Part shown: positions 1 through 64,000 of the stretch, one piece after another | How the letters are laid out: each line of letters begins with the position of its first letter | Position numbering within the stretch: the stretch's first letter is position 1 | Translations under genes and position numbers: made by a program | NCBI RefSeq assembly: GCF_014023275.1 | Contig: NZ_CP054698.1 | Location: 6,967,001 to 7,031,000 of the forward strand | Direction of reading: 5' to 3' | Length of the DNA: 64,000 nucleotides | Source of the DNA: Nostoc edaphicum CCNP1411 | GTDB lineage: Bacteria; Cyanobacteriota; Cyanobacteriia; Cyanobacteriales; Nostocaceae | Notes under the pieces: model-generated | Database searches by the model: none | Seen by the model: only the letters and a program-made list of their open reading frames with translations | Told to the model about the DNA's origin: nothing

Positions 1-372
1 ACAACACAAGGATTAACGGCATTTCTCAAAAGTCCCGTTCTTCAGTTTGTTTCTACCCTCTCAACCGGATCTCCAGCCCTAGCATATATGCTGGCAGAGC
101 AAATTCCCGTGGAACAGTTGCCGATTGTGATTGGCAAACTCCAAATGGGATATGAGCTTTTTTCACTCTTGAATACAGGCAACCCTAACCCGCTCAACTT
201 TGAATTACTATCCCTCTGGCCGCTACTGCTAGAAAACTCTGCTTCACCCGATCGCAACGCCTGGGCATTTGGTCACGCCCTAGTGGAATACTGGACTCAG
301 AATCTAACAGTTGAACAACTCCGGGAGCGATTTGAGTATTATTTAGCGAATTTGTCTACATTGAGGAATTAA
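1..372 (+). CDS. 3' end of an unidentified protein (5' truncated by window edge)
   Basis: The frame is open from the first base and stops at 370-372, so the start lies outside the window; the ATG at 88 is internal to the open frame and need not be the true start. The visible 123 residues are mostly helical and leucine-rich, with no membrane segment, no cysteine pairs and no catalytic motif that I recognise. The C-terminal part reads as an alpha-helical domain with aromatic residues spaced along it. It lies about 440 bases upstream of the sensor kinase and is separated from it by repeats and a terminator-like hairpin, so it is probably transcribed separately. No function is proposed. Confidence 0.6.
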   Translation, partial: TTQGLTAFLKSPVLQFVSTLSTGSPALAYMLAEQIPVEQLPIVIGKLQMGYELFSLLNTGNPNPLNFELLSLWPLLLENSASPDRNAWAFGHALVEYWTQNLTVEQLRERFEYYLANLSTLRN

Positions 373-430
373 TGCCTATAAGCAATGTCTACAATCTGAC
401 TTTTCACGTTATGTGGAAAAGCTAACGATT

Positions 431-524
431 GACCTAACCCCCTAACCCCCTTCCCTACGAGGGAAAGGGGAAAATTTAAAGTCTCTCTCCTAAAAGGAGA
501 GAGATTTAGAGAGAGGTTCTCCAG
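431..524. repeat. Dispersed cyanobacterial hairpin repeat
   Basis: This intergenic stretch contains two adjacent inverted repeats: a C-rich/G-rich arm pair (CCCCTTCCCT ... AGGGAAAGGGG) and a perfect 9-bp pair (CTCTCTCCT ... AGGAGAGAG). Such 'cctaaccccctaaccccc ... ggagagag' blocks are common dispersed repeats in Nostoc-type genomes. It carries no ORF. Between the stop at 372 and the kinase start I see only this repeat, the hairpin at 598-622 and AT-rich sequence. Confidence 0.55.
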
Positions 525-597
525 ATACCGCTGAATTGTCAGGTCTACAACGGGCCATACCTCAATACAGTTCAGATAAGACCAAAAACACTTGTAG

Positions 598-622
598 AGA
601 CGGCGATTTATCGCGTCTTTTT
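598..622 (+). terminator. Terminator-like hairpin with T-run
   Basis: AGAC-G-GCGAT TT ATCGC-GTCT forms a nine-base-pair stem with one bulged G, followed immediately by a run of five T. It could end transcription of the upstream gene. The same motif is a widespread Nostoc repeat, so it may simply be a repeat copy. Confidence 0.35.
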
Positions 623-815
623 AAGTATATTTACGATTTATTTTACTGGAAAATAGCGTAATTATACTAAGAAAATCACAAATCCAAAATGTGGTATTGG
701 GTCGTACTCCTAACATCAAAGTTAAGATTACGATTAAGAGTAGGTGTCTGCTGAAACCTACCCGCTTTCTTTACCTGAATTTTTACTCAGATACCCCTTT
801 TATTCGGAGTTGTTT

Positions 816-2489
816 ATGAAAAATATATTACAAACCTCCATCTCTCAAGAACAGAATTCACATCAGAGATATAGCATTTCGTCTTACAATAGCCTGCTTG
901 CCGTCGTGAAGGATTTAGCCAGTGTGCGGACTATTGAGGAAATTATTGAAATTGTGCGTTTGGCGGCCCGTGATCTCACGAATGCTGATGGAGTAACTTT
1001 TGTACTGCGGGATGGTGAATGTTGCCACTATGTCGATGAAAACGCCATCGGGCCACTTTGGAAAGGTATGCGTTTTCCGCTCAAATCTTGCATCTCCGGT
1101 TGGGCAATGCTCAATAAACAAGCAGCCGTGATTGAAGATATTTATCAGGATGCTCGAATACCGATTGATGCCTACAAAGTGACTTTTGTCAAAAGTTTAG
1201 TGATGGTTCCCATACGGGTTGCTGATCCACTCGGTGCAATTGGAGCCTACTGGAGTACAACACACCGAGCCACGCTCGAAGAAATAGAACTGCTGGAGAT
1301 TCTTACTGATACTACAGCAGTTGCGATCGCCAACGTCCAACTTTTCCAGAAACTTACGAACCAAAACGCCCTAAAAGACAAATTCATTGCAATGCTAGCT
1401 CACGAGTTGAGGAATCCTGTTGCCCCCATCTCCAACGGCGTTCAGCTTCTCAAATTGAAACTGGGCCAGACTGGCGCAGTCGGGGAAACAGTTTTAATGA
1501 TGCAACACCAGATTAAGCACCTCTCAAAATTGATCGATGAGCTACTCGACGTATCATCCATTACCTACGGGAAGATTTCATTAAACCTTGAGAAGTTTAA
1601 TCTGGTAGATTTAGTTCGCCAGAGTCTCAATGATCATGCAGAAGCAATAAAGAGATCGAATCTTACTGTAGTACAAGACTTGCCAAACACACCCGTGTGG
1701 GCTTATGTTGACTCCACCCGCTTCTTCCAAATCTTTGGAAACCTTCTTGATAACGCCTTAAAGTTTTCCAAGCCAGATGGGACGATTTGGGTGGATTTGT
1801 CATTTATTCCTGATGAGAATGGCTCAGGAAGTGTAGCGGCCTTATCTGTAAGAGATTCAGGTATAGGGATAGACCCGACAATCTTACCAGAACTCTTCGA
1901 GCCATTTACCCAAGCCGATCGCAGTTTAGATCGTTCGAGAGGCGGGTTAGGTTTGGGACTATCGGTAGTTAAAAGTCTGGTGGAACTTCATGGTGGTAAC
2001 GTTGAAGCCTCAAGTAGAGGGATTAATTTGGGAGCAGAATTCAAAGTTACTTTCCCTGTATGCGAAGAGATGACAACCTTGGATAACGACTTGGAGATTA
2101 AAGAGGCGGCTAAAAAATCGTTGAAAATTTTAGTCATCGAAGATAACGACGATTCAGCCGTATCATTACAAGCAGTACTTGAGTATTTTGGGCATGAAGT
2201 TTTCATTGCCAAAAATGGAATTTTAGGGTTAGAAACTGCGAGGGAGTTGGAGCCTAATGTGATTATTTGTGACATCGGGCTTCCTGAAATGGATGGATTC
2301 GCAGTTGCACAAGAACTGAGTAAAGACTCTAAATTTACTCGCTCAATTCTGATTGCGCTCACCGGCTACGGTGGCCAAATGGATAAAGAGCTTGCGCTTA
2401 AGTCTGGGTTCAAATGCCACTTAACCAAGCCTGTGGACTTTGAAATACTTACAGCAGAAATTGATCGACACTATCTCATGAGTGCGTAA
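816..2489 (+). CDS. Hybrid sensor histidine kinase: GAF - HisKA - HATPase - receiver
   Basis: This is a soluble hybrid two-component sensor of about 557 residues. An N-terminal GAF domain (about residues 20-175) is followed by a dimerisation/phosphoacceptor helix with the H-box AHELRNP near residue 195. The ATPase domain has the N-box NLLDNALKF, the G1 box DSGIGID and the G2 box GLGLGLS. A C-terminal receiver (about 435-555) begins KILVIEDNDDS; its phosphoacceptor Asp is in IICDIGLPEMDG and its conserved Lys is in LTKPVD. There are no membrane segments. I prefer the ATG at 816 because GGAG lies six bases upstream; an in-frame GTG at 744 would add 24 residues. A terminal receiver without an output domain suggests phosphorelay or a diffusible partner, and the ligand cannot be told from the sequence. 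Confidence 0.88.
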   Translation: MKNILQTSISQEQNSHQRYSISSYNSLLAVVKDLASVRTIEEIIEIVRLAARDLTNADGVTFVLRDGECCHYVDENAIGPLWKGMRFPLKSCISGWAMLNKQAAVIEDIYQDARIPIDAYKVTFVKSLVMVPIRVADPLGAIGAYWSTTHRATLEEIELLEILTDTTAVAIANVQLFQKLTNQNALKDKFIAMLAHELRNPVAPISNGVQLLKLKLGQTGAVGETVLMMQHQIKHLSKLIDELLDVSSITYGKISLNLEKFNLVDLVRQSLNDHAEAIKRSNLTVVQDLPNTPVWAYVDSTRFFQIFGNLLDNALKFSKPDGTIWVDLSFIPDENGSGSVAALSVRDSGIGIDPTILPELFEPFTQADRSLDRSRGGLGLGLSVVKSLVELHGGNVEASSRGINLGAEFKVTFPVCEEMTTLDNDLEIKEAAKKSLKILVIEDNDDSAVSLQAVLEYFGHEVFIAKNGILGLETARELEPNVIICDIGLPEMDGFAVAQELSKDSKFTRSILIALTGYGGQMDKELALKSGFKCHLTKPVDFEILTAEIDRHYLMSA

Positions 2490-2507
2490 GCGTAGCCCGT
2501 TTTAAAC

Positions 2508-2561
2508 ATCGCTTTTATTCCATTAAATCATCTGTCGCAGGTTCACCCGGATAAAAGCGAT
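2508..2561. repeat. Imperfect inverted repeat after the kinase gene
   Basis: ATCGCTTTTATTCC and GGATAAAAGCGAT are complementary arms (one extra T) separated by 27 bases, starting 18 bases after the kinase stop. The right arm runs into a HIP1 octamer. There is no following T-run, so it is a transcript-end hairpin or dispersed repeat rather than a clear intrinsic terminator. Confidence 0.4.
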
Positions 2562-2589
2562 CGCTCAAAATGTCCTCAAAAGCATATTA

Positions 2590-2977
2590 AGAGGTTGTTT
2601 GAAAAATCCTGTTGTTGGTAGCGAAAAGTTTTAGATCCCCCTAAATCCCCCGATAAATTGGGGGACTTTAAGAAGTTTTCCCCTCTTTTTAAGCTACGGT
2701 GTACACACAAGTCCTAAAAACCTAGCTTGATAAGCATTTTCTCGTTCCCAGGCTCCGCCTGGGAATGCATTCATTGAGTCTCTGACTCAATATCTGACTA
2801 GAGGCAGAGCCTCTAATCAGGCATTCCTATGCAGAGCATAGGAACGAGATAAACGAGAGAAAAATGGGAAATTGATCTTTTTTTGACTTGTGTGTACACC
2901 GTAGCTCTTTTTAAGGGGGGCTAGGGGGGATCAATAGGTTCTGAAAGTCACAGCTAACCACTTTTAAAACAACCTCT
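2590..2977. repeat. Nested inverted-repeat element hosting a MITE
   Basis: The outer ends AGAGGTTGTTT (2590-2600) and AAACAACCTCT (2967-2977) are perfect 11-bp inverted repeats. Inside them GATCCCCC-type arms (from 2634, and ending GGGGGGATC at 2932) form a second, imperfect inverted pair, a common Nostoc intergenic repeat. That inner pair is split by the unit at 2694-2904. This fills the space between the sensor kinase and the end of frmA; I see no gene in it. Confidence 0.65.
2694..2904. mobile_element. 211-bp MITE-like element, 20-bp TIRs and 11-bp target duplication
   Basis: The left end CTACGGTGTACACACAAGTC (2694-2713) and the right end at 2885-2904 are exact reverse complements over 20 bp. 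The same 11 bases, CTCTTTTTAAG, flank the element at 2683-2693 and 2905-2915, as expected for a target-site duplication. It encodes no protein. The interior carries a further inverted structure, CTCGTTCC ... GGAACGAG with hairpins (CCCAGGC..GCCTGGG, TATGC..GCATA), resembling another known cyanobacterial repeat. It is interpreted as a non-autonomous element moved by a transposase encoded elsewhere. Confidence 0.75.
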
Positions 2978-3000
2978 AAGCATCAGTTACAAATTACGAA

Positions 3001-4110
3001 TTAGAAAGTTACCACACTACGAATTGATTCACCTTTGTGCATCAATTCAAAAGCATCATTAATTTGCTCAATGGGCATCACATGAGTAATCAAATCATCA
3101 ATATTTATCTTACCTTCCATATACCAATCAACAATTTTTGGCACATCTGTACGCCCTCTAGCGCCACCGAATGCCGAACCTTTCCAAACGCGCCCAGTTA
3201 CTAACTGAAAAGGACGAGTCCTGATTTCCTGTCCAGCACCAGCAACACCAATAATTACGCTAACGCCCCAACCTTTGTGGCAGCATTCTAATGCTTGACG
3301 CATAACTTTGACATTACCGATACATTCAAAACTGTAATCAGCGCCGCCTTTTGTTAAATCAACCAGATAGGGAACTAAATCACCTTCTACTTCTTGGGGA
3401 TTGACAAAATGCGTCATACCAAACTTTTCTGCCAAAGCGCGTTTGCTGGGATTAATATCCACCCCGACAATCATATTTGCCCCTACCAACCGCGCCCCTT
3501 GGATGACATTTAAGCCAATACCACCTAAGCCAAAAACTACAACATTTGCCCCAGGTTCCACCTTGGCAGTATTGATAACTGCACCAACACCAGTAGTCAC
3601 ACCACAGCCAATGTAGCAAACCTTATCAAATGGGGCGTCTTCCCGAATTTTTGCCAAGGCGATTTCCGGCAGCACCGTATAGTTGGCAAAAGTGGATGTA
3701 CCCATATAATGATGAATCATTTGCCCATCGAGACTGAAGCGACTAGTGCCATCGGGCATAACACCGCGTCCTTGAGTTAGGCGAATGGCTTGACAGAGAT
3801 TAGTTTTGAAACTCAAACAATATTCGCACTGGCGACATTCGGGAGTGTATAAGGGAATCACATGATCCCCTGGTTTAAGACTGGTGACACCAGCCCCTAC
3901 TTCCACTACTACACCAGCACCTTCATGTCCTAAAATAGCCGGAAACAAACCTTCGGGATCATCACCAGATAAGGTAAAAGCGTCGGTATGACAAACCCCG
4001 CTTGCTTTAACCTCAACTAAAACTTCGCCGGCTTTTGGCCCCGATAGTTGAACAGTTTCAATCGTTAATGGCTTACCTGCACTGTAAGCTACTGCTGCTT
4101 TAACTTCCAA
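3001..4110 (-). CDS. frmA: S-(hydroxymethyl)glutathione dehydrogenase / class III alcohol dehydrogenase
   Basis: This zinc-dependent medium-chain dehydrogenase oxidises S-hydroxymethylglutathione (formaldehyde detoxification) with NAD and commonly also reduces S-nitrosoglutathione. Visible family marks are the catalytic-zinc Cys in [12 protein letters not shown], the His in ILGHEGAG, the four-Cys structural zinc loop [17 protein letters not shown], and the Rossmann motif [15 protein letters not shown]. The length of about 369 residues is normal. I place the start at TTG 4110 ([12 protein letters not shown]), because AGGAG lies eight bases upstream and family members usually begin this way; a GTG at 4119 would overlap that ribosome site. 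It is divergent from avtA, and the shared upstream region contains heptamer repeats. Confidence 0.93.
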
Positions 4111-4133
4111 TGTCAGCACTCCTGTATAGTTTT

Positions 4134-4240
4134 GTCATTTGTCATTTGTCATTGGGCATTGGGCATTGGGCATGGGGCATTGGGCATGGGGCATGGGGCA
4201 TTGTTTATAGTAGTTATTCTCCTTGTCTCCCTCATCTCCA
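4134..4240. repeat. Heptameric tandem repeat plus unique tail (left member of an inverted pair)
   Basis: Heptamers of TTTGTCA, TTGGGCA and TGGGGCA type run to about 4204 and are followed by a tail through about 4240. The reverse complement of the whole block reappears at 5792-5895; the non-repetitive tail (about 39 bases) matches with about one internal difference. The block lies in the frmA-avtA divergent promoter region. The remaining 230 bases up to avtA show a HIP1 octamer and no clear promoter. Confidence 0.7.
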
Positions 4241-4470
4241 CTTCCCATCATCTGTATTGAGCGCATGATACACTTTTGTATCACTTCATCAGATTTACTA
4301 AGCGCGATCGCCACTATAACGATAAATATTATTACTTTGTTAAAATATCATTCTCTAGCTAGATTGGTTAAAGACGGCAACAGCCGTTTTGACAACGATG
4401 TAAACTGGATGTCAGCAGCAACTCCGAAATAATTTGTTCACCCCTCAATTAATACATTTTGTCACAGCTT

Positions 4471-5754
4471 ATGAACCCTGCCCTAACACAAATTGGCGCT
4501 CAAATGTCCAACCTGACTGGCGTAAGAGCAATCATGAAGGATATTATCGAGACATTGCGAGGGGGTGCAGGGCAGCAGTTTATTAATTTGAGTGCTGGTA
4601 ATCCGTTGATTTTGCCAGAGGTAGAACAATTATGGCGGGATTGCACTGCGCAGCTTCTCGCTAGTCCAGAATATGGTGAGGTGGTTTGTCGCTACGGCTC
4701 AAGTCAGGGTTATGCACCATTAATTGAAGCGATCGCCAACGACTTTAACAAACGCTACGGGTTAAACTTAAGCGATCGCAATATCCTCATTACACCCGGT
4801 AGTCAAACCCTCTACTTCTACGCTGTGAATAGCTTTGGTGGCTATACCCCTAGCGGCGAGTTAAAACAAATCGTTTTGCCCCTCAGCCCTGACTACACAG
4901 GTTACGGCGGTATCTGCTTAGTTCCAAAAGCCTTAATCGCTTACAAACCGACTCTCGATATTGATGAAGCCGCCCACCGATTTAAATATCGCCCCGACTT
5001 CAGCCAACTATCAATTACAGAAAATACAGGTTGTGTTCTCTTCTCTCGCCCCTGTAATCCCACTGGTAACGTCCTCACTGATGATGAGGTGAAAAAGATT
5101 GCCGCCCTGGCTGCGCCTTACAATCTGCCAGTGTTAATTGACTCGGCTTATGCGCCTCCCTTCCCCGCATTAAACTTTACCGAAATGACACCAGTGTTTG
5201 GTGATAATATTCTCCACTGTATGAGTTTATCGAAAGCGGGGTTACCAGGAGAAAGGATTGGTATTGCCATTGGGGATGAAAAGTGGATTGAAGTGCTGGA
5301 GTGTTTCCAGGCAAATATGAGCCTCCATTCTTCACGTTACGGCCAAGCGATCGCAGCTCTTGCAATTAATTCTGGCCGCTTAGTGGAAATTTCTCACACT
5401 GTCATCCGTCCCTTCTATCAAAATAAATTTACCGTTTTAGAAACCAGCTTAGAACAAGCGATGCCCAAGGATTTACCTTGGTTTCTCCATCGCGGTGAAG
5501 GGGCAATTTTTGCTTGGTTGTGGTTACAGGATTTACCCATTAGTGACTGGGAATTTTACCAGCAATTAAAGCAAGTAGGTGTGATTATTGTCCCTGGAAG
5601 TACCTTCTTCCCTGGATTAGAGGAAGAGTGGGCGCACAAACACCAATGCTTCCGCATCAGCCTTACCGGTAGCGATGAAGAGATTGCCACAGCAATGCAA
5701 CGTCTAGCAAAAGTGACTGAGGAAGCTTATAAGTGTGCGCCTGTGACTGCCTAG
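4471..5754 (+). CDS. avtA: Valine--pyruvate aminotransferase (fold-type I PLP enzyme)
   Basis: The enzyme interconverts valine and pyruvate with 2-oxoisovalerate and alanine in branched-chain amino-acid metabolism, in the cytosol. The roughly 427-residue chain has the class I aminotransferase layout: N-terminal INLSAGNPLILPE, cofactor-loop ITPGSQTLYFYAV, the NPTGNV segment that contacts PLP, a conserved Asp/Tyr in IDSAYAPPFP, and the Schiff-base lysine in MSLSKAGLPGERIG. The ATG at 4471 is preferred over an in-frame TTG at 4459; neither has a strong ribosome site. A GAGTGCT heptamer array begins at the stop codon, and inverted copies of another repeat bracket the gene. It has no evident tie to the biosynthetic locus. 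Confidence 0.88.
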   Translation: MNPALTQIGAQMSNLTGVRAIMKDIIETLRGGAGQQFINLSAGNPLILPEVEQLWRDCTAQLLASPEYGEVVCRYGSSQGYAPLIEAIANDFNKRYGLNLSDRNILITPGSQTLYFYAVNSFGGYTPSGELKQIVLPLSPDYTGYGGICLVPKALIAYKPTLDIDEAAHRFKYRPDFSQLSITENTGCVLFSRPCNPTGNVLTDDEVKKIAALAAPYNLPVLIDSAYAPPFPALNFTEMTPVFGDNILHCMSLSKAGLPGERIGIAIGDEKWIEVLECFQANMSLHSSRYGQAIAALAINSGRLVEISHTVIRPFYQNKFTVLETSLEQAMPKDLPWFLHRGEGAIFAWLWLQDLPISDWEFYQQLKQVGVIIVPGSTFFPGLEEEWAHKHQCFRISLTGSDEEIATAMQRLAKVTEEAYKCAPVTA

Positions 5755-5791
5755 TGTTGAGTGCTGAGTGTTGAGTGCTGAGTGCTGAGTG
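5755..5791. repeat. Heptameric tandem repeat (GAGTGCT/GAGTGTT)
   Basis: About five copies of a 7-base unit start directly after the avtA stop codon and abut the inverted repeat copy at 5792. This is a third heptamer family within 2 kb. Confidence 0.7.
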
Positions 5792-5895
5792 GGGAGATGA
5801 GTGAGACAAGGAGAATAACTACTATAAACAATGCCCCATGCCCCATGCCCCATGCCCCATGCCCCATGCCCAATGACAAATGACAAATGACAAAT
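5792..5895. repeat. Heptamer repeat, inverted copy of 4134-4240
   Basis: A tail beginning GGGAGATGAG is followed by TGCCCCA heptamers and then TGACAAA heptamers. It is the reverse complement of the block upstream of avtA apart from heptamer type and number. The last TGACAAA unit contains the ATG used by rimM. Confidence 0.75.
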
Positions 5896-6489
5896 TCAGA
5901 TAATTGGCTAGAAATTGGTAAGATTGTTTCCCCTCAAGGATTGTCTGGAGAATTACGGGTTTACCCTGTATCAGACTTTCCCGAAAGATTTGAGGTGCCG
6001 GGAAAACGTTGGTTGTTGCGTTCAGGTGAGACAGAACCACAACCAATCGAATTATTGACAGGACGTTATATCAGTAACAAAAACTTGTATGTGATTAAAT
6101 TAGCTGGCGTAGAAAATTGCGATCAGGCGGAGGCATTACGCGGTTGTACGTTAATGGTGCCAGCAAGCGATCGCCCCCAATTAGGCGAAGATGAATATCA
6201 TGTCCTCGATTTGATTGGCTTGGAAGTCTTCATGCAAGCATCTGGCGAACTCGTTGGTACAGTGGTAGACATCATCCCGGCTGGGAATGATTTGTTAGAA
6301 GTAAAATTGCACCCATCTTTTACCACTGACAAAGGACAAATGACAAATGACAAAGAACAAGTGACAAATGACAAAAAACAAAAGACTGTTTTGATTCCAT
6401 TTGTGGAAGCGATCGCACCAGTAGTAGACTTGAAATCTAATCGCATTGAAATCACGCCGCCGCCTGGGTTATTGGAAATTAATAATTAG
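5887..6489 (+). CDS. rimM: Ribosome maturation factor RimM (16S rRNA processing), with in-frame repeat insertion
   Basis: RimM assists maturation of the 30S subunit head by binding S19. The N-terminal RimM domain begins with the diagnostic [21 protein letters not shown]; the C-terminal PRC-barrel follows ([60 protein letters not shown]). At 200 residues it is longer than usual because about 22 residues (roughly 148-169) are encoded by TGACAAA-type heptamers inside the barrel. The reading frame stays intact. The start codon lies in the heptamer array and lacks a visible ribosome site, so the natural start was probably remodelled by the repeat. The next 2.3 kb contain no intact gene. Confidence 0.92.
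6331..6386. repeat. TGACAAA heptamer array inside rimM
   Basis: Variants of TGACAAA/GGACAAA/GAACAAG are arranged in tandem and translate as a hydrophilic Lys/Asp/Asn/Gln-rich segment ([12 protein letters not shown]...). The same heptamer occurs at 4134-4155 (opposite strand) and 5871-5893. Confidence 0.75.
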
Positions 6490-7047
6490 GTCATTAATTG
6501 AATGGTAATTTTTAATTTTTAATTCGGAGCAAAGCGATGTGACTCAAGCTTTACCAAAAATCGTCAAGGCTATTTCCTTCTGATTGAGTATTGGCTAAAA
6601 AAATTGGCGTTGCATATTTGCGGGATGATTTTGCTAGTTTTGTGGGATGGGTATCTTGCCATTAGTGTCAACTTGAGGTTAAAACCAATTTGTCAACGAT
6701 AGGTTTTGTTAGGAACGAAGTATAAAGGTGAACTTTTTTCTGACTTTTATACGCAAGCTGGGAGTGATGCTAATAAACAAAGCATTAATAGTCCCTGAAA
6801 AAGTTCGTTTTTTGTCCCTTTAAAACCAAATTGTTAAGCATAAATGCTTATTGACATAGGAAGTTTGAGCTTAACTTGACACCTATGGCGAGACGCCCAC
6901 CCTCATCGCTAAAAAATGGTAGTTTAAGATACAGTTTTTGGGAGAAATATACAAAAGCTAACAGCTTGGCTCAATGATAAGATTAGTTTATAAATCAGGC
7001 TCAATCAGTGCTAGAAGATAAGGGATAATTGCTACTTTTGTATTTGG

Positions 7048-7470
7048 TTATTGAACAGCTTTGTAAGCTTTGGTGACTCGTTTATTCTTCTTAATTACAT
7101 AAACAGTAGCGTAGGCATAGAAAGGACAAGTGCCACTTTTAGCTTGACTTCTATAAATATATGGTGCAACTGAAAAGTGATGGTTCACCATAATATGGAA
7201 TTAAGTTAAAATCGATAGCAATTCTTTGCTTACCTTCTCAGATTCCCGCAGTTTTATAGAAAGGCTCAAAAAATTAAAACCCAGTTACAGCAATAAATAT
7301 AGCCTATCTTTAGGTTTTATTTATTATTCTGTTCCATAAAATGAACAGAATAACCAGATATTCTTTTGTTCACACTTACCTTGAGCCGGAATTGGAATAT
7401 TTTCTATTAAACAGTTAACTACTTCGTTCAATGTTTTACTATCAGTTAAAACTGGGGTAGTTATAGTCAT
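7048..7470 (-). pseudogene. Internally deleted, frameshifted transposase remnant (ISH3-like)
   Basis: On the minus strand an ATG at 7470 starts MTITTPVLTDSKTLNEVVNC and runs about 40 residues before the frame is lost. Near 7220 a different frame reads RIAIDFNLIPYYGEP, and near 7134 another reads GTCPFYAYATVYVIKKNKR and stops at 7048. The order (N-terminus, AIDF..PYYG catalytic Asp region, YAYATVYVIKKNKR) is as in transposases of the ISH3-like group. An intact gene would be several times longer, so most of the body is missing. Family assignment is from remembered motifs. Confidence 0.55.
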
Positions 7471-7657
7471 AGCCAAACTAAATAATCCTCAATTTTGATT
7501 CTTCACTCCATACTTTACAAAAATTGCGTAACACAACACCAGAACTATGTTTTGATGGGCATGTTACCCTTAACTTTTGAGGTAATTCATTAGTTTTACT
7601 TATTTAAACTTGCTCAAGGGGTTTCCCAAAAAATGTATCTAAGAATACTGTTTTTTT

Positions 7658-7676
7658 GATAATGATCAATTTTATT
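7658..7676. promoter_or_regulatory. Fur-box-like sequence (weak)
   Basis: GATAATGATCAATTTTATT matches the 19-bp Fur consensus GATAATGATAATCATTATC at 14 positions by hand alignment. It is about 1.1 kb from the first biosynthetic gene and next to decayed IS sequence, in AT-rich DNA where such matches arise by chance. Confidence 0.2.
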
Positions 7677-7690
7677 GATATCTTTTTGCA

Positions 7691-7744
7691 AATTTTCTAG
7701 GCGCAATTTATCTGGCTGCTTCTGTCATTTGGCTGAATTTATAA
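7691..7744 (+). pseudogene. C-terminal fragment of an IS5-type transposase
   Basis: The frame reads NFLGAIYLAASVIWLNL then stops, which matches the typical C-terminal tail of IS5-family transposases (RNFLA..LAA.VIWL). The upstream sequence in that frame is no longer recognisable. Confidence 0.45.
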
Positions 7745-7849
7745 GGCGCCATAAGAGCCAATCTGTCAAGTATGTTTGACACCTCAGCGTTCAAGATATC
7801 GGCAAAACAAGCGTTTCAAGATTGTAAAGAAAGATGTGACTAATGGATA

Positions 7850-7932
7850 GCCGATGCATTGGGGAGGGAACTAGTACAACACGGCGGAAATAAACCAATC
7901 ATTCCAAATCAACGAAACACTTATGCTGTATT
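7850..7932 (+). pseudogene. Internal fragment of an IS5-type transposase
   Basis: The frame reads ADALGRELVQHGGNKPIIPNQRNT, resembling the central segment of IS5-family DDE transposases where a new 'address' helix is followed by PVIPxRxN. Being central, it cannot be collinear with the C-terminal piece just before it, so two insertions or a rearrangement are implied. Confidence 0.4.
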
Positions 7933-8376
7933 CATTTTTAATTTTTAATTCCGCCTTGCGGTACTAGATTCCTGTTTCCACACAATAAACGGGGGGATTA
8001 AAGGTGGTAATTTCACTTGTGTATACACAGCTTGTGGGTGGAGAGGGATTGCCACCTGCCGGCATTGGGCGTGGAGTTTTTCACGAAACATTGGCTGAAC
8101 ATGCAAATTTTGCATGATATAGATATTTCGATGTCTGCACTCTACCCTTTGACAGCACCATCAACTCCATAAAGCGTCCGCGAGGAATTTCTACAATGTG
8201 CTCATAAAGACGAAACCATAACTCATAAGGGTATTCGTCAAGTAATTTAAGGAGGAGAAAAGGAAAAAACGGAAGAAGTAGAGGAAATAATGGGTCATGA
8301 ATTCCACAGCAGGAGGATGGGGTAATTTCCCCTGATCCCTGCCTCTTCGTTGAAAGCCGCAGGCTGTTTCCAGGTG

Positions 8377-8405
8377 TTGACATCTATCGAAAGTCATAGA
8401 ATATT
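8377..8405 (+). promoter_or_regulatory. Candidate sigma-70-type promoter upstream of the biosynthetic locus
   Basis: A perfect TTGACA (8377-8382) is followed after 17 bases by AATATT, four of six matches to TATAAT. It would give a leader of roughly 390 bases before the first megasynthase gene. A second TTGACA at 8406-8411 lacks a convincing partner. This is pattern evidence only. Confidence 0.25.
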
Positions 8406-8441
8406 TTGACAATAGTCTAAAATGACACATATTTCAAATAT

Positions 8442-8456
8442 TGATAATTATTCGCT
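8442..8456. promoter_or_regulatory. Fur-like 7-1-7 palindrome (weak)
   Basis: TGATAATTATTCGCT matches TGATAAT-N-ATTATCA well in the left half (7/7) and poorly in the right half (4/7). It is of interest only because the locus encodes beta-hydroxy-aspartate machinery typical of some siderophores. Confidence 0.2.
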
Positions 8457-8801
8457 ATTAATTACAGGATTGCCAAATGCCACAATTCCTAGTAATGTAA
8501 GAAAGTCTAAATGAAAATAACTAGCAATATTAAAGCTTGCATGGCTGACTTACTGATTTCGCCCTGTCTTACCTAGAGCAGCATTCAGACCTGTTCAAGA
8601 TTTTTCCCAATTGAATTAGATAATTCTGTAAAAACACCACCGTGAGCAAGAAAGAGGTATGTTTGTTTAAGGTTTGGTAAGTGGGTTTTTAAACTAAGAT
8701 ACCTACAACAACTGACTCAAACCCTTGTTCAGCCAGGAGTGAGTGTGAGATTAATTTTGCCACTATATGTTTGCCTGCATCTGATCAACTAAGGCGTAAT
8801 A

Positions 8802-11800
8802 ATGATTCAAGTTCTCAATAGCTTTCAACAAATTCCCTCTCAGTGTGCGACTATCGTTGATATTCTGCGCGATCGCAGCTGCAACATGCCGCAGACACAA
8901 GCCTTTACTTTTCTTGAAGATGGAGAGAATCAGGAATTAACACTGACTTACCATGAATTGGATCGCCGCAGTCGGGCTGTAGCAACTCAACTCCAAGCTC
9001 TTGGTTTGAGTGGGGAACGTGCCATATTACTGTATCCTCCTGGACTGGATTACCTAATAGCATTTTTTGGTTGTCTATACGCTGGAGTCGTGGCAGTTCC
9101 AGCTTATCCGCCTCGTAATCAACGTAAAACGCCCAGAATACAAGCTATTAGCATAGATGCACAGGCAAGTGTTGCTCTCACCACAACAGCAATGCTCCCC
9201 ACATTACAATCAATACTCACACCACAAACAAAACAGGGAAATTTTCACTGGCTGACAACTGACAACATCGCACCGGGTATAGAAGATTCTTGGCAACAAC
9301 CTGCAATTAATGGGGATACACTAGCCTTTCTGCAATACACATCGGGTTCTACAGGCACGCCAAAGGGAGTCATGCTCAGTCATGGCAATCTGCTGCATAA
9401 TGCTGCCGTAACCTACCAAATGATGGAACATTCGCCTAGCAGTAAGTTTGTATCCTGGCTACCTGCTTACCATGATATGGGGTTGATTGGTGGGATTCTG
9501 CAACCTTTATATGGCGGGTTTAGTTGCATCTTAATGTCGCCAACATCTTTTCTGCAACGACCTTACCGCTGGTTACAGTCGATTTCCCGCTACAAAGGCA
9601 CAACGAGCGGTGGTCCCAACTTTGCTTATGAACTGTGTGTTCAAAGGATTACTCAAGAACAAAAAGAAACTCTCGACTTGAGTAGTTGGAGTGTTGCGTT
9701 TAACGGTGCTGAACCAGTCCGACAAGAAACTCTTGAGCAATTTGCAACCACTTTTGCAGAGTGTGGCTTTCATCAGCAAGCATTCTACCCCTGTTACGGT
9801 ATGGCGGAAGCAACTTTAATAGTTTCTGGTGGGAGCAAAACAGCCTTAGCTCAAGTCAAAACTGTAGAGAAATCGGCACTTTCACAGAACCAGATAATTG
9901 AAGCAACCGCCCAGAGTCAAGATATCCAAAGCTTTGTCAGTTGCGGTGAAACTATTCCTCAACAGCAAATTGTCATCGTTAACCCTGAAAGATTAACTCG
10001 CTGTTCATCAGATGAAGTTGGCGAAATCTGGGTATCTGGACTAAGTGTTGGTCAGGGTTACTGGAATCGAACAGAAGAAACAGAGCAAACATTCCACGCC
10101 TATCTGAAAGACACAAAAGAAGGGCCGTTTTTACGGACTGGTGACTTAGGCTTTTTGGAGAATGGAGAGCTTTTTATTACAGGTAGAGCAAAAGATTTAA
10201 TTATTATTCGCGGTCGCAACCTTTACCCGCAAGATATAGAATTAACCGCCCAAGGCAGCCATCCATCCTTACGTGCTGGTGCGAATGCAGCATTTACACT
10301 AGAGGTTAACAACGAAGAAAGGCTCGTAGTTGTACAAGAATTAGAGTTTCGCGCCAAGCCAGATTTAGCAGAAGTAGCTAGGGCAATTCGGCAAGCTATT
10401 ACTGAAGAACATGAGGTACAAGTTTATGCAGTGGTTTTAATTAAACCAGGTAGTATACCCAAAACTTCCAGTGGTAAGATTCAACGTCGTGCAACTCGCG
10501 CTCAGTTTCAAAATGGTGAACTGAATGTAGTTGAAAGTGACATTCTCAAGATTAGTGATATTGCCAGAAACAAAACTCAATTACAACGTTCTGAACTTTT
10601 GGTGCTTTCCCTAAGGGAGTGTCAACCGATTTTAGAATCATATTTGATTGAACTTTTGGCGGGAGTACTTTCAATTGCAACAGATGATATTAATCCACAA
10701 GAACCATTAAGCACTCTGGGACTTGATTCTTTAAAAGTATTTGAGTTGAAAAATCGGATTGAGGTTGATTTAGAGGTAGAAGTATCCGTAGCAGACTTCT
10801 TTGAAGGAATGAGTATGCGATCGCTCATCACCAAAATACTGGCTCAATTCACAGCAGAAGCTTTCATCCCTTCAAAGTCTCTTAGCCAAGTTCAGCCAGC
10901 TGATGTATATCCCCTATCTTTTGCCCAGCAGCGACTATGGTTCCTTGACCGATTAGAACCAGGCAACCCAGCTTACAATATTTCCTTAGCTGTTAATCTC
11001 AAAGGTCAGCTTGACATTAATTTACTAGAACAAAGTCTGAATGAGATTATCCGGCGACATGAGACTTTAAGAACCACATTTACAACAGTCAACGGACAGC
11101 CAGTACAAATTATTGCTTCTTCCCTAAAATTATCTTTATCAGTAATAAATATAGAATTACAGAGCAATGTTGCAGTTCAAAAATTATTGACTCAAGAAAG
11201 TCAACGACCTTTTGACCTAACGCACGGGCCATTATTACGTGCTAAAATTTTGCGCCTAGCACAGCAAGAGTATATTCTTTTGCTGGAGATGCACCACATC
11301 ATCTCTGATGGCTGGTCTACTGAAGTCTTTTTACAAGAGATTGCATTACTTTACCAAGCATTCTTAACCAGAAGTGCTTCACCTTTAGCGGAAATTTCTA
11401 TTCAATACAAAGACTTTGCACACTGGCAGCGACAATGGTTAGAAGGGGAAGTTCTGGAAACCCAACTCTCTTATTGGAAGCAACAACTTGAGGGTATACC
11501 AGCAGCATTAAAACTACCTACTGACCGACCAAGACCGGCGGTGCAAACCTCACACGGCGCTCAACAATCTATTGAGTTGCCCAAAACTCTGCTAGACCAA
11601 CTCAAAGCGATCGCTCGTCAAGAGGGTGTAACTTTATTTATGTTGCTACTGGCAGCATTCCAGACTTTCCTCTATCGCTACACAGGACAAAACGATATTC
11701 CAGTCGGCTCACCAATTGCTAACCGTAACAGTGATGAATTAAAAGGGCTAATTGGCTTTTTCGTCAATACTTTGGTGTTACGTACTGACCTTTCTGGTAA

Positions 11801-14800
11801 TCCTACATTTCAAAATTTACTTGGTCGTGTGCGAAGCGTGGCTTTAGAAGCATATAAACACCAAGATTTAACCTTTGACCAACTAGTAGAAGCATTGAAT
11901 CCAGAACGAAACGTCAGTCACACCCCTCTATTTCAGGTGATGTTCGATTTCCGGAATGCTCCACCTCTACCAGAAATGCCCGATTTAGTTGTCAGTCAAT
12001 TAAAAGTAGAAAATGAAACGGCACAATTTGATTTGAGTCTATCTGTGGAGGTTGGGCAAGGGCTGATGGTGTCATTTGAATACAACACTGATTTATTTGA
12101 TGCCACTACCATTGCTCGAATGCTCGAACATTTTCAAAACTTGCTCTCAGGGATTGTGGCAAATCCTCAAACTAAACTTTCCGACTTGTCACTATTGACA
12201 AAAAAAGAACAACATCAACTTCTTATAGAATTTAATCAAAATAAATCCCAAATTCAAAATCCCAAATTCAAAATAAAACAGTGTATTCATCAGCTTTTTG
12301 AAGCACAGGTAGAGCAAACACCGCATGAAGTTGCAGTAGTCTTTGCTCAAAACCAATTGAAATATCAGGAGTTAAATCAACGTGCTAATCAGCTAGCACA
12401 TCATTTACAAAGACTGGGTGTAGGGCCAGAAGTTATGGTTGGTATCTACATGGAACGCTCTGTGGAAATGGTGGTAGCAGTCTTGGGCGTCCTCAAAGCG
12501 GGAGGTGCTTATGTGCCTCTAGATCCCGTCTACTCCCATGAGCGGTTGGCATTCATGTTGAAAAATATGCAAGTGTCAGTTTTAGTAACCCAGAAGTGGC
12601 TACTGAAAAATCTCCCAGAACACCAAGCCAAGGTTGTTTGTCTAGACTCCAACTGGGAGAATATTTCCCAACAGAGCAACGAAAATCTACTCCATCAAAC
12701 AACTCCTCAAAACCTAGCTTATGCAATCTACACTTCCGGTTCTACAGGGATTCCCAAGGGAGTGATGGTTACTCATGGCAGTTTAGTGAATGCCTATCTT
12801 GCTTGGGAAGATGTCTACTCACTTCGCTCTGTAGCTACAAGTCATTTGCAAATGGCAAGTTTTTCCTTTGATGTTTTCACTGGAGACTTCGTTCGGGCTT
12901 TATGTTCCGGTGGCAAACTAGTACTTTGTCCACGGGAATTTCTATTGCAGCCAGATCGACTTTATGCATTGATGTGTTCCGAACGAGTCAACTGTGCTGA
13001 GTTTGTGCCAGCAGTACTGATGAACTTAGTTCAGTATTTGGAAGAAACTCAACAATCTGTTGACTTTATGCGAACGCTAATTATCGGTTCTGATAGCTGG
13101 TATGTTAATGGATATCATCAAGTCAAGCGTTTTTGTGGTCATGCAACCAGATTAATTAACTCCTACGGTGTTAGCGAAGCCACCATTGATAGCTCATATT
13201 TTGAAACTACTACAACTAATTTACAGATGGAGCGACAAGTACCAATTGGTCGCCCTTTCAACAATACTCAAATATATCTATTAGACCCAGAACTACAGCC
13301 TGTAGCCATAGGAGTTGCCGGCGAAGTTTATATTGGTGGAGTCGGATTAGCTAGAGGTTACTTTAATCGCCCGGAATCGACCGCCGAAAAATTTATTCCT
13401 CATCCATTTAGCCAGGAATCGGGCGCACGCTTATACAAAACTGGAGACTTAGCACGGTACTTAGAGGATGGAAATATTGAATTTTTAGGTCGGGAAGATT
13501 ATCAAATAAAAATCCGAGGTTTTCGGATTGAGTTGGGAGAAATTGAGGCAGTATTAAACCAACATCCAGCGGTTGAGAAAGCTGTAGTTCTTGCTCAAGA
13601 AGATGACCCTGCTAACAAACGCTTAGTTGCTTATGTGGTACAAAATTCCGAACCAGAAACTACAGCAGAATTAATCTCAGGAAAGGAATTAAGCAGCCAG
13701 CAGGTGTCGCAGTGGGAAGGTGTATTTGACGAACTTTATCAAGATACTGCTGATGAACAAGCATTAAAATTTGATATCAAAGGATGGAACAGTAGTTACA
13801 CAGGACAACCAATACCAGAAGCAGAAGTACGTGATTGGGTAGAGCCAACAGTCGAGCGAATTTTGTCTTTACAACCAACCAAGGTATTGGAAATTGGTTG
13901 TGGTAGCGGTCTAATGTTATTTCGGATAGCTCCTCATTGTCAGCAATATTGTGCAACAGACCTCTCAGAGAAAGCTTTGCTGAATCTGAAGCATCAGATG
14001 ACAATGCTAGAGCAGAAACCATCAGAAGTGACTCTCATCCACAGAGGTGCAAATAACTTTGAGGGTGTAGTGGCTAACAGTTTTGATGCTGTTTTGATAG
14101 TTTCTGTAATGCAATATTTTCCTCGTATCGACTATCTACTGCAAGTGTTAGAGAACGCCGTGAATGCAGTAGCACCAGGAGGTTTTATCTTTCTGGGAGA
14201 TATTCGGAGCTTACCTTTATTAGAAGTATTCCATACATCTGTCCAATTCCATCGATCGCCAGATTTTCTCTCAAAAGAAGAGTTACAACAACGGGCAAAA
14301 AAACAATTATTTGAGGAGAAACAGTTAGTTATTGATCCAGCTTTCTTCACAGCCTTAAAACAACACTTGCCTAAGATTAGTCATGTAGAAATTATTCTGG
14401 AACGTGGTTATCATCAGAACGAACTGAATAAATTTCGTTACGATGTGATTATCCATATTGGAGATGAAATGCCTCTGTTAGATATCCCTTGGCTAGACTG
14501 GGAAAAACAAGAGTTAACAATGGCATCAGTCCACCAAATGCTTGTAGAAACTACACCTACTATTTTAGGTATTGCTCGTATTCCGAATGCTAGAATTGCA
14601 AAAGATATGCAGATTTGGCAGTGGTTAACTTCTCCTGGAGGGGCTGCAACTGTAGGAGATATGAGACAATTCCTGGACAAAAACAGTGAGTGTCAAGGAA
14701 TTGAGCCGGAAGATTTTTGGGCATTAAGCAAAGATTTGCCTTACTCCATCGATATTACTTGGTCAAGCTGTGGAGATAATGGTCGTTACGATGTCATATT

Positions 14801-15407
14801 CAGACGAGAGCCAGCAGTTAGGACAACCCAGTTTGAAACTACTCATAATGCAAAACATCGTCCTTGGCGAGATTATACAAACAATCCCTTACAGGCAAAA
14901 TTTGCCTTAGAGTTAGTACCACAACTGCGCGATTTTTTGAGTAAAAAGCTGCCAGAATACATGATACCTGCAAATTTCATGCTTCTGGATGTTCTACCCC
15001 TGTTACCTAACGGTAAACTTAACCGCCGCGCCTTGCCTTCACTAGATGTTTCGGTAGCTAGAAATACCCTCCATACACCACCAGAAACGGAAGTAGAGCA
15101 AATGATTGCCACTATTTGGCAAAATGTTTTGCATGTTGAAAGAGTAGGGATTCACGATAATTTCTTTGATTTGGGAGGTCATTCGTTATTAGTGGGTCAA
15201 GTACATTCTCAATTGCGAGAAAAGTTAAATCGAGACTTATCAGTAGTAGAAATTTTTCAATACCCAACTATCAGCTTGTTGGCAAAACATCTTAGTCAAG
15301 AGCAACAAGAGCAACATTCTTTTGAAGAACTTCATAATCGCTCTGAAAAACAGAAATTGGCTTTAAACCGGCAAAAGCAAGCTCAAAAACCTCGTCGAAA
15401 TCGATAA
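8802..15407 (+). CDS. Starter megasynthase: FAAL - ACP - C - A(Orn-like) - N-methyltransferase - PCP
   Basis: This 2201-residue protein starts the assembly line. A fatty acyl-AMP ligase (about 1-590; core YTSGSTGTPKGVMLSH near 180) should adenylate a fatty acid and load the ACP (LGLDSLKVF, near 643). The condensation domain (about 705-1130, HHIISDG near 831) acylates the amino acid held by the final PCP (LGGHSLLVG, near 2123). My hand-read A-domain specificity code is D-V-G-E-I-G-S-I-D-(K), the classic ornithine code of gramicidin/tyrocidine synthetases. A SAM-dependent methyltransferase (about 1640-1990, VLEIGCGSGLMLF near 1695) is embedded between A8 and A10, the usual place for N-methylation. 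The tail is basic (KQAQKPRRNR), resembling docking tails that precede a PKS. AAGG lies seven bases before the ATG. The predicted product is fatty acyl-N-Me-Orn-S-PCP; residue identity is inferred. Confidence 0.92.
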   Translation: MIQVLNSFQQIPSQCATIVDILRDRSCNMPQTQAFTFLEDGENQELTLTYHELDRRSRAVATQLQALGLSGERAILLYPPGLDYLIAFFGCLYAGVVAVPAYPPRNQRKTPRIQAISIDAQASVALTTTAMLPTLQSILTPQTKQGNFHWLTTDNIAPGIEDSWQQPAINGDTLAFLQYTSGSTGTPKGVMLSHGNLLHNAAVTYQMMEHSPSSKFVSWLPAYHDMGLIGGILQPLYGGFSCILMSPTSFLQRPYRWLQSISRYKGTTSGGPNFAYELCVQRITQEQKETLDLSSWSVAFNGAEPVRQETLEQFATTFAECGFHQQAFYPCYGMAEATLIVSGGSKTALAQVKTVEKSALSQNQIIEATAQSQDIQSFVSCGETIPQQQIVIVNPERLTRCSSDEVGEIWVSGLSVGQGYWNRTEETEQTFHAYLKDTKEGPFLRTGDLGFLENGELFITGRAKDLIIIRGRNLYPQDIELTAQGSHPSLRAGANAAFTLEVNNEERLVVVQELEFRAKPDLAEVARAIRQAITEEHEVQVYAVVLIKPGSIPKTSSGKIQRRATRAQFQNGELNVVESDILKISDIARNKTQLQRSELLVLSLRECQPILESYLIELLAGVLSIATDDINPQEPLSTLGLDSLKVFELKNRIEVDLEVEVSVADFFEGMSMRSLITKILAQFTAEAFIPSKSLSQVQPADVYPLSFAQQRLWFLDRLEPGNPAYNISLAVNLKGQLDINLLEQSLNEIIRRHETLRTTFTTVNGQPVQIIASSLKLSLSVINIELQSNVAVQKLLTQESQRPFDLTHGPLLRAKILRLAQQEYILLLEMHHIISDGWSTEVFLQEIALLYQAFLTRSASPLAEISIQYKDFAHWQRQWLEGEVLETQLSYWKQQLEGIPAALKLPTDRPRPAVQTSHGAQQSIELPKTLLDQLKAIARQEGVTLFMLLLAAFQTFLYRYTGQNDIPVGSPIANRNSDELKGLIGFFVNTLVLRTDLSGNPTFQNLLGRVRSVALEAYKHQDLTFDQLVEALNPERNVSHTPLFQVMFDFRNAPPLPEMPDLVVSQLKVENETAQFDLSLSVEVGQGLMVSFEYNTDLFDATTIARMLEHFQNLLSGIVANPQTKLSDLSLLTKKEQHQLLIEFNQNKSQIQNPKFKIKQCIHQLFEAQVEQTPHEVAVVFAQNQLKYQELNQRANQLAHHLQRLGVGPEVMVGIYMERSVEMVVAVLGVLKAGGAYVPLDPVYSHERLAFMLKNMQVSVLVTQKWLLKNLPEHQAKVVCLDSNWENISQQSNENLLHQTTPQNLAYAIYTSGSTGIPKGVMVTHGSLVNAYLAWEDVYSLRSVATSHLQMASFSFDVFTGDFVRALCSGGKLVLCPREFLLQPDRLYALMCSERVNCAEFVPAVLMNLVQYLEETQQSVDFMRTLIIGSDSWYVNGYHQVKRFCGHATRLINSYGVSEATIDSSYFETTTTNLQMERQVPIGRPFNNTQIYLLDPELQPVAIGVAGEVYIGGVGLARGYFNRPESTAEKFIPHPFSQESGARLYKTGDLARYLEDGNIEFLGREDYQIKIRGFRIELGEIEAVLNQHPAVEKAVVLAQEDDPANKRLVAYVVQNSEPETTAELISGKELSSQQVSQWEGVFDELYQDTADEQALKFDIKGWNSSYTGQPIPEAEVRDWVEPTVERILSLQPTKVLEIGCGSGLMLFRIAPHCQQYCATDLSEKALLNLKHQMTMLEQKPSEVTLIHRGANNFEGVVANSFDAVLIVSVMQYFPRIDYLLQVLENAVNAVAPGGFIFLGDIRSLPLLEVFHTSVQFHRSPDFLSKEELQQRAKKQLFEEKQLVIDPAFFTALKQHLPKISHVEIILERGYHQNELNKFRYDVIIHIGDEMPLLDIPWLDWEKQELTMASVHQMLVETTPTILGIARIPNARIAKDMQIWQWLTSPGGAATVGDMRQFLDKNSECQGIEPEDFWALSKDLPYSIDITWSSCGDNGRYDVIFRREPAVRTTQFETTHNAKHRPWRDYTNNPLQAKFALELVPQLRDFLSKKLPEYMIPANFMLLDVLPLLPNGKLNRRALPSLDVSVARNTLHTPPETEVEQMIATIWQNVLHVERVGIHDNFFDLGGHSLLVGQVHSQLREKLNRDLSVVEIFQYPTISLLAKHLSQEQQEQHSFEELHNRSEKQKLALNRQKQAQKPRRNR
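12243..12273. repeat. Short tandem repeat in the C-A linker of the first NRPS
   Basis: AATCCCAAATTCAAA is present twice in tandem and translates as SQIQNPKFKIK in the C-to-A linker, where the other NRPS proteins here have an unrelated V/I-E/D-Y-P sequence. It is in frame. Confidence 0.6.
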
Positions 15408-15440
15408 CCGTCGTTTTTGCCAATATTTTGAGGTACTACC

Positions 15441-15641
15441 ATGTGGGAGTTATTTATTGAGGTATCAGGCAAAAACCTTGAAAAAACGATAACAGTGGGT
15501 CACACCACAGTCAATGAGTGGAATTTTGAAATGGTTTTATATGTAGCAAGCGAGATAAATCTAATAATAGGTAACTTTTTGGGATTGTTGTTGGAATTTC
15601 CTTGGTTGCGTAGAGTCGCATTGGCTAGCCATTTGCTCTAA
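15441..15641 (+). CDS. Possible small protein of 66 residues, unknown
   Basis: This short frame sits in the 269-base gap between the first NRPS and PKS1. It has GAGG eight bases before its ATG. The product is hydrophobic in its second half (LIIGNFLGLLLEFPWL), possibly one amphipathic or membrane helix, with no known domain. The 3' third resembles dispersed-repeat DNA (GGTTGCGTAGAGTCGCATTGGC). It may be a real small peptide, but a chance frame in a spacer is as likely. Confidence 0.25.
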   Translation: MWELFIEVSGKNLEKTITVGHTTVNEWNFEMVLYVASEINLIIGNFLGLLLEFPWLRRVALASHLL

Positions 15642-15676
15642 AAAAATGTGTAATTAATGAGGTAAAGGTAAGAGTA

Positions 15677-18600
15677 ATGAATAGTTCCAATTCAATACAA
15701 GCGATCGCAATTATTGGGATGTCGGGAAGTTTCCCCGGTGCTAATAATATTGAAGAATTTTGGGAGAATTTACGCTCTGGAGTAGAATCAATATCTACTT
15801 TTACAGATGCAGAATTAATCGCCTCTGGAACTGATCCAGAATTACTTAGTAATTCTCAATATGTGAAACGTCTTGCTATATTAGAAAATATAGATTTATT
15901 TGATACTTCATTCTTCGGATTTAACCATAAAGAAGCAGAAATTACAGACCCACAGCATCGTTTATTTTTGGAAAATGCATGGGAAGCATTAGAAAATGCT
16001 GGCTATGACTCCCAACGTTGCGAAAATCGGGTTGGAGTTTATGCTGGTTCTAGTTCAAATAATTATTTATCACTTAACTTAAATAGCGATTGTGCTGGTT
16101 CGGCTAGTAGCTTCCAAAAGGGAATCGGCAACGATAAAGATTTCCTCGCTACCCGTGTTTCTTATAAATTAAATCTCACAGGCCCAAGTCTGACAGTCCA
16201 AACTGCTTGTTCTACTTCCTTAGTAGCTATTTCTCTAGCTTGCCAAAGTCTATTAAATTACCAATGCGATATGGCTTTAGCAGGTGGAGTATCTATTCAC
16301 ATTCCCCAAAAAACAGGCTATTTGTATGAAGAAGGGGGGATTTTATCACCTGACGGTCACTGTCGCGCCTTTGATGCTAAAGCACAGGGAACTGCGATCG
16401 GTAATGGTGTGGGTATTGTGGTTTTGAAGCGATTAGAAGATGCCTTGGCTGATGGTGACTGCATTCATGCTGTTATTAAAGGTTCAGCAGTCAATAACGA
16501 TGGTTCGCTGAAAATTGGTTATACAGCGCCTAGTGTGGATGGTCAAGCAGAAGTTATTGCTGAAGCGATGATGCTGGCGGGTGTTGAGCCTGAGACAATC
16601 AGCTATATTGAAGCGCATGGTACTGGCACACCTTTAGGCGATCCCATTGAAATTGCCGCACTCTCCCAAGTTTTTCGTAACAGCACTGAGAAGAAAGGCT
16701 TCTGTGCTATTGGTTCAGTTAAAACAAATATCGGTCATCTAGATACAGCTGCCGGCGTAACAGGACTGATTAAGACTGTTTTGGCTCTCAAACATCAGTT
16801 AATTCCACCAAGTTTGAATTTTGAGCAGCCCAATCCCCAGATTGATTTTGCAAATAGTCCCTTTTACGTCAATACAAAATTGACAGAGTGGAAAACGAAT
16901 GGTGTTCCTCGTCGTGCTGGTGTGAGTTCCTTGGGTATTGGTGGGACTAATGCTCATGTCATTCTAGAAGAAGCACCAGTGCTGGAACCGTCTAGCCTTT
17001 CTCGTCCCTGGCAGTTGTTAGTACTTTCTGCCAAAACTGACTCAGCTTTAGAAACTGCAACAGAAAATCTGGCTAATTACCTCCAGCTACATCCTGATGT
17101 GAACTTAGCGGATGTTGCCTATACCCTGCAAGTGGGGCGTGGTGAATTTAATCATCGTCGCGTGCTGGTGTGCCAAGATATCGAGGATGCAACCAAAGCC
17201 TTAAGAAATCCGCAAAGAGTTTTGACTCGCTTAGTTGAAAATGGCGTTCACGTTGGCGCAGCCTCTCGTAGAGAAGTGACTCCGCAGGAGTATCGCTCCA
17301 TTGCTTTCATGTTCCCCGGACAGGGCGCTCAGTATGTGGATATGGGTAAAGAACTTTACCAGACTGAGCCGATTTTTAGAGAGCAGATCGATTTGTGTTG
17401 TCAATTGCTGCAACCTCATCTAGGGGTGGATCTGCGTTCAGTTATTTATCCCACCGAATCTGAGTCAAAAGCCGCAGCCGAAAAACTACAACAAACTGCC
17501 ATCACCCAGTCTGCATTATTTGTGGTTGAATATGCCTTAGCTAAGTTGTGGATGTCTTGGGGAATTTCTCCCAGCGCAATGATTGGTCATAGCATTGGCG
17601 AATATGTTGCAGCAAGTCTAGCTGGTGTATTTTCCCTGGAAGATGCTTTAGCTTTAGTGGCTACCCGTGGGCAACTGATGCAACAACTTACATCTGGTGC
17701 TATGCTTTCGGTTTCGGAATCAGCAGCAGAGATTAAAAATTTACTAAATGAAAATTTATCTTTAGCCGCCAGCAATGCTCCTTCTTTGTGCGTCGTTTCC
17801 GGAACCCATGAAGCTATAGATGTAATTCATGAAAAACTCACAGCATTAGGTATAGAGTGTCGCCGTCTCCATACTTCCCACGCCTTTCATTCTGCGATGA
17901 TGGAACCCATTATTGAGCCATTCATCAAGGAAGTTAAAAAAGTCCAACTAAATCCTCCTCAAATCCCTTTTGTCTCTAACGTCACAGGGATTTGGATCAC
18001 AGCAGAGCAAGCTACAGATCCCAATTACTGGGCAAGCCATTTACGCCATACGGTGCAGTTTGCAACAGGCATTTCTGCGCTACAGCAAGAGCCAAATCGT
18101 ATTCTCCTAGAAGTGGGGCCGGGACGCGCTTTATGTACTTTTGCTCAAAAGCATTCAGATATTGTAGGACTGTGTTCATTACGGCATCCAAAAGAAAAAC
18201 AGTCGGATGTCACATTTTTACTGAATACACTAGGCAAACTCTGGTTATACGGAGTACAGATAGATTGGTCGGGATTTTATACCAATGAACGCCGTTATCG
18301 TCTTCCTTTACCCACCTATCCCTTCGAGCGACAGCGTTATTGGATAGAAGATTATAAACAAAAACAGGATAAGAGTTTTAAACCTGCATCATTTGGCAAA
18401 AAGCCAGACATTACAGACTGGTTTTATTTACCTTTATGGAAACAGTCTCTACCTCTTGTAGAGAAGTCAGAATTGACAGTAAAAAAATATAGCACTTTAG
18501 TTTTCATTAACGAGTTGAGCTTAAGTTCTCAATTGGTGAAACAACTAGAAACACACAATCAAGATGTAATTCTTGTGAAAATAGGTGCAAAGTTCGCCAA

Positions 18601-20350
18601 GTTGAGTGATTACCAATACAGCCTCAATCCTCAACAAAGCAGTGACTACGATATTTTGTTTCGCGAACTGTACGCACAAAAAAATCTCCCAACAAAAATT
18701 GTTCATCTGTGGAGCGTTGCGTCAAATAATTATGCAGGTTCAGAATTAGAATGGCGGGAAGAAATTCAATCGCAAGGGTTTTATAGTTTACTATTTATAG
18801 TTCAAGCTATAAGTAAAATAGATACCACAAATAACTTGCAAATTACAGTTATTTCTAATAATTTACAAGCAGTGACCGGAGAAGAAAGTCTGTGTCCTGA
18901 AAAGGCAACTTTGCTCGGAGCAATCAAGGTAATTCCACAAGAGTATTCAAATATTCGATGCCGAAACATTGATATTTTTATTCCCTTAGAAGAAAGTTCA
19001 CAAGAAGAAAAACTAACAAATTTTCTCCTGAAAGAAATCATCATTCCTACTTCTGATTCAGTTATTGCTTACCGTGGTAATCATCGATGGGTGCAGACTT
19101 TTGAACCTATCCAATTAAATAAATCTAAAAAAGAAACACCACAATTAAGAGATAAAGGAGTTTATCTCATCACAGGTGGTCTTGGAGAAATTGGATTTAT
19201 CTTAGCAGAACATCTAGCAAAAACCGTCAAAGCTAAACTAGTCTTGACAGGACGTTCAATAATTCCTCCCAAAGACGATTGGTCAAAATGGTTAAAGAGT
19301 CATGATGAACATAATCCAATTAGCTGCAAGATTAAGAAATTGCAGGAATTAGAAATATTAGGATCTGAGGTTTTGGCAATCAGTGCTGACGTGGCTAACT
19401 TTGAACAAATGCAAGAAGTCTTTGTGCAAGCAGAGTTACGATTTGGTCAAATAAATGCTGTAATTCATGCTGCTGGCATAACTGAAGGAAAATCATTTTC
19501 ATTTATTGAACAGACTAGTAAAATTGACTGTGAGCAGCAGTTTCAACCAAAAGTATACGGATTGTTAGTATTAGAAAAAGTTTTAAAAAATCAAAAAATT
19601 GATTTTTGTTTATTAATGTCTTCTTTATCCTCAGTTTTAGGAGGATTAGGATTTATTGCCTACTCTGCGGTTAATAATTTTATGGATGCCTTTGTGCATC
19701 AATATAACCAAAGCAGTTCTATCGCGTGGACAAGTATTAATTGGGATGGTTGGTACACCATAAAAGAAAGTCAGCAAAATCAATCACATCTTGCTACTGG
19801 ATTGGCAGATTTGGCAATTAAGCCAAATGAAGGTATGGAAGCTTTTCAAAGAATTTTGAATTGTAGTTACATCAATCAAATTGTTGTATCCACCGGAGAA
19901 CTACAAACGAGAATTAATCAATGGGTTGATTTAGCCTCTTTTGAGGAAAAAACAGTTAGCCAAAAAACTAATTTATTACTTCATCCCAGACCTAATTTAC
20001 AAAATCCTTATGTTGCTCCCCAAAATGAAATTGAGCAAAAGATTGCTGTTATTTGGCAAGAACTCATTGGGACAGAACAAGTAGGTGTTTACGACAACTT
20101 TTTCGAGTTGGGTGGTGATTCCCTCCTAATGGTGCAGGTGCGGAGTCGGCTACAAGCAGCTTTCAATTGTAATATTTCAACAGCTGAATTATTTGAATAT
20201 CCCACCATTAGTACCTTATCAAAATATTTCAGCCGACAAAATAATAAACAACCAGCTTTTGAACTAGCCCAGGAACGTGCCAAGAAGCAAGATATGGCAA
20301 TTGCCGAAGAAATTCAGCTGATGAAGCAAAGAAGGAGAGTATATGAGTAA
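15677..20350 (+). CDS. Type I PKS module 1: KS - AT - KR - ACP
   Basis: A complete elongation module of 1557 residues. The KS has its active Cys178 (TACSTSL) and the His motifs EAHGTGT and NIGHLD. The AT has GHSIGEY (near 638) and HAFH (near 735), the pattern of malonyl-CoA-specific ATs. The KR has an intact TGGLGEIG cofactor motif near 1166 and an intact Ser/Tyr/Asn set (MSSLSS, AYSAVN near 1330), so it should give a beta-hydroxyl; no DH or ER is present. The ACP serine is in LGGDSLLMV near 1480. A basic tail ends RRRVYE. The gene overlaps PKS2 by eight bases with AGGAG just before, so the two are translationally coupled. Collinear with the previous NRPS, it would extend acyl-Orn to a statine-like gamma-amino-beta-hydroxy unit. 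Confidence 0.93.
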   Translation: MNSSNSIQAIAIIGMSGSFPGANNIEEFWENLRSGVESISTFTDAELIASGTDPELLSNSQYVKRLAILENIDLFDTSFFGFNHKEAEITDPQHRLFLENAWEALENAGYDSQRCENRVGVYAGSSSNNYLSLNLNSDCAGSASSFQKGIGNDKDFLATRVSYKLNLTGPSLTVQTACSTSLVAISLACQSLLNYQCDMALAGGVSIHIPQKTGYLYEEGGILSPDGHCRAFDAKAQGTAIGNGVGIVVLKRLEDALADGDCIHAVIKGSAVNNDGSLKIGYTAPSVDGQAEVIAEAMMLAGVEPETISYIEAHGTGTPLGDPIEIAALSQVFRNSTEKKGFCAIGSVKTNIGHLDTAAGVTGLIKTVLALKHQLIPPSLNFEQPNPQIDFANSPFYVNTKLTEWKTNGVPRRAGVSSLGIGGTNAHVILEEAPVLEPSSLSRPWQLLVLSAKTDSALETATENLANYLQLHPDVNLADVAYTLQVGRGEFNHRRVLVCQDIEDATKALRNPQRVLTRLVENGVHVGAASRREVTPQEYRSIAFMFPGQGAQYVDMGKELYQTEPIFREQIDLCCQLLQPHLGVDLRSVIYPTESESKAAAEKLQQTAITQSALFVVEYALAKLWMSWGISPSAMIGHSIGEYVAASLAGVFSLEDALALVATRGQLMQQLTSGAMLSVSESAAEIKNLLNENLSLAASNAPSLCVVSGTHEAIDVIHEKLTALGIECRRLHTSHAFHSAMMEPIIEPFIKEVKKVQLNPPQIPFVSNVTGIWITAEQATDPNYWASHLRHTVQFATGISALQQEPNRILLEVGPGRALCTFAQKHSDIVGLCSLRHPKEKQSDVTFLLNTLGKLWLYGVQIDWSGFYTNERRYRLPLPTYPFERQRYWIEDYKQKQDKSFKPASFGKKPDITDWFYLPLWKQSLPLVEKSELTVKKYSTLVFINELSLSSQLVKQLETHNQDVILVKIGAKFAKLSDYQYSLNPQQSSDYDILFRELYAQKNLPTKIVHLWSVASNNYAGSELEWREEIQSQGFYSLLFIVQAISKIDTTNNLQITVISNNLQAVTGEESLCPEKATLLGAIKVIPQEYSNIRCRNIDIFIPLEESSQEEKLTNFLLKEIIIPTSDSVIAYRGNHRWVQTFEPIQLNKSKKETPQLRDKGVYLITGGLGEIGFILAEHLAKTVKAKLVLTGRSIIPPKDDWSKWLKSHDEHNPISCKIKKLQELEILGSEVLAISADVANFEQMQEVFVQAELRFGQINAVIHAAGITEGKSFSFIEQTSKIDCEQQFQPKVYGLLVLEKVLKNQKIDFCLLMSSLSSVLGGLGFIAYSAVNNFMDAFVHQYNQSSSIAWTSINWDGWYTIKESQQNQSHLATGLADLAIKPNEGMEAFQRILNCSYINQIVVSTGELQTRINQWVDLASFEEKTVSQKTNLLLHPRPNLQNPYVAPQNEIEQKIAVIWQELIGTEQVGVYDNFFELGGDSLLMVQVRSRLQAAFNCNISTAELFEYPTISTLSKYFSRQNNKQPAFELAQERAKKQDMAIAEEIQLMKQRRRVYE
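17249..17292. repeat. Nostoc dispersed repeat inserted in the PKS1 KS-AT linker
   Basis: The DNA GTTGGCGCAGCCTCTCGTAG and its continuation through CCGCAGGAGT resemble a repeat common in Nostoc intergenic DNA. It translates as HVGAASRREVTPQEY and lengthens the linker by about ten residues compared with PKS3-PKS6. Confidence 0.5.
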
Positions 20351-23300
20351 TCGGTTAAAAGGCATAGCAATAATTGGCATGGCAGGTCGGTTTCCTGGGG
20401 CCAAAAACGTAGCTCAGTTTTGGCAAAACTTGTGTGATGGTGTCGAGTCGATTTCATGCTTCAGTGATGAAGAGTTGTTAGCTTCAGGTGTAGAACCTGA
20501 TTATTTACGCGATCGCAATTATGTGAAAGCTGGGTTTGTCCTAGAAGATATCGAGATGTTTGACGCTTCATTTTTTGGCTTTTCTCCTAGAGAAGCAGAA
20601 CTTCTCGATCCTCAGCAGCGAATTTTTTTAGAATGTGCTTGGGAAGCATTGGAAAATGCTGGTTATAACCCAAAAGCAGACAACAACTTAACCGGTTTAT
20701 ATGCTGGGGGAAACTTAAGTACTTACTTGTTCAACAACCTTGCTTCACACCCAGACCTGCTGAAATCGCTAAATCTGCAAATTACCCTTGGCAATGATAA
20801 AGACTTTATATCTACACGAGTGTCCTACAAATTGAATTTGAAGGGGCCAAGTGTAAATGTTGGCACAGCTTGTTCTACTTCTTTAGTAGCTGTTCATCTG
20901 GCGTGTCGAGGATTACTAAGCTATCAGTGCGATATGGCACTGGCCGGAGGCATTGCCATCCAAATTCCGCAAGTAGAAGGTTACTTTTATCAAGCTGGAG
21001 GAATGGCTTCTGCTGACGCTCACACTCGTGCCTTTGATGCTAAGGCCCAAGGCGGCCCTTTTGGTAGAGGCGTGGGGATTGTGGTCTTGAAGAGATTAGA
21101 AGATGCCGTAGCAGATGGCGACTATATTTATGGAGTGATTAAAGGTTCAGCTATTAATAACGATGGTGCAGTCAAAGTCAGCTACACAGCACCAAGTGCC
21201 GTCGGTCAAGCAGAAGTGATTGCCCAAGCTCAAGCGATCGCCTCTTTCGATCCTGATACAATTACCTACATTGAAACTCATGGCACTGGTACAGCCTTGG
21301 GCGACCCAATCGAAATTCGAGCGCTAGATAAAGTGTTTCGTGCCGGAACCAGTAAGAAAGGTTTTTGTGCGATCGGTTCCGTCAAACCTAATGTTAGCCA
21401 TTTGAATACAGCAGCTGGGGTGACGGGCTTAATTAAAACAGCTTTGGCTCTAAAGCATCAACTAATACCACCCAGCTTGTATTTTGAAGAACCCAATCCT
21501 GAAATAGACTTTGCCAACAGCCCTTTTTACGTTAATACCCAACTATCTGCATGGCAAACAAACGGGACACCACGCCGCGCTGGGGTCAGTTCTTTTGGTC
21601 TTGGGGGGACTAATGCTCATGTTGTTTTAGAAGAAGCCCCTGGAGGGGAGGAGGGGAGCAGAGGGGCAGGGGAGCAGGGGAGAAACTATCAATTGCTGAT
21701 AGTTTCTGCTAAAACTGACTCTGCTTTGGAGACGGCGACTACAAATTTGGTTAATCACCTGCAACAGCACCCAGAAATTAACCTTACAGATGTCGCTTAT
21801 ACATTGCAAGTCGGGCGACATGGTTTGAGCCATCGGCGGACAGTTGTTTGTCAAGATACTCAAGATGCGATCGCAGCTCTCCAAAATCCCAAACGAGTCC
21901 TCACTAGTACTCAGGACATGAATGAGCGCCCAGTAGCCTTTATGTTTACTGGCTTGGGAACTCATTATGTAAATATGGGTTCTGAATTATACCAATTTGA
22001 ACCAACTTTCCGCGAACACCTGGATCGCTGTTGCTCTTTATTTGAACCTCTGTTAGGTCTTAATCTCAAAGAAGTTATTTATCCTGCTTCCTCCGCCAAG
22101 CAAGAAGCAACACAAGAAAAATCAGGTATCGATTTACGCCAAATGCTTGGTCGTGGTACTCAATCACCAGATCCCACTGCCCAAAAATTAAATCAGACCT
22201 ATCTCACTCAGCCAGCACTGTTTGCCATTGAGTATGCTTTAGCTCAATTATGGATATCCTGGGGCATTCGTCCAGTAGCAATGATTGGTTACAGTATCGG
22301 TGAATATACGGCTGCAACTCTAGCAGGAGTATTGTCTCTAGAAGATGCAATTACTCTTGTTGCCAAAAGAGCGCAAATGATTCAAGAGTTGCCAGGGGGA
22401 GCAATGCTAGCAGTTCCTTTGACAGAGTCAGAAGTGCAACCTTTCTTGAGTGAAAACCTTTCCTTATCAGCAGTTAATGGCTCATTCCAATGTGTACTTG
22501 CGGGAACTACACAGGCTGTAGAGGAATTGGCACGTGAATTGAGTGGTAAAGGGTTAGCCTGTCGGCAATTGCAGACTTCTCATGCTTTTCATTCTCACAT
22601 GATGGAGGCGATCGCTGACTCTTTCACCGAATTGGTGCAAACTATCAGTCTCAAACCACCGCAAATTCCTTATATATCTAACGTTACCGGAACTTGGATT
22701 ACAGCAGAGCAAGCCACAAATCCAAGTTACTGGACGCAGCATCTATGCCAACCCGTGCGCTTTGCTGATGGAGTAAATCAGTTGTGGACACAACATAGTC
22801 CAATTTTATTAGAGGTGGGGCCAGGACAAGCATTAAGCAGTTTGGCGATGCAATGTTTAGATAATGTTTCTGATGAAAATAAAACAATATTATCCTCGCT
22901 GCGCTATGCTTATGAGCGACAGTCAGACGTTGCTTTTATCCTCAACACATTAGGACAACTATGGCTTGAAGGAATCAAGATAGATTGGTCGGGATTTCAT
23001 ACCCATGAGCGCCGACATCGCCTTCCCTTACCAACATATCCCTTTGAGCGACAAAGATATTGGATTGAACCACAAAAATTATTACCTGCACAAAGAAATT
23101 TCCAGCCCAAGTTAACACCATCAGAGCTTTGGAAATCTTTAGTAGAAGCCGGTCAACTCCAAGCTAGTATAGGAGCTTTAGAATTTGACGAGCAAATTTC
23201 TCAAGAAAAAAGGAAGTATTTTGATAGTTTATGTATTGCTTATATTAATCTTACAACAACACACTTAGAAGCTTTTAGCAATCCCACTAAAAAGTATTCT

Positions 23301-26261
23301 TTAGACGAGTTACTTGACCAATGTCAGATTATTTGTTCCTATAAAGAACTGTTCCATCGATGGCTGGAAATATTGGTAGAGCAAGGTCAGTTGCATGAAG
23401 AACAAGGGCTATTTACTAACTTCTTACCAATATCAACAGACTTTGTGAATGAGCTTTTGGTAGAAGTTAGAGCCAAATGGGCAGACACACCGCAACAAAT
23501 AGATTTGCTGCAACTGTATGGCGAAAATATGGTAGCTCTGCTGACTGGGAAAAAAGAACCACTGGAGTTTCATGTTTCTACCTTATTAAAGTCAGGAGAA
23601 TTTTCAGTCCAAGAATTGGCTGAAAATAATTACTACAACTCAATCATGCGGGTATGCTTAGAACAGGTGTTAAAAGCACTACCACCAAAAGTTAATCTGA
23701 GAATTTTGGAACTTGGCGGTGGAACTGGTACTGGCACGACAGAGTTATTACCTATATTGCCATCAGAGAAAACTAACTATACTTTCACTGATGTAGGAGG
23801 ATTTTTTCTGAATGCAGCTAAGAAGAAATTTAGCGATTATCCATTTATTGAATACCAATTGCTAGACCTTGAGCGATCGCCACAAGAACAAGGATACTCA
23901 AGCCACAGCTTTGATGTAATTGTAGCTTTCCAAGTGCTGCACGTCGCTCGAAATATTGGAGAAACTCTCGATCGCATTCGCTCTTTACTCGCTCCTGGAG
24001 GTTTACTTCTCTTTTGGGAAACAACTCAACCCCGCTTGGAATTTGAGTTCATTGACGCGCTGCTGATGAATCCCATAGAAGACGCAGAAAGCAAGCGCAA
24101 TATGTGCAATCCCTTTTTATCCAAAGAGCAGTGGCAACAAGAACTCAAATCTCATGATTTTGTGCAGGTGACAGCTTTCTCAGAATTCGCACCTTTTACA
24201 GACCACATAATTGTCGCTCAGGCATCTTCGTCAGCAACGCGCGAAGTACCAGCAGCATTTACAGCATTACTTGAAGCAGACAAGACGCATGAAGTTCCAT
24301 TTGGCAAAAAGTCCAACGTTGCTGACTGGTTCTACATCCCTTCATGGAAACGTTCGCTACCACCACAATCAAAAGGTCAGGTCAAAGAAACTGAACGCTG
24401 GTTAGTATTTGTTGATGAGTATGGATTGGGCGCTCAAATTGTGAAGCGACTCGAACTTGAAGGTCATGAGGTAATTACCGTCACAATTGAAAAACAATTT
24501 GGCACTACGAATGAATCTTCAAGAGAACATCTGGGCAAGCGTGCATATACAATAGCACCCCAACAACAGGATGATTACAACACCCTACTCAAAGAACTCC
24601 GCACCCAAGACTTAATACCACAAAGAATAATTCATCTGTGGAGTGTAACCCAGTCAGAATTTGCAGACTCTAACACAACACCAGGATTCCAAAGTTTATT
24701 ATTGTTGACACAAGCGCTAGGAAAACAGAATTTCACAAATGAGCTACAGATTGCAGTTATCTCCAACAATATGCAAGCTGTAACTGGAGTTGAAAATCTC
24801 TGCCCAGAAAAAGCAACACTCCTTGCACTTGTTAAGGTCATCCCACAAGAATATTCAAATATTAAATGTCGTAGCATTGATGTTGCTATTCCCTCACTAG
24901 GAAGTTGGCAAGAAGAAAAATTTGTAGAACAACTATTGACGGAACTCCAAGCCAATTCCTCTGACTCAGTTATTGCTTACCGTGGTTTGGAACGTTGGGT
25001 GCAAACCTTTGAGTCTGTCCAATTAGATGCAAACGTCCCCGCAACACCCAAATTAAAGGAAAAAGGAGTCTACTTAATTACTGGTGGACTGGAAGACATC
25101 GGACTTGTAGTAGCCGAACATCTAGCAAAGACAGTACAGGCAAAACTGCTGATTTTAGAAGCTGAAGATTTTCCCAACCGACCGGATTGGTTAGAGTGGC
25201 TGACAACTCACGATGAGCAAGATAACATCAGCCGCAAAATTCGGAAAGTGCAAGAACTGGAAAATCTGGGCGCAAAAGTCTTAATCAAGAGCGCTGATGT
25301 AGTAAATTTAGCACAAATGCAAAGTGCGATACGCGAAGCGTCAAGCCTCTGGCTTATCGCTCAAACACAAGAACAGTTTGGCCAACTCAACGGGATATTC
25401 CACACAGCTAAGATACCTGTAGAGAATTTATTCACTTATATTGCAGAGATAAACCCAACGCAGTGCAAACAGCAACTTCAGCAAGAAATACAAAGACTCT
25501 TAGTATTAGAAGAAGTTTTGCAGCCTCAAAACCTAGACTTTTGTCTACTGATGTCTTCATTAACCTCTATTTTAGGGGGATTAGGCTCTGTTACCAACTC
25601 AGCAACAAGTCTTTTAATGGACACTTTTGCTTACCAACATAATCAGAAAAATCCTGTTCCTTGGATGAGTATTAACTGGGACACATGGCAATTTGAAGCA
25701 GGAAATCCACCAATCTCGACTAATACAAGTTTGACTGAATTCGCCATCAAACCTTTAGAAGGTATTAATGCCCTCGAAAGGATTCTTTTGTGGAGTCAAT
25801 ATCATCAAATAGTTGTCTCAACTGGTAATTTAGAATCGAGAATTGACCAATGGATTAAATTAAAGCCTTTACAAGATAAAACTCCTTCCCAAAAAGTTAC
25901 TTTATCTTCTCGTCACTCTAGACCGAACTTAAAAAATGCATACATTCCTCCTAGTAATGATGTCGAGCAGAAACTAGTTGAAGTTTTTCAAGAGTTACTG
26001 GGTATAGAACCTGTAGGTATTCATGACAGCTTTTTTGCTTTAGGGGGAGATTCTCTAACGGGAACTGTACTCATTTCTCAGCTTCGCAAAATTTTTCAAA
26101 TAGAACTACCTGTTCGTTCTCTTTTTGAAGCTCCTACTATCGATGAATTAGCTTTGGTGATTGAAGAAATTCTCATAGAAGAGTTAGAACAATTATCTGG
26201 GAATGAAATAAGTGTAACTAGGGAGATTAACAAAACTCTTGATGTCCAATTTTCAAACTAG
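20343..26261 (+). CDS. Type I PKS module 2: KS - AT - C-methyltransferase - KR (inactive) - ACP
   Basis: At 1972 residues this is the longest PKS here because of a C-methyltransferase (about 905-1290, SAM motif ILELGGGTGTGTTELL). The KS keeps Cys176 (GTACSTSL) and ETHGTGT, but the third His motif reads NVSHLN instead of NIGHLD. The AT reads GLGTHY for GQGAQY and GYSIGEY for GHSIGEY, with HAFH intact. The KR is probably dead: the cofactor motif is GGLEDIG and the catalytic YSAxN is replaced by TNSATS, losing Tyr and Asn. The ACP has LGGDSLTGT. The C-terminus is acidic (EELEQLSGNE), unlike the basic tails of most other modules, and the next assembly-line protein is an NRPS. Predicted output is an alpha-methyl-beta-keto unit. 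Three repeat insertions or G-rich tracts lie in linkers. Confidence 0.92.
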   Translation: MSNRLKGIAIIGMAGRFPGAKNVAQFWQNLCDGVESISCFSDEELLASGVEPDYLRDRNYVKAGFVLEDIEMFDASFFGFSPREAELLDPQQRIFLECAWEALENAGYNPKADNNLTGLYAGGNLSTYLFNNLASHPDLLKSLNLQITLGNDKDFISTRVSYKLNLKGPSVNVGTACSTSLVAVHLACRGLLSYQCDMALAGGIAIQIPQVEGYFYQAGGMASADAHTRAFDAKAQGGPFGRGVGIVVLKRLEDAVADGDYIYGVIKGSAINNDGAVKVSYTAPSAVGQAEVIAQAQAIASFDPDTITYIETHGTGTALGDPIEIRALDKVFRAGTSKKGFCAIGSVKPNVSHLNTAAGVTGLIKTALALKHQLIPPSLYFEEPNPEIDFANSPFYVNTQLSAWQTNGTPRRAGVSSFGLGGTNAHVVLEEAPGGEEGSRGAGEQGRNYQLLIVSAKTDSALETATTNLVNHLQQHPEINLTDVAYTLQVGRHGLSHRRTVVCQDTQDAIAALQNPKRVLTSTQDMNERPVAFMFTGLGTHYVNMGSELYQFEPTFREHLDRCCSLFEPLLGLNLKEVIYPASSAKQEATQEKSGIDLRQMLGRGTQSPDPTAQKLNQTYLTQPALFAIEYALAQLWISWGIRPVAMIGYSIGEYTAATLAGVLSLEDAITLVAKRAQMIQELPGGAMLAVPLTESEVQPFLSENLSLSAVNGSFQCVLAGTTQAVEELARELSGKGLACRQLQTSHAFHSHMMEAIADSFTELVQTISLKPPQIPYISNVTGTWITAEQATNPSYWTQHLCQPVRFADGVNQLWTQHSPILLEVGPGQALSSLAMQCLDNVSDENKTILSSLRYAYERQSDVAFILNTLGQLWLEGIKIDWSGFHTHERRHRLPLPTYPFERQRYWIEPQKLLPAQRNFQPKLTPSELWKSLVEAGQLQASIGALEFDEQISQEKRKYFDSLCIAYINLTTTHLEAFSNPTKKYSLDELLDQCQIICSYKELFHRWLEILVEQGQLHEEQGLFTNFLPISTDFVNELLVEVRAKWADTPQQIDLLQLYGENMVALLTGKKEPLEFHVSTLLKSGEFSVQELAENNYYNSIMRVCLEQVLKALPPKVNLRILELGGGTGTGTTELLPILPSEKTNYTFTDVGGFFLNAAKKKFSDYPFIEYQLLDLERSPQEQGYSSHSFDVIVAFQVLHVARNIGETLDRIRSLLAPGGLLLFWETTQPRLEFEFIDALLMNPIEDAESKRNMCNPFLSKEQWQQELKSHDFVQVTAFSEFAPFTDHIIVAQASSSATREVPAAFTALLEADKTHEVPFGKKSNVADWFYIPSWKRSLPPQSKGQVKETERWLVFVDEYGLGAQIVKRLELEGHEVITVTIEKQFGTTNESSREHLGKRAYTIAPQQQDDYNTLLKELRTQDLIPQRIIHLWSVTQSEFADSNTTPGFQSLLLLTQALGKQNFTNELQIAVISNNMQAVTGVENLCPEKATLLALVKVIPQEYSNIKCRSIDVAIPSLGSWQEEKFVEQLLTELQANSSDSVIAYRGLERWVQTFESVQLDANVPATPKLKEKGVYLITGGLEDIGLVVAEHLAKTVQAKLLILEAEDFPNRPDWLEWLTTHDEQDNISRKIRKVQELENLGAKVLIKSADVVNLAQMQSAIREASSLWLIAQTQEQFGQLNGIFHTAKIPVENLFTYIAEINPTQCKQQLQQEIQRLLVLEEVLQPQNLDFCLLMSSLTSILGGLGSVTNSATSLLMDTFAYQHNQKNPVPWMSINWDTWQFEAGNPPISTNTSLTEFAIKPLEGINALERILLWSQYHQIVVSTGNLESRIDQWIKLKPLQDKTPSQKVTLSSRHSRPNLKNAYIPPSNDVEQKLVEVFQELLGIEPVGIHDSFFALGGDSLTGTVLISQLRKIFQIELPVRSLFEAPTIDELALVIEEILIEELEQLSGNEISVTREINKTLDVQFSN
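21641..21681. repeat. G-rich repeat in the PKS2 KS-AT linker
   Basis: Five GGGG runs separated by 2-6 bases encode the linker residues GGEEGSRGAGEQG, which have no counterpart in the other modules (typically LEPSSxxRPWQLL). The coding strand could fold as a G-quadruplex. Confidence 0.6.
25326..25360. repeat. Small dispersed repeat inserted into a HIP1 site in the PKS2 KR
   Basis: Where PKS5 has GCGATCGCTCAA, PKS2 has GCGAT, then 25 foreign bases, then ATCGCTCAA. The net gain is 27 bases, with AT duplicated at the junction. It encodes nine extra in-frame residues. The insert contains an AAGCC-TCT-GGCTT palindrome. Confidence 0.65.
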
Positions 26262-26293
26262 ATTACAAAAGTTAATCATTGCAGGATAAAATT

Positions 26294-27157
26294 ATGAAAA
26301 TTCAAACTGTCGGTGTTGTCGGAGCAGGTGTGATGGGAATTGGATTAGCCCAAAACCTCGCTCAAAGTGGCCATCACGTAATTTTAGTAGATATTTCCGA
26401 AGAAATTCTGGAATCTGCTAACAAGCAAATCAGAAATAATATCCGTTTTCAAAGCTTTTTCAATAAAAATGAAAAAGTAGATAATCCTGATTACATTCTG
26501 CATCAAATTAAATTTTCCACAAATTATAAATTTCTTGAAGATACAGAATTTGTGATTGAAAATGTCACCGAAAAGTGGGATATTAAAAAGGGAGTATACG
26601 CGCAGCTTGATGCGATTTGTCCAGAAACAACTATATTTGCGGCTAATACATCTGCAATTCCTATTACTCGCATTGCTTCATTAACTAAGCGTGCTGATAA
26701 AGTGATTGGTATGCATTTCATGAACCCGGTTCCCATGAAGCCGATGGTTGAAATGATTCGCGGGTATCACACATCCGATGAAACAATCTCAACAGCTAAA
26801 GAATTACTGGCTCAGATGGGTAAAGAAAGTATCCTCGTCAATGATTCGCCAGGTTTTGTTTCTAACCGAGTTCTGATGTTGACAATTAATGAAGCAATTT
26901 TCTTGCTACAAGACCAAGTTGCTTCAGTGGAAGAAGTGGATAGAATTTTTAAAACCTGTTTCGGTCATAAAATGGGCCCCCTAGAAACTGCTGATTTAAT
27001 TGGATTGGATACGATTCTTTTTTCCATTGAAGTTTTGTATGAAAGTTTCAATGACAGCAAATATAGACCCTGCCAATTACTAAAAAAGATGGTAGATGCT
27101 GGGTTATTTGGTCGCAAGAGTGGGCAAGGTTTTTATACTTACAATGGAGCAATTTGA
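26294..27157 (+). CDS. FkbK/ZmaG-like 3-hydroxyacyl-CoA dehydrogenase family protein (hydroxymalonyl-ACP pathway)
   Basis: An NAD-dependent dehydrogenase of 287 residues. The N-terminal Rossmann motif VGVVGAGVMGIGLAQNLAQSGH and the family signature SNRVLMLTINEA with HFMNPVPMKP identify the 3-hydroxybutyryl-CoA dehydrogenase fold. In the methoxymalonyl (FK520) and hydroxymalonyl (zwittermicin) pathways this enzyme oxidises glyceryl-ACP. I place the start at ATG 26294, with AGGA seven bases upstream. It begins 32 bases after PKS2 and leads a four-gene cassette with the free ACP, an acyl-CoA dehydrogenase and an FkbH-like protein, which is what gives it a specific role rather than fatty-acid metabolism. 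Confidence 0.88.
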   Translation: MKIQTVGVVGAGVMGIGLAQNLAQSGHHVILVDISEEILESANKQIRNNIRFQSFFNKNEKVDNPDYILHQIKFSTNYKFLEDTEFVIENVTEKWDIKKGVYAQLDAICPETTIFAANTSAIPITRIASLTKRADKVIGMHFMNPVPMKPMVEMIRGYHTSDETISTAKELLAQMGKESILVNDSPGFVSNRVLMLTINEAIFLLQDQVASVEEVDRIFKTCFGHKMGPLETADLIGLDTILFSIEVLYESFNDSKYRPCQLLKKMVDAGLFGRKSGQGFYTYNGAI

Positions 27158-27214
27158 AATTAGATATTAAGACAAACTCCTTAGCCATTCTGAAACTCAA
27201 GGTTAATTGAAAAT

Positions 27215-27460
27215 ATGTCAGAAACACAAGCAAAAATTAGAGAATTTTTAGCCCGATTTTTCCGTAATCATGATTTGCAGTTAGATGAAGATATCTTTGC
27301 ACTTGGTTTTGTCAATTCCATGTTTGCTATGCAACTTGTCTTATTTATCGAACAAGCATTTCAAATTACTATTGACAATGAAGACCTGGATCTTGATAAC
27401 TTCAGAACTATAAATTCTATGACTCATTTAATTGAGCGGAAAACAGCTTTAGTTGCATAA
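27215..27460 (+). CDS. Free-standing acyl carrier protein for hydroxymalonyl (FkbJ/ZmaD-like)
   Basis: An 81-residue carrier protein. The phosphopantetheine serine is in GFVNSMFAMQLV, the variant motif (NS instead of DS) seen in FkbJ/ZmaD-type ACPs; helix 1 (KIREFLARFF) and the acidic loop after it fit an ACP fold. It should hold the glyceryl group delivered by the FkbH-like enzyme while it is oxidised to hydroxymalonyl. The flanking genes are its expected partners. Confidence 0.9.
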   Translation: MSETQAKIREFLARFFRNHDLQLDEDIFALGFVNSMFAMQLVLFIEQAFQITIDNEDLDLDNFRTINSMTHLIERKTALVA

Positions 27461-27511
27461 AAATGAGTCAATATAAAACTTACAATCATTTTCACCAAAT
27501 AAGTAATCATC

Positions 27512-28693
27512 ATGAAAATTGAGTTGACATCTCAACAAAAAGATGATAAATCTAAGTTTAGAGGTTTCGTCAATCAAGAAATTGTCCCTCATGCAAATTA
27601 CTCCGACCAAGAAGAGTGTACTTCCCCAAAACTTATAGAAAAGTTTGCTCATCAAGGATATTTGGGTGCTATCTTACCCGAAGAATTTGGTGGACAAAAT
27701 ATGGATATCATCACCTATGGTCTTCTGAATGAAGAAATTGGACGGGGATGTTCTTCTTTGCGGAGTTTGCTCACAGTTCATAGCATGGTTGCTTCTGCTC
27801 TTTGCCGATGGGGTAATAAGTCTCAAAAAGAATATTGGCTGCCAAAATTATCATCTGGTGAAGTTATAGCTGCTTTTGCCTTAAGTGAACCTAACGTAGG
27901 TAGCGATGCCAAAAGTATAGAAACCACGGCAACACTTTCTGGTGATTCTTATGTTTTAAATGGAGAGAAAAAATGGATTACCTACGGACAAATTGCAGAT
28001 GTCTTTTTGGTATTTGCCCAATGTTCGGGGAAACCTTCTGCTTTTTTAGTTGAAAAGAATAGTCCAGGACTTTCAATACAACCTATTTCTGGAATGTTGG
28101 GTGTTCGAGCTTCAATGCTCGCTCAATTAAACTTTCAAGATTGTCGAATTCCTCAAGAGAATCTGGTAGGCAGATTGGGTTTTGGTTTATCTTATATAGC
28201 TTCTTCTGCATTAGATTATGGAAGATATAGTGTGGCATGGGGTTCTGTAGGTATTGCTCAAGCTTGTCTAGAAGCCTGCATTCAGTACACAAGCGAACGA
28301 AAGCAGTTCGATGTTTATTTAAAAGAACACCAATTAATTCGGCAAATGATTACCGAGATGATAGTCAATGTCAAAGCAGCAAGATTACTGTGTTATCAAG
28401 CTGGCTACCTCAAAGAAATTGGCGATCCAAATTCGATAACAGAGACTTCAATCGCCAAATATTTTGCATCTACAACAGCAACTAAAGTCGCAAATGATGC
28501 CGTACAAATTCACGGGGCGAATGGTTGTACTAATGAATATTCGGTTGCTAGATATTTGCGAGATGCCAAAATTATGGAAATCATTGAAGGAAGTACACAA
28601 ATACAACAGATTACCATCGCTGATTATGGTTATCAGGAGTATATCTCAAAACATGCTTCCATCGTCTCTCAAAACTTACTGGCAATGATGTGA
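27512..28693 (+). CDS. FkbI/ZmaE-like acyl-CoA dehydrogenase family protein
   Basis: A 393-residue flavoprotein of the acyl-CoA dehydrogenase family. Signatures are AFALSEPNVGSDAKSIETTA with NGEKKWITYGQ (FAD/substrate site), GRxSVAWGSVGIAQACLEA-type central helices, and the C-terminal DAKIMEIIEGSTQIQQI, whose glutamate lies at the usual catalytic-base position. In extender-unit cassettes this enzyme carries out the second oxidation towards the carboxylate of hydroxymalonyl-ACP. It is four bases upstream of the FkbH-like gene. Confidence 0.9.
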   Translation: MKIELTSQQKDDKSKFRGFVNQEIVPHANYSDQEECTSPKLIEKFAHQGYLGAILPEEFGGQNMDIITYGLLNEEIGRGCSSLRSLLTVHSMVASALCRWGNKSQKEYWLPKLSSGEVIAAFALSEPNVGSDAKSIETTATLSGDSYVLNGEKKWITYGQIADVFLVFAQCSGKPSAFLVEKNSPGLSIQPISGMLGVRASMLAQLNFQDCRIPQENLVGRLGFGLSYIASSALDYGRYSVAWGSVGIAQACLEACIQYTSERKQFDVYLKEHQLIRQMITEMIVNVKAARLLCYQAGYLKEIGDPNSITETSIAKYFASTTATKVANDAVQIHGANGCTNEYSVARYLRDAKIMEIIEGSTQIQQITIADYGYQEYISKHASIVSQNLLAMM

Positions 28694-28697
28694 GAAT

Positions 28698-29768
28698 ATG
28701 ATTAGCACAAACATTGAAATTTCAAATGATCAGCAAGTCGATAAAAAAGCTATCAAATGTGTAGTTTGGGATTTAGATAATACGCTTTGGGATGGTGTTT
28801 TGTTAGAGGATGACTGTGTTTCATTGCGAAACGAGGTAGTCGATATTATCAAAGCATTAGATGACCGAGGTATTTTGCAGTCTATTGCCAGTAAAAATGA
28901 CTATGCCAAAGCAATGGAGAAAATCCAGGAGTTTGGGCTACACGAATATTTTCTCTATCCCCAAATCAATTGGAACCCCAAATCAAGTTCTATTCAAGAA
29001 ATTGCTAAGTCACTTAATCTTAGTATAGATACATTTGCCTTTATCGATGACCAGTTATTTGAACTTGAAGAAGTCAATTTCTCACTTCCTGAAGTACTTT
29101 GTATTAATGTAACTGATTTAACATCTATCTTAGATAAACCAGAAATGAATCCTCGTTTTATTACAGAAGATTCAAAACTGAGAAGACTAATGTATATTAG
29201 TGATATTGAACGAAATAATTCCGAGAAAGAATTTATTGGTACTCAAGACGAGTTTTTAGCTACACTTAATATGACTTTTACTATCTCTAATGCTCAAGAG
29301 GATGATTTACAAAGAGCCGAAGAGCTAACAGTCAGAACCAATCAATTAAATACAACTGGATATACATATTCATATAACGAACTGAATAATTTTCGGCAAT
29401 CTGAGCAGCATAAAATACTGATTGCTACTTTAGAAGATAAATATGGCAGTTATGGAAAAATTGGACTAGCTCTTGTGGAATGTGGAGAGCTTGTGTGGAC
29501 TCTAAAACTTTTGCTGATGTCTTGTCGGGTTATGTCCAGAGGTGTCGGCACAATTATGCTAAATCATATTATGACATTGGCTAAGAATAATAATGTTCAT
29601 TTGCGGGCTGAATTTGTTTCAAATAATCGTAATCGAATGATGTATATATCTTATAAGTTTGCAGGTTTTCAAGAAATTAATAAAAGTGGAGACTTGCAGA
29701 TTTTAGAGAATGATCTATCCCGAATCCAGCCTATCCCTGAGTATGTCAAGGTCAAAGTTATAGATTAA
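28698..29768 (+). CDS. FkbH-like HAD-superfamily protein (glyceryl loading onto ACP)
   Basis: A 356-residue FkbH-type protein. The HAD motif I is WDLDNTLWDGVL; the second motif is in IASKNDYAKA and the acidic motif in FIDDQLFELEEV. The C-terminal half (about 170-340) has a GNAT-like part (LEDKYGSYGKIGLALVE; CRVMSRGVGTIMLNHIM). Members dephosphorylate 1,3-bisphosphoglycerate and transfer the glyceryl group to a free ACP, the first step to methoxy- or hydroxymalonyl-ACP. No O-methyltransferase (FkbG) gene is adjacent, so the likely extender is hydroxymalonyl rather than methoxymalonyl, unless the methylation gene lies outside the window. Confidence 0.9.
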   Translation: MISTNIEISNDQQVDKKAIKCVVWDLDNTLWDGVLLEDDCVSLRNEVVDIIKALDDRGILQSIASKNDYAKAMEKIQEFGLHEYFLYPQINWNPKSSSIQEIAKSLNLSIDTFAFIDDQLFELEEVNFSLPEVLCINVTDLTSILDKPEMNPRFITEDSKLRRLMYISDIERNNSEKEFIGTQDEFLATLNMTFTISNAQEDDLQRAEELTVRTNQLNTTGYTYSYNELNNFRQSEQHKILIATLEDKYGSYGKIGLALVECGELVWTLKLLLMSCRVMSRGVGTIMLNHIMTLAKNNNVHLRAEFVSNNRNRMMYISYKFAGFQEINKSGDLQILENDLSRIQPIPEYVKVKVID

Positions 29769-29806
29769 AAAGCATTGCTAGTTCTTGTAGTTTGACAAGG
29801 GGGATT

Positions 29807-32800
29807 ATGGATATAAAAAAAGATGAAATTTTAAAACGACGGTCAAAGCTTTCACTCGCTCAACAGGAGCTTCTCAAAAAGCGATTGCGGGGTGAAGTTG
29901 ACTCTCACTCTCAATTAGAGGTTATTACAAAACGTTCTCAAATAAGTCCTGCTCCCCTATCCTTTGCCCAACAACGGCTGTGGTTTCTCCAACAGTTAGA
30001 TCCCGATAATCCTTACTACTGTGAACTAGCATGTGTACAGCTGGTAGGTGCGCTGAATGTAGATGCGTTAGAGCGAAGTCTGAACGAGATTGTGCGACGC
30101 CATGAAGCGTTACGTACTACTTTTGAAATACTCGAAGAACAAGCAATTCAGGTTATTCATCCGACTGTAACTGTGACACTGCAACTGGTGAATTTGCTCT
30201 CGATGCCAGAAGCTGACCGACATGCAGAAGTTGAGCGGTTAACAACAGAAATAGCTGAAAAACCTTTTGATTTAGTAACTGGCCCGTTGCTGCAAGTCAT
30301 GCTGCTACAAACAGGTGTCGAAGAATACTTGCTGCTGTTCACGATTCACCACATTGCTGTTGATGGTTGGTCTATAGGAGTGTTAATCCGTGAATTAGCA
30401 GTACTCTATGAAGCCTTTTCCACCAGCAAAACATCTCCCCTCCCTGATATTGCTATTCAATACGCAGACTTTGCTATTTGGCAGCGTCAGTGGCTACAAG
30501 GCGAATTACAAAAGACGCAACTTAATTATTGGAAGCAACAATTGGCTGATGCTTCTACTTTGGCTTTGCCCACAGATCGCCCACGGCCGGCAGTCCAAAG
30601 CTTTCGAGGCGCAATTGCTTCTTTTGAGTTATCAGCAAGCCTAACTGATATGCTCAGATCCCTGAGCAATCGGGAAGGAGTAACTTTGTTTATGACGCTA
30701 CTAGGAGCATTTCAAGCTTTACTGTGCCGTTATACAGGGCAAGAAGATATTTGTGTTGGCTCCCCAATTGCTAACCGCAACCAAGGTGAGATTCAAGGGC
30801 TGATTGGTTTTTTTGTAAATACCCTTGTGCTGCGGACTCATCTTTCTGGTAATCCAAGTTTTTTAGAATTGTTGAATAGAGTGCGCGAGGTATGCGTGGG
30901 TGCATACGCTCATGCAGATATACCTTTTGAGCAATTGGTGGAAGAACTTCATCCAGATAGAAATCTCAGTCAGATGCCCTTGTTTCAGGTGATGTTTGCC
31001 TGGCAAGAAGACACTCAAAAGGAACTAACACTACCTGGTTTGACTCTGAATTGGCTCCCGACGCACGGCCAGACTGCTAAATTTGATTTAACGCTGCATC
31101 TAGTAGACGCACAGCCAGAGTTGCGGGGGTTTTTAGAATATAATACCGACTTGTTTGATGCTGAAACCGTTATTCGGATAGTAGAGCATTTTCGTAATTT
31201 GCTAGAGGGGATTGTTGCAAATCCACAAGCAAGATTATCTGACTTACCACTATTGACGGCTGAAGAGTTACATCAGCAGCTAGTGGAGTGGAATAACACT
31301 CAGGTTGAATATCCTGAACAACAATGTATTCATCAGTTGTTTGAAGCGCAAGTAGAACACACACCTGATGCGATCGCAGTAGTATTTGAAGATAAACAAC
31401 TAACCTACCGCGAACTGAATGCTAGAGCCAATCAACTAGCGCACTATCTGAGAAAGCTGGGAGTAAAATCAGAGGTACTGGTAGGGATTTGTGTGGAGCG
31501 ATCGCTCGATATGGTCATCGGTCTATTAGCCATCCTCAAAGCAGGTGGTGCTTATGTACCTCTAGACCCTGGTTATCCCTTAGAAAGAAAAGCTTTTATA
31601 CTCAACGATTCTCAAATGCCAGTGCTGCTGACTCAACAGCATATAATGGCAGATTTAGCTACAAATGGAATTAAAGTAATTTGTATAGATACTGATTGGC
31701 AAACTATCAATCAACAAAAAAATGAAAATCTAATTACTACAACAACTGAATTAAATTTAGCCTACATTATTTACACATCAGGTTCGACTGGTAAACCCAA
31801 AGGAACTTTAATTACCCATCAAGGATTAGTTAATTACTTGAGTTGGTGTACCCAAACATATTCAGTAAAACAAGGAGTAGGAACTTTAGTTCATTCACCT
31901 TTGGGTTTTGACTTAACAATCACCAGTCTTTTTCCACCTTTATTAGTTGGTCGTACAGTAGAATTACTATCAGAAAAACAAGGCATCGAAGCCCTTGATA
32001 AAGCTTTAAAGAAAAGCTCAAATTTAAGTTTGGTGAAAATTACCCCCGCGCACTTAGATTTGCTTAAGCAACAGTTATCTAAGGAAGAGATAGCAAATAA
32101 AACTAGAGCTTTTATTATTGGCGGCGAAAATTTATTAGCTCAAAGCATCACCTTCTGGCAAGATGTAGCTCCAGGTACAATATTAGTAAATGAATATGGG
32201 CCTACAGAGACAGTAGTTGGTTGCTGTATTTATCAGGTTCCAGTCGGTAAACATTCTACAGGGTCTATACCCATTGGTAAAGCGATCGCTAATACCCAGT
32301 TGTATATTTTAGACCAATATTTGCAACCAGTACCAATGGGAGTACCGGGTGAATTGCATATTGGTGGAGTTGGACTAGCCAGAGGTTATTTAAATCAAGC
32401 TGAATTAACAGCCCTTAAGTTTATTCCCAATTACTTCAGCGATAAGAAGGGCGACCGCCTTTATAAAACAGGTGATTTAGCCCGCTATTTACCAAGTGGA
32501 GATATTGAATATATAGGTAGAATTGACAACCAAATAAAAATTCGAGGATTTCGCATTGAACTTGGAGAAATTGAAGCAGTTATCACTCAATACCCCGCAG
32601 TGCGAGAAACTATTGTTGTAGTACGCTCAGATTTAGCAGATTCTCAACGGATAGTTGCATATATAGTGCCTCAAAAAGATCAAATACTGACAATTTATGA
32701 ACTACGGAGCTTCTTGGAGTCGAAGTTGCCAGACTACATGATACCAGCAACTTTTGTCACATTAGAAGCACTACCACTCACACCCAATGGTAAAGTTGAC

Positions 32801-34540
32801 CGTAAAACACTACCTGCACCAGATACAGCACGTCCAGAACTCGAAAAAGCTTTCATCGCACCTCAGACAAGCGTTGAAAAACAATTGGCTGTTATTTGGA
32901 CACAAGTACTAGGTTTAGAAAAAGTAGGTATAAACGACAACTTTTTTGAATTAGGAGGGGATTCTATCCTCAGCCTTCAAATAATATCTAAAGCAAACCT
33001 TGCGGGGCTGCACCTAACTCCTAAGCAATTATTTCAACACCAAACCATAGCTAAACTAGCTGCTGTCGCTGGCACAATTCAGAAAATTTCAGCAGAACAA
33101 AACCTAATCACTGGTTCGCTAGAGTTAACACCTATTGAGCATTGGTTTTTTGAACAAGAGCAACCAGAACCGCACTACTGGAATCAAGCGGTAATGCTAG
33201 AAGTCAAAAAGCGCATTAACCCTATAGTTTTAGAAAAAGTAGTAGAAAATTTACAAAAGCATCATGATGCGCTACGTTCACGATTTATAAAAAATGAATT
33301 AGGTCTTCAAGCGATTATAGTCAGTCCTGACAATGTAATACCAACAACATATTTAGACTTGTCAGCACTACCAAAAGATCAACAAGTGGCACAGATGGAA
33401 GCAATGTCGGTTCAGCTACAAGCCAGCTTGAACTTGACACAAGGCCCATTATTTAGAGTTGCTCTTTTTGACCAGGGTGCAAATCAACCAAGTCGCTTAC
33501 TTTGGGTGATTCATCACTTAGTGGTTGATGGAGTTTCTTGGCGAATTTTAATAGAAGATTTTCAAACAGCTAAAGAGCAAATTTGTCAAGACAAAGCACT
33601 ACAACTGCCACTTAAAACAACTTCTCTTAAGCAGTGGTCTAGTTATCTACAAGAATATGCACAATTGCCTGCATTACGTTCGGAGCTAGAATACTGGCTG
33701 GCAATAAAGCAACAACCTGTTAGACCTATACCCATAGATTTTAGTTATGGGAACAATCTAGAAAAATCAGCTTGTACTTTGACTGTATCGCTGAATGAAC
33801 AAGAAACTCAAGTTTTATTGCAACAGCTGCCAGCGGTATATCAGACGCAAATTAATGATGTGTTGTTAACTGCACTTGTGCAAATATTTAGCCAATGGAC
33901 AGGAGAAACTTCATTACTAATTGACTTAGAAGGGCATGGTCGAGAAGAACTATTCGAGGATGTAGATTTATCGAGGACTGTGGGTTGGTTCACAACTATC
34001 TTCCCGGTACATCTGAGTCTTGACAGTGCTTTCGACTCGCCAGGAAAAGCCCTCAAATCAATTAAAGAGCAGCTAAGAACGATTCCAAATCGAGGTATTG
34101 GTTATGGAGTCTTGCGCTATCTCAGTGGAGATATGGAAATTAGGAAACAATTCAGTTGTTTGCCAAAAGCTGAAGTGGTTTTTAATTATCTAGGACAGTT
34201 TGACCAAGTTTTACCAGAATCGTCTTTATTTGGCTTTGCTAACGAATCAAGCGGTTTCAGTCGTAGTTTGCGAAGTCAACGAACTCACTTGCTGGAAGTT
34301 AACGGTGGTATTTCTCAAGGACGCCTGCAAATCAACTGGACTTACAGCAATCAGTTGCATCGGCAAAGCACAGTTGAAATTCTTGCTCAAGGGTTTATTG
34401 AGGCATTGCGATCGCTAATTATTCATTGTCAATCTCCCGATGCAGGAGGCTTTACTCCTTCCGATTTCGCAGATTTTCAGCAAAGTCAATGGGATCAAAG
34501 GGATCTTGATGCCATTACAGCAGCTATAGGAGATATTTAA
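29807..34540 (+). CDS. NRPS2: C - A(Asn) - PCP - E
   Basis: A single module of 1577 residues. The condensation domain has HHIAVDG near 181. The A domain (core IIYTSGSTGKPKG near 656) gives the hand-read code D-L-T-K-I-G-E-V-G-(K), as for asparagine. The PCP has LGGDSILSL near 1051, the GGDS form typical before epimerases, and the E domain has HHLVVDGVSWRIL near 1235 and RTVGWFTTIFPV. The residue added should therefore be D-Asn. The short N-terminal lead (SLAQQELLKKRLRGE) is a probable acceptor for the acidic tail of PKS2. The C-terminus (DLDAITAAIGDI) resembles a COM donor helix and the next gene starts one base after the stop. Start ATG 29807 has AGGGGG just upstream; an in-frame TTG occurs at 29792. 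Confidence 0.93.
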   Translation: MDIKKDEILKRRSKLSLAQQELLKKRLRGEVDSHSQLEVITKRSQISPAPLSFAQQRLWFLQQLDPDNPYYCELACVQLVGALNVDALERSLNEIVRRHEALRTTFEILEEQAIQVIHPTVTVTLQLVNLLSMPEADRHAEVERLTTEIAEKPFDLVTGPLLQVMLLQTGVEEYLLLFTIHHIAVDGWSIGVLIRELAVLYEAFSTSKTSPLPDIAIQYADFAIWQRQWLQGELQKTQLNYWKQQLADASTLALPTDRPRPAVQSFRGAIASFELSASLTDMLRSLSNREGVTLFMTLLGAFQALLCRYTGQEDICVGSPIANRNQGEIQGLIGFFVNTLVLRTHLSGNPSFLELLNRVREVCVGAYAHADIPFEQLVEELHPDRNLSQMPLFQVMFAWQEDTQKELTLPGLTLNWLPTHGQTAKFDLTLHLVDAQPELRGFLEYNTDLFDAETVIRIVEHFRNLLEGIVANPQARLSDLPLLTAEELHQQLVEWNNTQVEYPEQQCIHQLFEAQVEHTPDAIAVVFEDKQLTYRELNARANQLAHYLRKLGVKSEVLVGICVERSLDMVIGLLAILKAGGAYVPLDPGYPLERKAFILNDSQMPVLLTQQHIMADLATNGIKVICIDTDWQTINQQKNENLITTTTELNLAYIIYTSGSTGKPKGTLITHQGLVNYLSWCTQTYSVKQGVGTLVHSPLGFDLTITSLFPPLLVGRTVELLSEKQGIEALDKALKKSSNLSLVKITPAHLDLLKQQLSKEEIANKTRAFIIGGENLLAQSITFWQDVAPGTILVNEYGPTETVVGCCIYQVPVGKHSTGSIPIGKAIANTQLYILDQYLQPVPMGVPGELHIGGVGLARGYLNQAELTALKFIPNYFSDKKGDRLYKTGDLARYLPSGDIEYIGRIDNQIKIRGFRIELGEIEAVITQYPAVRETIVVVRSDLADSQRIVAYIVPQKDQILTIYELRSFLESKLPDYMIPATFVTLEALPLTPNGKVDRKTLPAPDTARPELEKAFIAPQTSVEKQLAVIWTQVLGLEKVGINDNFFELGGDSILSLQIISKANLAGLHLTPKQLFQHQTIAKLAAVAGTIQKISAEQNLITGSLELTPIEHWFFEQEQPEPHYWNQAVMLEVKKRINPIVLEKVVENLQKHHDALRSRFIKNELGLQAIIVSPDNVIPTTYLDLSALPKDQQVAQMEAMSVQLQASLNLTQGPLFRVALFDQGANQPSRLLWVIHHLVVDGVSWRILIEDFQTAKEQICQDKALQLPLKTTSLKQWSSYLQEYAQLPALRSELEYWLAIKQQPVRPIPIDFSYGNNLEKSACTLTVSLNEQETQVLLQQLPAVYQTQINDVLLTALVQIFSQWTGETSLLIDLEGHGREELFEDVDLSRTVGWFTTIFPVHLSLDSAFDSPGKALKSIKEQLRTIPNRGIGYGVLRYLSGDMEIRKQFSCLPKAEVVFNYLGQFDQVLPESSLFGFANESSGFSRSLRSQRTHLLEVNGGISQGRLQINWTYSNQLHRQSTVEILAQGFIEALRSLIIHCQSPDAGGFTPSDFADFQQSQWDQRDLDAITAAIGDI

Positions 34541-34541
34541 C

Positions 34542-37500
34542 ATGGGCGTGAAAAACAAAAACATTGAAGATTTTTATCCTCTCTCGCCCATGCAGCAAGG
34601 TATTCTCTACCATAGTCTTGCAGCCCCCAAATCTGACAAGTATTTTGAACAATTTAGCTGGACTCTCCAAGGAAAACTTAACATTACAGCGTTCCATCGC
34701 GCATGGCAGCATGTTGTAGAGCGCCATTCAATTCTGCGAAGCTGCTTTGTTTGGGAAGGCTTAAAAGAACCAGTACAAATTGTGCATCGACAGGTAACTC
34801 TACCCTGGGAAGAGTATAATTGGCAACAGTTATCACCGGATGAACAACAACAAAAATTAGAGGTTTTTTTACAGAGCGATCGCTCTGGTGGTTTTGAACT
34901 TACGCAACCACCATTGATGCGCTTAACACTGGTTCAACTTTCAGATACATCCTATAACTTTACTTGGAGTCATCATCATCTGTTACTAGATGGGTGGTCT
35001 GTTGCTCTAATTTTTAAGGAAGTTCTTGCTTGTTACAAAGCTTTCAAAAATGGTGAAGACTTATACCTAGAACCTATTCGCCCCTATCGCGATTACATTG
35101 TCTGGCTACAACAACAAAACCTATCTGTGGCTGAGACTTTTTGGCGAGAGACGCTTAAAGGTTTTACGACTCCAACATCGCTGTGGGCAGATCAAAGAGC
35201 GGGAAAATCACTGACTTCAGAAGATGACTATGCCGAACAAAAAATTCAACTTTCAGCAGTCACAACCATAGCATTGCAATCTGTAGCACAGCAGCATCAA
35301 CTAACGCTAAATACTTTGATACAAGGAGCTTGGGCTTTGCTGTTAAGCTGCTACAGTGGTCAAGCAGATGTAGTTTTCGGGGCAGTAGCTTCTGGCCGTC
35401 CCCCAACTTTAGCTAAAGCTGAGTCTATGGTAGGACTGTTTATTAATACACTACCAGTTAGAGTAAAAGTCTCGCCTGAAGAATTTCTTCTACCTTGGCT
35501 GCAAAAAATTCAGACTCAATTACTTGAAGCGCGTCAATACGAATATAGTCCCTTAGTAAAAGTCCAAGGATGGAGTGAAGTTCCTAAAGGTTTCGCTCTG
35601 TTCGAGAGTATAGTAGTTTTTGAGAACTATCCTGTAGATGCTTCCGTAAAAGAGAGGGATATAAATTTTGAGATAGAGGATTTTCATAGCTTTGAAAGGA
35701 CTAACTATCCCATAACCCTAAGTGTGATTCCAGGTAAAGAGTTATTATTTAAGATTACTTACGATGATAGCGATCGCTCCGATACCATTGCCCGAATGCT
35801 AGGACATTTGCAGACTTTGCTAGAGGGTATGGTTACTAATCCACAGCAGCGCCTTTGTGAATTCTCGCTGTTAACGTCAACTGAACTACATCAGTTGCTT
35901 GTGGAGTGGAATGATACTCAGGTTGAATATCCTCAACAGCAATGTGTTCATGAATTGTTTGAAGCGCAAGTAGAAAAAACACCCGATGCAGTAGCAGTAG
36001 TATTTGAAGACCAACAGTTGACCTACCGCGAACTCAACACCAAAGCAAATCAATTAGGGCATTATTTGCGATCGCTAGGAGTAAAACCAGAAGTATTGGT
36101 GGGGATTTGTGTAGAGCGATCGCTCTCTATGGTCATCGGGCTATTGGCAATCCTGAAAGCTGGTGGTGCATACATCCCATTAGACCCTAGTTATCCCCAA
36201 GAGCGATTGGCGTTTATACTCAAAGATGCCCAAGTGCCAGTACTCCTAACTCAAGCCTCCCTTGTGGAAGCAATGCCACAACACGAAGCTAAAGTTGTTT
36301 GTTTAGATACAAATTGGCAGACGAATACTGACGAAAGGTTACGCCAACGAGACGGAGACGCTGCGCGAACGCCGAACGCTGACAACGTAGTTTATGTCAT
36401 CTATACTTCTGGTTCAACAGGTAAACCAAAAGGCGTACAAATTCCCCACAGCGCTTTGAGCAACTTTTTGTACTCCATGAGGCAAAGACCAGGGTTAACC
36501 CAAGAAGATACCTTACTAGCAGTCACAACATATTCCTTTGATATTGCGGCGTTAGAAATTTTTCTGCCAATCGTAGTTGGTGGTCGTTTGGTAATCGCTA
36601 GTCGGGAAGTATCCTTAGACGGAACACAGTTGTCAGCAAAACTGCAAGAGTCAAAAGCTACAGTCATGCAAGCCACACCAGCTACTTGGCAAATGCTTTT
36701 AACAGAAGGCTGGAGTGGCAATGATCAATTAAAAATTCTTTGTGGTGGAGAAGCTTTACCCGAATACCTAGCCAATCAATTATTGCATCGGTGTGCTTCT
36801 TTGTGGAATATGTATGGCCCCACAGAAACCACCATCTGGTCGGCAGCATCTCAGGTAGAAAGAGACAGCAAGGTTGTAGCAATTAGCCACCCGATTACGA
36901 ATACGCAATTTTACATCCTCGACCAATACAGTCAGTTAGTCCCTGTAGGTGTAGCAGGCGAATTGCACATCGGTGGAGATGGACTTGCACGAGGCTATTT
37001 CAACCGTCCCAACCTCACAGCAGAAAAATTTATCCCCAATCCCTTTAGCAAAAAAGCTGCGCGTCTTTATAAAACTGGGGATTTAGCCCGCTATTTACCC
37101 AATGGAGAAATAGAGTACATTGGTCGCATTGACCACCAAGTAAAAGTCCGTGGTTTCCGCATTGAACTTTTAGAAATTGAAGCAGTAATTAACCAATACC
37201 CAGAGGTGCGAGAAAGTGTGGTTATAGCTAGAGAAGACTCCTCTGAAGGGAAGTCCTTGGTAGCTTATTTAGTGCAGAACCCAGAACATCAGGGAGCGGG
37301 TAAGGAAACGGCGAAATTGCAAACTGAGCAAATTTCACAGCGGCAAATATTACCGGGGCTACGCAACTTTTTAGAGTCGAAGTTGCCAAGCTACATGGTG
37401 CCAAGTGCTTTTGTGATGTTAGAAGCGCTACCACTCACACCCAATGGCAAAGTTGATCGGAAAGCGCTACCAGCACCTGATATTAGTAGATCCTATCTAG

Positions 37501-40172
37501 AAAAAGTTTTTGTCGCACCTCAGAATCCATTTGAAGAAGTGGTAGCTGGCATTTGGGTTCAAGTTCTGAATCGGGAACAAATAGGTATTTATGACAATTT
37601 CTTTGAGTTAGGCGGGCATTCATTGTTGGCGACACAAGTAATTTCTCGCATAAATAAAGCTTTCGAGATAAATCTATTGCTCCATCGCTTATTTGAGTCC
37701 CCGACAGTGGCTGAATTAGCCAAAACTATCCAGGAGGTGATCAAAGCAGAATTGGGCCAACAGCCTCCCACTATTGGGCGCGTCTCTAGAGTCAAAAATC
37801 TACCTCTTTCCTTCGCTCAAGCTAGACTATGGTTGCTGGAGCAATTACAACCAGGCAGCGCTATTTACAACATACCAATTGCCGTGCGCTTCGTTGGTTT
37901 CTTGAATGTGACTGCACTGGAGCAAGCTTTTGCTGAAATCGTATATCGTCATGAAGCCTTACGTACTACCTTCCATCTGGTAGATGGACAACCCTTTCAG
38001 GCGATCGCTTCCAGCCTAAAAGTTAGACTACCAGTAGTGGATTTGCGGGAATTGCCAGAAGCACAGAGAGAAGCTCTTGTTCAACAACTAATCATAGAAG
38101 AATCGCAACGCTGCTTTGACTTAGTTCAAGGCCCATTACTAAGATGCACTCTCCTGCATATTCACGAGCAAGAGTATATAGTATTGTTCACCATCCACCA
38201 TATTGTTTCAGATGGCTGGTCAATGGGCGTGTTTGTTCAGGAATTAGTAGCGCTGTATGAAGCCTTCTCTGCTGGAAAACCCTCCCCGCTTCCAGAATTG
38301 ACTATTCAGTATGCAGACTTTGCAGCGTGGCAACGACAGTGGTTGCAGGGTGAGGTTTTAGAAACCCAACTCGCCTATTGGAAGAAGCAATTAGCTAATC
38401 TCCCTGTAATGAAATTGCCGACAACTCGTCCCCGTGCCGAAGTGAAAACTAATCTAGGTGACACTTCATCTTTTTTAATTCCCGCCAAAGAGTTCAAAGC
38501 ACTGCAAGCACTCTCGCGTCAAGAGGGTGTCACTTTGTTCATGACTCTGCTGGCAGGTTTTCAAGTGTTGCTACAACGCTATACAAATCAGGATGACATC
38601 GTTGTAGGTACTGATGTCGCTAACCGTAACCAACCTGAGACTGAGTCATTAATTGGATTTTTTGTCAACCTACTTGTTTTACGCACTGATCTTGCTGGAA
38701 ACCCCAGTTTTCGAGAGTTACTTAAACGAGTGCGCCAGGTAGCATTGGGAGCATACACTCATCAAGATTTGCCCTTCGATCAATTGGTGAAGGCATTGCA
38801 ACCAGAGCGGAATTTGAGCAACACACCCTCACTATTTCAGGTGTTATTTGTCCTTCAGAATGCTCCGATGCCACCATTAGAATTGCCAGGACTGACATTA
38901 AGTTTATTGGAGGTTAAAAACGAAATAGCAAAGTTTGATTTAGCACTATTTCTGACAGAAACAGATCAAGGTATCGTCGGAAACTGGCAATACAATGCTG
39001 ACCTTTTTGAAACCAGCATTATCACTCGCATGACAGATCACTTCAAGAGGTTACTCAATAGTATTATCTCCGAACCTGATGCCCGAATCAACAGTCTAGA
39101 AATGCTGACTGAAGCTGAAAACAAGCAACAAACTATGCAAAAAAAAGAGCGGAAAGCTTTCAATCGAGAAAAATTTATTAGTATTGCTCCCAAGGCTGTC
39201 ACCCTATCACCAGAAAAATTAATTAAGACATCCTATCTGCAAACTGGGCAAACATTTCCTCTAGTAATTCAGCCTGATACTGACGAGATTGATTTGGGAG
39301 ATTGGGCTAAAACAAACCGGAGGTTTATAGAGACAGAATTGTTAAAACACGGAGCTATTCTATTTAGAAATTTCCATGTAAATTCCGTTTCGGTATTTGA
39401 AAGCGTTGCTCAAGGGATTTGTCCAGAATTATTTAGTGAATATGGCGATTTACCCCGTGCTGTAGAAGGGAGCAAAGTTTATGGCTCTACTCCTTATCCA
39501 GCCGATAAAGCTATCCTCTTCCATAATGAAAGCTCTCACTTACATTGCTGGCCTTTAAAAATTTGGTTCTTCTGTGTACAACCAGCACAACAAGGTGGAG
39601 AAACGCCAATTATTGACTGTCGCAAAGCTTATCAAATACTCAATCCCCAGTTGCGAGAAAAATTAGCTGAAAAACAATTAATGTACGTCCGCAACTACAC
39701 CGATGATTTAGATGTAAGCTGGCAAGACTTTTTTCATACTAATGATAAATCTGTAGTAGAAAATTACTGTCGGCAGGCTAGAGTTACTTGTGAATGGTAT
39801 GATAATAATAGTTTAATAACTCGTCAAATTCGTCCGGCGATCGCAGTACATCCAAAGACAAGTGACAGAGTATTTTTCAATCAAATCCAGTTACATCACA
39901 TCGCCTATTTAGATGTAGGAGTTCGAGAATCTTTGTTGTCTTTATTTGGAGAACAAAGGCTACCACGTAATGTTTATTATGGTGATGGAACTTCTATAGA
40001 AGACTCAGTTATTGCAGAAATTAATGAAGTTTATCATCAGGCAGAAACTAGCTTTCCTTGGCAGCAAGGAGATATTTTGATGCTAGATAATATGCTGGCT
40101 GCACACGGACGCTATCCTTATGTAGGGCAACGCAAGATTGTAGTGGCGATGGGGGAAATGATTTGTAGTTGA
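34542..40172 (+). CDS. NRPS3: C - A(Gly) - PCP - C - TauD/SyrP-type oxygenase
   Basis: A 1876-residue protein with one full module and half of the next. The first C domain starts FYPLSPMQQGILYHS, the pattern of C domains that accept a D-residue after an epimerase, with HHHLLLDG near 144. The A domain (IYTSGSTGKPKG near 621) has the hand-read code D-I-L-Q-L-G-M-I-W-(K), glycine-like. The PCP is LGGHSLLAT near 1024 and the second C domain has an intact HHIVSDG near 1218. The last 310 residues form an Fe(II)/2-oxoglutarate oxygenase of the TauD superfamily: HNE near 1660 and the distal His in AAHGRYPYVGQRK near 1854 are the iron ligands. Its likely substrate is the Asp on the next protein's PCP, giving beta-hydroxy-Asp. 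A repeat insertion lengthens the A domain. Confidence 0.92.
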   Translation: MGVKNKNIEDFYPLSPMQQGILYHSLAAPKSDKYFEQFSWTLQGKLNITAFHRAWQHVVERHSILRSCFVWEGLKEPVQIVHRQVTLPWEEYNWQQLSPDEQQQKLEVFLQSDRSGGFELTQPPLMRLTLVQLSDTSYNFTWSHHHLLLDGWSVALIFKEVLACYKAFKNGEDLYLEPIRPYRDYIVWLQQQNLSVAETFWRETLKGFTTPTSLWADQRAGKSLTSEDDYAEQKIQLSAVTTIALQSVAQQHQLTLNTLIQGAWALLLSCYSGQADVVFGAVASGRPPTLAKAESMVGLFINTLPVRVKVSPEEFLLPWLQKIQTQLLEARQYEYSPLVKVQGWSEVPKGFALFESIVVFENYPVDASVKERDINFEIEDFHSFERTNYPITLSVIPGKELLFKITYDDSDRSDTIARMLGHLQTLLEGMVTNPQQRLCEFSLLTSTELHQLLVEWNDTQVEYPQQQCVHELFEAQVEKTPDAVAVVFEDQQLTYRELNTKANQLGHYLRSLGVKPEVLVGICVERSLSMVIGLLAILKAGGAYIPLDPSYPQERLAFILKDAQVPVLLTQASLVEAMPQHEAKVVCLDTNWQTNTDERLRQRDGDAARTPNADNVVYVIYTSGSTGKPKGVQIPHSALSNFLYSMRQRPGLTQEDTLLAVTTYSFDIAALEIFLPIVVGGRLVIASREVSLDGTQLSAKLQESKATVMQATPATWQMLLTEGWSGNDQLKILCGGEALPEYLANQLLHRCASLWNMYGPTETTIWSAASQVERDSKVVAISHPITNTQFYILDQYSQLVPVGVAGELHIGGDGLARGYFNRPNLTAEKFIPNPFSKKAARLYKTGDLARYLPNGEIEYIGRIDHQVKVRGFRIELLEIEAVINQYPEVRESVVIAREDSSEGKSLVAYLVQNPEHQGAGKETAKLQTEQISQRQILPGLRNFLESKLPSYMVPSAFVMLEALPLTPNGKVDRKALPAPDISRSYLEKVFVAPQNPFEEVVAGIWVQVLNREQIGIYDNFFELGGHSLLATQVISRINKAFEINLLLHRLFESPTVAELAKTIQEVIKAELGQQPPTIGRVSRVKNLPLSFAQARLWLLEQLQPGSAIYNIPIAVRFVGFLNVTALEQAFAEIVYRHEALRTTFHLVDGQPFQAIASSLKVRLPVVDLRELPEAQREALVQQLIIEESQRCFDLVQGPLLRCTLLHIHEQEYIVLFTIHHIVSDGWSMGVFVQELVALYEAFSAGKPSPLPELTIQYADFAAWQRQWLQGEVLETQLAYWKKQLANLPVMKLPTTRPRAEVKTNLGDTSSFLIPAKEFKALQALSRQEGVTLFMTLLAGFQVLLQRYTNQDDIVVGTDVANRNQPETESLIGFFVNLLVLRTDLAGNPSFRELLKRVRQVALGAYTHQDLPFDQLVKALQPERNLSNTPSLFQVLFVLQNAPMPPLELPGLTLSLLEVKNEIAKFDLALFLTETDQGIVGNWQYNADLFETSIITRMTDHFKRLLNSIISEPDARINSLEMLTEAENKQQTMQKKERKAFNREKFISIAPKAVTLSPEKLIKTSYLQTGQTFPLVIQPDTDEIDLGDWAKTNRRFIETELLKHGAILFRNFHVNSVSVFESVAQGICPELFSEYGDLPRAVEGSKVYGSTPYPADKAILFHNESSHLHCWPLKIWFFCVQPAQQGGETPIIDCRKAYQILNPQLREKLAEKQLMYVRNYTDDLDVSWQDFFHTNDKSVVENYCRQARVTCEWYDNNSLITRQIRPAIAVHPKTSDRVFFNQIQLHHIAYLDVGVRESLLSLFGEQRLPRNVYYGDGTSIEDSVIAEINEVYHQAETSFPWQQGDILMLDNMLAAHGRYPYVGQRKIVVAMGEMICS
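36331..36382. repeat. Dispersed repeat inserted in the NRPS3 adenylation domain
   Basis: The bases reading GAAAGGTTACGCCAACGAGA and onwards resemble a common Nostoc repeat (TTACGCCAACG). The encoded RLRQRDGDAARTP has no counterpart in NRPS2 or NRPS4 and lies in the variable loop just before the A3 motif. The frame is kept. Confidence 0.55.
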
Positions 40173-40201
40173 AAATGTTGAACATATTATAAATAAAGTC
40201 T

Positions 40202-43200
40202 ATGTATACTAAAACTGTCAGCGGATTTCAGCTTTCTCCTTTACAAAAGCGTCTTTGGTTATTACAGCAATATAATTCAACTTATTGTACTCAATGTGCT
40301 ATTTTTCTTGAAGGCAATCTTAAACCAGAGGTTTTAAAAGCCGCTTTCCAACAAGTCATCAATCGACATGGAATTCTTCGGACAAGCTTTCGTCGCTTGT
40401 CAGGTATCAAAGTTCCAGTCATGGTTATAGCAGAGAGTAGTGTTCTGGTATGGCACGAAATCAATCTGAGTGATTGTGAACCACAGGAACAAGAAGCTAA
40501 ATTTGAAGCTACTTTTAAACAACAGAGACACCAAAATTTCGACTTTGAGCAAGATCCCCTCTTGTCTGCATCTCTACTAACGCTGTCACTAGATAAATAT
40601 ATTTTAATAATCAGTTTACCTTCCCTTTGTGCTGATACCTGGACACTCAAAAACTTAGTAGCTGAAATCAGCTATTCATACTCTGCTTGCTTAGAAAGTG
40701 AAATAGTATCAGAAGAAGTTGTACAATACCTCCAATTCTCAGAATGGCAAAATCAATTGCTCGAAGATGAGAATGCGGAAATAGCTCATAAATATTGGCA
40801 AGAGCAAAAGTTGCCTTCCCAAACTATATTAAGACTGCCTTTTGAAAGCCACCCTGCAAAACAAACAGAATTCCAGCTTGACTGTTTTCGATTGACGATC
40901 GCACCTGATGTCACAGCAAAGGTTGCAACACTAGCTAGAAAGCATAATACTTCAACGGCTGTAGTTCTACTAGCCTGTTGGCAAACCCTAATTTGGCGAC
41001 TCACTGGAGAGTCAGAAATGATCATTGGTATGGCTGGCGATCGCAGGGAGTATGAAGAACTCCATGAAGTACTAGGACTGATTGCCACCTGGATTCCCAT
41101 TAAAAGTCAACTCACACCAGACTTATGCTTCCAAGAACTCTTAAAACTTAACGAAAACACCCTAAATAATAATACAGAATGGCAAGATTATTACACTCCT
41201 GAATCTGTAGGGAATGACAACGATTTGGTATTTCCCATTGGTTTTGAGTTTGAGCAACTACCCGAAAAACATTTTGCTAATGGTGTGTCATTTTCGCTGG
41301 AAAAATACTATAGCTGTATTGAGCCATTTAAAGTTAAACTCACTTGTACTCAGCATGGTGAAACTTTAAATGCAGAATTTTACTATGATGTCAATTATTT
41401 CTCACCTGATAGTATTCAACGTTTAGCTGGACATTTTCAAACTTTATTAAATCATGCTACGAACAATCCAGATAAAAAAATTAGTCAATTAGATATAATC
41501 AGTAAAAGCGATCGCCAACAATTACTAGTTGAGTTTAATCAAACGCAGATTGATTATCCAAAAGACAAATGTATACACCAGCTTTTTGAAGAACAAGTAG
41601 AAAAAACACCTAACAATATTGCTGTTGTATTTGAAGATCAGCAACTAACATACACAGAGCTTAACCGCAAAGCTAATCAACTAGCTCGTTACTTACAAAC
41701 ATTGGGAGTCAAGCCGGAAGTTATAGTTGGGCTGTGTGTAGAGCGATCGCTCGAAATGATTATCGGACTTTTGGGCATCCTCAAGGCTGGTGGAGCATAC
41801 TTACCACTAGACCCAACATTACCAAAGGAAAGTCTTGATTTCCGGTTGCAGGATGCTCAAGCGTCATTGGTGATTAATTTAGACACTGATTGGAACATCA
41901 TTGCTCAGTACGACGATGATAATCCCAACAGTGAGGTAACTACTGAGAATTTAGTCTATGTAGTGTTTACCTCTGGTTCCACTGGCAGACCAAAGGGAGT
42001 AGCCATTGAACACCAGCAACTAGTTAATTACCTCAATAGCATCACAGAAAGATTAAATCTACCCACAGCAGCTAACTTCGCTAGTGTTTCTACCTTAGCC
42101 GCAGACTTGGGTAACACCGTTATCTTTCCTTCTCTTTGTACAGGTGGCACTCTGCATATCATATCCTCCCAGCGAGTTGCTGACTCAGCAGCCTTAGCTG
42201 AATACAACCGCCAACATTCCATCGACTGCCTGAAAATTGTCCCCTCCCACCTTGCCAGTCTCCTAGCATCCGCTCCATCCCAGTCCATTCTGCCTCGCCA
42301 AAGACTGATCCTGGGAGGTGAAGTTGCAACTTGGGATTTAATCGAGCAGATTCAGCAGCAAGCACCAGATTGCTTAATCTTCAATCACTACGGCCCAACA
42401 GAAGCTACCGTAGGTGTTACTACCTTTGCCGTTCAGAATAACCAAGCTAGTCATAATTCAAAAACAGTTCCACTAGGTCGTCCACTGGGGAATATACAGA
42501 TTTATCTGTTAGATCAGCAGCTGCAACCCGTACCCATTGGTGTGCCAGGTGAATTGTATATCGGTGGAGCCTCTTTAGTTCGGGGTTATTTAAATCGGCC
42601 CGAACTAACCGCAGAGAGATTTATAACCAACACCTTTGGAAATTCAAAATGCGATCGCCTTTACAAAACTGGTGACTTAGCACGTTACCTACCTGATGGC
42701 AACATTGAATTTATCGGACGGCTAGATAATCAGGTAAAAATCCGGGGCTTCCGGATTGAACTCTCCGAGATTGAGACGGTGCTGTGTCAGCATCCAGAAG
42801 TACAACAAGCTGTAGTTTTGCTGCGAGAAGACAAGCGGTTGATTGCCTATATTGTTCCTAAGCAAAAACAGACACCCAGTGTTAGTAATATGCACAGGTT
42901 TCTGAGAGAAAAACTGCCGGAATATATGATGCCCTCGGCTTTCGTGATCCTCAAGGCGCTGCCACTAATGCCAAATGGCAAGGTGAACCGCAGTGCGTTA
43001 CCAGAGCCAGATGGTTATCGCCCAGAATTAGAAGCAACTTATCAGCCACCTCAAACAGAGATAGAAGAAGCGATCGCTATTATCTGGCAAGAGGCGCTGA
43101 ATGTGCAAAAAGTTGGTATTAATGATAACTTTTTTGAACTCGGTGGACATTCATTACTCATTGTGCAAATTCATAGCAAACTGAGACAACTTTTTAATCA

Positions 43201-43366
43201 AGATTTATCCATAACTGATTTATTTGAACATCCTACTATCAGTTCTTTAGTAAAGTTCTTGAGTCCAGAAAAAAGCGAAGAATCTTCTTTAGAAGAAAGC
43301 CATAACAGAGCGAAAAGTCGGATGAATGAAAGACAACTAAGAACACAGTTTCGGCAAAAACTTTAA
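40202..43366 (+). CDS. NRPS4: degenerate (interface-type) C - A(Asp) - PCP
   Basis: A 1054-residue protein. Its N-terminal 440 residues fold as a condensation domain by sequence pattern (FQLSPLQKRLWLLQQ; RHGILRTSF), but HHxxxDG is replaced by PSLCADT near 140, so both catalytic histidines are gone and condensation is unlikely. The A domain (FTSGSTGRPKG near 589) has the hand-read code D-L-T-K-I-G-H-V-G-(K), aspartate-like. The PCP is LGGHSLLIV near 981. Together with the preceding C-TauD half, this matches the arrangement of 'interface' domains that partner aspartate beta-hydroxylases in siderophore synthetases. A basic tail (RAKSRMNERQLRTQFRQKL) precedes PKS3. Confidence 0.92.
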   Translation: MYTKTVSGFQLSPLQKRLWLLQQYNSTYCTQCAIFLEGNLKPEVLKAAFQQVINRHGILRTSFRRLSGIKVPVMVIAESSVLVWHEINLSDCEPQEQEAKFEATFKQQRHQNFDFEQDPLLSASLLTLSLDKYILIISLPSLCADTWTLKNLVAEISYSYSACLESEIVSEEVVQYLQFSEWQNQLLEDENAEIAHKYWQEQKLPSQTILRLPFESHPAKQTEFQLDCFRLTIAPDVTAKVATLARKHNTSTAVVLLACWQTLIWRLTGESEMIIGMAGDRREYEELHEVLGLIATWIPIKSQLTPDLCFQELLKLNENTLNNNTEWQDYYTPESVGNDNDLVFPIGFEFEQLPEKHFANGVSFSLEKYYSCIEPFKVKLTCTQHGETLNAEFYYDVNYFSPDSIQRLAGHFQTLLNHATNNPDKKISQLDIISKSDRQQLLVEFNQTQIDYPKDKCIHQLFEEQVEKTPNNIAVVFEDQQLTYTELNRKANQLARYLQTLGVKPEVIVGLCVERSLEMIIGLLGILKAGGAYLPLDPTLPKESLDFRLQDAQASLVINLDTDWNIIAQYDDDNPNSEVTTENLVYVVFTSGSTGRPKGVAIEHQQLVNYLNSITERLNLPTAANFASVSTLAADLGNTVIFPSLCTGGTLHIISSQRVADSAALAEYNRQHSIDCLKIVPSHLASLLASAPSQSILPRQRLILGGEVATWDLIEQIQQQAPDCLIFNHYGPTEATVGVTTFAVQNNQASHNSKTVPLGRPLGNIQIYLLDQQLQPVPIGVPGELYIGGASLVRGYLNRPELTAERFITNTFGNSKCDRLYKTGDLARYLPDGNIEFIGRLDNQVKIRGFRIELSEIETVLCQHPEVQQAVVLLREDKRLIAYIVPKQKQTPSVSNMHRFLREKLPEYMMPSAFVILKALPLMPNGKVNRSALPEPDGYRPELEATYQPPQTEIEEAIAIIWQEALNVQKVGINDNFFELGGHSLLIVQIHSKLRQLFNQDLSITDLFEHPTISSLVKFLSPEKSEESSLEESHNRAKSRMNERQLRTQFRQKL

Positions 43367-43388
43367 ATTAAAAAATCTGGAGTGAAAA

Positions 43389-46300
43389 ATGAAAAACAAT
43401 TTAGAGGCTTCAGAAATTTTTAATGAGATAGCCATTGTAAGTATAAATGGGCGTTTCCCAAAAGCCAAAAACCTTGATGAGTTTTGGCATAATTTACAGA
43501 ATGGGGTGGAATCAATTTCAGTTTTTTCAGATACAGAACTGGAGTCTGCGGGTGTAGACAAAAGTACCCTAAATAACCCTAACTATGTTAAAGCAAACGC
43601 TGAACTGGAAGATGTAGAATTATTTGATGCTTCATTCTTTAATTATTCTCCCAGAGCGGCAGAACTCATCGATCCGCAGCAACGCATTTTCTTAGAAGTT
43701 GCTTGGGAGGCCCTTGAAAGTGCTGGCTACAATTCTGAAACCTATGAAGGTAGAATTAGTGTTTATGGTGGAGCCAGCGTTAGCAGTTACTTTTTATTCA
43801 ATATTTTTTCTAACCCTGAATTAATAAAACTTGTTGGTTTTGACGAAATTAGACATAGTAATCGTCCAGATAACTTAGCTACACGAGTCGCCTATAAATT
43901 AAATCTAAATGGTTCAGCAATCACTGTCCAAACCGGTTGTTCTACTTCATTAGTCGCTGTACATTTAGCCTGTCAAAGTTTGCTAGATCGTGAATGCGAT
44001 CTGGCCTTGGCGGGTGGAGTTTGCATATCTGGAGCAGAAAAAGCTGGCTATTTTTATCAAGAAGGGGGAATTTTGTCTCCCGATGGACATTGCCGTGCCT
44101 TTGACGCCAAGGCAAAGGGAACTGTCATCGGTAAAGGTGTAGGGATTGTAGTCTTAAAGCGATTAGAAGATGCGATCGCTGATGGAGATTGTATTCACGC
44201 TATTATCAAGGCTTCAGCGATTAATAATGATGGCTCTAAAAAAGTTGGCTACACAGCTCCCAGTGTCGATGGTCAAGCTCAGGTAATTGCCGAGGCTCTT
44301 GCCGTAGCGAGGGTGAAATCCGACATGATTAGTTATGTAGAAGCTCATGGAACCGGAACTGCTCTCGGAGATCCGATTGAAATTGCAGCGCTAACCAAAT
44401 CTTTTCGTGCTACCACTGACAAAAAAGGTTTCTGCGCTATTGGTTCGGTAAAGACAAACATTGGACACTTAGATACTGCGGCTGGGATTGCGGGTTTAAT
44501 CAAGACAGTTCTGGCGCTCAAACACCAGCAAATACCACCTAGTTTGCACTTTCAGCAGCCCAATCCCCAGATAGATTTCACCAACAGCCCATTCTATGTT
44601 AATAACAAGCTTTCAGAATGGAAATCGAACGGACAACCTCGACGCGCTGGGGTTAGTTCTTTCGGAATTGGTGGCACTAATGCTCATGTAATTCTGGAAG
44701 AAGCCCCAATTCTGGAACCATCTAGTCCTGGACGCTCACAGAATTTATTGGTAATTTCAGCCAAAACTAGCTTTGCACTAGAAACTGCCACAACAAACTT
44801 AGTTAACCACTTAAAGCAGCATCCTCAACTCAACTTGGCAGATGTCGCTTACACCCTTGGAGTGGGTCGTCAAGCCTTTGAACATCGCCGAATCGTGGTT
44901 TGCCAAGACATTGACGATGCAGTGAAAGTTTTAGAAATCCAAGAGCCACAAAGGGTCTTCAGCCACTTCACCGAACCTAGTGGGCGACAAGTTATATTTA
45001 TGTTTCCTGGTCAAGGGGCCCAGTATGTGGAGATGGGTGAAGAACTCTACCAAAATGAGCCAATTTTCCGAAAACAGGTTGATTATTGTGCAGAATTACT
45101 CAAATTCTCCATCGGAATAGACCTACGCAATATTCTATATCCCAGCAAAGAGCAAGCAACAGCAGCAGTGCAGCAGCTGACGCAGACTTATATTACCCAA
45201 CCAGCCCTATTTGTCATTGAGTATGCCCTAGCTCAGTTGTGGATGTCATGGGGATTGCATCCTGAAGCCATGATTGGTCATAGCATTGGCGAGTATGTAG
45301 CAGCTTGTCTTGCTGGCGTATTCTCTCTAGAAGATGCATTGGCACTGGTAGCAGCGCGAGGAAAACTAATGCAGCAGATGCCCTCTGGGGATATGTTAGT
45401 AGTGCCTCAATCTGAGGAAGAAGTGCAATCTTGGCTAGGCGAAGAACTTGCCCTAGCTGCAATTAACGGGCCATCTTTGTGCGTAGTTTCGGGATCAAAA
45501 TTGGCAATTGATCAGTTGCACAATAAATTAACTAAGCAAGGGATTAATTGTCGCCGTCTGCATACTTCTGGTGCTTTTCATTCCCAGATGATGAACCCAA
45601 TCATCGAGCCGTTCATGGCACTGGTAGAAAAAATCAACCTCAAAGTTCCCCAAATTCCTTTTATTTCCAACGTCACTGGTACATGGATTACAAACGAGGA
45701 AGCAACTGATCCCAGCTATTGGGCAAAGCATCTACGGCAGACTGTGCGCTTTGCTGAGGGAATTACTGAGTTGCTGCAACAGCCAAAGCGAATCCTGCTG
45801 GAAGTTGGACCAGGACGGACATTAAGTACTTTAGTTAGACAGCATTCAGAACAACCTGCTCAACCGATTGTGTTTTCTTCCTTGCGCCATCCCCAAGAAC
45901 AACAGTCGGATATTGCCTTTTTGCTCAACATACTGGGTAAACTCTGGCTTGCTGGGTTAAAAATAGATTGGTCTAGCTTTTACGCGACTGAACGTCGTCA
46001 CCGCATCCCCTTACCGACGTACCCATTTGAGCGACAAAGATACTGGGTTGAACCACAATCATCAAATGCCCTTGTGACTGCGCCCCAAAAAGCGTTACAC
46101 AAAAAGCCAAATATTGCTGAGTGGTTCTACATCCCAGTTTGGAAACAGTGCAGATTACTTGAGTCTGTTGAAAATACAGAACTGTCAAAACAGAAATTGT
46201 GTTGGTTAGTCTTTGTAGATAAATGTGAAGTGGGTTCACTCCTTGTAAAACGTCTCCAACAGCAAGGGCAAGACGTGATTACTGTAAGCTTAGGAGAGCA

Positions 46301-48068
46301 GTTTACCAAACTGTGCGAGTGTCCTACAGACAGGCTTCGCCAACGCGCTTATTCCATCAACCCTCAACAGAAAGATGACTATGAAGCCTTGTTCCAAGTT
46401 CTTCGTAGCCAAGATTTGATGCCACAAATGATTGCTCATTTATGGGGAATTACGCCAAGCAATCAGACATCTTCAGGAATTGATTCATTGGCAACAAGTC
46501 AGACTGTTGGCTTTTACAGCTTACTTTTTCTGAGTCAAGCACTTGGACAACAAAGTATTACAGATGCCCTGCAAATCCTAGTTGTGACTAACAACATACA
46601 CGATGTGACTGGTGAGGAAAACCCATGCCCCGAAAAGGCAACGGTACTAGGGCCATGCAAAGTAATCCCCCAAGAATATCCGAATATTACTTGCCGCAAC
46701 ATTGATATTGTGATTCCTGAATCTGTAATATCGCAACAGGAGAAATTGATCGATCAACTAATAGCAGAATTTACAACCAAGCCAACTGACTCAGTAGTTG
46801 CTTATCGTAAGCATCATCGCTGGATTCAAACATTTGAACCAGTCTCCTTAGAAGAGGCTGGCCCAGAGAAAGCCCGATTACAGCAAGGGGGAGTCTACCT
46901 AATTACAGGTGGCTTGGGAGGTATTGGTTTGACACTAGCAGAATATCTGGCCAAGACAGTGCAAGCTAAACTAGTGTTGATATCACGTTCTGGTCTTCCG
47001 AAAGCAGATGAGTGGGAAAAATGGCTAATAACTCATGATGAGCAAGACCCTGTAAGCAAGAAAATCAGAGCAGTGCAGGTGTTAGAAGGGTTAGGTGCTG
47101 AGGTTTTAGTAGAGAAGGCAGATGTCGCTAACCTTGAACAAATGCAGTTAGCGATCGCATCAGTAACTAAGCGCTTTGGTAAAATTCATGGTGTCATCCA
47201 TGCCGCCGGAATTGCTGGGGGAGGCATTATGCAACTAAAAACGCCCCAAGTAGCGGCAAGTGTTTTAGCTCCCAAAGTCCAAGGAACATTAGTCCTTGAC
47301 AGCATCTTCAAGGACGTTGAATTAGATTTCCTGATCCTTTGTTCTGCCTTAAGTTCAGGCTCAATTCTGGGTAGATTTGGGCAGGTAGACTATTGTGCTG
47401 CTAATGCTTTTCTTGATGCCTTTGCTCACTGCAATACCTCCAGGCGTACTACGTTCACCCAATCTATTAACTGGGGTGCTTGGCAAGAGGTCGGAATGGC
47501 AGTGAATACAGGAGCGGTGAACGAAGAATTAAAGAAAGAACGTGAAGAATACCTTAAAGAAGGAATAGCACCTCAAGAGGGTGTTGATGCATTTAGCCGC
47601 ATTCTCCAAAGTAGACTACCTCAAGTTGTTGTATCAACACGAGATATCCAGCCTCAAATTCAGCAGAGTAATTCTTTCAAGTTTATAGAAGAGGAATTGG
47701 CATCAGCAAGTCTACCTCAAGTACTCCATTCTCGCCCCAAGTTGGGGAATGATTATATCCCTGCTCGGAACAAGGTAGAGCAAATAATCACTAACATCTG
47801 GCAACAAATCCTTGGTATTCAACAAGTAGGTATTCATGACAACTTTTTTGAGTTGGGAGGAAATTCTCTAATTAGTGTTCAAATTATTTCTAAGTTAAAA
47901 GAAGAATTAAATATTGAGATTCCTATCGTCAGTATTTACGAAAGACCAACTATAAATTCTCTTGCCGAAATTCTCAGTTCTGATGCCAACGAAATCAATC
48001 ATTTTGAGCAAAATAAGTCTCGTGGAGAAAAACGCAGACAGAAAAAATTACAGCAACAGCGTCATTAG
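43389..48068 (+). CDS. Type I PKS module 3: KS - AT (GAFH variant) - KR - ACP
   Basis: A module of 1559 residues. KS: Cys184 in TGCSTSL, EAHGTGT, NIGHLD. AT: GHSIGEY near 632, but the specificity/catalytic motif is GAFH instead of the HAFH of the other intact ATs; the second His, the catalytic one, is retained. KR: intact TGGLGGIG near 1174, and VDYCAAN near 1334, so active. The ACP reads GGNSLISVQ near 1488. The tail is basic (EKRRQKKLQQQRH). GGAG lies six bases before the ATG. In order, it extends the beta-hydroxy-Asp residue. The altered AT motif makes this one of two candidates for using hydroxymalonyl-ACP. Confidence 0.92.
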   Translation: MKNNLEASEIFNEIAIVSINGRFPKAKNLDEFWHNLQNGVESISVFSDTELESAGVDKSTLNNPNYVKANAELEDVELFDASFFNYSPRAAELIDPQQRIFLEVAWEALESAGYNSETYEGRISVYGGASVSSYFLFNIFSNPELIKLVGFDEIRHSNRPDNLATRVAYKLNLNGSAITVQTGCSTSLVAVHLACQSLLDRECDLALAGGVCISGAEKAGYFYQEGGILSPDGHCRAFDAKAKGTVIGKGVGIVVLKRLEDAIADGDCIHAIIKASAINNDGSKKVGYTAPSVDGQAQVIAEALAVARVKSDMISYVEAHGTGTALGDPIEIAALTKSFRATTDKKGFCAIGSVKTNIGHLDTAAGIAGLIKTVLALKHQQIPPSLHFQQPNPQIDFTNSPFYVNNKLSEWKSNGQPRRAGVSSFGIGGTNAHVILEEAPILEPSSPGRSQNLLVISAKTSFALETATTNLVNHLKQHPQLNLADVAYTLGVGRQAFEHRRIVVCQDIDDAVKVLEIQEPQRVFSHFTEPSGRQVIFMFPGQGAQYVEMGEELYQNEPIFRKQVDYCAELLKFSIGIDLRNILYPSKEQATAAVQQLTQTYITQPALFVIEYALAQLWMSWGLHPEAMIGHSIGEYVAACLAGVFSLEDALALVAARGKLMQQMPSGDMLVVPQSEEEVQSWLGEELALAAINGPSLCVVSGSKLAIDQLHNKLTKQGINCRRLHTSGAFHSQMMNPIIEPFMALVEKINLKVPQIPFISNVTGTWITNEEATDPSYWAKHLRQTVRFAEGITELLQQPKRILLEVGPGRTLSTLVRQHSEQPAQPIVFSSLRHPQEQQSDIAFLLNILGKLWLAGLKIDWSSFYATERRHRIPLPTYPFERQRYWVEPQSSNALVTAPQKALHKKPNIAEWFYIPVWKQCRLLESVENTELSKQKLCWLVFVDKCEVGSLLVKRLQQQGQDVITVSLGEQFTKLCECPTDRLRQRAYSINPQQKDDYEALFQVLRSQDLMPQMIAHLWGITPSNQTSSGIDSLATSQTVGFYSLLFLSQALGQQSITDALQILVVTNNIHDVTGEENPCPEKATVLGPCKVIPQEYPNITCRNIDIVIPESVISQQEKLIDQLIAEFTTKPTDSVVAYRKHHRWIQTFEPVSLEEAGPEKARLQQGGVYLITGGLGGIGLTLAEYLAKTVQAKLVLISRSGLPKADEWEKWLITHDEQDPVSKKIRAVQVLEGLGAEVLVEKADVANLEQMQLAIASVTKRFGKIHGVIHAAGIAGGGIMQLKTPQVAASVLAPKVQGTLVLDSIFKDVELDFLILCSALSSGSILGRFGQVDYCAANAFLDAFAHCNTSRRTTFTQSINWGAWQEVGMAVNTGAVNEELKKEREEYLKEGIAPQEGVDAFSRILQSRLPQVVVSTRDIQPQIQQSNSFKFIEEELASASLPQVLHSRPKLGNDYIPARNKVEQIITNIWQQILGIQQVGIHDNFFELGGNSLISVQIISKLKEELNIEIPIVSIYERPTINSLAEILSSDANEINHFEQNKSRGEKRRQKKLQQQRH

Positions 48069-48114
48069 AATAATTCGTAATTCGTAATTAAAAAAATCAG
48101 TTAGGATTAATTAA

Positions 48115-51100
48115 ATGATTGACAACTTAGACATCGCAATCATTGGCATGGTTGGCAGGTTCCCCGGAGCTAAAAATATTGATGAGTATTGGCAAAATCT
48201 GCGAAATGGGATAGAGTCAATTACTTTTTTTAATGATGAAGAATTGCAAAAATTGGGGATAGAAGCTACGGTGCTGAGTGACCCTGACTATATCAAAGCA
48301 AAACCCATCATCGAAGATATAGAATTGTTTGATGCTTCATTTTTTGGCTTTAATCCAAGAGAAGCAGAAGTCATAGATCCACAACATCGCTTATTTTTAG
48401 AGTCCGCTTGGGAAGCTCTAGAAAATGCTGGTTACGCCAATGCTGAAGGTTCCATTGGAGTTTATGGTGGCTCAAGTATAAGCGCATACTTATTTAATCT
48501 TTATTCAAATCCTGACGTTGTTGAATCAGCGGGTCAACTGCTGATAATTGGCAATGATAAAGATCATTTGTCCACACGCGTATCCTATAAACTTAATTTG
48601 AAGGGGCCAAGTTGCACGATTCAAACTGCTTGCTCAACTTCATTAGTGGCTATACATATTGCTTGCCAAAACTTGCTGAATAGCGAATGTGATATGGCTT
48701 TAGCTGGTGGCGTTTCTATAAATTTGCCACACAAAAGTGGTTATAAATATCAAGAAAATGATATTCTTTCGCCTGATGGTCACTGCCGCGCCTTTGATGC
48801 CAAAGCTGAGGGAACTGTTTTCGGTAGCGGTGTAGGAGTTGTAGTCTTGAAAAGATTAGAGGATGCGATCGCAGATGGTGATTGTATTCATGCCATCATC
48901 AAAGGCTCTGCGATCAATAATGACGGGTCTTTAAAAGTTAGTTATGCAGCACCCAGCGTCGATGGTCAGGCAGAAGTAATTGTAGAGGCGATCGCTAACG
49001 CGGGAGTCGATCCCGATACTGTCACCTATATAGAAACCCACGGAACAGGGACATCTTTAGGAGATCCGATTGAAATTCAAGCTCTGACTAAAGCTTTTCG
49101 TGCCAGCACCCAAAATAAAAATTTTTGTGCGATCGGTTCGGTAAAAACCAATGTTGGACATCTCGATCGGGCCGCTGGTGTTGCAAGTATCATCAAGACC
49201 ATCCTTGCACTTAAACACAAGGAAATACCACCTAGCTTGCACTTTGAAGAACCCAATCCAGAAATAGATTTTGCCAACAGTCCTTTTTATGTCAACACCA
49301 CACTCTCTGAGTGGAAAACTAATGGCATTCCTCACCGGGCAGGAGTTAGTTCTTTTGGGATTGGTGGGACTAATGCTCATGTGATTCTGGAAGAAGCCCC
49401 TGCCGTTAAACCATCTGATCCTGCTCGTCCTTGGCAGTTGTTACAGCTTTCTGCCAAAACTAGTACAGCTCTGGAAACTGCTACAGCTAATCTACTTGCT
49501 CACCTGCAACAGCATCCAAATTTAAACCTGGCTGATGTCGCTTACACTCTAAGTGTGGGTCGTCGGGTTTTCAAGCATCGCCGGATGGTGGTTTGTCAAG
49601 ACATGGAAGATGCATTAAAAGTGCTGACCACTCAAGATCCACAACGAGTCTTCACCCACTACGAAGAACCCCGTAATCGTTCTGTAGTGTTTATGTTTTC
49701 CGGGCAGGGGACACAGTACGTAGAGATGGGCAGGGAACTCTACCAGAGTGAACCCATCTTTAAACAGCAAATTGATTGCTGTAGTGAACTGCTGAAACCA
49801 CACCTCAATATTGACCTGCGCCATATACTTTATCCCAGTGAAGTGCAGAAACAACAGGCAGCAGAGCAGCTAAAACAGACTTTTATTGCCCAACCAGCAC
49901 TATTTGTCATTGAATACGCCCTCGCTCAATTGTGGATGGCGTCGGGTGTGCGTCCTGAAGCGATGATTGGTCACAGCATTGGAGAATATGTGGCTGCAAC
50001 TTTAGCTGGAGTTTTCTCACTCAAAGATGCTTTAGAACTAGTGGCGAACAGAGGAAAACTGATGCAGCAACTCCCCAGTGGAGGAATGCTCTCAATTCAA
50101 CTTCCGCAACAAGAAGTGCAACCTTTGCTCTGGCAGGAATTATCTTTAGCTGCAATCAATGCACCTTCCTACTGTGTGGTTTCGGGCCCAACAGCAGCGG
50201 TGGAACAATTGCAACAGCAATTACAAGCAAAAGGCGTAGGATGTCGGCGGCTGCATACTTCCCATGCTTTTCATTCCCAGATGATGGAACCCATCGTTGA
50301 GCCTTTCATCCAGTCGTTACAAAAAGTCAAACTCAATTCCCCCCAAATTCCATTTATCTCTAATGTGACTGGGACTTGGATCACAACAGCCGAAGCAACA
50401 GACCCCAACTATTGGGCAAGGCATCTGAGGGAACCTGTGCGTTTTAGTGAAGGGATTGCTGAGTTAACTAAAGCACATGAGCGCGTCTTACTGGAAGTAG
50501 GCCCTGGACGGACGTTGACCACTTTTGCCAAACAACATTGGATAGAAGAATTGACAGCGCTCACTTCACTTCCCCATCCACAAGAGCAACAGTCGGATGC
50601 AGCATTTTTCCTTAACACCTTGGGTCGCCTGTGGCTTGTGGGGGTACAAGTGGATTGGTCAGGTTTTTACGCCCATCAACGACGCCATCGTATTCCTTTA
50701 CCAACCTATCCTTTTGAGCGTCAGCGCTACTGGATTGAGGCAAACCCAAAAGCTGCCCTAGCAACGGCGCCGCAAGAAACGCTAGAGATAAAGCCAGATA
50801 TTGCTGATTGGTTCTATGTTCCTCGTTGGAAAGAATCCATGCCCCTTGAGCTTTTTCAGCAAGAAGAAGTAGTAAAACAAAAGTCATGCTGGTTGGTTTT
50901 TGTTGATGCCTATGGAGTTGGAGCCGAAATCGCAAACCGACTGGAACAATATGGTCATGATGTAATTATTGTCAAGATAGCAGAGCAATTTGCCCAACTC
51001 AATGACCGGGAATATACTATTAATCCCCAGCAACCGGGTGATTATAATGCCTTATTGGAAGCGCTCCAAGTTCAAGATTTGACCCCCCAAGCATTCGCCC

Positions 51101-52773
51101 ATTTCTGGAGCGTTACACCCAACGCTACTTTGCCCAGCAACAAGTCACCGGATGAGTTTTTTGAAGATTGCCAGAATCTCGGTTTTTACAGTCTAATGTT
51201 CTTGGCAAAGGCACTTGCAGAACGGAATATGACTGAGCCTATCAAGTTGATGGTCGTTACCAGCGATGTACACGACGTAACTGGCGATGAGAGGTTATGT
51301 CCTGAGAAAATCACGGTGTTAGGATCATGCAAAGTGATTCCACAGGAATATCCCAATATCGCCTGCTATAGCTTTGATGTCGTCCTTCCAGAATTTGGAA
51401 CCACCGGATCACAAAAACTGATAGACAACTTACTAGCAGAATTTACAGCCCAGCCAACAGACTTAATAGTTGCTTACCGGGGACATCATCGCTGGGTACA
51501 GACCTTTGAAGCCGTTCGCTTAGAAGAGAGGATCACTGGCAAAACCAGGTTGAGGAAAGAAGGCGTTTACCTAATCACTGGTGGACTTGGTAAGGTTGGT
51601 TTAGCACTGGCAGAATTTTTAGCCCAGACAGTACAAGCAAAATTGATTTTGCTGGGGCGAAAGGGTCTTCCTGAGAAAAACCAGTGGTGTCAATGGTTGA
51701 CGAATCATGACGAACAAGATCATGTCAGCCAGCAGATCCGCAGAGTGCAAGCACTTGAGGCTTTAGGTGCTGAGGTTTTGGTAATCAGCGCCGATGTGGT
51801 AAATGAACAACAAATGCAGAATGCGATCGCGATCGCTACTGAGCGCTTTGGTAAAATTCATGGTGTCATCCATGCTGCGGGCAATCTCAAAGCTGTACTT
51901 CATTCTATTCAACAGACTTCTAAAGCTGAAGTTCAAAAGCAATTTGAACCCAAAGTATATGGAGTATTTTTATTAGATAAACTCTTCCAAGGAAAAGAGC
52001 TTGATTTTTGTCTATTAACCTCTTCTTTAGCATCTGTGTTAGGAGGTTTAGGATTTATTTCCTATACCGCAGCAAACTTGTTTATGGATGCCTTTGTTCA
52101 TAAGCATAACCAGATTACTAATTCTTGCCCCTGGTTTAGTGTAAACTGGGATGATTGGGGCATTAGGGAAGAACAACAAGATACAGATATTGAACAAATT
52201 TTGCCTAAATTTTTCATGACGCCAAAGAAAGGTGTAGAAACTTTTAGACGTGTGTTATCAATGTCTAAAGTCTCTCAGGTTGTTGTCTCAACTGGAGACT
52301 TGCAAGCTAGAATTGACCAATGGATTAAGCTGGAATCTTTACGAGATACAGAATTCTCGAACCAGGCAAACTTATTCTCAAGCTATCAAAGACCAAACTT
52401 ACATACAGTATATGTCGCTCCTAGAAATGAAGTGGAGCAAACCGTTGTAAATATCTGGCAAGAAGTACTTCATATTCAGGATTTAGGTATCCATGACAAC
52501 TTTTTTGAACTTGGTGGTCATTCCTTACTTTTGATTCAGGTTCATAGCAAGATGCAAAAGATATTTCAGCGAGATTTATCCTATGTTGAAATGTTTCAAT
52601 ATCCCACGATTAGCCAGATGTCTAAGTATTTAAGCCAAGAGCAAAGTGAGCAACTTGCTTTTTCACAACATTCTCACCGAACTGAAAGCAGGACGGTTGC
52701 AGTAAAGCGCCAAAAACAAGCCAGACAAAATCATCGGGCAGCGGCAAATAAAAAAGGATTACCATCTCAATAG
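48115..52773 (+). CDS. Type I PKS module 4: KS - AT - KR - ACP
   Basis: A canonical module of 1552 residues. The KS has TACSTSL (Cys near 176), ETHGTGT and NVGHLD. The AT has GQGTQY, GHSIGEY near 618 and HAFH near 717, so malonyl-CoA is expected. The KR has TGGLGKVG near 1155 and SYTAAN near 1317 and should be active, giving a beta-hydroxyl. The ACP has LGGHSLLLI near 1466. The C-terminal tail is long and basic (KRQKQARQNHRAAANKKGLPSQ), similar to that of the first NRPS. About 100 AT-rich bases separate it from the decarboxylase gene, which interrupts the PKS series. Confidence 0.93.
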   Translation: MIDNLDIAIIGMVGRFPGAKNIDEYWQNLRNGIESITFFNDEELQKLGIEATVLSDPDYIKAKPIIEDIELFDASFFGFNPREAEVIDPQHRLFLESAWEALENAGYANAEGSIGVYGGSSISAYLFNLYSNPDVVESAGQLLIIGNDKDHLSTRVSYKLNLKGPSCTIQTACSTSLVAIHIACQNLLNSECDMALAGGVSINLPHKSGYKYQENDILSPDGHCRAFDAKAEGTVFGSGVGVVVLKRLEDAIADGDCIHAIIKGSAINNDGSLKVSYAAPSVDGQAEVIVEAIANAGVDPDTVTYIETHGTGTSLGDPIEIQALTKAFRASTQNKNFCAIGSVKTNVGHLDRAAGVASIIKTILALKHKEIPPSLHFEEPNPEIDFANSPFYVNTTLSEWKTNGIPHRAGVSSFGIGGTNAHVILEEAPAVKPSDPARPWQLLQLSAKTSTALETATANLLAHLQQHPNLNLADVAYTLSVGRRVFKHRRMVVCQDMEDALKVLTTQDPQRVFTHYEEPRNRSVVFMFSGQGTQYVEMGRELYQSEPIFKQQIDCCSELLKPHLNIDLRHILYPSEVQKQQAAEQLKQTFIAQPALFVIEYALAQLWMASGVRPEAMIGHSIGEYVAATLAGVFSLKDALELVANRGKLMQQLPSGGMLSIQLPQQEVQPLLWQELSLAAINAPSYCVVSGPTAAVEQLQQQLQAKGVGCRRLHTSHAFHSQMMEPIVEPFIQSLQKVKLNSPQIPFISNVTGTWITTAEATDPNYWARHLREPVRFSEGIAELTKAHERVLLEVGPGRTLTTFAKQHWIEELTALTSLPHPQEQQSDAAFFLNTLGRLWLVGVQVDWSGFYAHQRRHRIPLPTYPFERQRYWIEANPKAALATAPQETLEIKPDIADWFYVPRWKESMPLELFQQEEVVKQKSCWLVFVDAYGVGAEIANRLEQYGHDVIIVKIAEQFAQLNDREYTINPQQPGDYNALLEALQVQDLTPQAFAHFWSVTPNATLPSNKSPDEFFEDCQNLGFYSLMFLAKALAERNMTEPIKLMVVTSDVHDVTGDERLCPEKITVLGSCKVIPQEYPNIACYSFDVVLPEFGTTGSQKLIDNLLAEFTAQPTDLIVAYRGHHRWVQTFEAVRLEERITGKTRLRKEGVYLITGGLGKVGLALAEFLAQTVQAKLILLGRKGLPEKNQWCQWLTNHDEQDHVSQQIRRVQALEALGAEVLVISADVVNEQQMQNAIAIATERFGKIHGVIHAAGNLKAVLHSIQQTSKAEVQKQFEPKVYGVFLLDKLFQGKELDFCLLTSSLASVLGGLGFISYTAANLFMDAFVHKHNQITNSCPWFSVNWDDWGIREEQQDTDIEQILPKFFMTPKKGVETFRRVLSMSKVSQVVVSTGDLQARIDQWIKLESLRDTEFSNQANLFSSYQRPNLHTVYVAPRNEVEQTVVNIWQEVLHIQDLGIHDNFFELGGHSLLLIQVHSKMQKIFQRDLSYVEMFQYPTISQMSKYLSQEQSEQLAFSQHSHRTESRTVAVKRQKQARQNHRAAANKKGLPSQ

Positions 52774-52876
52774 CTCAAAAAGATTATTCTTTGACTATTA
52801 GAAGTTAATTTCATAGATAAAAAATATTTATGAAAAAATCAGAGAGTGAAAGTATTAGATTGTTCGAGGATAAAAC

Positions 52877-54529
52877 ATGACATTGAGTAAACAAGAAATG
52901 TCTAATCAAAATAACTTGCTGCTGACAGAACCAACATTGCATTATGGGATAGATAAAAAAGTAATGCAACTCTTTGAAGCATCAAGTAAATCATCCTCAA
53001 TAGAGGGAAAGATGGATATGCAGGTTGCTACTTTAGTAGATGATTTCTTAGGCGAGATCAATGCTAATACTGATATTAAGCTTGATTGTTTAGTGGAAAA
53101 ATTCAGTAATAGTAAAGCCCCTGTTGATCCTTCAACTTTTGAAAGCTATTTCAATTACTTAGCTAACAATGTTGTCGCCCATTCAATACATACATCTTCC
53201 CCACGATTTATCGGTCACATGACCTCGGCGCTCCCTAGTTTTGTGGGGCCTCTAGCGAAACTGATGACGGCGATGAATCAAAACGCTGTTAAGATAGAAA
53301 CCGCTAAAGCCCTAAGCTTCTATGAACGTGAAGCTTTGGCAATGATGCATCGACTGATTTACAACTTTTCTGATAATTTCTATACACAGTATATTCAAAA
53401 TAGTCAAAGTACATTAGGAATCTTAGTTTCGGGAGGAACAGTAGCAAATATCACAGCCCTCTGGTGTGCCCGTAACGCTTCCTTGGGAGCAAAATATGGC
53501 TTTTCTGGTGTAGAAAAAGAAGGTTTAGCCGCAGCCTTAGATTTCTATGGCTACAAAGGAGCGGTGATTATTGGCTCAGATTTAATGCATTACTCTTTTG
53601 ATAAAGCTGCGGACTTTTTAGGTATTGGTACGCATAGTTTAATTAGAGTATCTACTGACTGTAACAATCGAGTTAATATAAAGGAACTGCGCCAAACTGT
53701 TGCCGATTGTCGTGCAAAGAAACTACATATTATTGCGATCGTAGGCATTGCTGGGACAACAGACTCCGGTGGGGTTGATTCCCTTAAGGACATCGCAGAG
53801 ATTGCACAAGATGCTAATGTTCACTTTCATGTAGATGCTGCATGGGGCGGGCCACTCATTTTTTCTGAACAACATCGCCATAAACTTGCTGGTATTGAAC
53901 AGGCTGATTCAGTAACTATTGATGGACATAAACAACTTTATCTACCAATGGGAATTGGTATGGTTTTTCTACGCGATCCGCATTTAGCGAAAGCGATCGA
54001 AAAACAGGCTAGCTACACCATGCGGGAAGGATCATTCGATTTAGGTAAACGTGCCCTAGAAGGTTCTCGACCTGGTATGGCTTTATTTTTACATGCTGGA
54101 CTAAATCTAATCGGACTTAAGGGATATGAATTTTTGATTGATGAAGGAATTCGGAAAACTCAATATATGGCAGATCGTATCCGTGCTATGCCAGAGTTTG
54201 AGTTACTAGCAGAACCGGATATAAATCTTCTAATCTATCGCTACATTCCGGAGTCATTGAGAGGGCTTAGTAGCAGAAATCAGTTGAGTGAAACTGACAA
54301 TCAACTAATCGATCAATTGAATGAGCGTCTTCAGAAAAACCAGCGGCAAGCTGGTCGTACTTTTATCTCACGGACGACGAAAAAAACTACTTGCTTTGGC
54401 ACAGAAATTTCTATTTTGGCCCTGCGTGCGGTGATTGCTAATCCCTTAACTACTGAAGATGATATCGACGCCGTTTTAAACGATCAGATTCACATTGCTA
54501 GGGAATGGGGAATGGGGAATAGGGAATAG
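52877..54529 (+). CDS. PLP-dependent group II decarboxylase, PanP-like (aspartate/glutamate family)
   Basis: A 550-residue pyridoxal-phosphate decarboxylase of the glutamate/aspartate decarboxylase family. The PLP lysine is Lys352 in IDGHKQLYLP; VDAAWGG supplies the cofactor-contacting Asp, and GILVSGGTVANITALWCARN is the phosphate-binding region. Full length agrees with PanP-type aspartate 1-decarboxylases (beta-alanine formation) and the related diaminobutyrate decarboxylases. Lying between PKS4 and PKS5 in the same orientation, it probably tailors or supplies a monomer. The substrate is unknown; aspartate, beta-hydroxy-aspartate or a chain intermediate are options. The C-terminal residues REWGMGNRE are encoded by GGGGAAT-type heptamers, so the stop codon was supplied by a repeat. 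AGGA precedes the ATG. Confidence 0.85.
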   Translation: MTLSKQEMSNQNNLLLTEPTLHYGIDKKVMQLFEASSKSSSIEGKMDMQVATLVDDFLGEINANTDIKLDCLVEKFSNSKAPVDPSTFESYFNYLANNVVAHSIHTSSPRFIGHMTSALPSFVGPLAKLMTAMNQNAVKIETAKALSFYEREALAMMHRLIYNFSDNFYTQYIQNSQSTLGILVSGGTVANITALWCARNASLGAKYGFSGVEKEGLAAALDFYGYKGAVIIGSDLMHYSFDKAADFLGIGTHSLIRVSTDCNNRVNIKELRQTVADCRAKKLHIIAIVGIAGTTDSGGVDSLKDIAEIAQDANVHFHVDAAWGGPLIFSEQHRHKLAGIEQADSVTIDGHKQLYLPMGIGMVFLRDPHLAKAIEKQASYTMREGSFDLGKRALEGSRPGMALFLHAGLNLIGLKGYEFLIDEGIRKTQYMADRIRAMPEFELLAEPDINLLIYRYIPESLRGLSSRNQLSETDNQLIDQLNERLQKNQRQAGRTFISRTTKKTTCFGTEISILALRAVIANPLTTEDDIDAVLNDQIHIAREWGMGNRE

Positions 54530-54533
54530 GGAA
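54500..54533. repeat. GGGGAAT-type heptamer array at the 3' end of the decarboxylase gene
   Basis: About four to five 7-base units (GGGAATG/GGGAATA) cross the decarboxylase stop codon. The same unit recurs inside PKS6 near 63200. Confidence 0.65.
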
Positions 54534-54644
54534 GAAAGATATACTGAGTTTTATTTAAAAATCGAACAGGAGTCATATTCTATTGATTAGAAAAATACTT
54601 AGTTTAGAGAGCAGACCTAAATAAAACATGATCGGTTTTTAAAT

Positions 54645-57600
54645 ATGACAAATGATTTTAATACCTTAAATTTTCAAGATGCAATAGCCATAATTGGTAT
54701 GGCAGGACGTTTTCCTGGGGGGGGAAACGTCGATAAGTTTTGGCATAATATACGAGATGGGTTGGAGACTATTTCTTTTTTTACTGATGAAGAACTGGTG
54801 TCTGCTGGAATAGACTCTACAGTTTTAAATGACCCCAATTATGTCAAAGCAGGCACTGTCATAGAAGACATAGAATCATTTGATGCGGCATTTTTTGGCT
54901 TTACTCCCAGAGAAGCAGAAATTACAGACATACAACACCGTCTTTTTCTAGAGTCTGTTTGGGAAGCTTTAGAAAATGCTGGCTATAATTCAGAAAATTA
55001 TGCTGGTCAAATTGGTCTTTTCGCTGGTGGAAATATCAGTAGCTATCTATTCTCAAACCTCTATCCAAACCAGGATTTGCTCAAATCTACAGACAGTTTG
55101 CAAATTTCTATTGGAAATGATAAAGACCATCTACCTACACAAATCTCTTACAAATTAAACTTTAAAGGGCCAAGTATCAATGTTCAAACTAGCTGTTCTA
55201 CGTCATTAGTTGCTATTCACTTAGCTTGTCAAAGTTTGGCGAATGGCGAAAGTGATATTGCTCTGGCTGGTGGCGTTTCAATACAAGTGCCACAAAAAGT
55301 TGGCTACCAATATCAAGAAGGAGGAATCAATTCTCCTGATGGACATTGCCGCTCCTTTGATATTAATGCTCAAGGAACTGTTTTCGGTAATGGTTTAGGT
55401 GTTGTGGTGTTGAAGCGACTAGAGGATGCGATCGCAGATGGTGATTGTATTCATGCACTAATCAAAGGTTCGGCTATCAATAATGACGGCTCTTTAAAAG
55501 TTGGTTATACGGCTCCTAGCGTCGATGGTCAAAGGGAGGTAATTTTAGAGGCGCTTGTTTTAGCTGGAGTTGAACCTGAAACTATCACTTATATTGAGGC
55601 ACACGGAACCGGAACTTCTTTAGGAGATCCGATTGAAATTGCCGCTCTCACACAGGCATTTCGTGCCAGTACAAACAAAAAATGCTTCTGTGCCATTGGT
55701 TCAGTTAAAACTAATATCGGACATTTAAATACAGCAGCAGGTGTGAGTGGCTTAATTAAAACTGTCCAAGCCTTAAAACATAAACAAATCCCGCCCAGTT
55801 TGCACTTTGAAGCGCCCAATCCTCAAATAGATTTTGCCAACAGTCCTTTTTACGTCAATACTCAATTATCTGAGTGGAAAACCAACGGGATTCCTCGCCG
55901 CGCTGGAGTGAGTTCTTTCGGTATTGGTGGGACAAATGCTCATGTCATCCTGGAAGAAGCTCCAGTTCTTGAACCATCTGGAACTTCTCGCCTCTGCCAA
56001 TTGTTGCTGTTTTCCGCCAAAACCAGCACAGCTTTAGAAAGTATTACAGCTAATGTAGTTGCTCACCTCCAGCAACATCCCGATATTACCCTACCTGATG
56101 TGGCTTACACCCTACAAGTGGGTCGTCGGGCTTTTGAACATCGCCGCATAGTGGTTTGCCATGATATAGATGATGCGGTGAAAGTGCTGACCTCCCAAAA
56201 CCCAGATCGGATTTTTACTAACCACCACAAGCCAAGTCACTGTCCAGTTGTATTCATGTTTTCTGGATTGGGGGCACAGTACGTAAATATGGCGCGAGAA
56301 CTCTATGAGGTTGAGCCGACATTTCGCGAACAAGTGGATATTTGCTCAGAAATTCTCAAACCACATTTAGGGCTTGATCTCCGCCATGTACTCTATCCTA
56401 GCCAAGACAAAATCGAAAAAGCTTCGCAGCAACTACAACAAACAGCAATTACCCAACCCGCACTGTTTGTCATTGAGTACGCCCTCGCTAAGTTGTGGAT
56501 GTCATGGGGAGTGCATCCAGAGGCGATGATTGGTCACAGCATTGGGGAATATGTAGCAGCTGCGATCGCAGGTGTGTTCTCTTTAGAAGATGCTTTAGCG
56601 ATTGTGGCAACAAGGGGACAACTAATGCAACAGTTGCCCACAGAGAGGATGCTGGCGATTTCACCTTCATCTGGTGGCTTTGATTGTGCGATCGTAGAAC
56701 CCATCTTGAAGGCGTTTGTCCAGGCTGTGAAAACAGTGAAACTCAACCCGCCACGAATTCGCTTTATTTCTAATGTCACTGGCAGTTGGATTACAAACGA
56801 GGAAGCGACAAATCCCAGTTATTGGGGTCAGCATTTGTGGCAATCTGTGATGTTTTCAGATGGGATATCTCAACTGTTACAACAGATTGAAGGAATTTTC
56901 TTAGAAGTTGGGCCAGGACGAAACTTAAGCACATTAACAAAACAGCTAGTGCTGACTTCATTACGCCATGCCGAGGAAAAACAATCAGATGTTAGCTTCT
57001 TATTGCAGACATTAGGTCGGTTGTGGTTGGCTGGAGTAGAAATAGATTGGTCAGGTTTTTATACTCATGAACAGCGTCATCGTCTGCCTTTGCCGACATA
57101 TCCCTTTGAACGACAAAGATACTGGATTGAACCCCAGAAACAAGAAATTGATCGCCATCCTACTCCAGTATTACTGGGCAAAAAACCTGATATAGCCGAC
57201 TGGTTTTACATTCCGTTTTGGAAACCATCTTTACCCCCAACACCGCTCAAACCTAAAGCATTAGCATCTCAAAAATCGTGTGTTTTGGTATTTCTTGATG
57301 AATGTGGCTTGGGTACTAAACTGGTAAAACAACTGGAACAACAAAAACAAGATGTTATTACCGTAAAAGTGGGGGAAATTTTCACAAAATTAGACGATTG
57401 TGAGTATACCATCAATCCCGATCGCAATCACGATTATAATACCTTAATCAAAGAACTTTTAACACAACAAAAAATACCAACAAGCATTATTCATTTGTGG
57501 AATGTCACGCCTGTCATTGAGAAAGAATTAGAAATTGAAGAAGTTAATAAAGCTCAAAAAACAGGATTTTACAGTCTGTTATTTCTTGCCCAAGCTTTGG

Positions 57601-59138
57601 GACAAGAGGAAACATCTTTTGCAGTAAAATTTACAGTTATTTCTAACAACCTCCAGCCAGTTACAGGAAGTGAAATACTATGTCCAGAAAAAGCAACTTT
57701 ACTTGGCCCTATTAAAGTCATATCCCAAGAATACTCAAATATAAGCTGTCATAGTATTGATGTGATTCTTCCCTCACCAGGAAGTCGCCAAGAAGAAAAA
57801 CTTGTAGAAAAATTGCTGACAGAATTTACAGTTGATAATTCTGAGAAAGTAATTGCCTATCGAGGTCTAAATCGCTGGGTGCAAAGTTTTGAGCCAGTAC
57901 GCTTTGAGCAAACTCAGATCGGAACACCGCGATTAAGACAAGGTGGAGTCTATCTGATTACAGGTGGACTTGGAGGTATTGGACTGGTGATGGCAAAATA
58001 CTTAGCTCAAACTGTACAAGCAAAACTGCTGTTAATTGGTCGTTCAGCTTTGCCTAAGCGAGATGATTGGGAACAGTGGTTAGCAACTCACAATGAGACT
58101 GATAGTATTAGTCGCAAGATTATCAAAGTGCAAGAACTCGAAGAGTTGGGTGCAGAAGTTTTAGTGGTGAGCGCTGATGTAAGCAACACAGAACAAATGC
58201 AAGCAGCGATCGCTCAAGCTCAGTTAAGGTTTGGTCAGCTAAATGGTGTTATTCACGCCGCTGGAATTCTCAAAGACAAGTCTTTTGCAGCTATTGAAAA
58301 TATCACTCAAATAGATTGTGAACAGCAATTTCAGCCAAAAGTATACGGACTCTTAGTATTAAACAAGGTTTTGCAAGATAAAGAGCTTGATTTTTGTTTA
58401 TTACTATCTTCCTTATCATCTGTTTTAGGAGGATTAGGATATGTTGCTTACTCGGCAGCGAATATCTTTATGGATGCTTTTGTACACCAACATAATCAGA
58501 AGCATCTCGTCTCATGGAGCAGCATAAACTGGGATAGTTGGCAACTGGAAAAAGAAAGTAAGCAGAGTGCATCTGTGGGTACAAGCCTAACCGAATTTGG
58601 GTTTAGTCCCAAAGAAGGTATAGAAGCTTTTCAAAGAATTTTAAACTGTAGTGAATTCAATCATCTAGTTGTTTCAACTGGAGAGCTACAAGCTAGGATT
58701 GACCAATGGATTAAGCTTGAATCTTTTCAACAGCAAGCATCTGAGCAACAAACAAATTCATTAGTGCTCCATCCCAGACCAGATTTACAAAACCCATATA
58801 TTCCTCTCACAAATGAGATTGAGCAAACAATTGCTAACATTTGGCAAGAAATTTTAGGGATAAAAGATATTGGTCTTTATGATAACTTTTTTGAATTAGG
58901 AGGAGATTCACTATTAATCATTCAGGTTCATCATCAACTTGTAAAAACGCTGAACAAAAACCTTTCAATTGCTGATTTATTTAAATATTCAACCATCAGT
59001 GCGCTGACAAAATATCTCAGTGAGAAAAAAGTTAAAACCGCAAAAGTTCAACAAGTTAACGAACGTGCCAGCAAAAAAGAATTGGCTATACAAGAAAAAA
59101 GACAATTAATGCAACAAAGGAGGAAGGCAGATGGATAA
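54645..59138 (+). CDS. Type I PKS module 5: KS - AT (internally deleted) - KR - ACP
   Basis: A module of 1497 residues. The KS has Cys184 in TSCSTSL with EAHGTGT and NIGHLN; the usual DPQHR reads DIQHR. The AT keeps the Ser in GHSIGEY near 629, but the stretch that should hold VVSG...HTSHAFHS is gone: MLAIS runs into SPSSGGFDCAIVEPIL, a net loss of about 57 residues against PKS6, including the catalytic His. GQG is also GLG. The AT is therefore predicted inactive. The KR is intact (TGGLGGIG near 1107, AYSAAN near 1269) and the ACP is LGGDSLLII near 1419. A basic tail ends QQRRKADG and the gene overlaps PKS6 by eight bases. The module would be skipped or loaded in trans. Confidence 0.92.
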   Translation: MTNDFNTLNFQDAIAIIGMAGRFPGGGNVDKFWHNIRDGLETISFFTDEELVSAGIDSTVLNDPNYVKAGTVIEDIESFDAAFFGFTPREAEITDIQHRLFLESVWEALENAGYNSENYAGQIGLFAGGNISSYLFSNLYPNQDLLKSTDSLQISIGNDKDHLPTQISYKLNFKGPSINVQTSCSTSLVAIHLACQSLANGESDIALAGGVSIQVPQKVGYQYQEGGINSPDGHCRSFDINAQGTVFGNGLGVVVLKRLEDAIADGDCIHALIKGSAINNDGSLKVGYTAPSVDGQREVILEALVLAGVEPETITYIEAHGTGTSLGDPIEIAALTQAFRASTNKKCFCAIGSVKTNIGHLNTAAGVSGLIKTVQALKHKQIPPSLHFEAPNPQIDFANSPFYVNTQLSEWKTNGIPRRAGVSSFGIGGTNAHVILEEAPVLEPSGTSRLCQLLLFSAKTSTALESITANVVAHLQQHPDITLPDVAYTLQVGRRAFEHRRIVVCHDIDDAVKVLTSQNPDRIFTNHHKPSHCPVVFMFSGLGAQYVNMARELYEVEPTFREQVDICSEILKPHLGLDLRHVLYPSQDKIEKASQQLQQTAITQPALFVIEYALAKLWMSWGVHPEAMIGHSIGEYVAAAIAGVFSLEDALAIVATRGQLMQQLPTERMLAISPSSGGFDCAIVEPILKAFVQAVKTVKLNPPRIRFISNVTGSWITNEEATNPSYWGQHLWQSVMFSDGISQLLQQIEGIFLEVGPGRNLSTLTKQLVLTSLRHAEEKQSDVSFLLQTLGRLWLAGVEIDWSGFYTHEQRHRLPLPTYPFERQRYWIEPQKQEIDRHPTPVLLGKKPDIADWFYIPFWKPSLPPTPLKPKALASQKSCVLVFLDECGLGTKLVKQLEQQKQDVITVKVGEIFTKLDDCEYTINPDRNHDYNTLIKELLTQQKIPTSIIHLWNVTPVIEKELEIEEVNKAQKTGFYSLLFLAQALGQEETSFAVKFTVISNNLQPVTGSEILCPEKATLLGPIKVISQEYSNISCHSIDVILPSPGSRQEEKLVEKLLTEFTVDNSEKVIAYRGLNRWVQSFEPVRFEQTQIGTPRLRQGGVYLITGGLGGIGLVMAKYLAQTVQAKLLLIGRSALPKRDDWEQWLATHNETDSISRKIIKVQELEELGAEVLVVSADVSNTEQMQAAIAQAQLRFGQLNGVIHAAGILKDKSFAAIENITQIDCEQQFQPKVYGLLVLNKVLQDKELDFCLLLSSLSSVLGGLGYVAYSAANIFMDAFVHQHNQKHLVSWSSINWDSWQLEKESKQSASVGTSLTEFGFSPKEGIEAFQRILNCSEFNHLVVSTGELQARIDQWIKLESFQQQASEQQTNSLVLHPRPDLQNPYIPLTNEIEQTIANIWQEILGIKDIGLYDNFFELGGDSLLIIQVHHQLVKTLNKNLSIADLFKYSTISALTKYLSEKKVKTAKVQQVNERASKKELAIQEKRQLMQQRRKADG

Positions 59139-62100
59139 AATCGACGATTCCATCAAAGGTATAGCCATCATTGGTCTGGTTGGTCGTTTTCCAGGAGCCA
59201 AAAGTGTTAGTGAATTTTGGGATAATTTGTGTAATGGCAAGGAGTCCATTGCTTTTTTCAGTGATGAAGAATTAGAAGTTTCAGGCATAGATTCGGCATG
59301 GTTGCGCGATCCTAACTATGTCAAAGCTGCTGCTCGTTTGTCTGACATTGAGATGTTTGATGCTCCCTTCTTCGATTTATCACCAAGGGAAGCTGAAATC
59401 ATGGACCCGCAACACCGTATTCTCCTAGAGTGTGCTTGGGAAGCGCTGGAAAATGCTGGTTATGACCCTAGAGCAGACAAAGAGTTGACTGGTTTTTACG
59501 TGGGAAGTAACCTGAGTATGTATATGCTAAACATAGTGAGTTCCAACCCTGATTTAGTTAAATCGATGGGTTCCTCAATTTTATTTAGCAATGGTCAGGA
59601 CTATGCCGCAACCAGAGTTTCATATAAGTTGAATCTGAAAGGCCCAAGTCTCAATATCAGCACAGCTTGTTCTACTTCATTGGTGGCTGTTCATTCAGCC
59701 TGTCAAGGATTACTAAATTACGAGTGCGATTTGGCTTTGGCAGGTGGTATTTCAATACAGTCATTGGAAAATAAAGGTTATTTCTATCAAGAAGGGGGTA
59801 TAACTTCTCCTGATGGTCACTGTCGCCCCTTTGATGCAAAAGCTCAGGGAACTATTTTTGGCGATGGCGTGGGTATTGTCGTACTCAAGAGATTAGAGGA
59901 TGCTTTGGCGGATGGAAATAGCATTCATGCAGTGATTAAAGGTTCAGCGATCAATAACGACGGTGCGGCAAAGGTGGGTTACACGGCTCCTAGTGTAGAT
60001 GGTCAAGCTAAAGTGATTGCCGAAGCTCAGGCGATCGCAGGAGTTACCCCCGAAACAATTAGCTACATTGAGACTCACGGAACTGGTACAGCCTTGGGAG
60101 ATCCGATTGAAATTAGTGCCCTCAAGGAGGCGTTTGAAACTAGTACCAACCAAAAAGGTTTCTGTGCGATCGCATCCGTAAAGGCTAATGTCGGACACTT
60201 AAATATCGCTGCTGGTGTGACTGGTTTAATTAAAACGGTGATGGCGCTCAAGCACAAATTAATTCCTCCCAGCTTACACTTTGAACAACCGAATCCGAAA
60301 ATAGACTTCGCCGACAGCCCCTTTTACGTGAATGATACGTTATCGGAGTGGAAAACTAACGGAATTCCTCGTCGCGCTGGGGTCAGTTCTTTCGGAGTTG
60401 GGGGTACTAATGCCCATGTCATCTTGGAAGAAGCCCCAACCCTCCAGCCTTCGGGAAAATCCCGCCCTTGGCAATTGCTGGTGTTGTCAGCTAAGACAAC
60501 CACAGCTTTAGAAACTACAACAGCTAATCTAGTTGAGCATCTAAAGCAGCATTCTGATATTACTCTTGCTGATGTCGTACATACTCTACAAGTAGGTCGT
60601 CGGGCTTTTGACCATCGCTTGATGGTGGTTTGCCAAGACCTTGACGACGCGCTCAAAGCACTGACTACGCTAGATCCGCAACGAGTTTTTACCCACTACC
60701 AAAAGCCCTGTAACCGTCCAGTCGTGTTTATGTTTTCTGGACAGGGGACACAATACGTAAATATGGCGCGGGAACTCTATGAGGTTGAGCCGACATTTCG
60801 TGAACAAGTGGATATTTGCTCAGAAATTCTCAAACCACATTTAGGGCTTGATCTCCGCCATGTACTCTATCCTAGCGAAGACAAAATCGAAAAAGCTTCG
60901 CAGCAACTACAACAAACAGCAATTACCCAACCCGCACTGTTTGTCATCGAGTACGCCCTCGCTAAGTTATGGATGGAATGGGGAGTGCATCCAGAGGCGA
61001 TGATTGGTCACAGCATTGGAGAATATGTCGCAGCTGCGATCGCAGGTGTGTTTTCTTTAGAAGATGCTTTAGCGATTGTGGCAACAAGGGGACAACTAAT
61101 GCAACAGTTGCCCACAGGGAGTATGCTGGCGATTCCACTGCCACAAAAAGATGTGCAATCTATTTTAGACGTAAACGCGTTCTATACTAGGTCTTTACAG
61201 ATAGCAGCTATTAATAGTCCGTCTTCGTGCGTTGTTTCTGGGACTGTTGAAGCGATCGCCACACTCCAAAACCAATTATCCTCTCAAGGGATTGAATGTC
61301 GGTTGTTGCACACATCTCATGCCTTTCATTCTGTGATGATGCAACCCATGTTGGAGGCATTTGTGCAAGCGATAAAAAAAATCAAACTTCAGCCGCCAGA
61401 AATTCCCTTCATTTCCAATGTTACTGGCAGTTGGATTACAGATGAGCAAGCCACAAATCCCAACTACTGGAGTCAGCATTTGCGGCAAACTGTGAGATTT
61501 TCGGATGGTATATCTCAGCTGTTGCAACAGTTTGAAGGTGTTTTTCTGGAGGTGGGGCCGGGACGAACCTTAAGTACATTTGCAACACAGCATCTCAAAT
61601 CTGATGCAAAACAACAGGTGTTGACTTCCTTGCGTCATGCTAAGGAAGAACAATCGGATGTAGGCTTTTTGTTACAAACATTAGGTCGGGTATGGTTGGC
61701 TGGTGTAGAAATAGATTGGTCAGGATTTTATACTCATGAACTGCGTCATCGTCTCCCTTTACCTACTTATCCCTTTGAGCGACAAAGATATTGGATTGAG
61801 ACTAAATCACCATCACTTTCTACAAGTAGTAACTCTGTAAATTTAGATAAGAAACAAGACATTGCTAACTGGTTTTATATACCTTCATGGAAACGTTCTT
61901 TACTACCTCCATCTCGCCCAGAATTAGAGAATGAACAATGGCTGTTATTTGTTGATGAATGTGGCGTAGGTTCCCAATTAGTTAACAAACTGGAACAGAA
62001 TGGGAAAGATGTCATTGTGGTGAAGCTAGGACAACATTTTAGCAAACTTAGTGAGCGTATTTATGCGATTAATCCGCAAAGTCGAGATGACTATGAAGTA

Positions 62101-63909
62101 TTGCTCAAAGAACTGCTTACACTTGGTAAAATTCCCCCAAATATTGCTCATTTATGGAGTTTAAATCGCTTTGAAAATCGTCAAATAGGTCAGTATTTAG
62201 AATTCAACAGTTTGCTGTTTTTAACCCAAAGTCTTGAAAAGCTAAAAATTAGCGATCGCCTACAAATATGGGTTGTATCAAACCAGATTCAAGAAGTTAA
62301 TGGTAATGAAACTCTCGACCCAGAAAAGGCAACTATATTAGGCTTATGTAAGGTTATTCCTCAAGAGTATCCTAATATTGTTTGTCGAAATATAGATTTT
62401 GTTTTAAATAAACGCCCAAATGCCTTTACTGAAGAGGGAATAACAGGAGATGATCACAGTTATATCGTAGACCAAATTATGAGCGAGGTTGATGCTTTGT
62501 CGCCTGATTTGGTTGTTGCATATCGCGATCGTTACCGCTGGGTTCAAACATTTGAATCAGTACATTTAGAGTCAGCAGTTGGAGAAAAAACTCTGCTGAG
62601 AAAAGAAGGAGTTTACCTCTTTCCAGGCGGATTAGAAAGTTTTGGAGTTGTACTTGCAGAATATTTGGCAAAAACCCTAAGAGCAAAACTCATATTTATT
62701 GAAGATTCCGTTTTTCCAGAAAAAGATGAATATTCGCAATGGCTGAAAATTCATCCTCAAGAAGACGAAGTGAGTCGCAAAATCCAAAAACTCTTAGCAT
62801 TAAAAGAATTAGGTACAGAAGTTTTGGTAGTCCGTACAGATACAACTAACTATGAACAAATGTACCAAAGCCTTGCACCTGAGAAGATTGGTCAAATTCA
62901 TGGGGTTATCTATTCAAATGGAAAAATACGTGAAAATATATTTTGCTCGATTCCAGAAATTGCTCAGACAGAGCTAGAAAAAATACTTGAGTTTCAACGT
63001 CAGAATATTACCATATTAGAACAAGTTTTCGAGAATAGAAAGTTAGATTTTTGGATCAATTTTTCTTCTTTATCTGCCATTTTAGGAGGATTTGGGTTAG
63101 CTTTATACTCAGGAGTTAATCAGTTAACAGATACCTTTACTCAAAAACATAACCAAAATAAAAAACTCCACCCACAAGGGGATGAAGTTTTTGGGCATGG
63201 GGAATGGGGAATGGGGAATGGGGAAGAAGTTAGCAATGACCAATGCCCAATGCCCCAAGCGACGGGGCGACTATCCCTATTCACCCACAAGAGAATGGAG
63301 TTTCCCGTCGCTTTGAATAAATCTTTACCTTGGATCACCATAAATTGGGATAAATTACAACTGAATACCAGCCAAGAGCAAAAAACATTTAAACAGATAT
63401 CTGAGACAGAATTAGCAATTACTGAAACAGAAAGTTTAGAAGTATTTCAACGGATATTCTCTTTAGGAGAAGTAACTCAGTTTGTTGTGTCCACAGTGGA
63501 TCTTAAAGCTAGATACGAACGCACGTTTAAACTTAACCCTCTACTAAATTCAAAGTCTTCCAATCAAGTAGATTCATCCTCAGCTTACTTCAGACATAAC
63601 CTGAGTAATTCCTATGTTGCTCCAACTAACAAGTTAGAAAAACAAATAGCCGAAGTTTGGCAAGAAGTTCTGGGGATTACACAAGTAGGTATTTACGATA
63701 ACTTCTATGAGTTAGGGGGAGACTCTCTGATTGCAACTCAACTAGTTTCTCGATTGCGAGCCAAGTTTCCAGTGGAGTTACCACTGCGTGACCTTTTGGT
63801 GCAAGCAATGATACCAGCCAAGCAAGCAGAAATGGTTGAGCAACTTCTGTTGGAGAAAATTGAAGAATTATCGGAAGAAGAAGTAGAAGCTCTTTTGGTT
63901 AATGATTAA
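59131..63909 (+). CDS. Type I PKS module 6: KS - AT - KR (degenerate) - ACP
   Basis: A module of 1592 residues. KS: Cys177 in TACSTSL, ETHGTGT, NVGHLN. AT: GQGTQY, GHSIGEY near 625, HAFH near 729, malonyl type. KR: the cofactor motif is PGGLESFG instead of TGGLGGIG and the usual HAAG reads YSNG, so NADPH binding is doubtful even though LYSGVN keeps Tyr and Asn. About 45 residues rich in repeat-encoded sequence (HGEWGMGNGEE...) interrupt the KR between KHNQNK and SLPWITINWD. ACP: LGGDSLIAT near 1529. The acidic C-terminus (EKIEELSEEEVEALL) resembles that of PKS2, and an NRPS follows in both cases. Predicted output keeps a beta-ketone. Confidence 0.92.
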   Translation: MDKIDDSIKGIAIIGLVGRFPGAKSVSEFWDNLCNGKESIAFFSDEELEVSGIDSAWLRDPNYVKAAARLSDIEMFDAPFFDLSPREAEIMDPQHRILLECAWEALENAGYDPRADKELTGFYVGSNLSMYMLNIVSSNPDLVKSMGSSILFSNGQDYAATRVSYKLNLKGPSLNISTACSTSLVAVHSACQGLLNYECDLALAGGISIQSLENKGYFYQEGGITSPDGHCRPFDAKAQGTIFGDGVGIVVLKRLEDALADGNSIHAVIKGSAINNDGAAKVGYTAPSVDGQAKVIAEAQAIAGVTPETISYIETHGTGTALGDPIEISALKEAFETSTNQKGFCAIASVKANVGHLNIAAGVTGLIKTVMALKHKLIPPSLHFEQPNPKIDFADSPFYVNDTLSEWKTNGIPRRAGVSSFGVGGTNAHVILEEAPTLQPSGKSRPWQLLVLSAKTTTALETTTANLVEHLKQHSDITLADVVHTLQVGRRAFDHRLMVVCQDLDDALKALTTLDPQRVFTHYQKPCNRPVVFMFSGQGTQYVNMARELYEVEPTFREQVDICSEILKPHLGLDLRHVLYPSEDKIEKASQQLQQTAITQPALFVIEYALAKLWMEWGVHPEAMIGHSIGEYVAAAIAGVFSLEDALAIVATRGQLMQQLPTGSMLAIPLPQKDVQSILDVNAFYTRSLQIAAINSPSSCVVSGTVEAIATLQNQLSSQGIECRLLHTSHAFHSVMMQPMLEAFVQAIKKIKLQPPEIPFISNVTGSWITDEQATNPNYWSQHLRQTVRFSDGISQLLQQFEGVFLEVGPGRTLSTFATQHLKSDAKQQVLTSLRHAKEEQSDVGFLLQTLGRVWLAGVEIDWSGFYTHELRHRLPLPTYPFERQRYWIETKSPSLSTSSNSVNLDKKQDIANWFYIPSWKRSLLPPSRPELENEQWLLFVDECGVGSQLVNKLEQNGKDVIVVKLGQHFSKLSERIYAINPQSRDDYEVLLKELLTLGKIPPNIAHLWSLNRFENRQIGQYLEFNSLLFLTQSLEKLKISDRLQIWVVSNQIQEVNGNETLDPEKATILGLCKVIPQEYPNIVCRNIDFVLNKRPNAFTEEGITGDDHSYIVDQIMSEVDALSPDLVVAYRDRYRWVQTFESVHLESAVGEKTLLRKEGVYLFPGGLESFGVVLAEYLAKTLRAKLIFIEDSVFPEKDEYSQWLKIHPQEDEVSRKIQKLLALKELGTEVLVVRTDTTNYEQMYQSLAPEKIGQIHGVIYSNGKIRENIFCSIPEIAQTELEKILEFQRQNITILEQVFENRKLDFWINFSSLSAILGGFGLALYSGVNQLTDTFTQKHNQNKKLHPQGDEVFGHGEWGMGNGEEVSNDQCPMPQATGRLSLFTHKRMEFPVALNKSLPWITINWDKLQLNTSQEQKTFKQISETELAITETESLEVFQRIFSLGEVTQFVVSTVDLKARYERTFKLNPLLNSKSSNQVDSSSAYFRHNLSNSYVAPTNKLEKQIAEVWQEVLGITQVGIYDNFYELGGDSLIATQLVSRLRAKFPVELPLRDLLVQAMIPAKQAEMVEQLLLEKIEELSEEEVEALLVND
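63159..63320. repeat. Composite repeat insertion in the PKS6 KR domain
   Basis: The block contains three GGGGAAT heptamers, short TGCCCAA-like units, and a further inverted pair AAGCGACGGG ... CCCGTCGCTT (10 bp). It has no counterpart in the KR domains of PKS1-PKS5. The frame is maintained through it. Confidence 0.7.
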
Positions 63910-63942
63910 TGCTCAATTAATAATTACAAATAACTCTTGAAA

Positions 63943-64000
63943 ATGGATAAACAATACTCAAATTTATCACCTGCGAAAAAAGCCCTTCTAGAAAAATGGA
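63943..64000 (+). CDS. Start of another NRPS protein (truncated by window edge)
   Basis: Only 19 codons are visible: MDKQYSNLSPAKKALLEKW. The LSPAKKALLEKW segment is the short helix that commonly precedes an N-terminal condensation domain in cyanobacterial NRPS proteins, and it resembles the lead of NRPS2 (LSLAQQELLKKRL). It begins 33 bases after PKS6 on the same strand, so the locus continues beyond the window. Confidence 0.6.
   Translation, partial: MDKQYSNLSPAKKALLEKW

Follow-up and report, generated by a model that had tools for sequence, protein, structure and literature searches.

Interface-associated Asp beta-hydroxylases, as reportedly described by Reitz et al. in 2019, act in systems that combine a TauD hydroxylase, an Asp A domain and a condensation-fold domain without HHxxxDG. 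The 64,000-nucleotide stretch of Nostoc DNA analysed here (the window) likewise combines a motif-less condensation fold, a TauD domain and an Asp A domain. Cyanobacterial hydroxylases carry separate names, CyanoBH_Asp1 and Asp2 (PMC12971057; this and the other papers with PMC numbers are cited from excerpts). A TauD domain also lies within an NRPS in potashchelin PtcB, where it is C-terminal and described as acting on Asp in the module next to it (PMC7100376), and in variochelin VarG, where it is embedded (PMC10999976), but these are proteobacterial lipopeptide siderophores. On the stereochemistry of fused hydroxylases the excerpted papers, including those two, disagree.

The cyanochelin B cluster has been chemically characterised, and its beta-OH-Asp 4 is assigned to CcsI, which is preceded by the NRPS-fused hydroxylase CcsFGH (PMC12628792). 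In these two proteins of Leptolyngbya sp. NIES-3755 (AP017310; CcsFGH, BAU16013, and CcsI, BAU16012), as in the window, one chain ends in C-TauD and the next consists of a motif-less domain (PALCADT in CcsI, PSLCADT in the window), A and PCP; their window homologues are 48.8% identical to CcsFGH over 1896 aa and 47.5% identical to CcsI over 1041 aa. The overall assembly line and product are nevertheless not of the cyanochelin B type, since module order and accessory genes differ: the window cluster has an Orn-like/MT start module, FkbH-type extender genes and a long PKS tail, whereas the cyanochelin B line includes a second, stand-alone hydroxylase and a methylcysteine-derived thiazoline (PMC12628792). 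Judging from sequence, the window very probably holds a module for beta-hydroxy-aspartate that is of the cyanobacterial interface type and is divided between two proteins. The layout is as follows.

29792 to 34540, + strand: upstream NRPS, C-A(Asn-like code)-PCP-E (domain calls, TIGR01720, code)
34542 to 40172, + strand: putative upstream half of the split module, NRPS C-A(Gly-like code)-PCP-C-TauD (1876 aa ORF, Pfam)
37797 to 39131, + strand: second C domain of that protein, with intact HHIVSDG at 38196-38216 (Pfam, motif, tree)
39279 to 40148, + strand: TauD/SyrP-type Fe(II)/2-oxoglutarate hydroxylase domain, ending 7 residues short of the stop (Pfam, motifs, tree)
40202 to 43366, + strand: putative downstream half of the split module, NRPS degenerate C (interface-type)-A(Asp)-PCP (1054 aa ORF, Pfam)
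40229 to 41527, + strand: degenerate condensation-fold domain, interface-type, in which PSLCADT (40619-40639) replaces HHxxxDG (Pfam, trees, predicted structure)
41585 to 42982, + strand: adenylation domain, code DLTKIGHVG (Pfam, alignment; presumably Asp, by the code table)
43070 to 43261, + strand: carrier domain, LGGHSLL, expected site of Asp hydroxylation (Pfam, motif)
43389 to 48068, + strand: downstream PKS module KS-AT-KR-ACP, candidate for taking the chain next (domain calls)

Domain calls and motifs bear out the initial annotation, which had placed a TauD domain with HNE at the end of one polypeptide behind an intact C domain, and at the start of the next a C-like domain with PSLCADT, followed by an A domain with an Asp-type code. 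In the 34542-40172 protein, Pfam finds two Condensation stretches, AMP-binding, PP-binding and TauD, the last with 145.5 bits over residues 1580-1869 of 1876; the HNE lies at 39522 and the distal HGR...R (His-Arg) at 40104-40136, and the intact C domain is placed among LCL-like rows in our tree. The 40202-43366 protein has Condensation at residues 10-442 (227.6 bits), then AMP-binding and PP-binding. Its A-domain code, DLTKIGHVG, read at positions that were located by core motifs and inspected by eye on an alignment with LgrA, is of the DLTKxGHxG type, which we take to specify Asp. Neither an interface domain nor an Asp hydroxylase is named by any of the best 25 of 104-105 NCBIfam families for the two proteins.

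In such a module the A domain of the 40202-43366 protein would, judging by its code, load Asp on its own carrier, where the TauD domain at the end of the 34542-40172 protein would add a hydroxyl group to the beta carbon of the bound Asp. Lacking the active-site His, the degenerate C domain is expected to form no peptide bond and may instead be a platform on which TauD reaches the carrier. Condensation of hydroxy-Asp with the peptide from upstream (Asn-Gly) would fall to the intact C domain ahead of TauD, and the chain would then pass to the PKS at 43389.

The suggested partnership of TauD and the degenerate domain across the break gains support from their shared evolutionary history. For n=50 cyanobacterial pairs, TauD correlates with the degenerate domain at a partial r of 0.57 (0/1000 permutations), as against 0.13 with the A domain and 0.27 with the C domain; with three proteobacterial pairs that this test excluded (n=53), the values are 0.48, 0.15 and 0.25, respectively. 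These 53 are what was kept of 68 pairs, 15 having been dropped for HHxxxD in the candidate, an absent upstream C or a cut A domain (one of them, L070, through a crude motif filter, even though its motif reads SAICSDR in the alignment). The two hydroxylase types are separated with 1 change in each of the TauD, C and degenerate-domain trees, and with 9 changes in the A tree. Thus the history of TauD appears to track the degenerate domain more than the A domain, although less clearly within subsets: among stand-alone hydroxylases TauD/A equals TauD/degenerate domain (0.45 and 0.42), and among fused ones TauD/C (0.34) is near TauD/degenerate domain (0.45), the bootstrap difference being <=0 in 163/500. 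Two free TauD copies, L065 and L073, adjoin the fused clade in the TauD trees, while their degenerate domains are placed among those of the free type.

The junction between the proteins is bare, with a median of just 6 + 6 residues past the domains, and so leaves little room for a docking domain; together with the shared history, this supports a partnership between the two chains. We tentatively raise the possibility that the two synthetase subunits dock through the contact of TauD with the interface domain, in place of the usual docking helices, which would account both for a break at the same spot in all pairs studied and for the bare ends. Structure prediction was run on the linked TauD and degenerate domains of a homologous locus, L137 (joined by reading a single stop as Gln, and aligned with 66 other rows, 8 of them also joined); the window pair itself was left unlinked because its reading frames differ. 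Docking was not seen in this model (pLDDT 81), whose pTM of 0.59 is by our estimate about that of two unplaced domains; values stay below 50 along most of the linker and in part of the region around the TauD active site, so that the model speaks neither for docking nor against it. We found no treatment of the TauD/interface junction in the excerpted open-licence papers.

That model would also fit a different arrangement, in which TauD, being covalently part of the upstream protein, has its own module or the peptide after release as its substrate, while the degenerate domain serves some other end, for instance gating or positioning of the acceptor. Degenerate domains do occur away from TauD: while TauD lies upstream of the degenerate domain in 71/79 scanned loci, in 7/79 the degenerate-domain protein follows a C-ending ORF with TauD undetected nearby. 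We nevertheless regard this arrangement as improbable. TauD and the degenerate domain co-segregate, and where TauD genes are free, they mostly still sit between the C-ending ORF and the degenerate-domain ORF. Moreover, the upstream A domain has what we take to be a Gly-like code, and Gly has no beta carbon to hydroxylate.

Returning to hydroxylation across the break, the degenerate domain itself has the features of an interface (I) domain: a condensation fold without HHxxxDG, a clade of its own apart from LCL, DCL and E domains (subtype labels in the trees being ours, from context) and, judging by gene adjacency and shared history, a TauD-family Asp/His beta-hydroxylase as its likely partner. 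All 47 cyanobacterial domains classed as degenerate in our survey fall into a single clade, which takes the PSLCADT-type observation beyond chance. This clade (SH-like 99 in a 228-row tree, SH-aLRT 99 in a 41-row mixture-model tree) includes six motif-less domains from proteobacterial loci, and HHxxxD is absent in all 55 of its rows, two of which have no letters at the motif. By sequence, then, the PSLCADT domain falls in a clade whose members occur next to TauD hydroxylases in both cyanobacteria and Proteobacteria, in line with the interface-type identity first suggested for it. It is very unlikely to be an ordinary LCL domain that lately lost its active site and is unrelated to the hydroxylase. 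It does have the C fold and lies directly ahead of an A domain, like any C domain, but an intact second C domain already stands ahead of TauD, the 47 degenerate domains form one clade, and trees that force the window domain or eight cyanobacterial degenerate rows in with the LCL-like ones are rejected (p-AU 5.4e-7 and 4.2e-5, respectively, in comparisons with LCL-like rows that we picked from the tree, and hence no blind test).

The degenerate domain alone is predicted with high confidence (pLDDT 88.9, pTM 0.88), but fold comparison picks no condensation subtype for it, since many C-fold chains are tied. The X domain of glycopeptide NRPSs (4tx2/4tx3), for example, recruits P450 enzymes, and many other C-fold chains score the same as it or higher. 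None of 50 solved-structure sequences matching the degenerate-domain profile has an interface-named entry; two match the hydroxylase, one of which, 9yut, is labelled just 'TauD/TfdA-like'.

A phylogeny of the TauD domain against known Asp hydroxylases, which the initial annotation had called for, places it in a clade of fused hydroxylases that also holds CcsFGH and a C-TauD protein of Variovorax (local support 99 for the CcsFGH clade), and so with a characterised fused hydroxylase of the interface-type/CyanoBH Asp kind. It is not part of the clade that holds the Tistrella TauD (a reading frame of 209 aa, which we take to be MobD from its strain and plasmid), and thus does not group with the T-type. 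MobD is named TbetaHAsp in the excerpted PMC10391617, where this type goes with a carrier bearing GGDSI. The carrier of the 40202-43366 protein reads GGHSL instead; the motif alone does not separate hydroxylase types, however, since carriers of interface-type modules have GGHS in 103 cases and GGDS in 31 (both surveys, duplicates kept).

The chain break had seemed to mark a special case, and this did not hold up. Hydroxylase and degenerate domain are on different ORFs in 57/57 pairs of a first survey and in 71/71 pairs of a second one covering 80 loci (the surveys overlap in genomes; 62 TauD copies in the second are new by sequence), and the same break is found in proteobacterial plasmids. No single-chain fusion of the two domains occurred among 68 and 71 pairs, and 0/143 TauD copies precede another C, A, PCP or TauD domain in the same ORF, as judged with home-made profiles and with some ORFs clipped at the stretch end. 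PF02668 was found in none of the 120 homologues of the 40202-43366 protein listed, of 896. Because both the published cyanochelin B pathway and all related pairs examined show the break, a split aspartate-hydroxylating module is ordinary in kind. A local accident in the Nostoc genome, a frameshift or recent gene fission, would suit two ORFs a mere 29 bp apart but can be set aside, given the same break in every pair of both overlapping scans, cyanochelin B and proteobacterial plasmids included. The survey allows a test of whether an interface domain recruits its hydroxylase from the far side of a protein junction and takes the place of docking domains in holding the subunits together.

Just downstream of the PKS/NRPS cluster lie a TonB receptor gene and two periplasmic binding protein genes, and the product is probably siderophore-like and iron-binding. 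Hydroxylases of this kind are also known from peptides that are not metallophores (PMC12971057, in excerpt), so that the siderophore class is not certain. On this reading, a Nostoc-type PKS/NRPS cluster beside a TonB receptor gene joins the probable beta-hydroxy-aspartate (photoreactive) siderophore pathways. The trees omit a second TauD gene, located downstream of the window (L010:9978-10856), whose score against the hydroxylase profile was only 72 bits.

In the window, the second C domain of the 34542-40172 protein has an intact HHIVSDG motif and is followed by a TauD domain whose Pfam match ends 7 residues short of the C-terminus, and the next protein (40202-43366) begins with a degenerate condensation domain, with PSLCADT at the motif and a Pfam match starting at residue 10. 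This is the arrangement described in the initial annotation, and its domain and motif assignments are correct. The window (G000:C6:6967001-7031000) comes from a genome of 8.3 Mb, and the pair lies in a PKS/NRPS cluster on its + strand that continues past the window end:

Features of the PKS/NRPS cluster
8802, +, FAAL-ACP-C-A-MT-PCP
15677 and 20343, +, two PKS modules
26279-29768, +, 3HCDH, acyl-CoA dehydrogenase and FkbH genes
29792, +, C-A-PCP-E
34542, +, C-A-PCP-C-TauD
40202, +, degenerate C-A-PCP
43389-63909, +, more PKS modules and a PanP-like decarboxylase
past the window end: C-A-PCP-TE, two P450s, TonB receptor, two periplasmic binding proteins, ABC transporter

The codes of the four window A domains are, in order, DVGEIGSID, DLTKIGEVG, DILQLGMIW and DLTKIGHVG, which we take to specify Orn, Asn, Gly and Asp; the genes at 26279-29768 are reminiscent of an alkoxy- or hydroxymalonyl extender-unit set. 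The PanP-type pyridoxal-dependent aspartate 1-decarboxylase (52877-54529, amid the PKS genes) scores 624 bits, above the NCBIfam cut-off, and could provide beta-alanine. In the PKS at 54645-59138, unlike the other window PKS modules, the AT match covers only positions 1-127 of 319 in the Pfam profile. A TauD-family gene of 292 aa (L010:9978-10856) stands behind two P450 genes just outside the window; with the Asp-hydroxylase profile it reaches no more than 72 bits, and it is not closely related. Residues 1-450 of the 40202-43366 protein, its degenerate-domain part, share 97% identity with a Nostoc commune protein.

Phylogeny sets the PSLCADT domain apart from LCL-like domains, as the initial annotation had proposed. 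Our tree held 228 condensation-type domains: those of the window and of the plasmid with the cyanochelin B cluster, others from the surroundings of TauD genes in cyanobacteria, and a set from another 20 plasmid loci, of which 17 are non-cyanobacterial. All 47 cyanobacterial domains classed as degenerate fell within one 55-row clade (SH-like 99), in which no row shows HHxxxD; its other members are six motif-less proteobacterial domains and two without letters at the motif. In a 41-row mixture-model tree, a branch with SH-aLRT 99 separated the 14 degenerate domains from all other rows. Both trees contain long proteobacterial branches whose exact positions are unsure. A constrained placement of the window domain among ten LCL-like rows was rejected (p-AU 5.4e-7), as was that of eight degenerate domains from cyanobacteria (p-AU 4.2e-5); the LCL-like rows are a clade that we chose, after seeing the tree, as the one holding the window's ordinary C domains. 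In the 57 modules where TauD lies upstream of a degenerate domain, 40 A codes were Asp-type, 5 Asn-type, 2 DATKVGEVG, 7 DSALIAEVW and 3 incomplete. The window module very probably belongs to the beta-OH-Asp modules of the cyanobacterial interface type, among which it is well placed and ordinary; two misfitting copies, L065 and L073, lowered our confidence slightly. Profiles for interface domains are already present in antiSMASH 8, according to part of PMC12230676.

Contrary to what had been suggested, the chain break itself does not distinguish this cluster. The split architecture is already published for cyanochelin B, where the break between CcsFGH and CcsI falls at the same place; what is new here is its regular recurrence, the co-inheritance across it and the bareness of the junction. 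A TauD match at E<=1e-30 was found in 28 of 386 genomes sampled across the phylum, and the 54 matches listed, together with plasmid records, gave 68 pairs of TauD and downstream C-A. The downstream domain lacked HHxxxD in 57 of these (28 with fused TauD, 29 with free), and in none of the 57 did the two share an ORF. A second, overlapping survey, by profile scan of genome contigs, kept 80 of 380 relatives; 79 had a degenerate domain, always the first of its ORF. TauD lay within 4.5 kb upstream in 71/79 (60 fused to C, 11 free), on the same ORF in 0/71; of the remaining eight, seven follow a C-ending ORF without TauD and one is close to a contig edge. No further profiled domain followed TauD within its ORF in any of 143 copies.

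The junction is short on both sides. With boundaries set by home-made profiles, of which the TauD profile reaches near the protein end, TauD/degenerate-domain junctions (n=101) have a median of 6 residues past TauD and 6 ahead of the degenerate domain, against 34 and 48 for PCP/C (n=55), 24 and 7 for C/C (n=43), and 27 and 6.5 for C/degenerate-domain junctions without TauD (n=8). Beyond the last catalytic His-Arg motif, the tail measures 17 residues in fused copies (10-33, n=81) and 15 in free ones (7-27, n=54), which would leave hardly any room at the TauD end for the usual docking helix. For this reason we retain, tentatively and at somewhat less than even odds, the idea that the TauD/interface contact is itself the docking joint between the two synthetase subunits; a linked structure prediction for one homologous pair (pTM 0.59) lent it no support.

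Over 50 cyanobacterial pairs, we compared by partial correlation the tree distances of four domains: TauD, the C upstream of it, the degenerate domain and the A domain next to the latter. TauD correlated with the degenerate domain at 0.57 (0/1000 permutations), with C at 0.27 (0/1000) and with A at 0.13 (18/1000). When L064, which is fused but belongs to the free type, is assigned by clade, a single change separates fused from free hydroxylases in the trees for TauD, degenerate domain and C; the A tree takes nine. Thus inheritance tends to keep C, TauD and degenerate domain together and A domains are swapped, against chain membership, which places the degenerate domain with A on one chain and TauD on the other. 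The contrast is weaker within the fused subset (n=23; degenerate domain 0.45 vs A 0.09, C 0.34) and the free subset (n=26; 0.42 vs 0.45, 0.12), and in L065 and L073 TauD sits beside the fused clade and the degenerate domain amid the free type. Co-inheritance supports a putative TauD/degenerate-domain contact, short of proof because the pairs share ancestry and whole clusters move together.

In an 81-row tree with FastTree local supports, the window TauD and CcsFGH share a 28-member clade (support 99) of 27 fused copies and one interrupted copy. Nested in it are three fused proteobacterial TauD (Variovorax, Azospirillum, Janthinobacterium); these loci, L083, L087 and L095, lie inside the cyanobacterial fused clade with support 97-99, as if transferred. 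Fused TauD outside it are Bradyrhizobium L090 (amid proteobacterial rows), L064 (with free hydroxylases) and L099 (alone). The Tistrella TauD, which we take to be MobD, lies elsewhere, outside the window TauD's clade. MobD is named TbetaHAsp in a section of PMC10391617. The relevant part of PMC12628792 predicts L-threo beta-OH-Asp where the module after a fused hydroxylase has no E, which would fit the window module; excerpts of PMC10999976 state an erythro product for the VarG domain, and different sections of PMC7100376 give both assignments. Because the assignments differ, we make no firm stereochemical claim for the window.

Seven interface-type modules beside a free TauD (L075, L077, L088, L108, L110, L112, L114), 6/7 of them cyanobacterial, carry DSALIAEVW, which we regard as a His-like A code. 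This suggests candidate beta-hydroxy-histidine modules in cyanobacteria; our search for literature on hydroxyhistidine with cyanobacterial siderophores found only PMC12971057.

At seven loci (L146, L148, L170, L177, L187, L188, L195), the interface-type protein sits right behind a C-ending ORF, with no TauD in the upstream stretch examined; the hydroxylase there may act in trans or come from another family. At L053 and L132, from one strain, a stop interrupts the fused C-TauD frame, leaving TauD as a separate 269 aa ORF with the interface-type ORF next. At L098 and L099 (Gloeothece and Trichormus), a gene annotated as a SAM methyltransferase separates TauD from the interface-type gene, and several further loci have gaps of about 0.8-1.2 kb at the same position.
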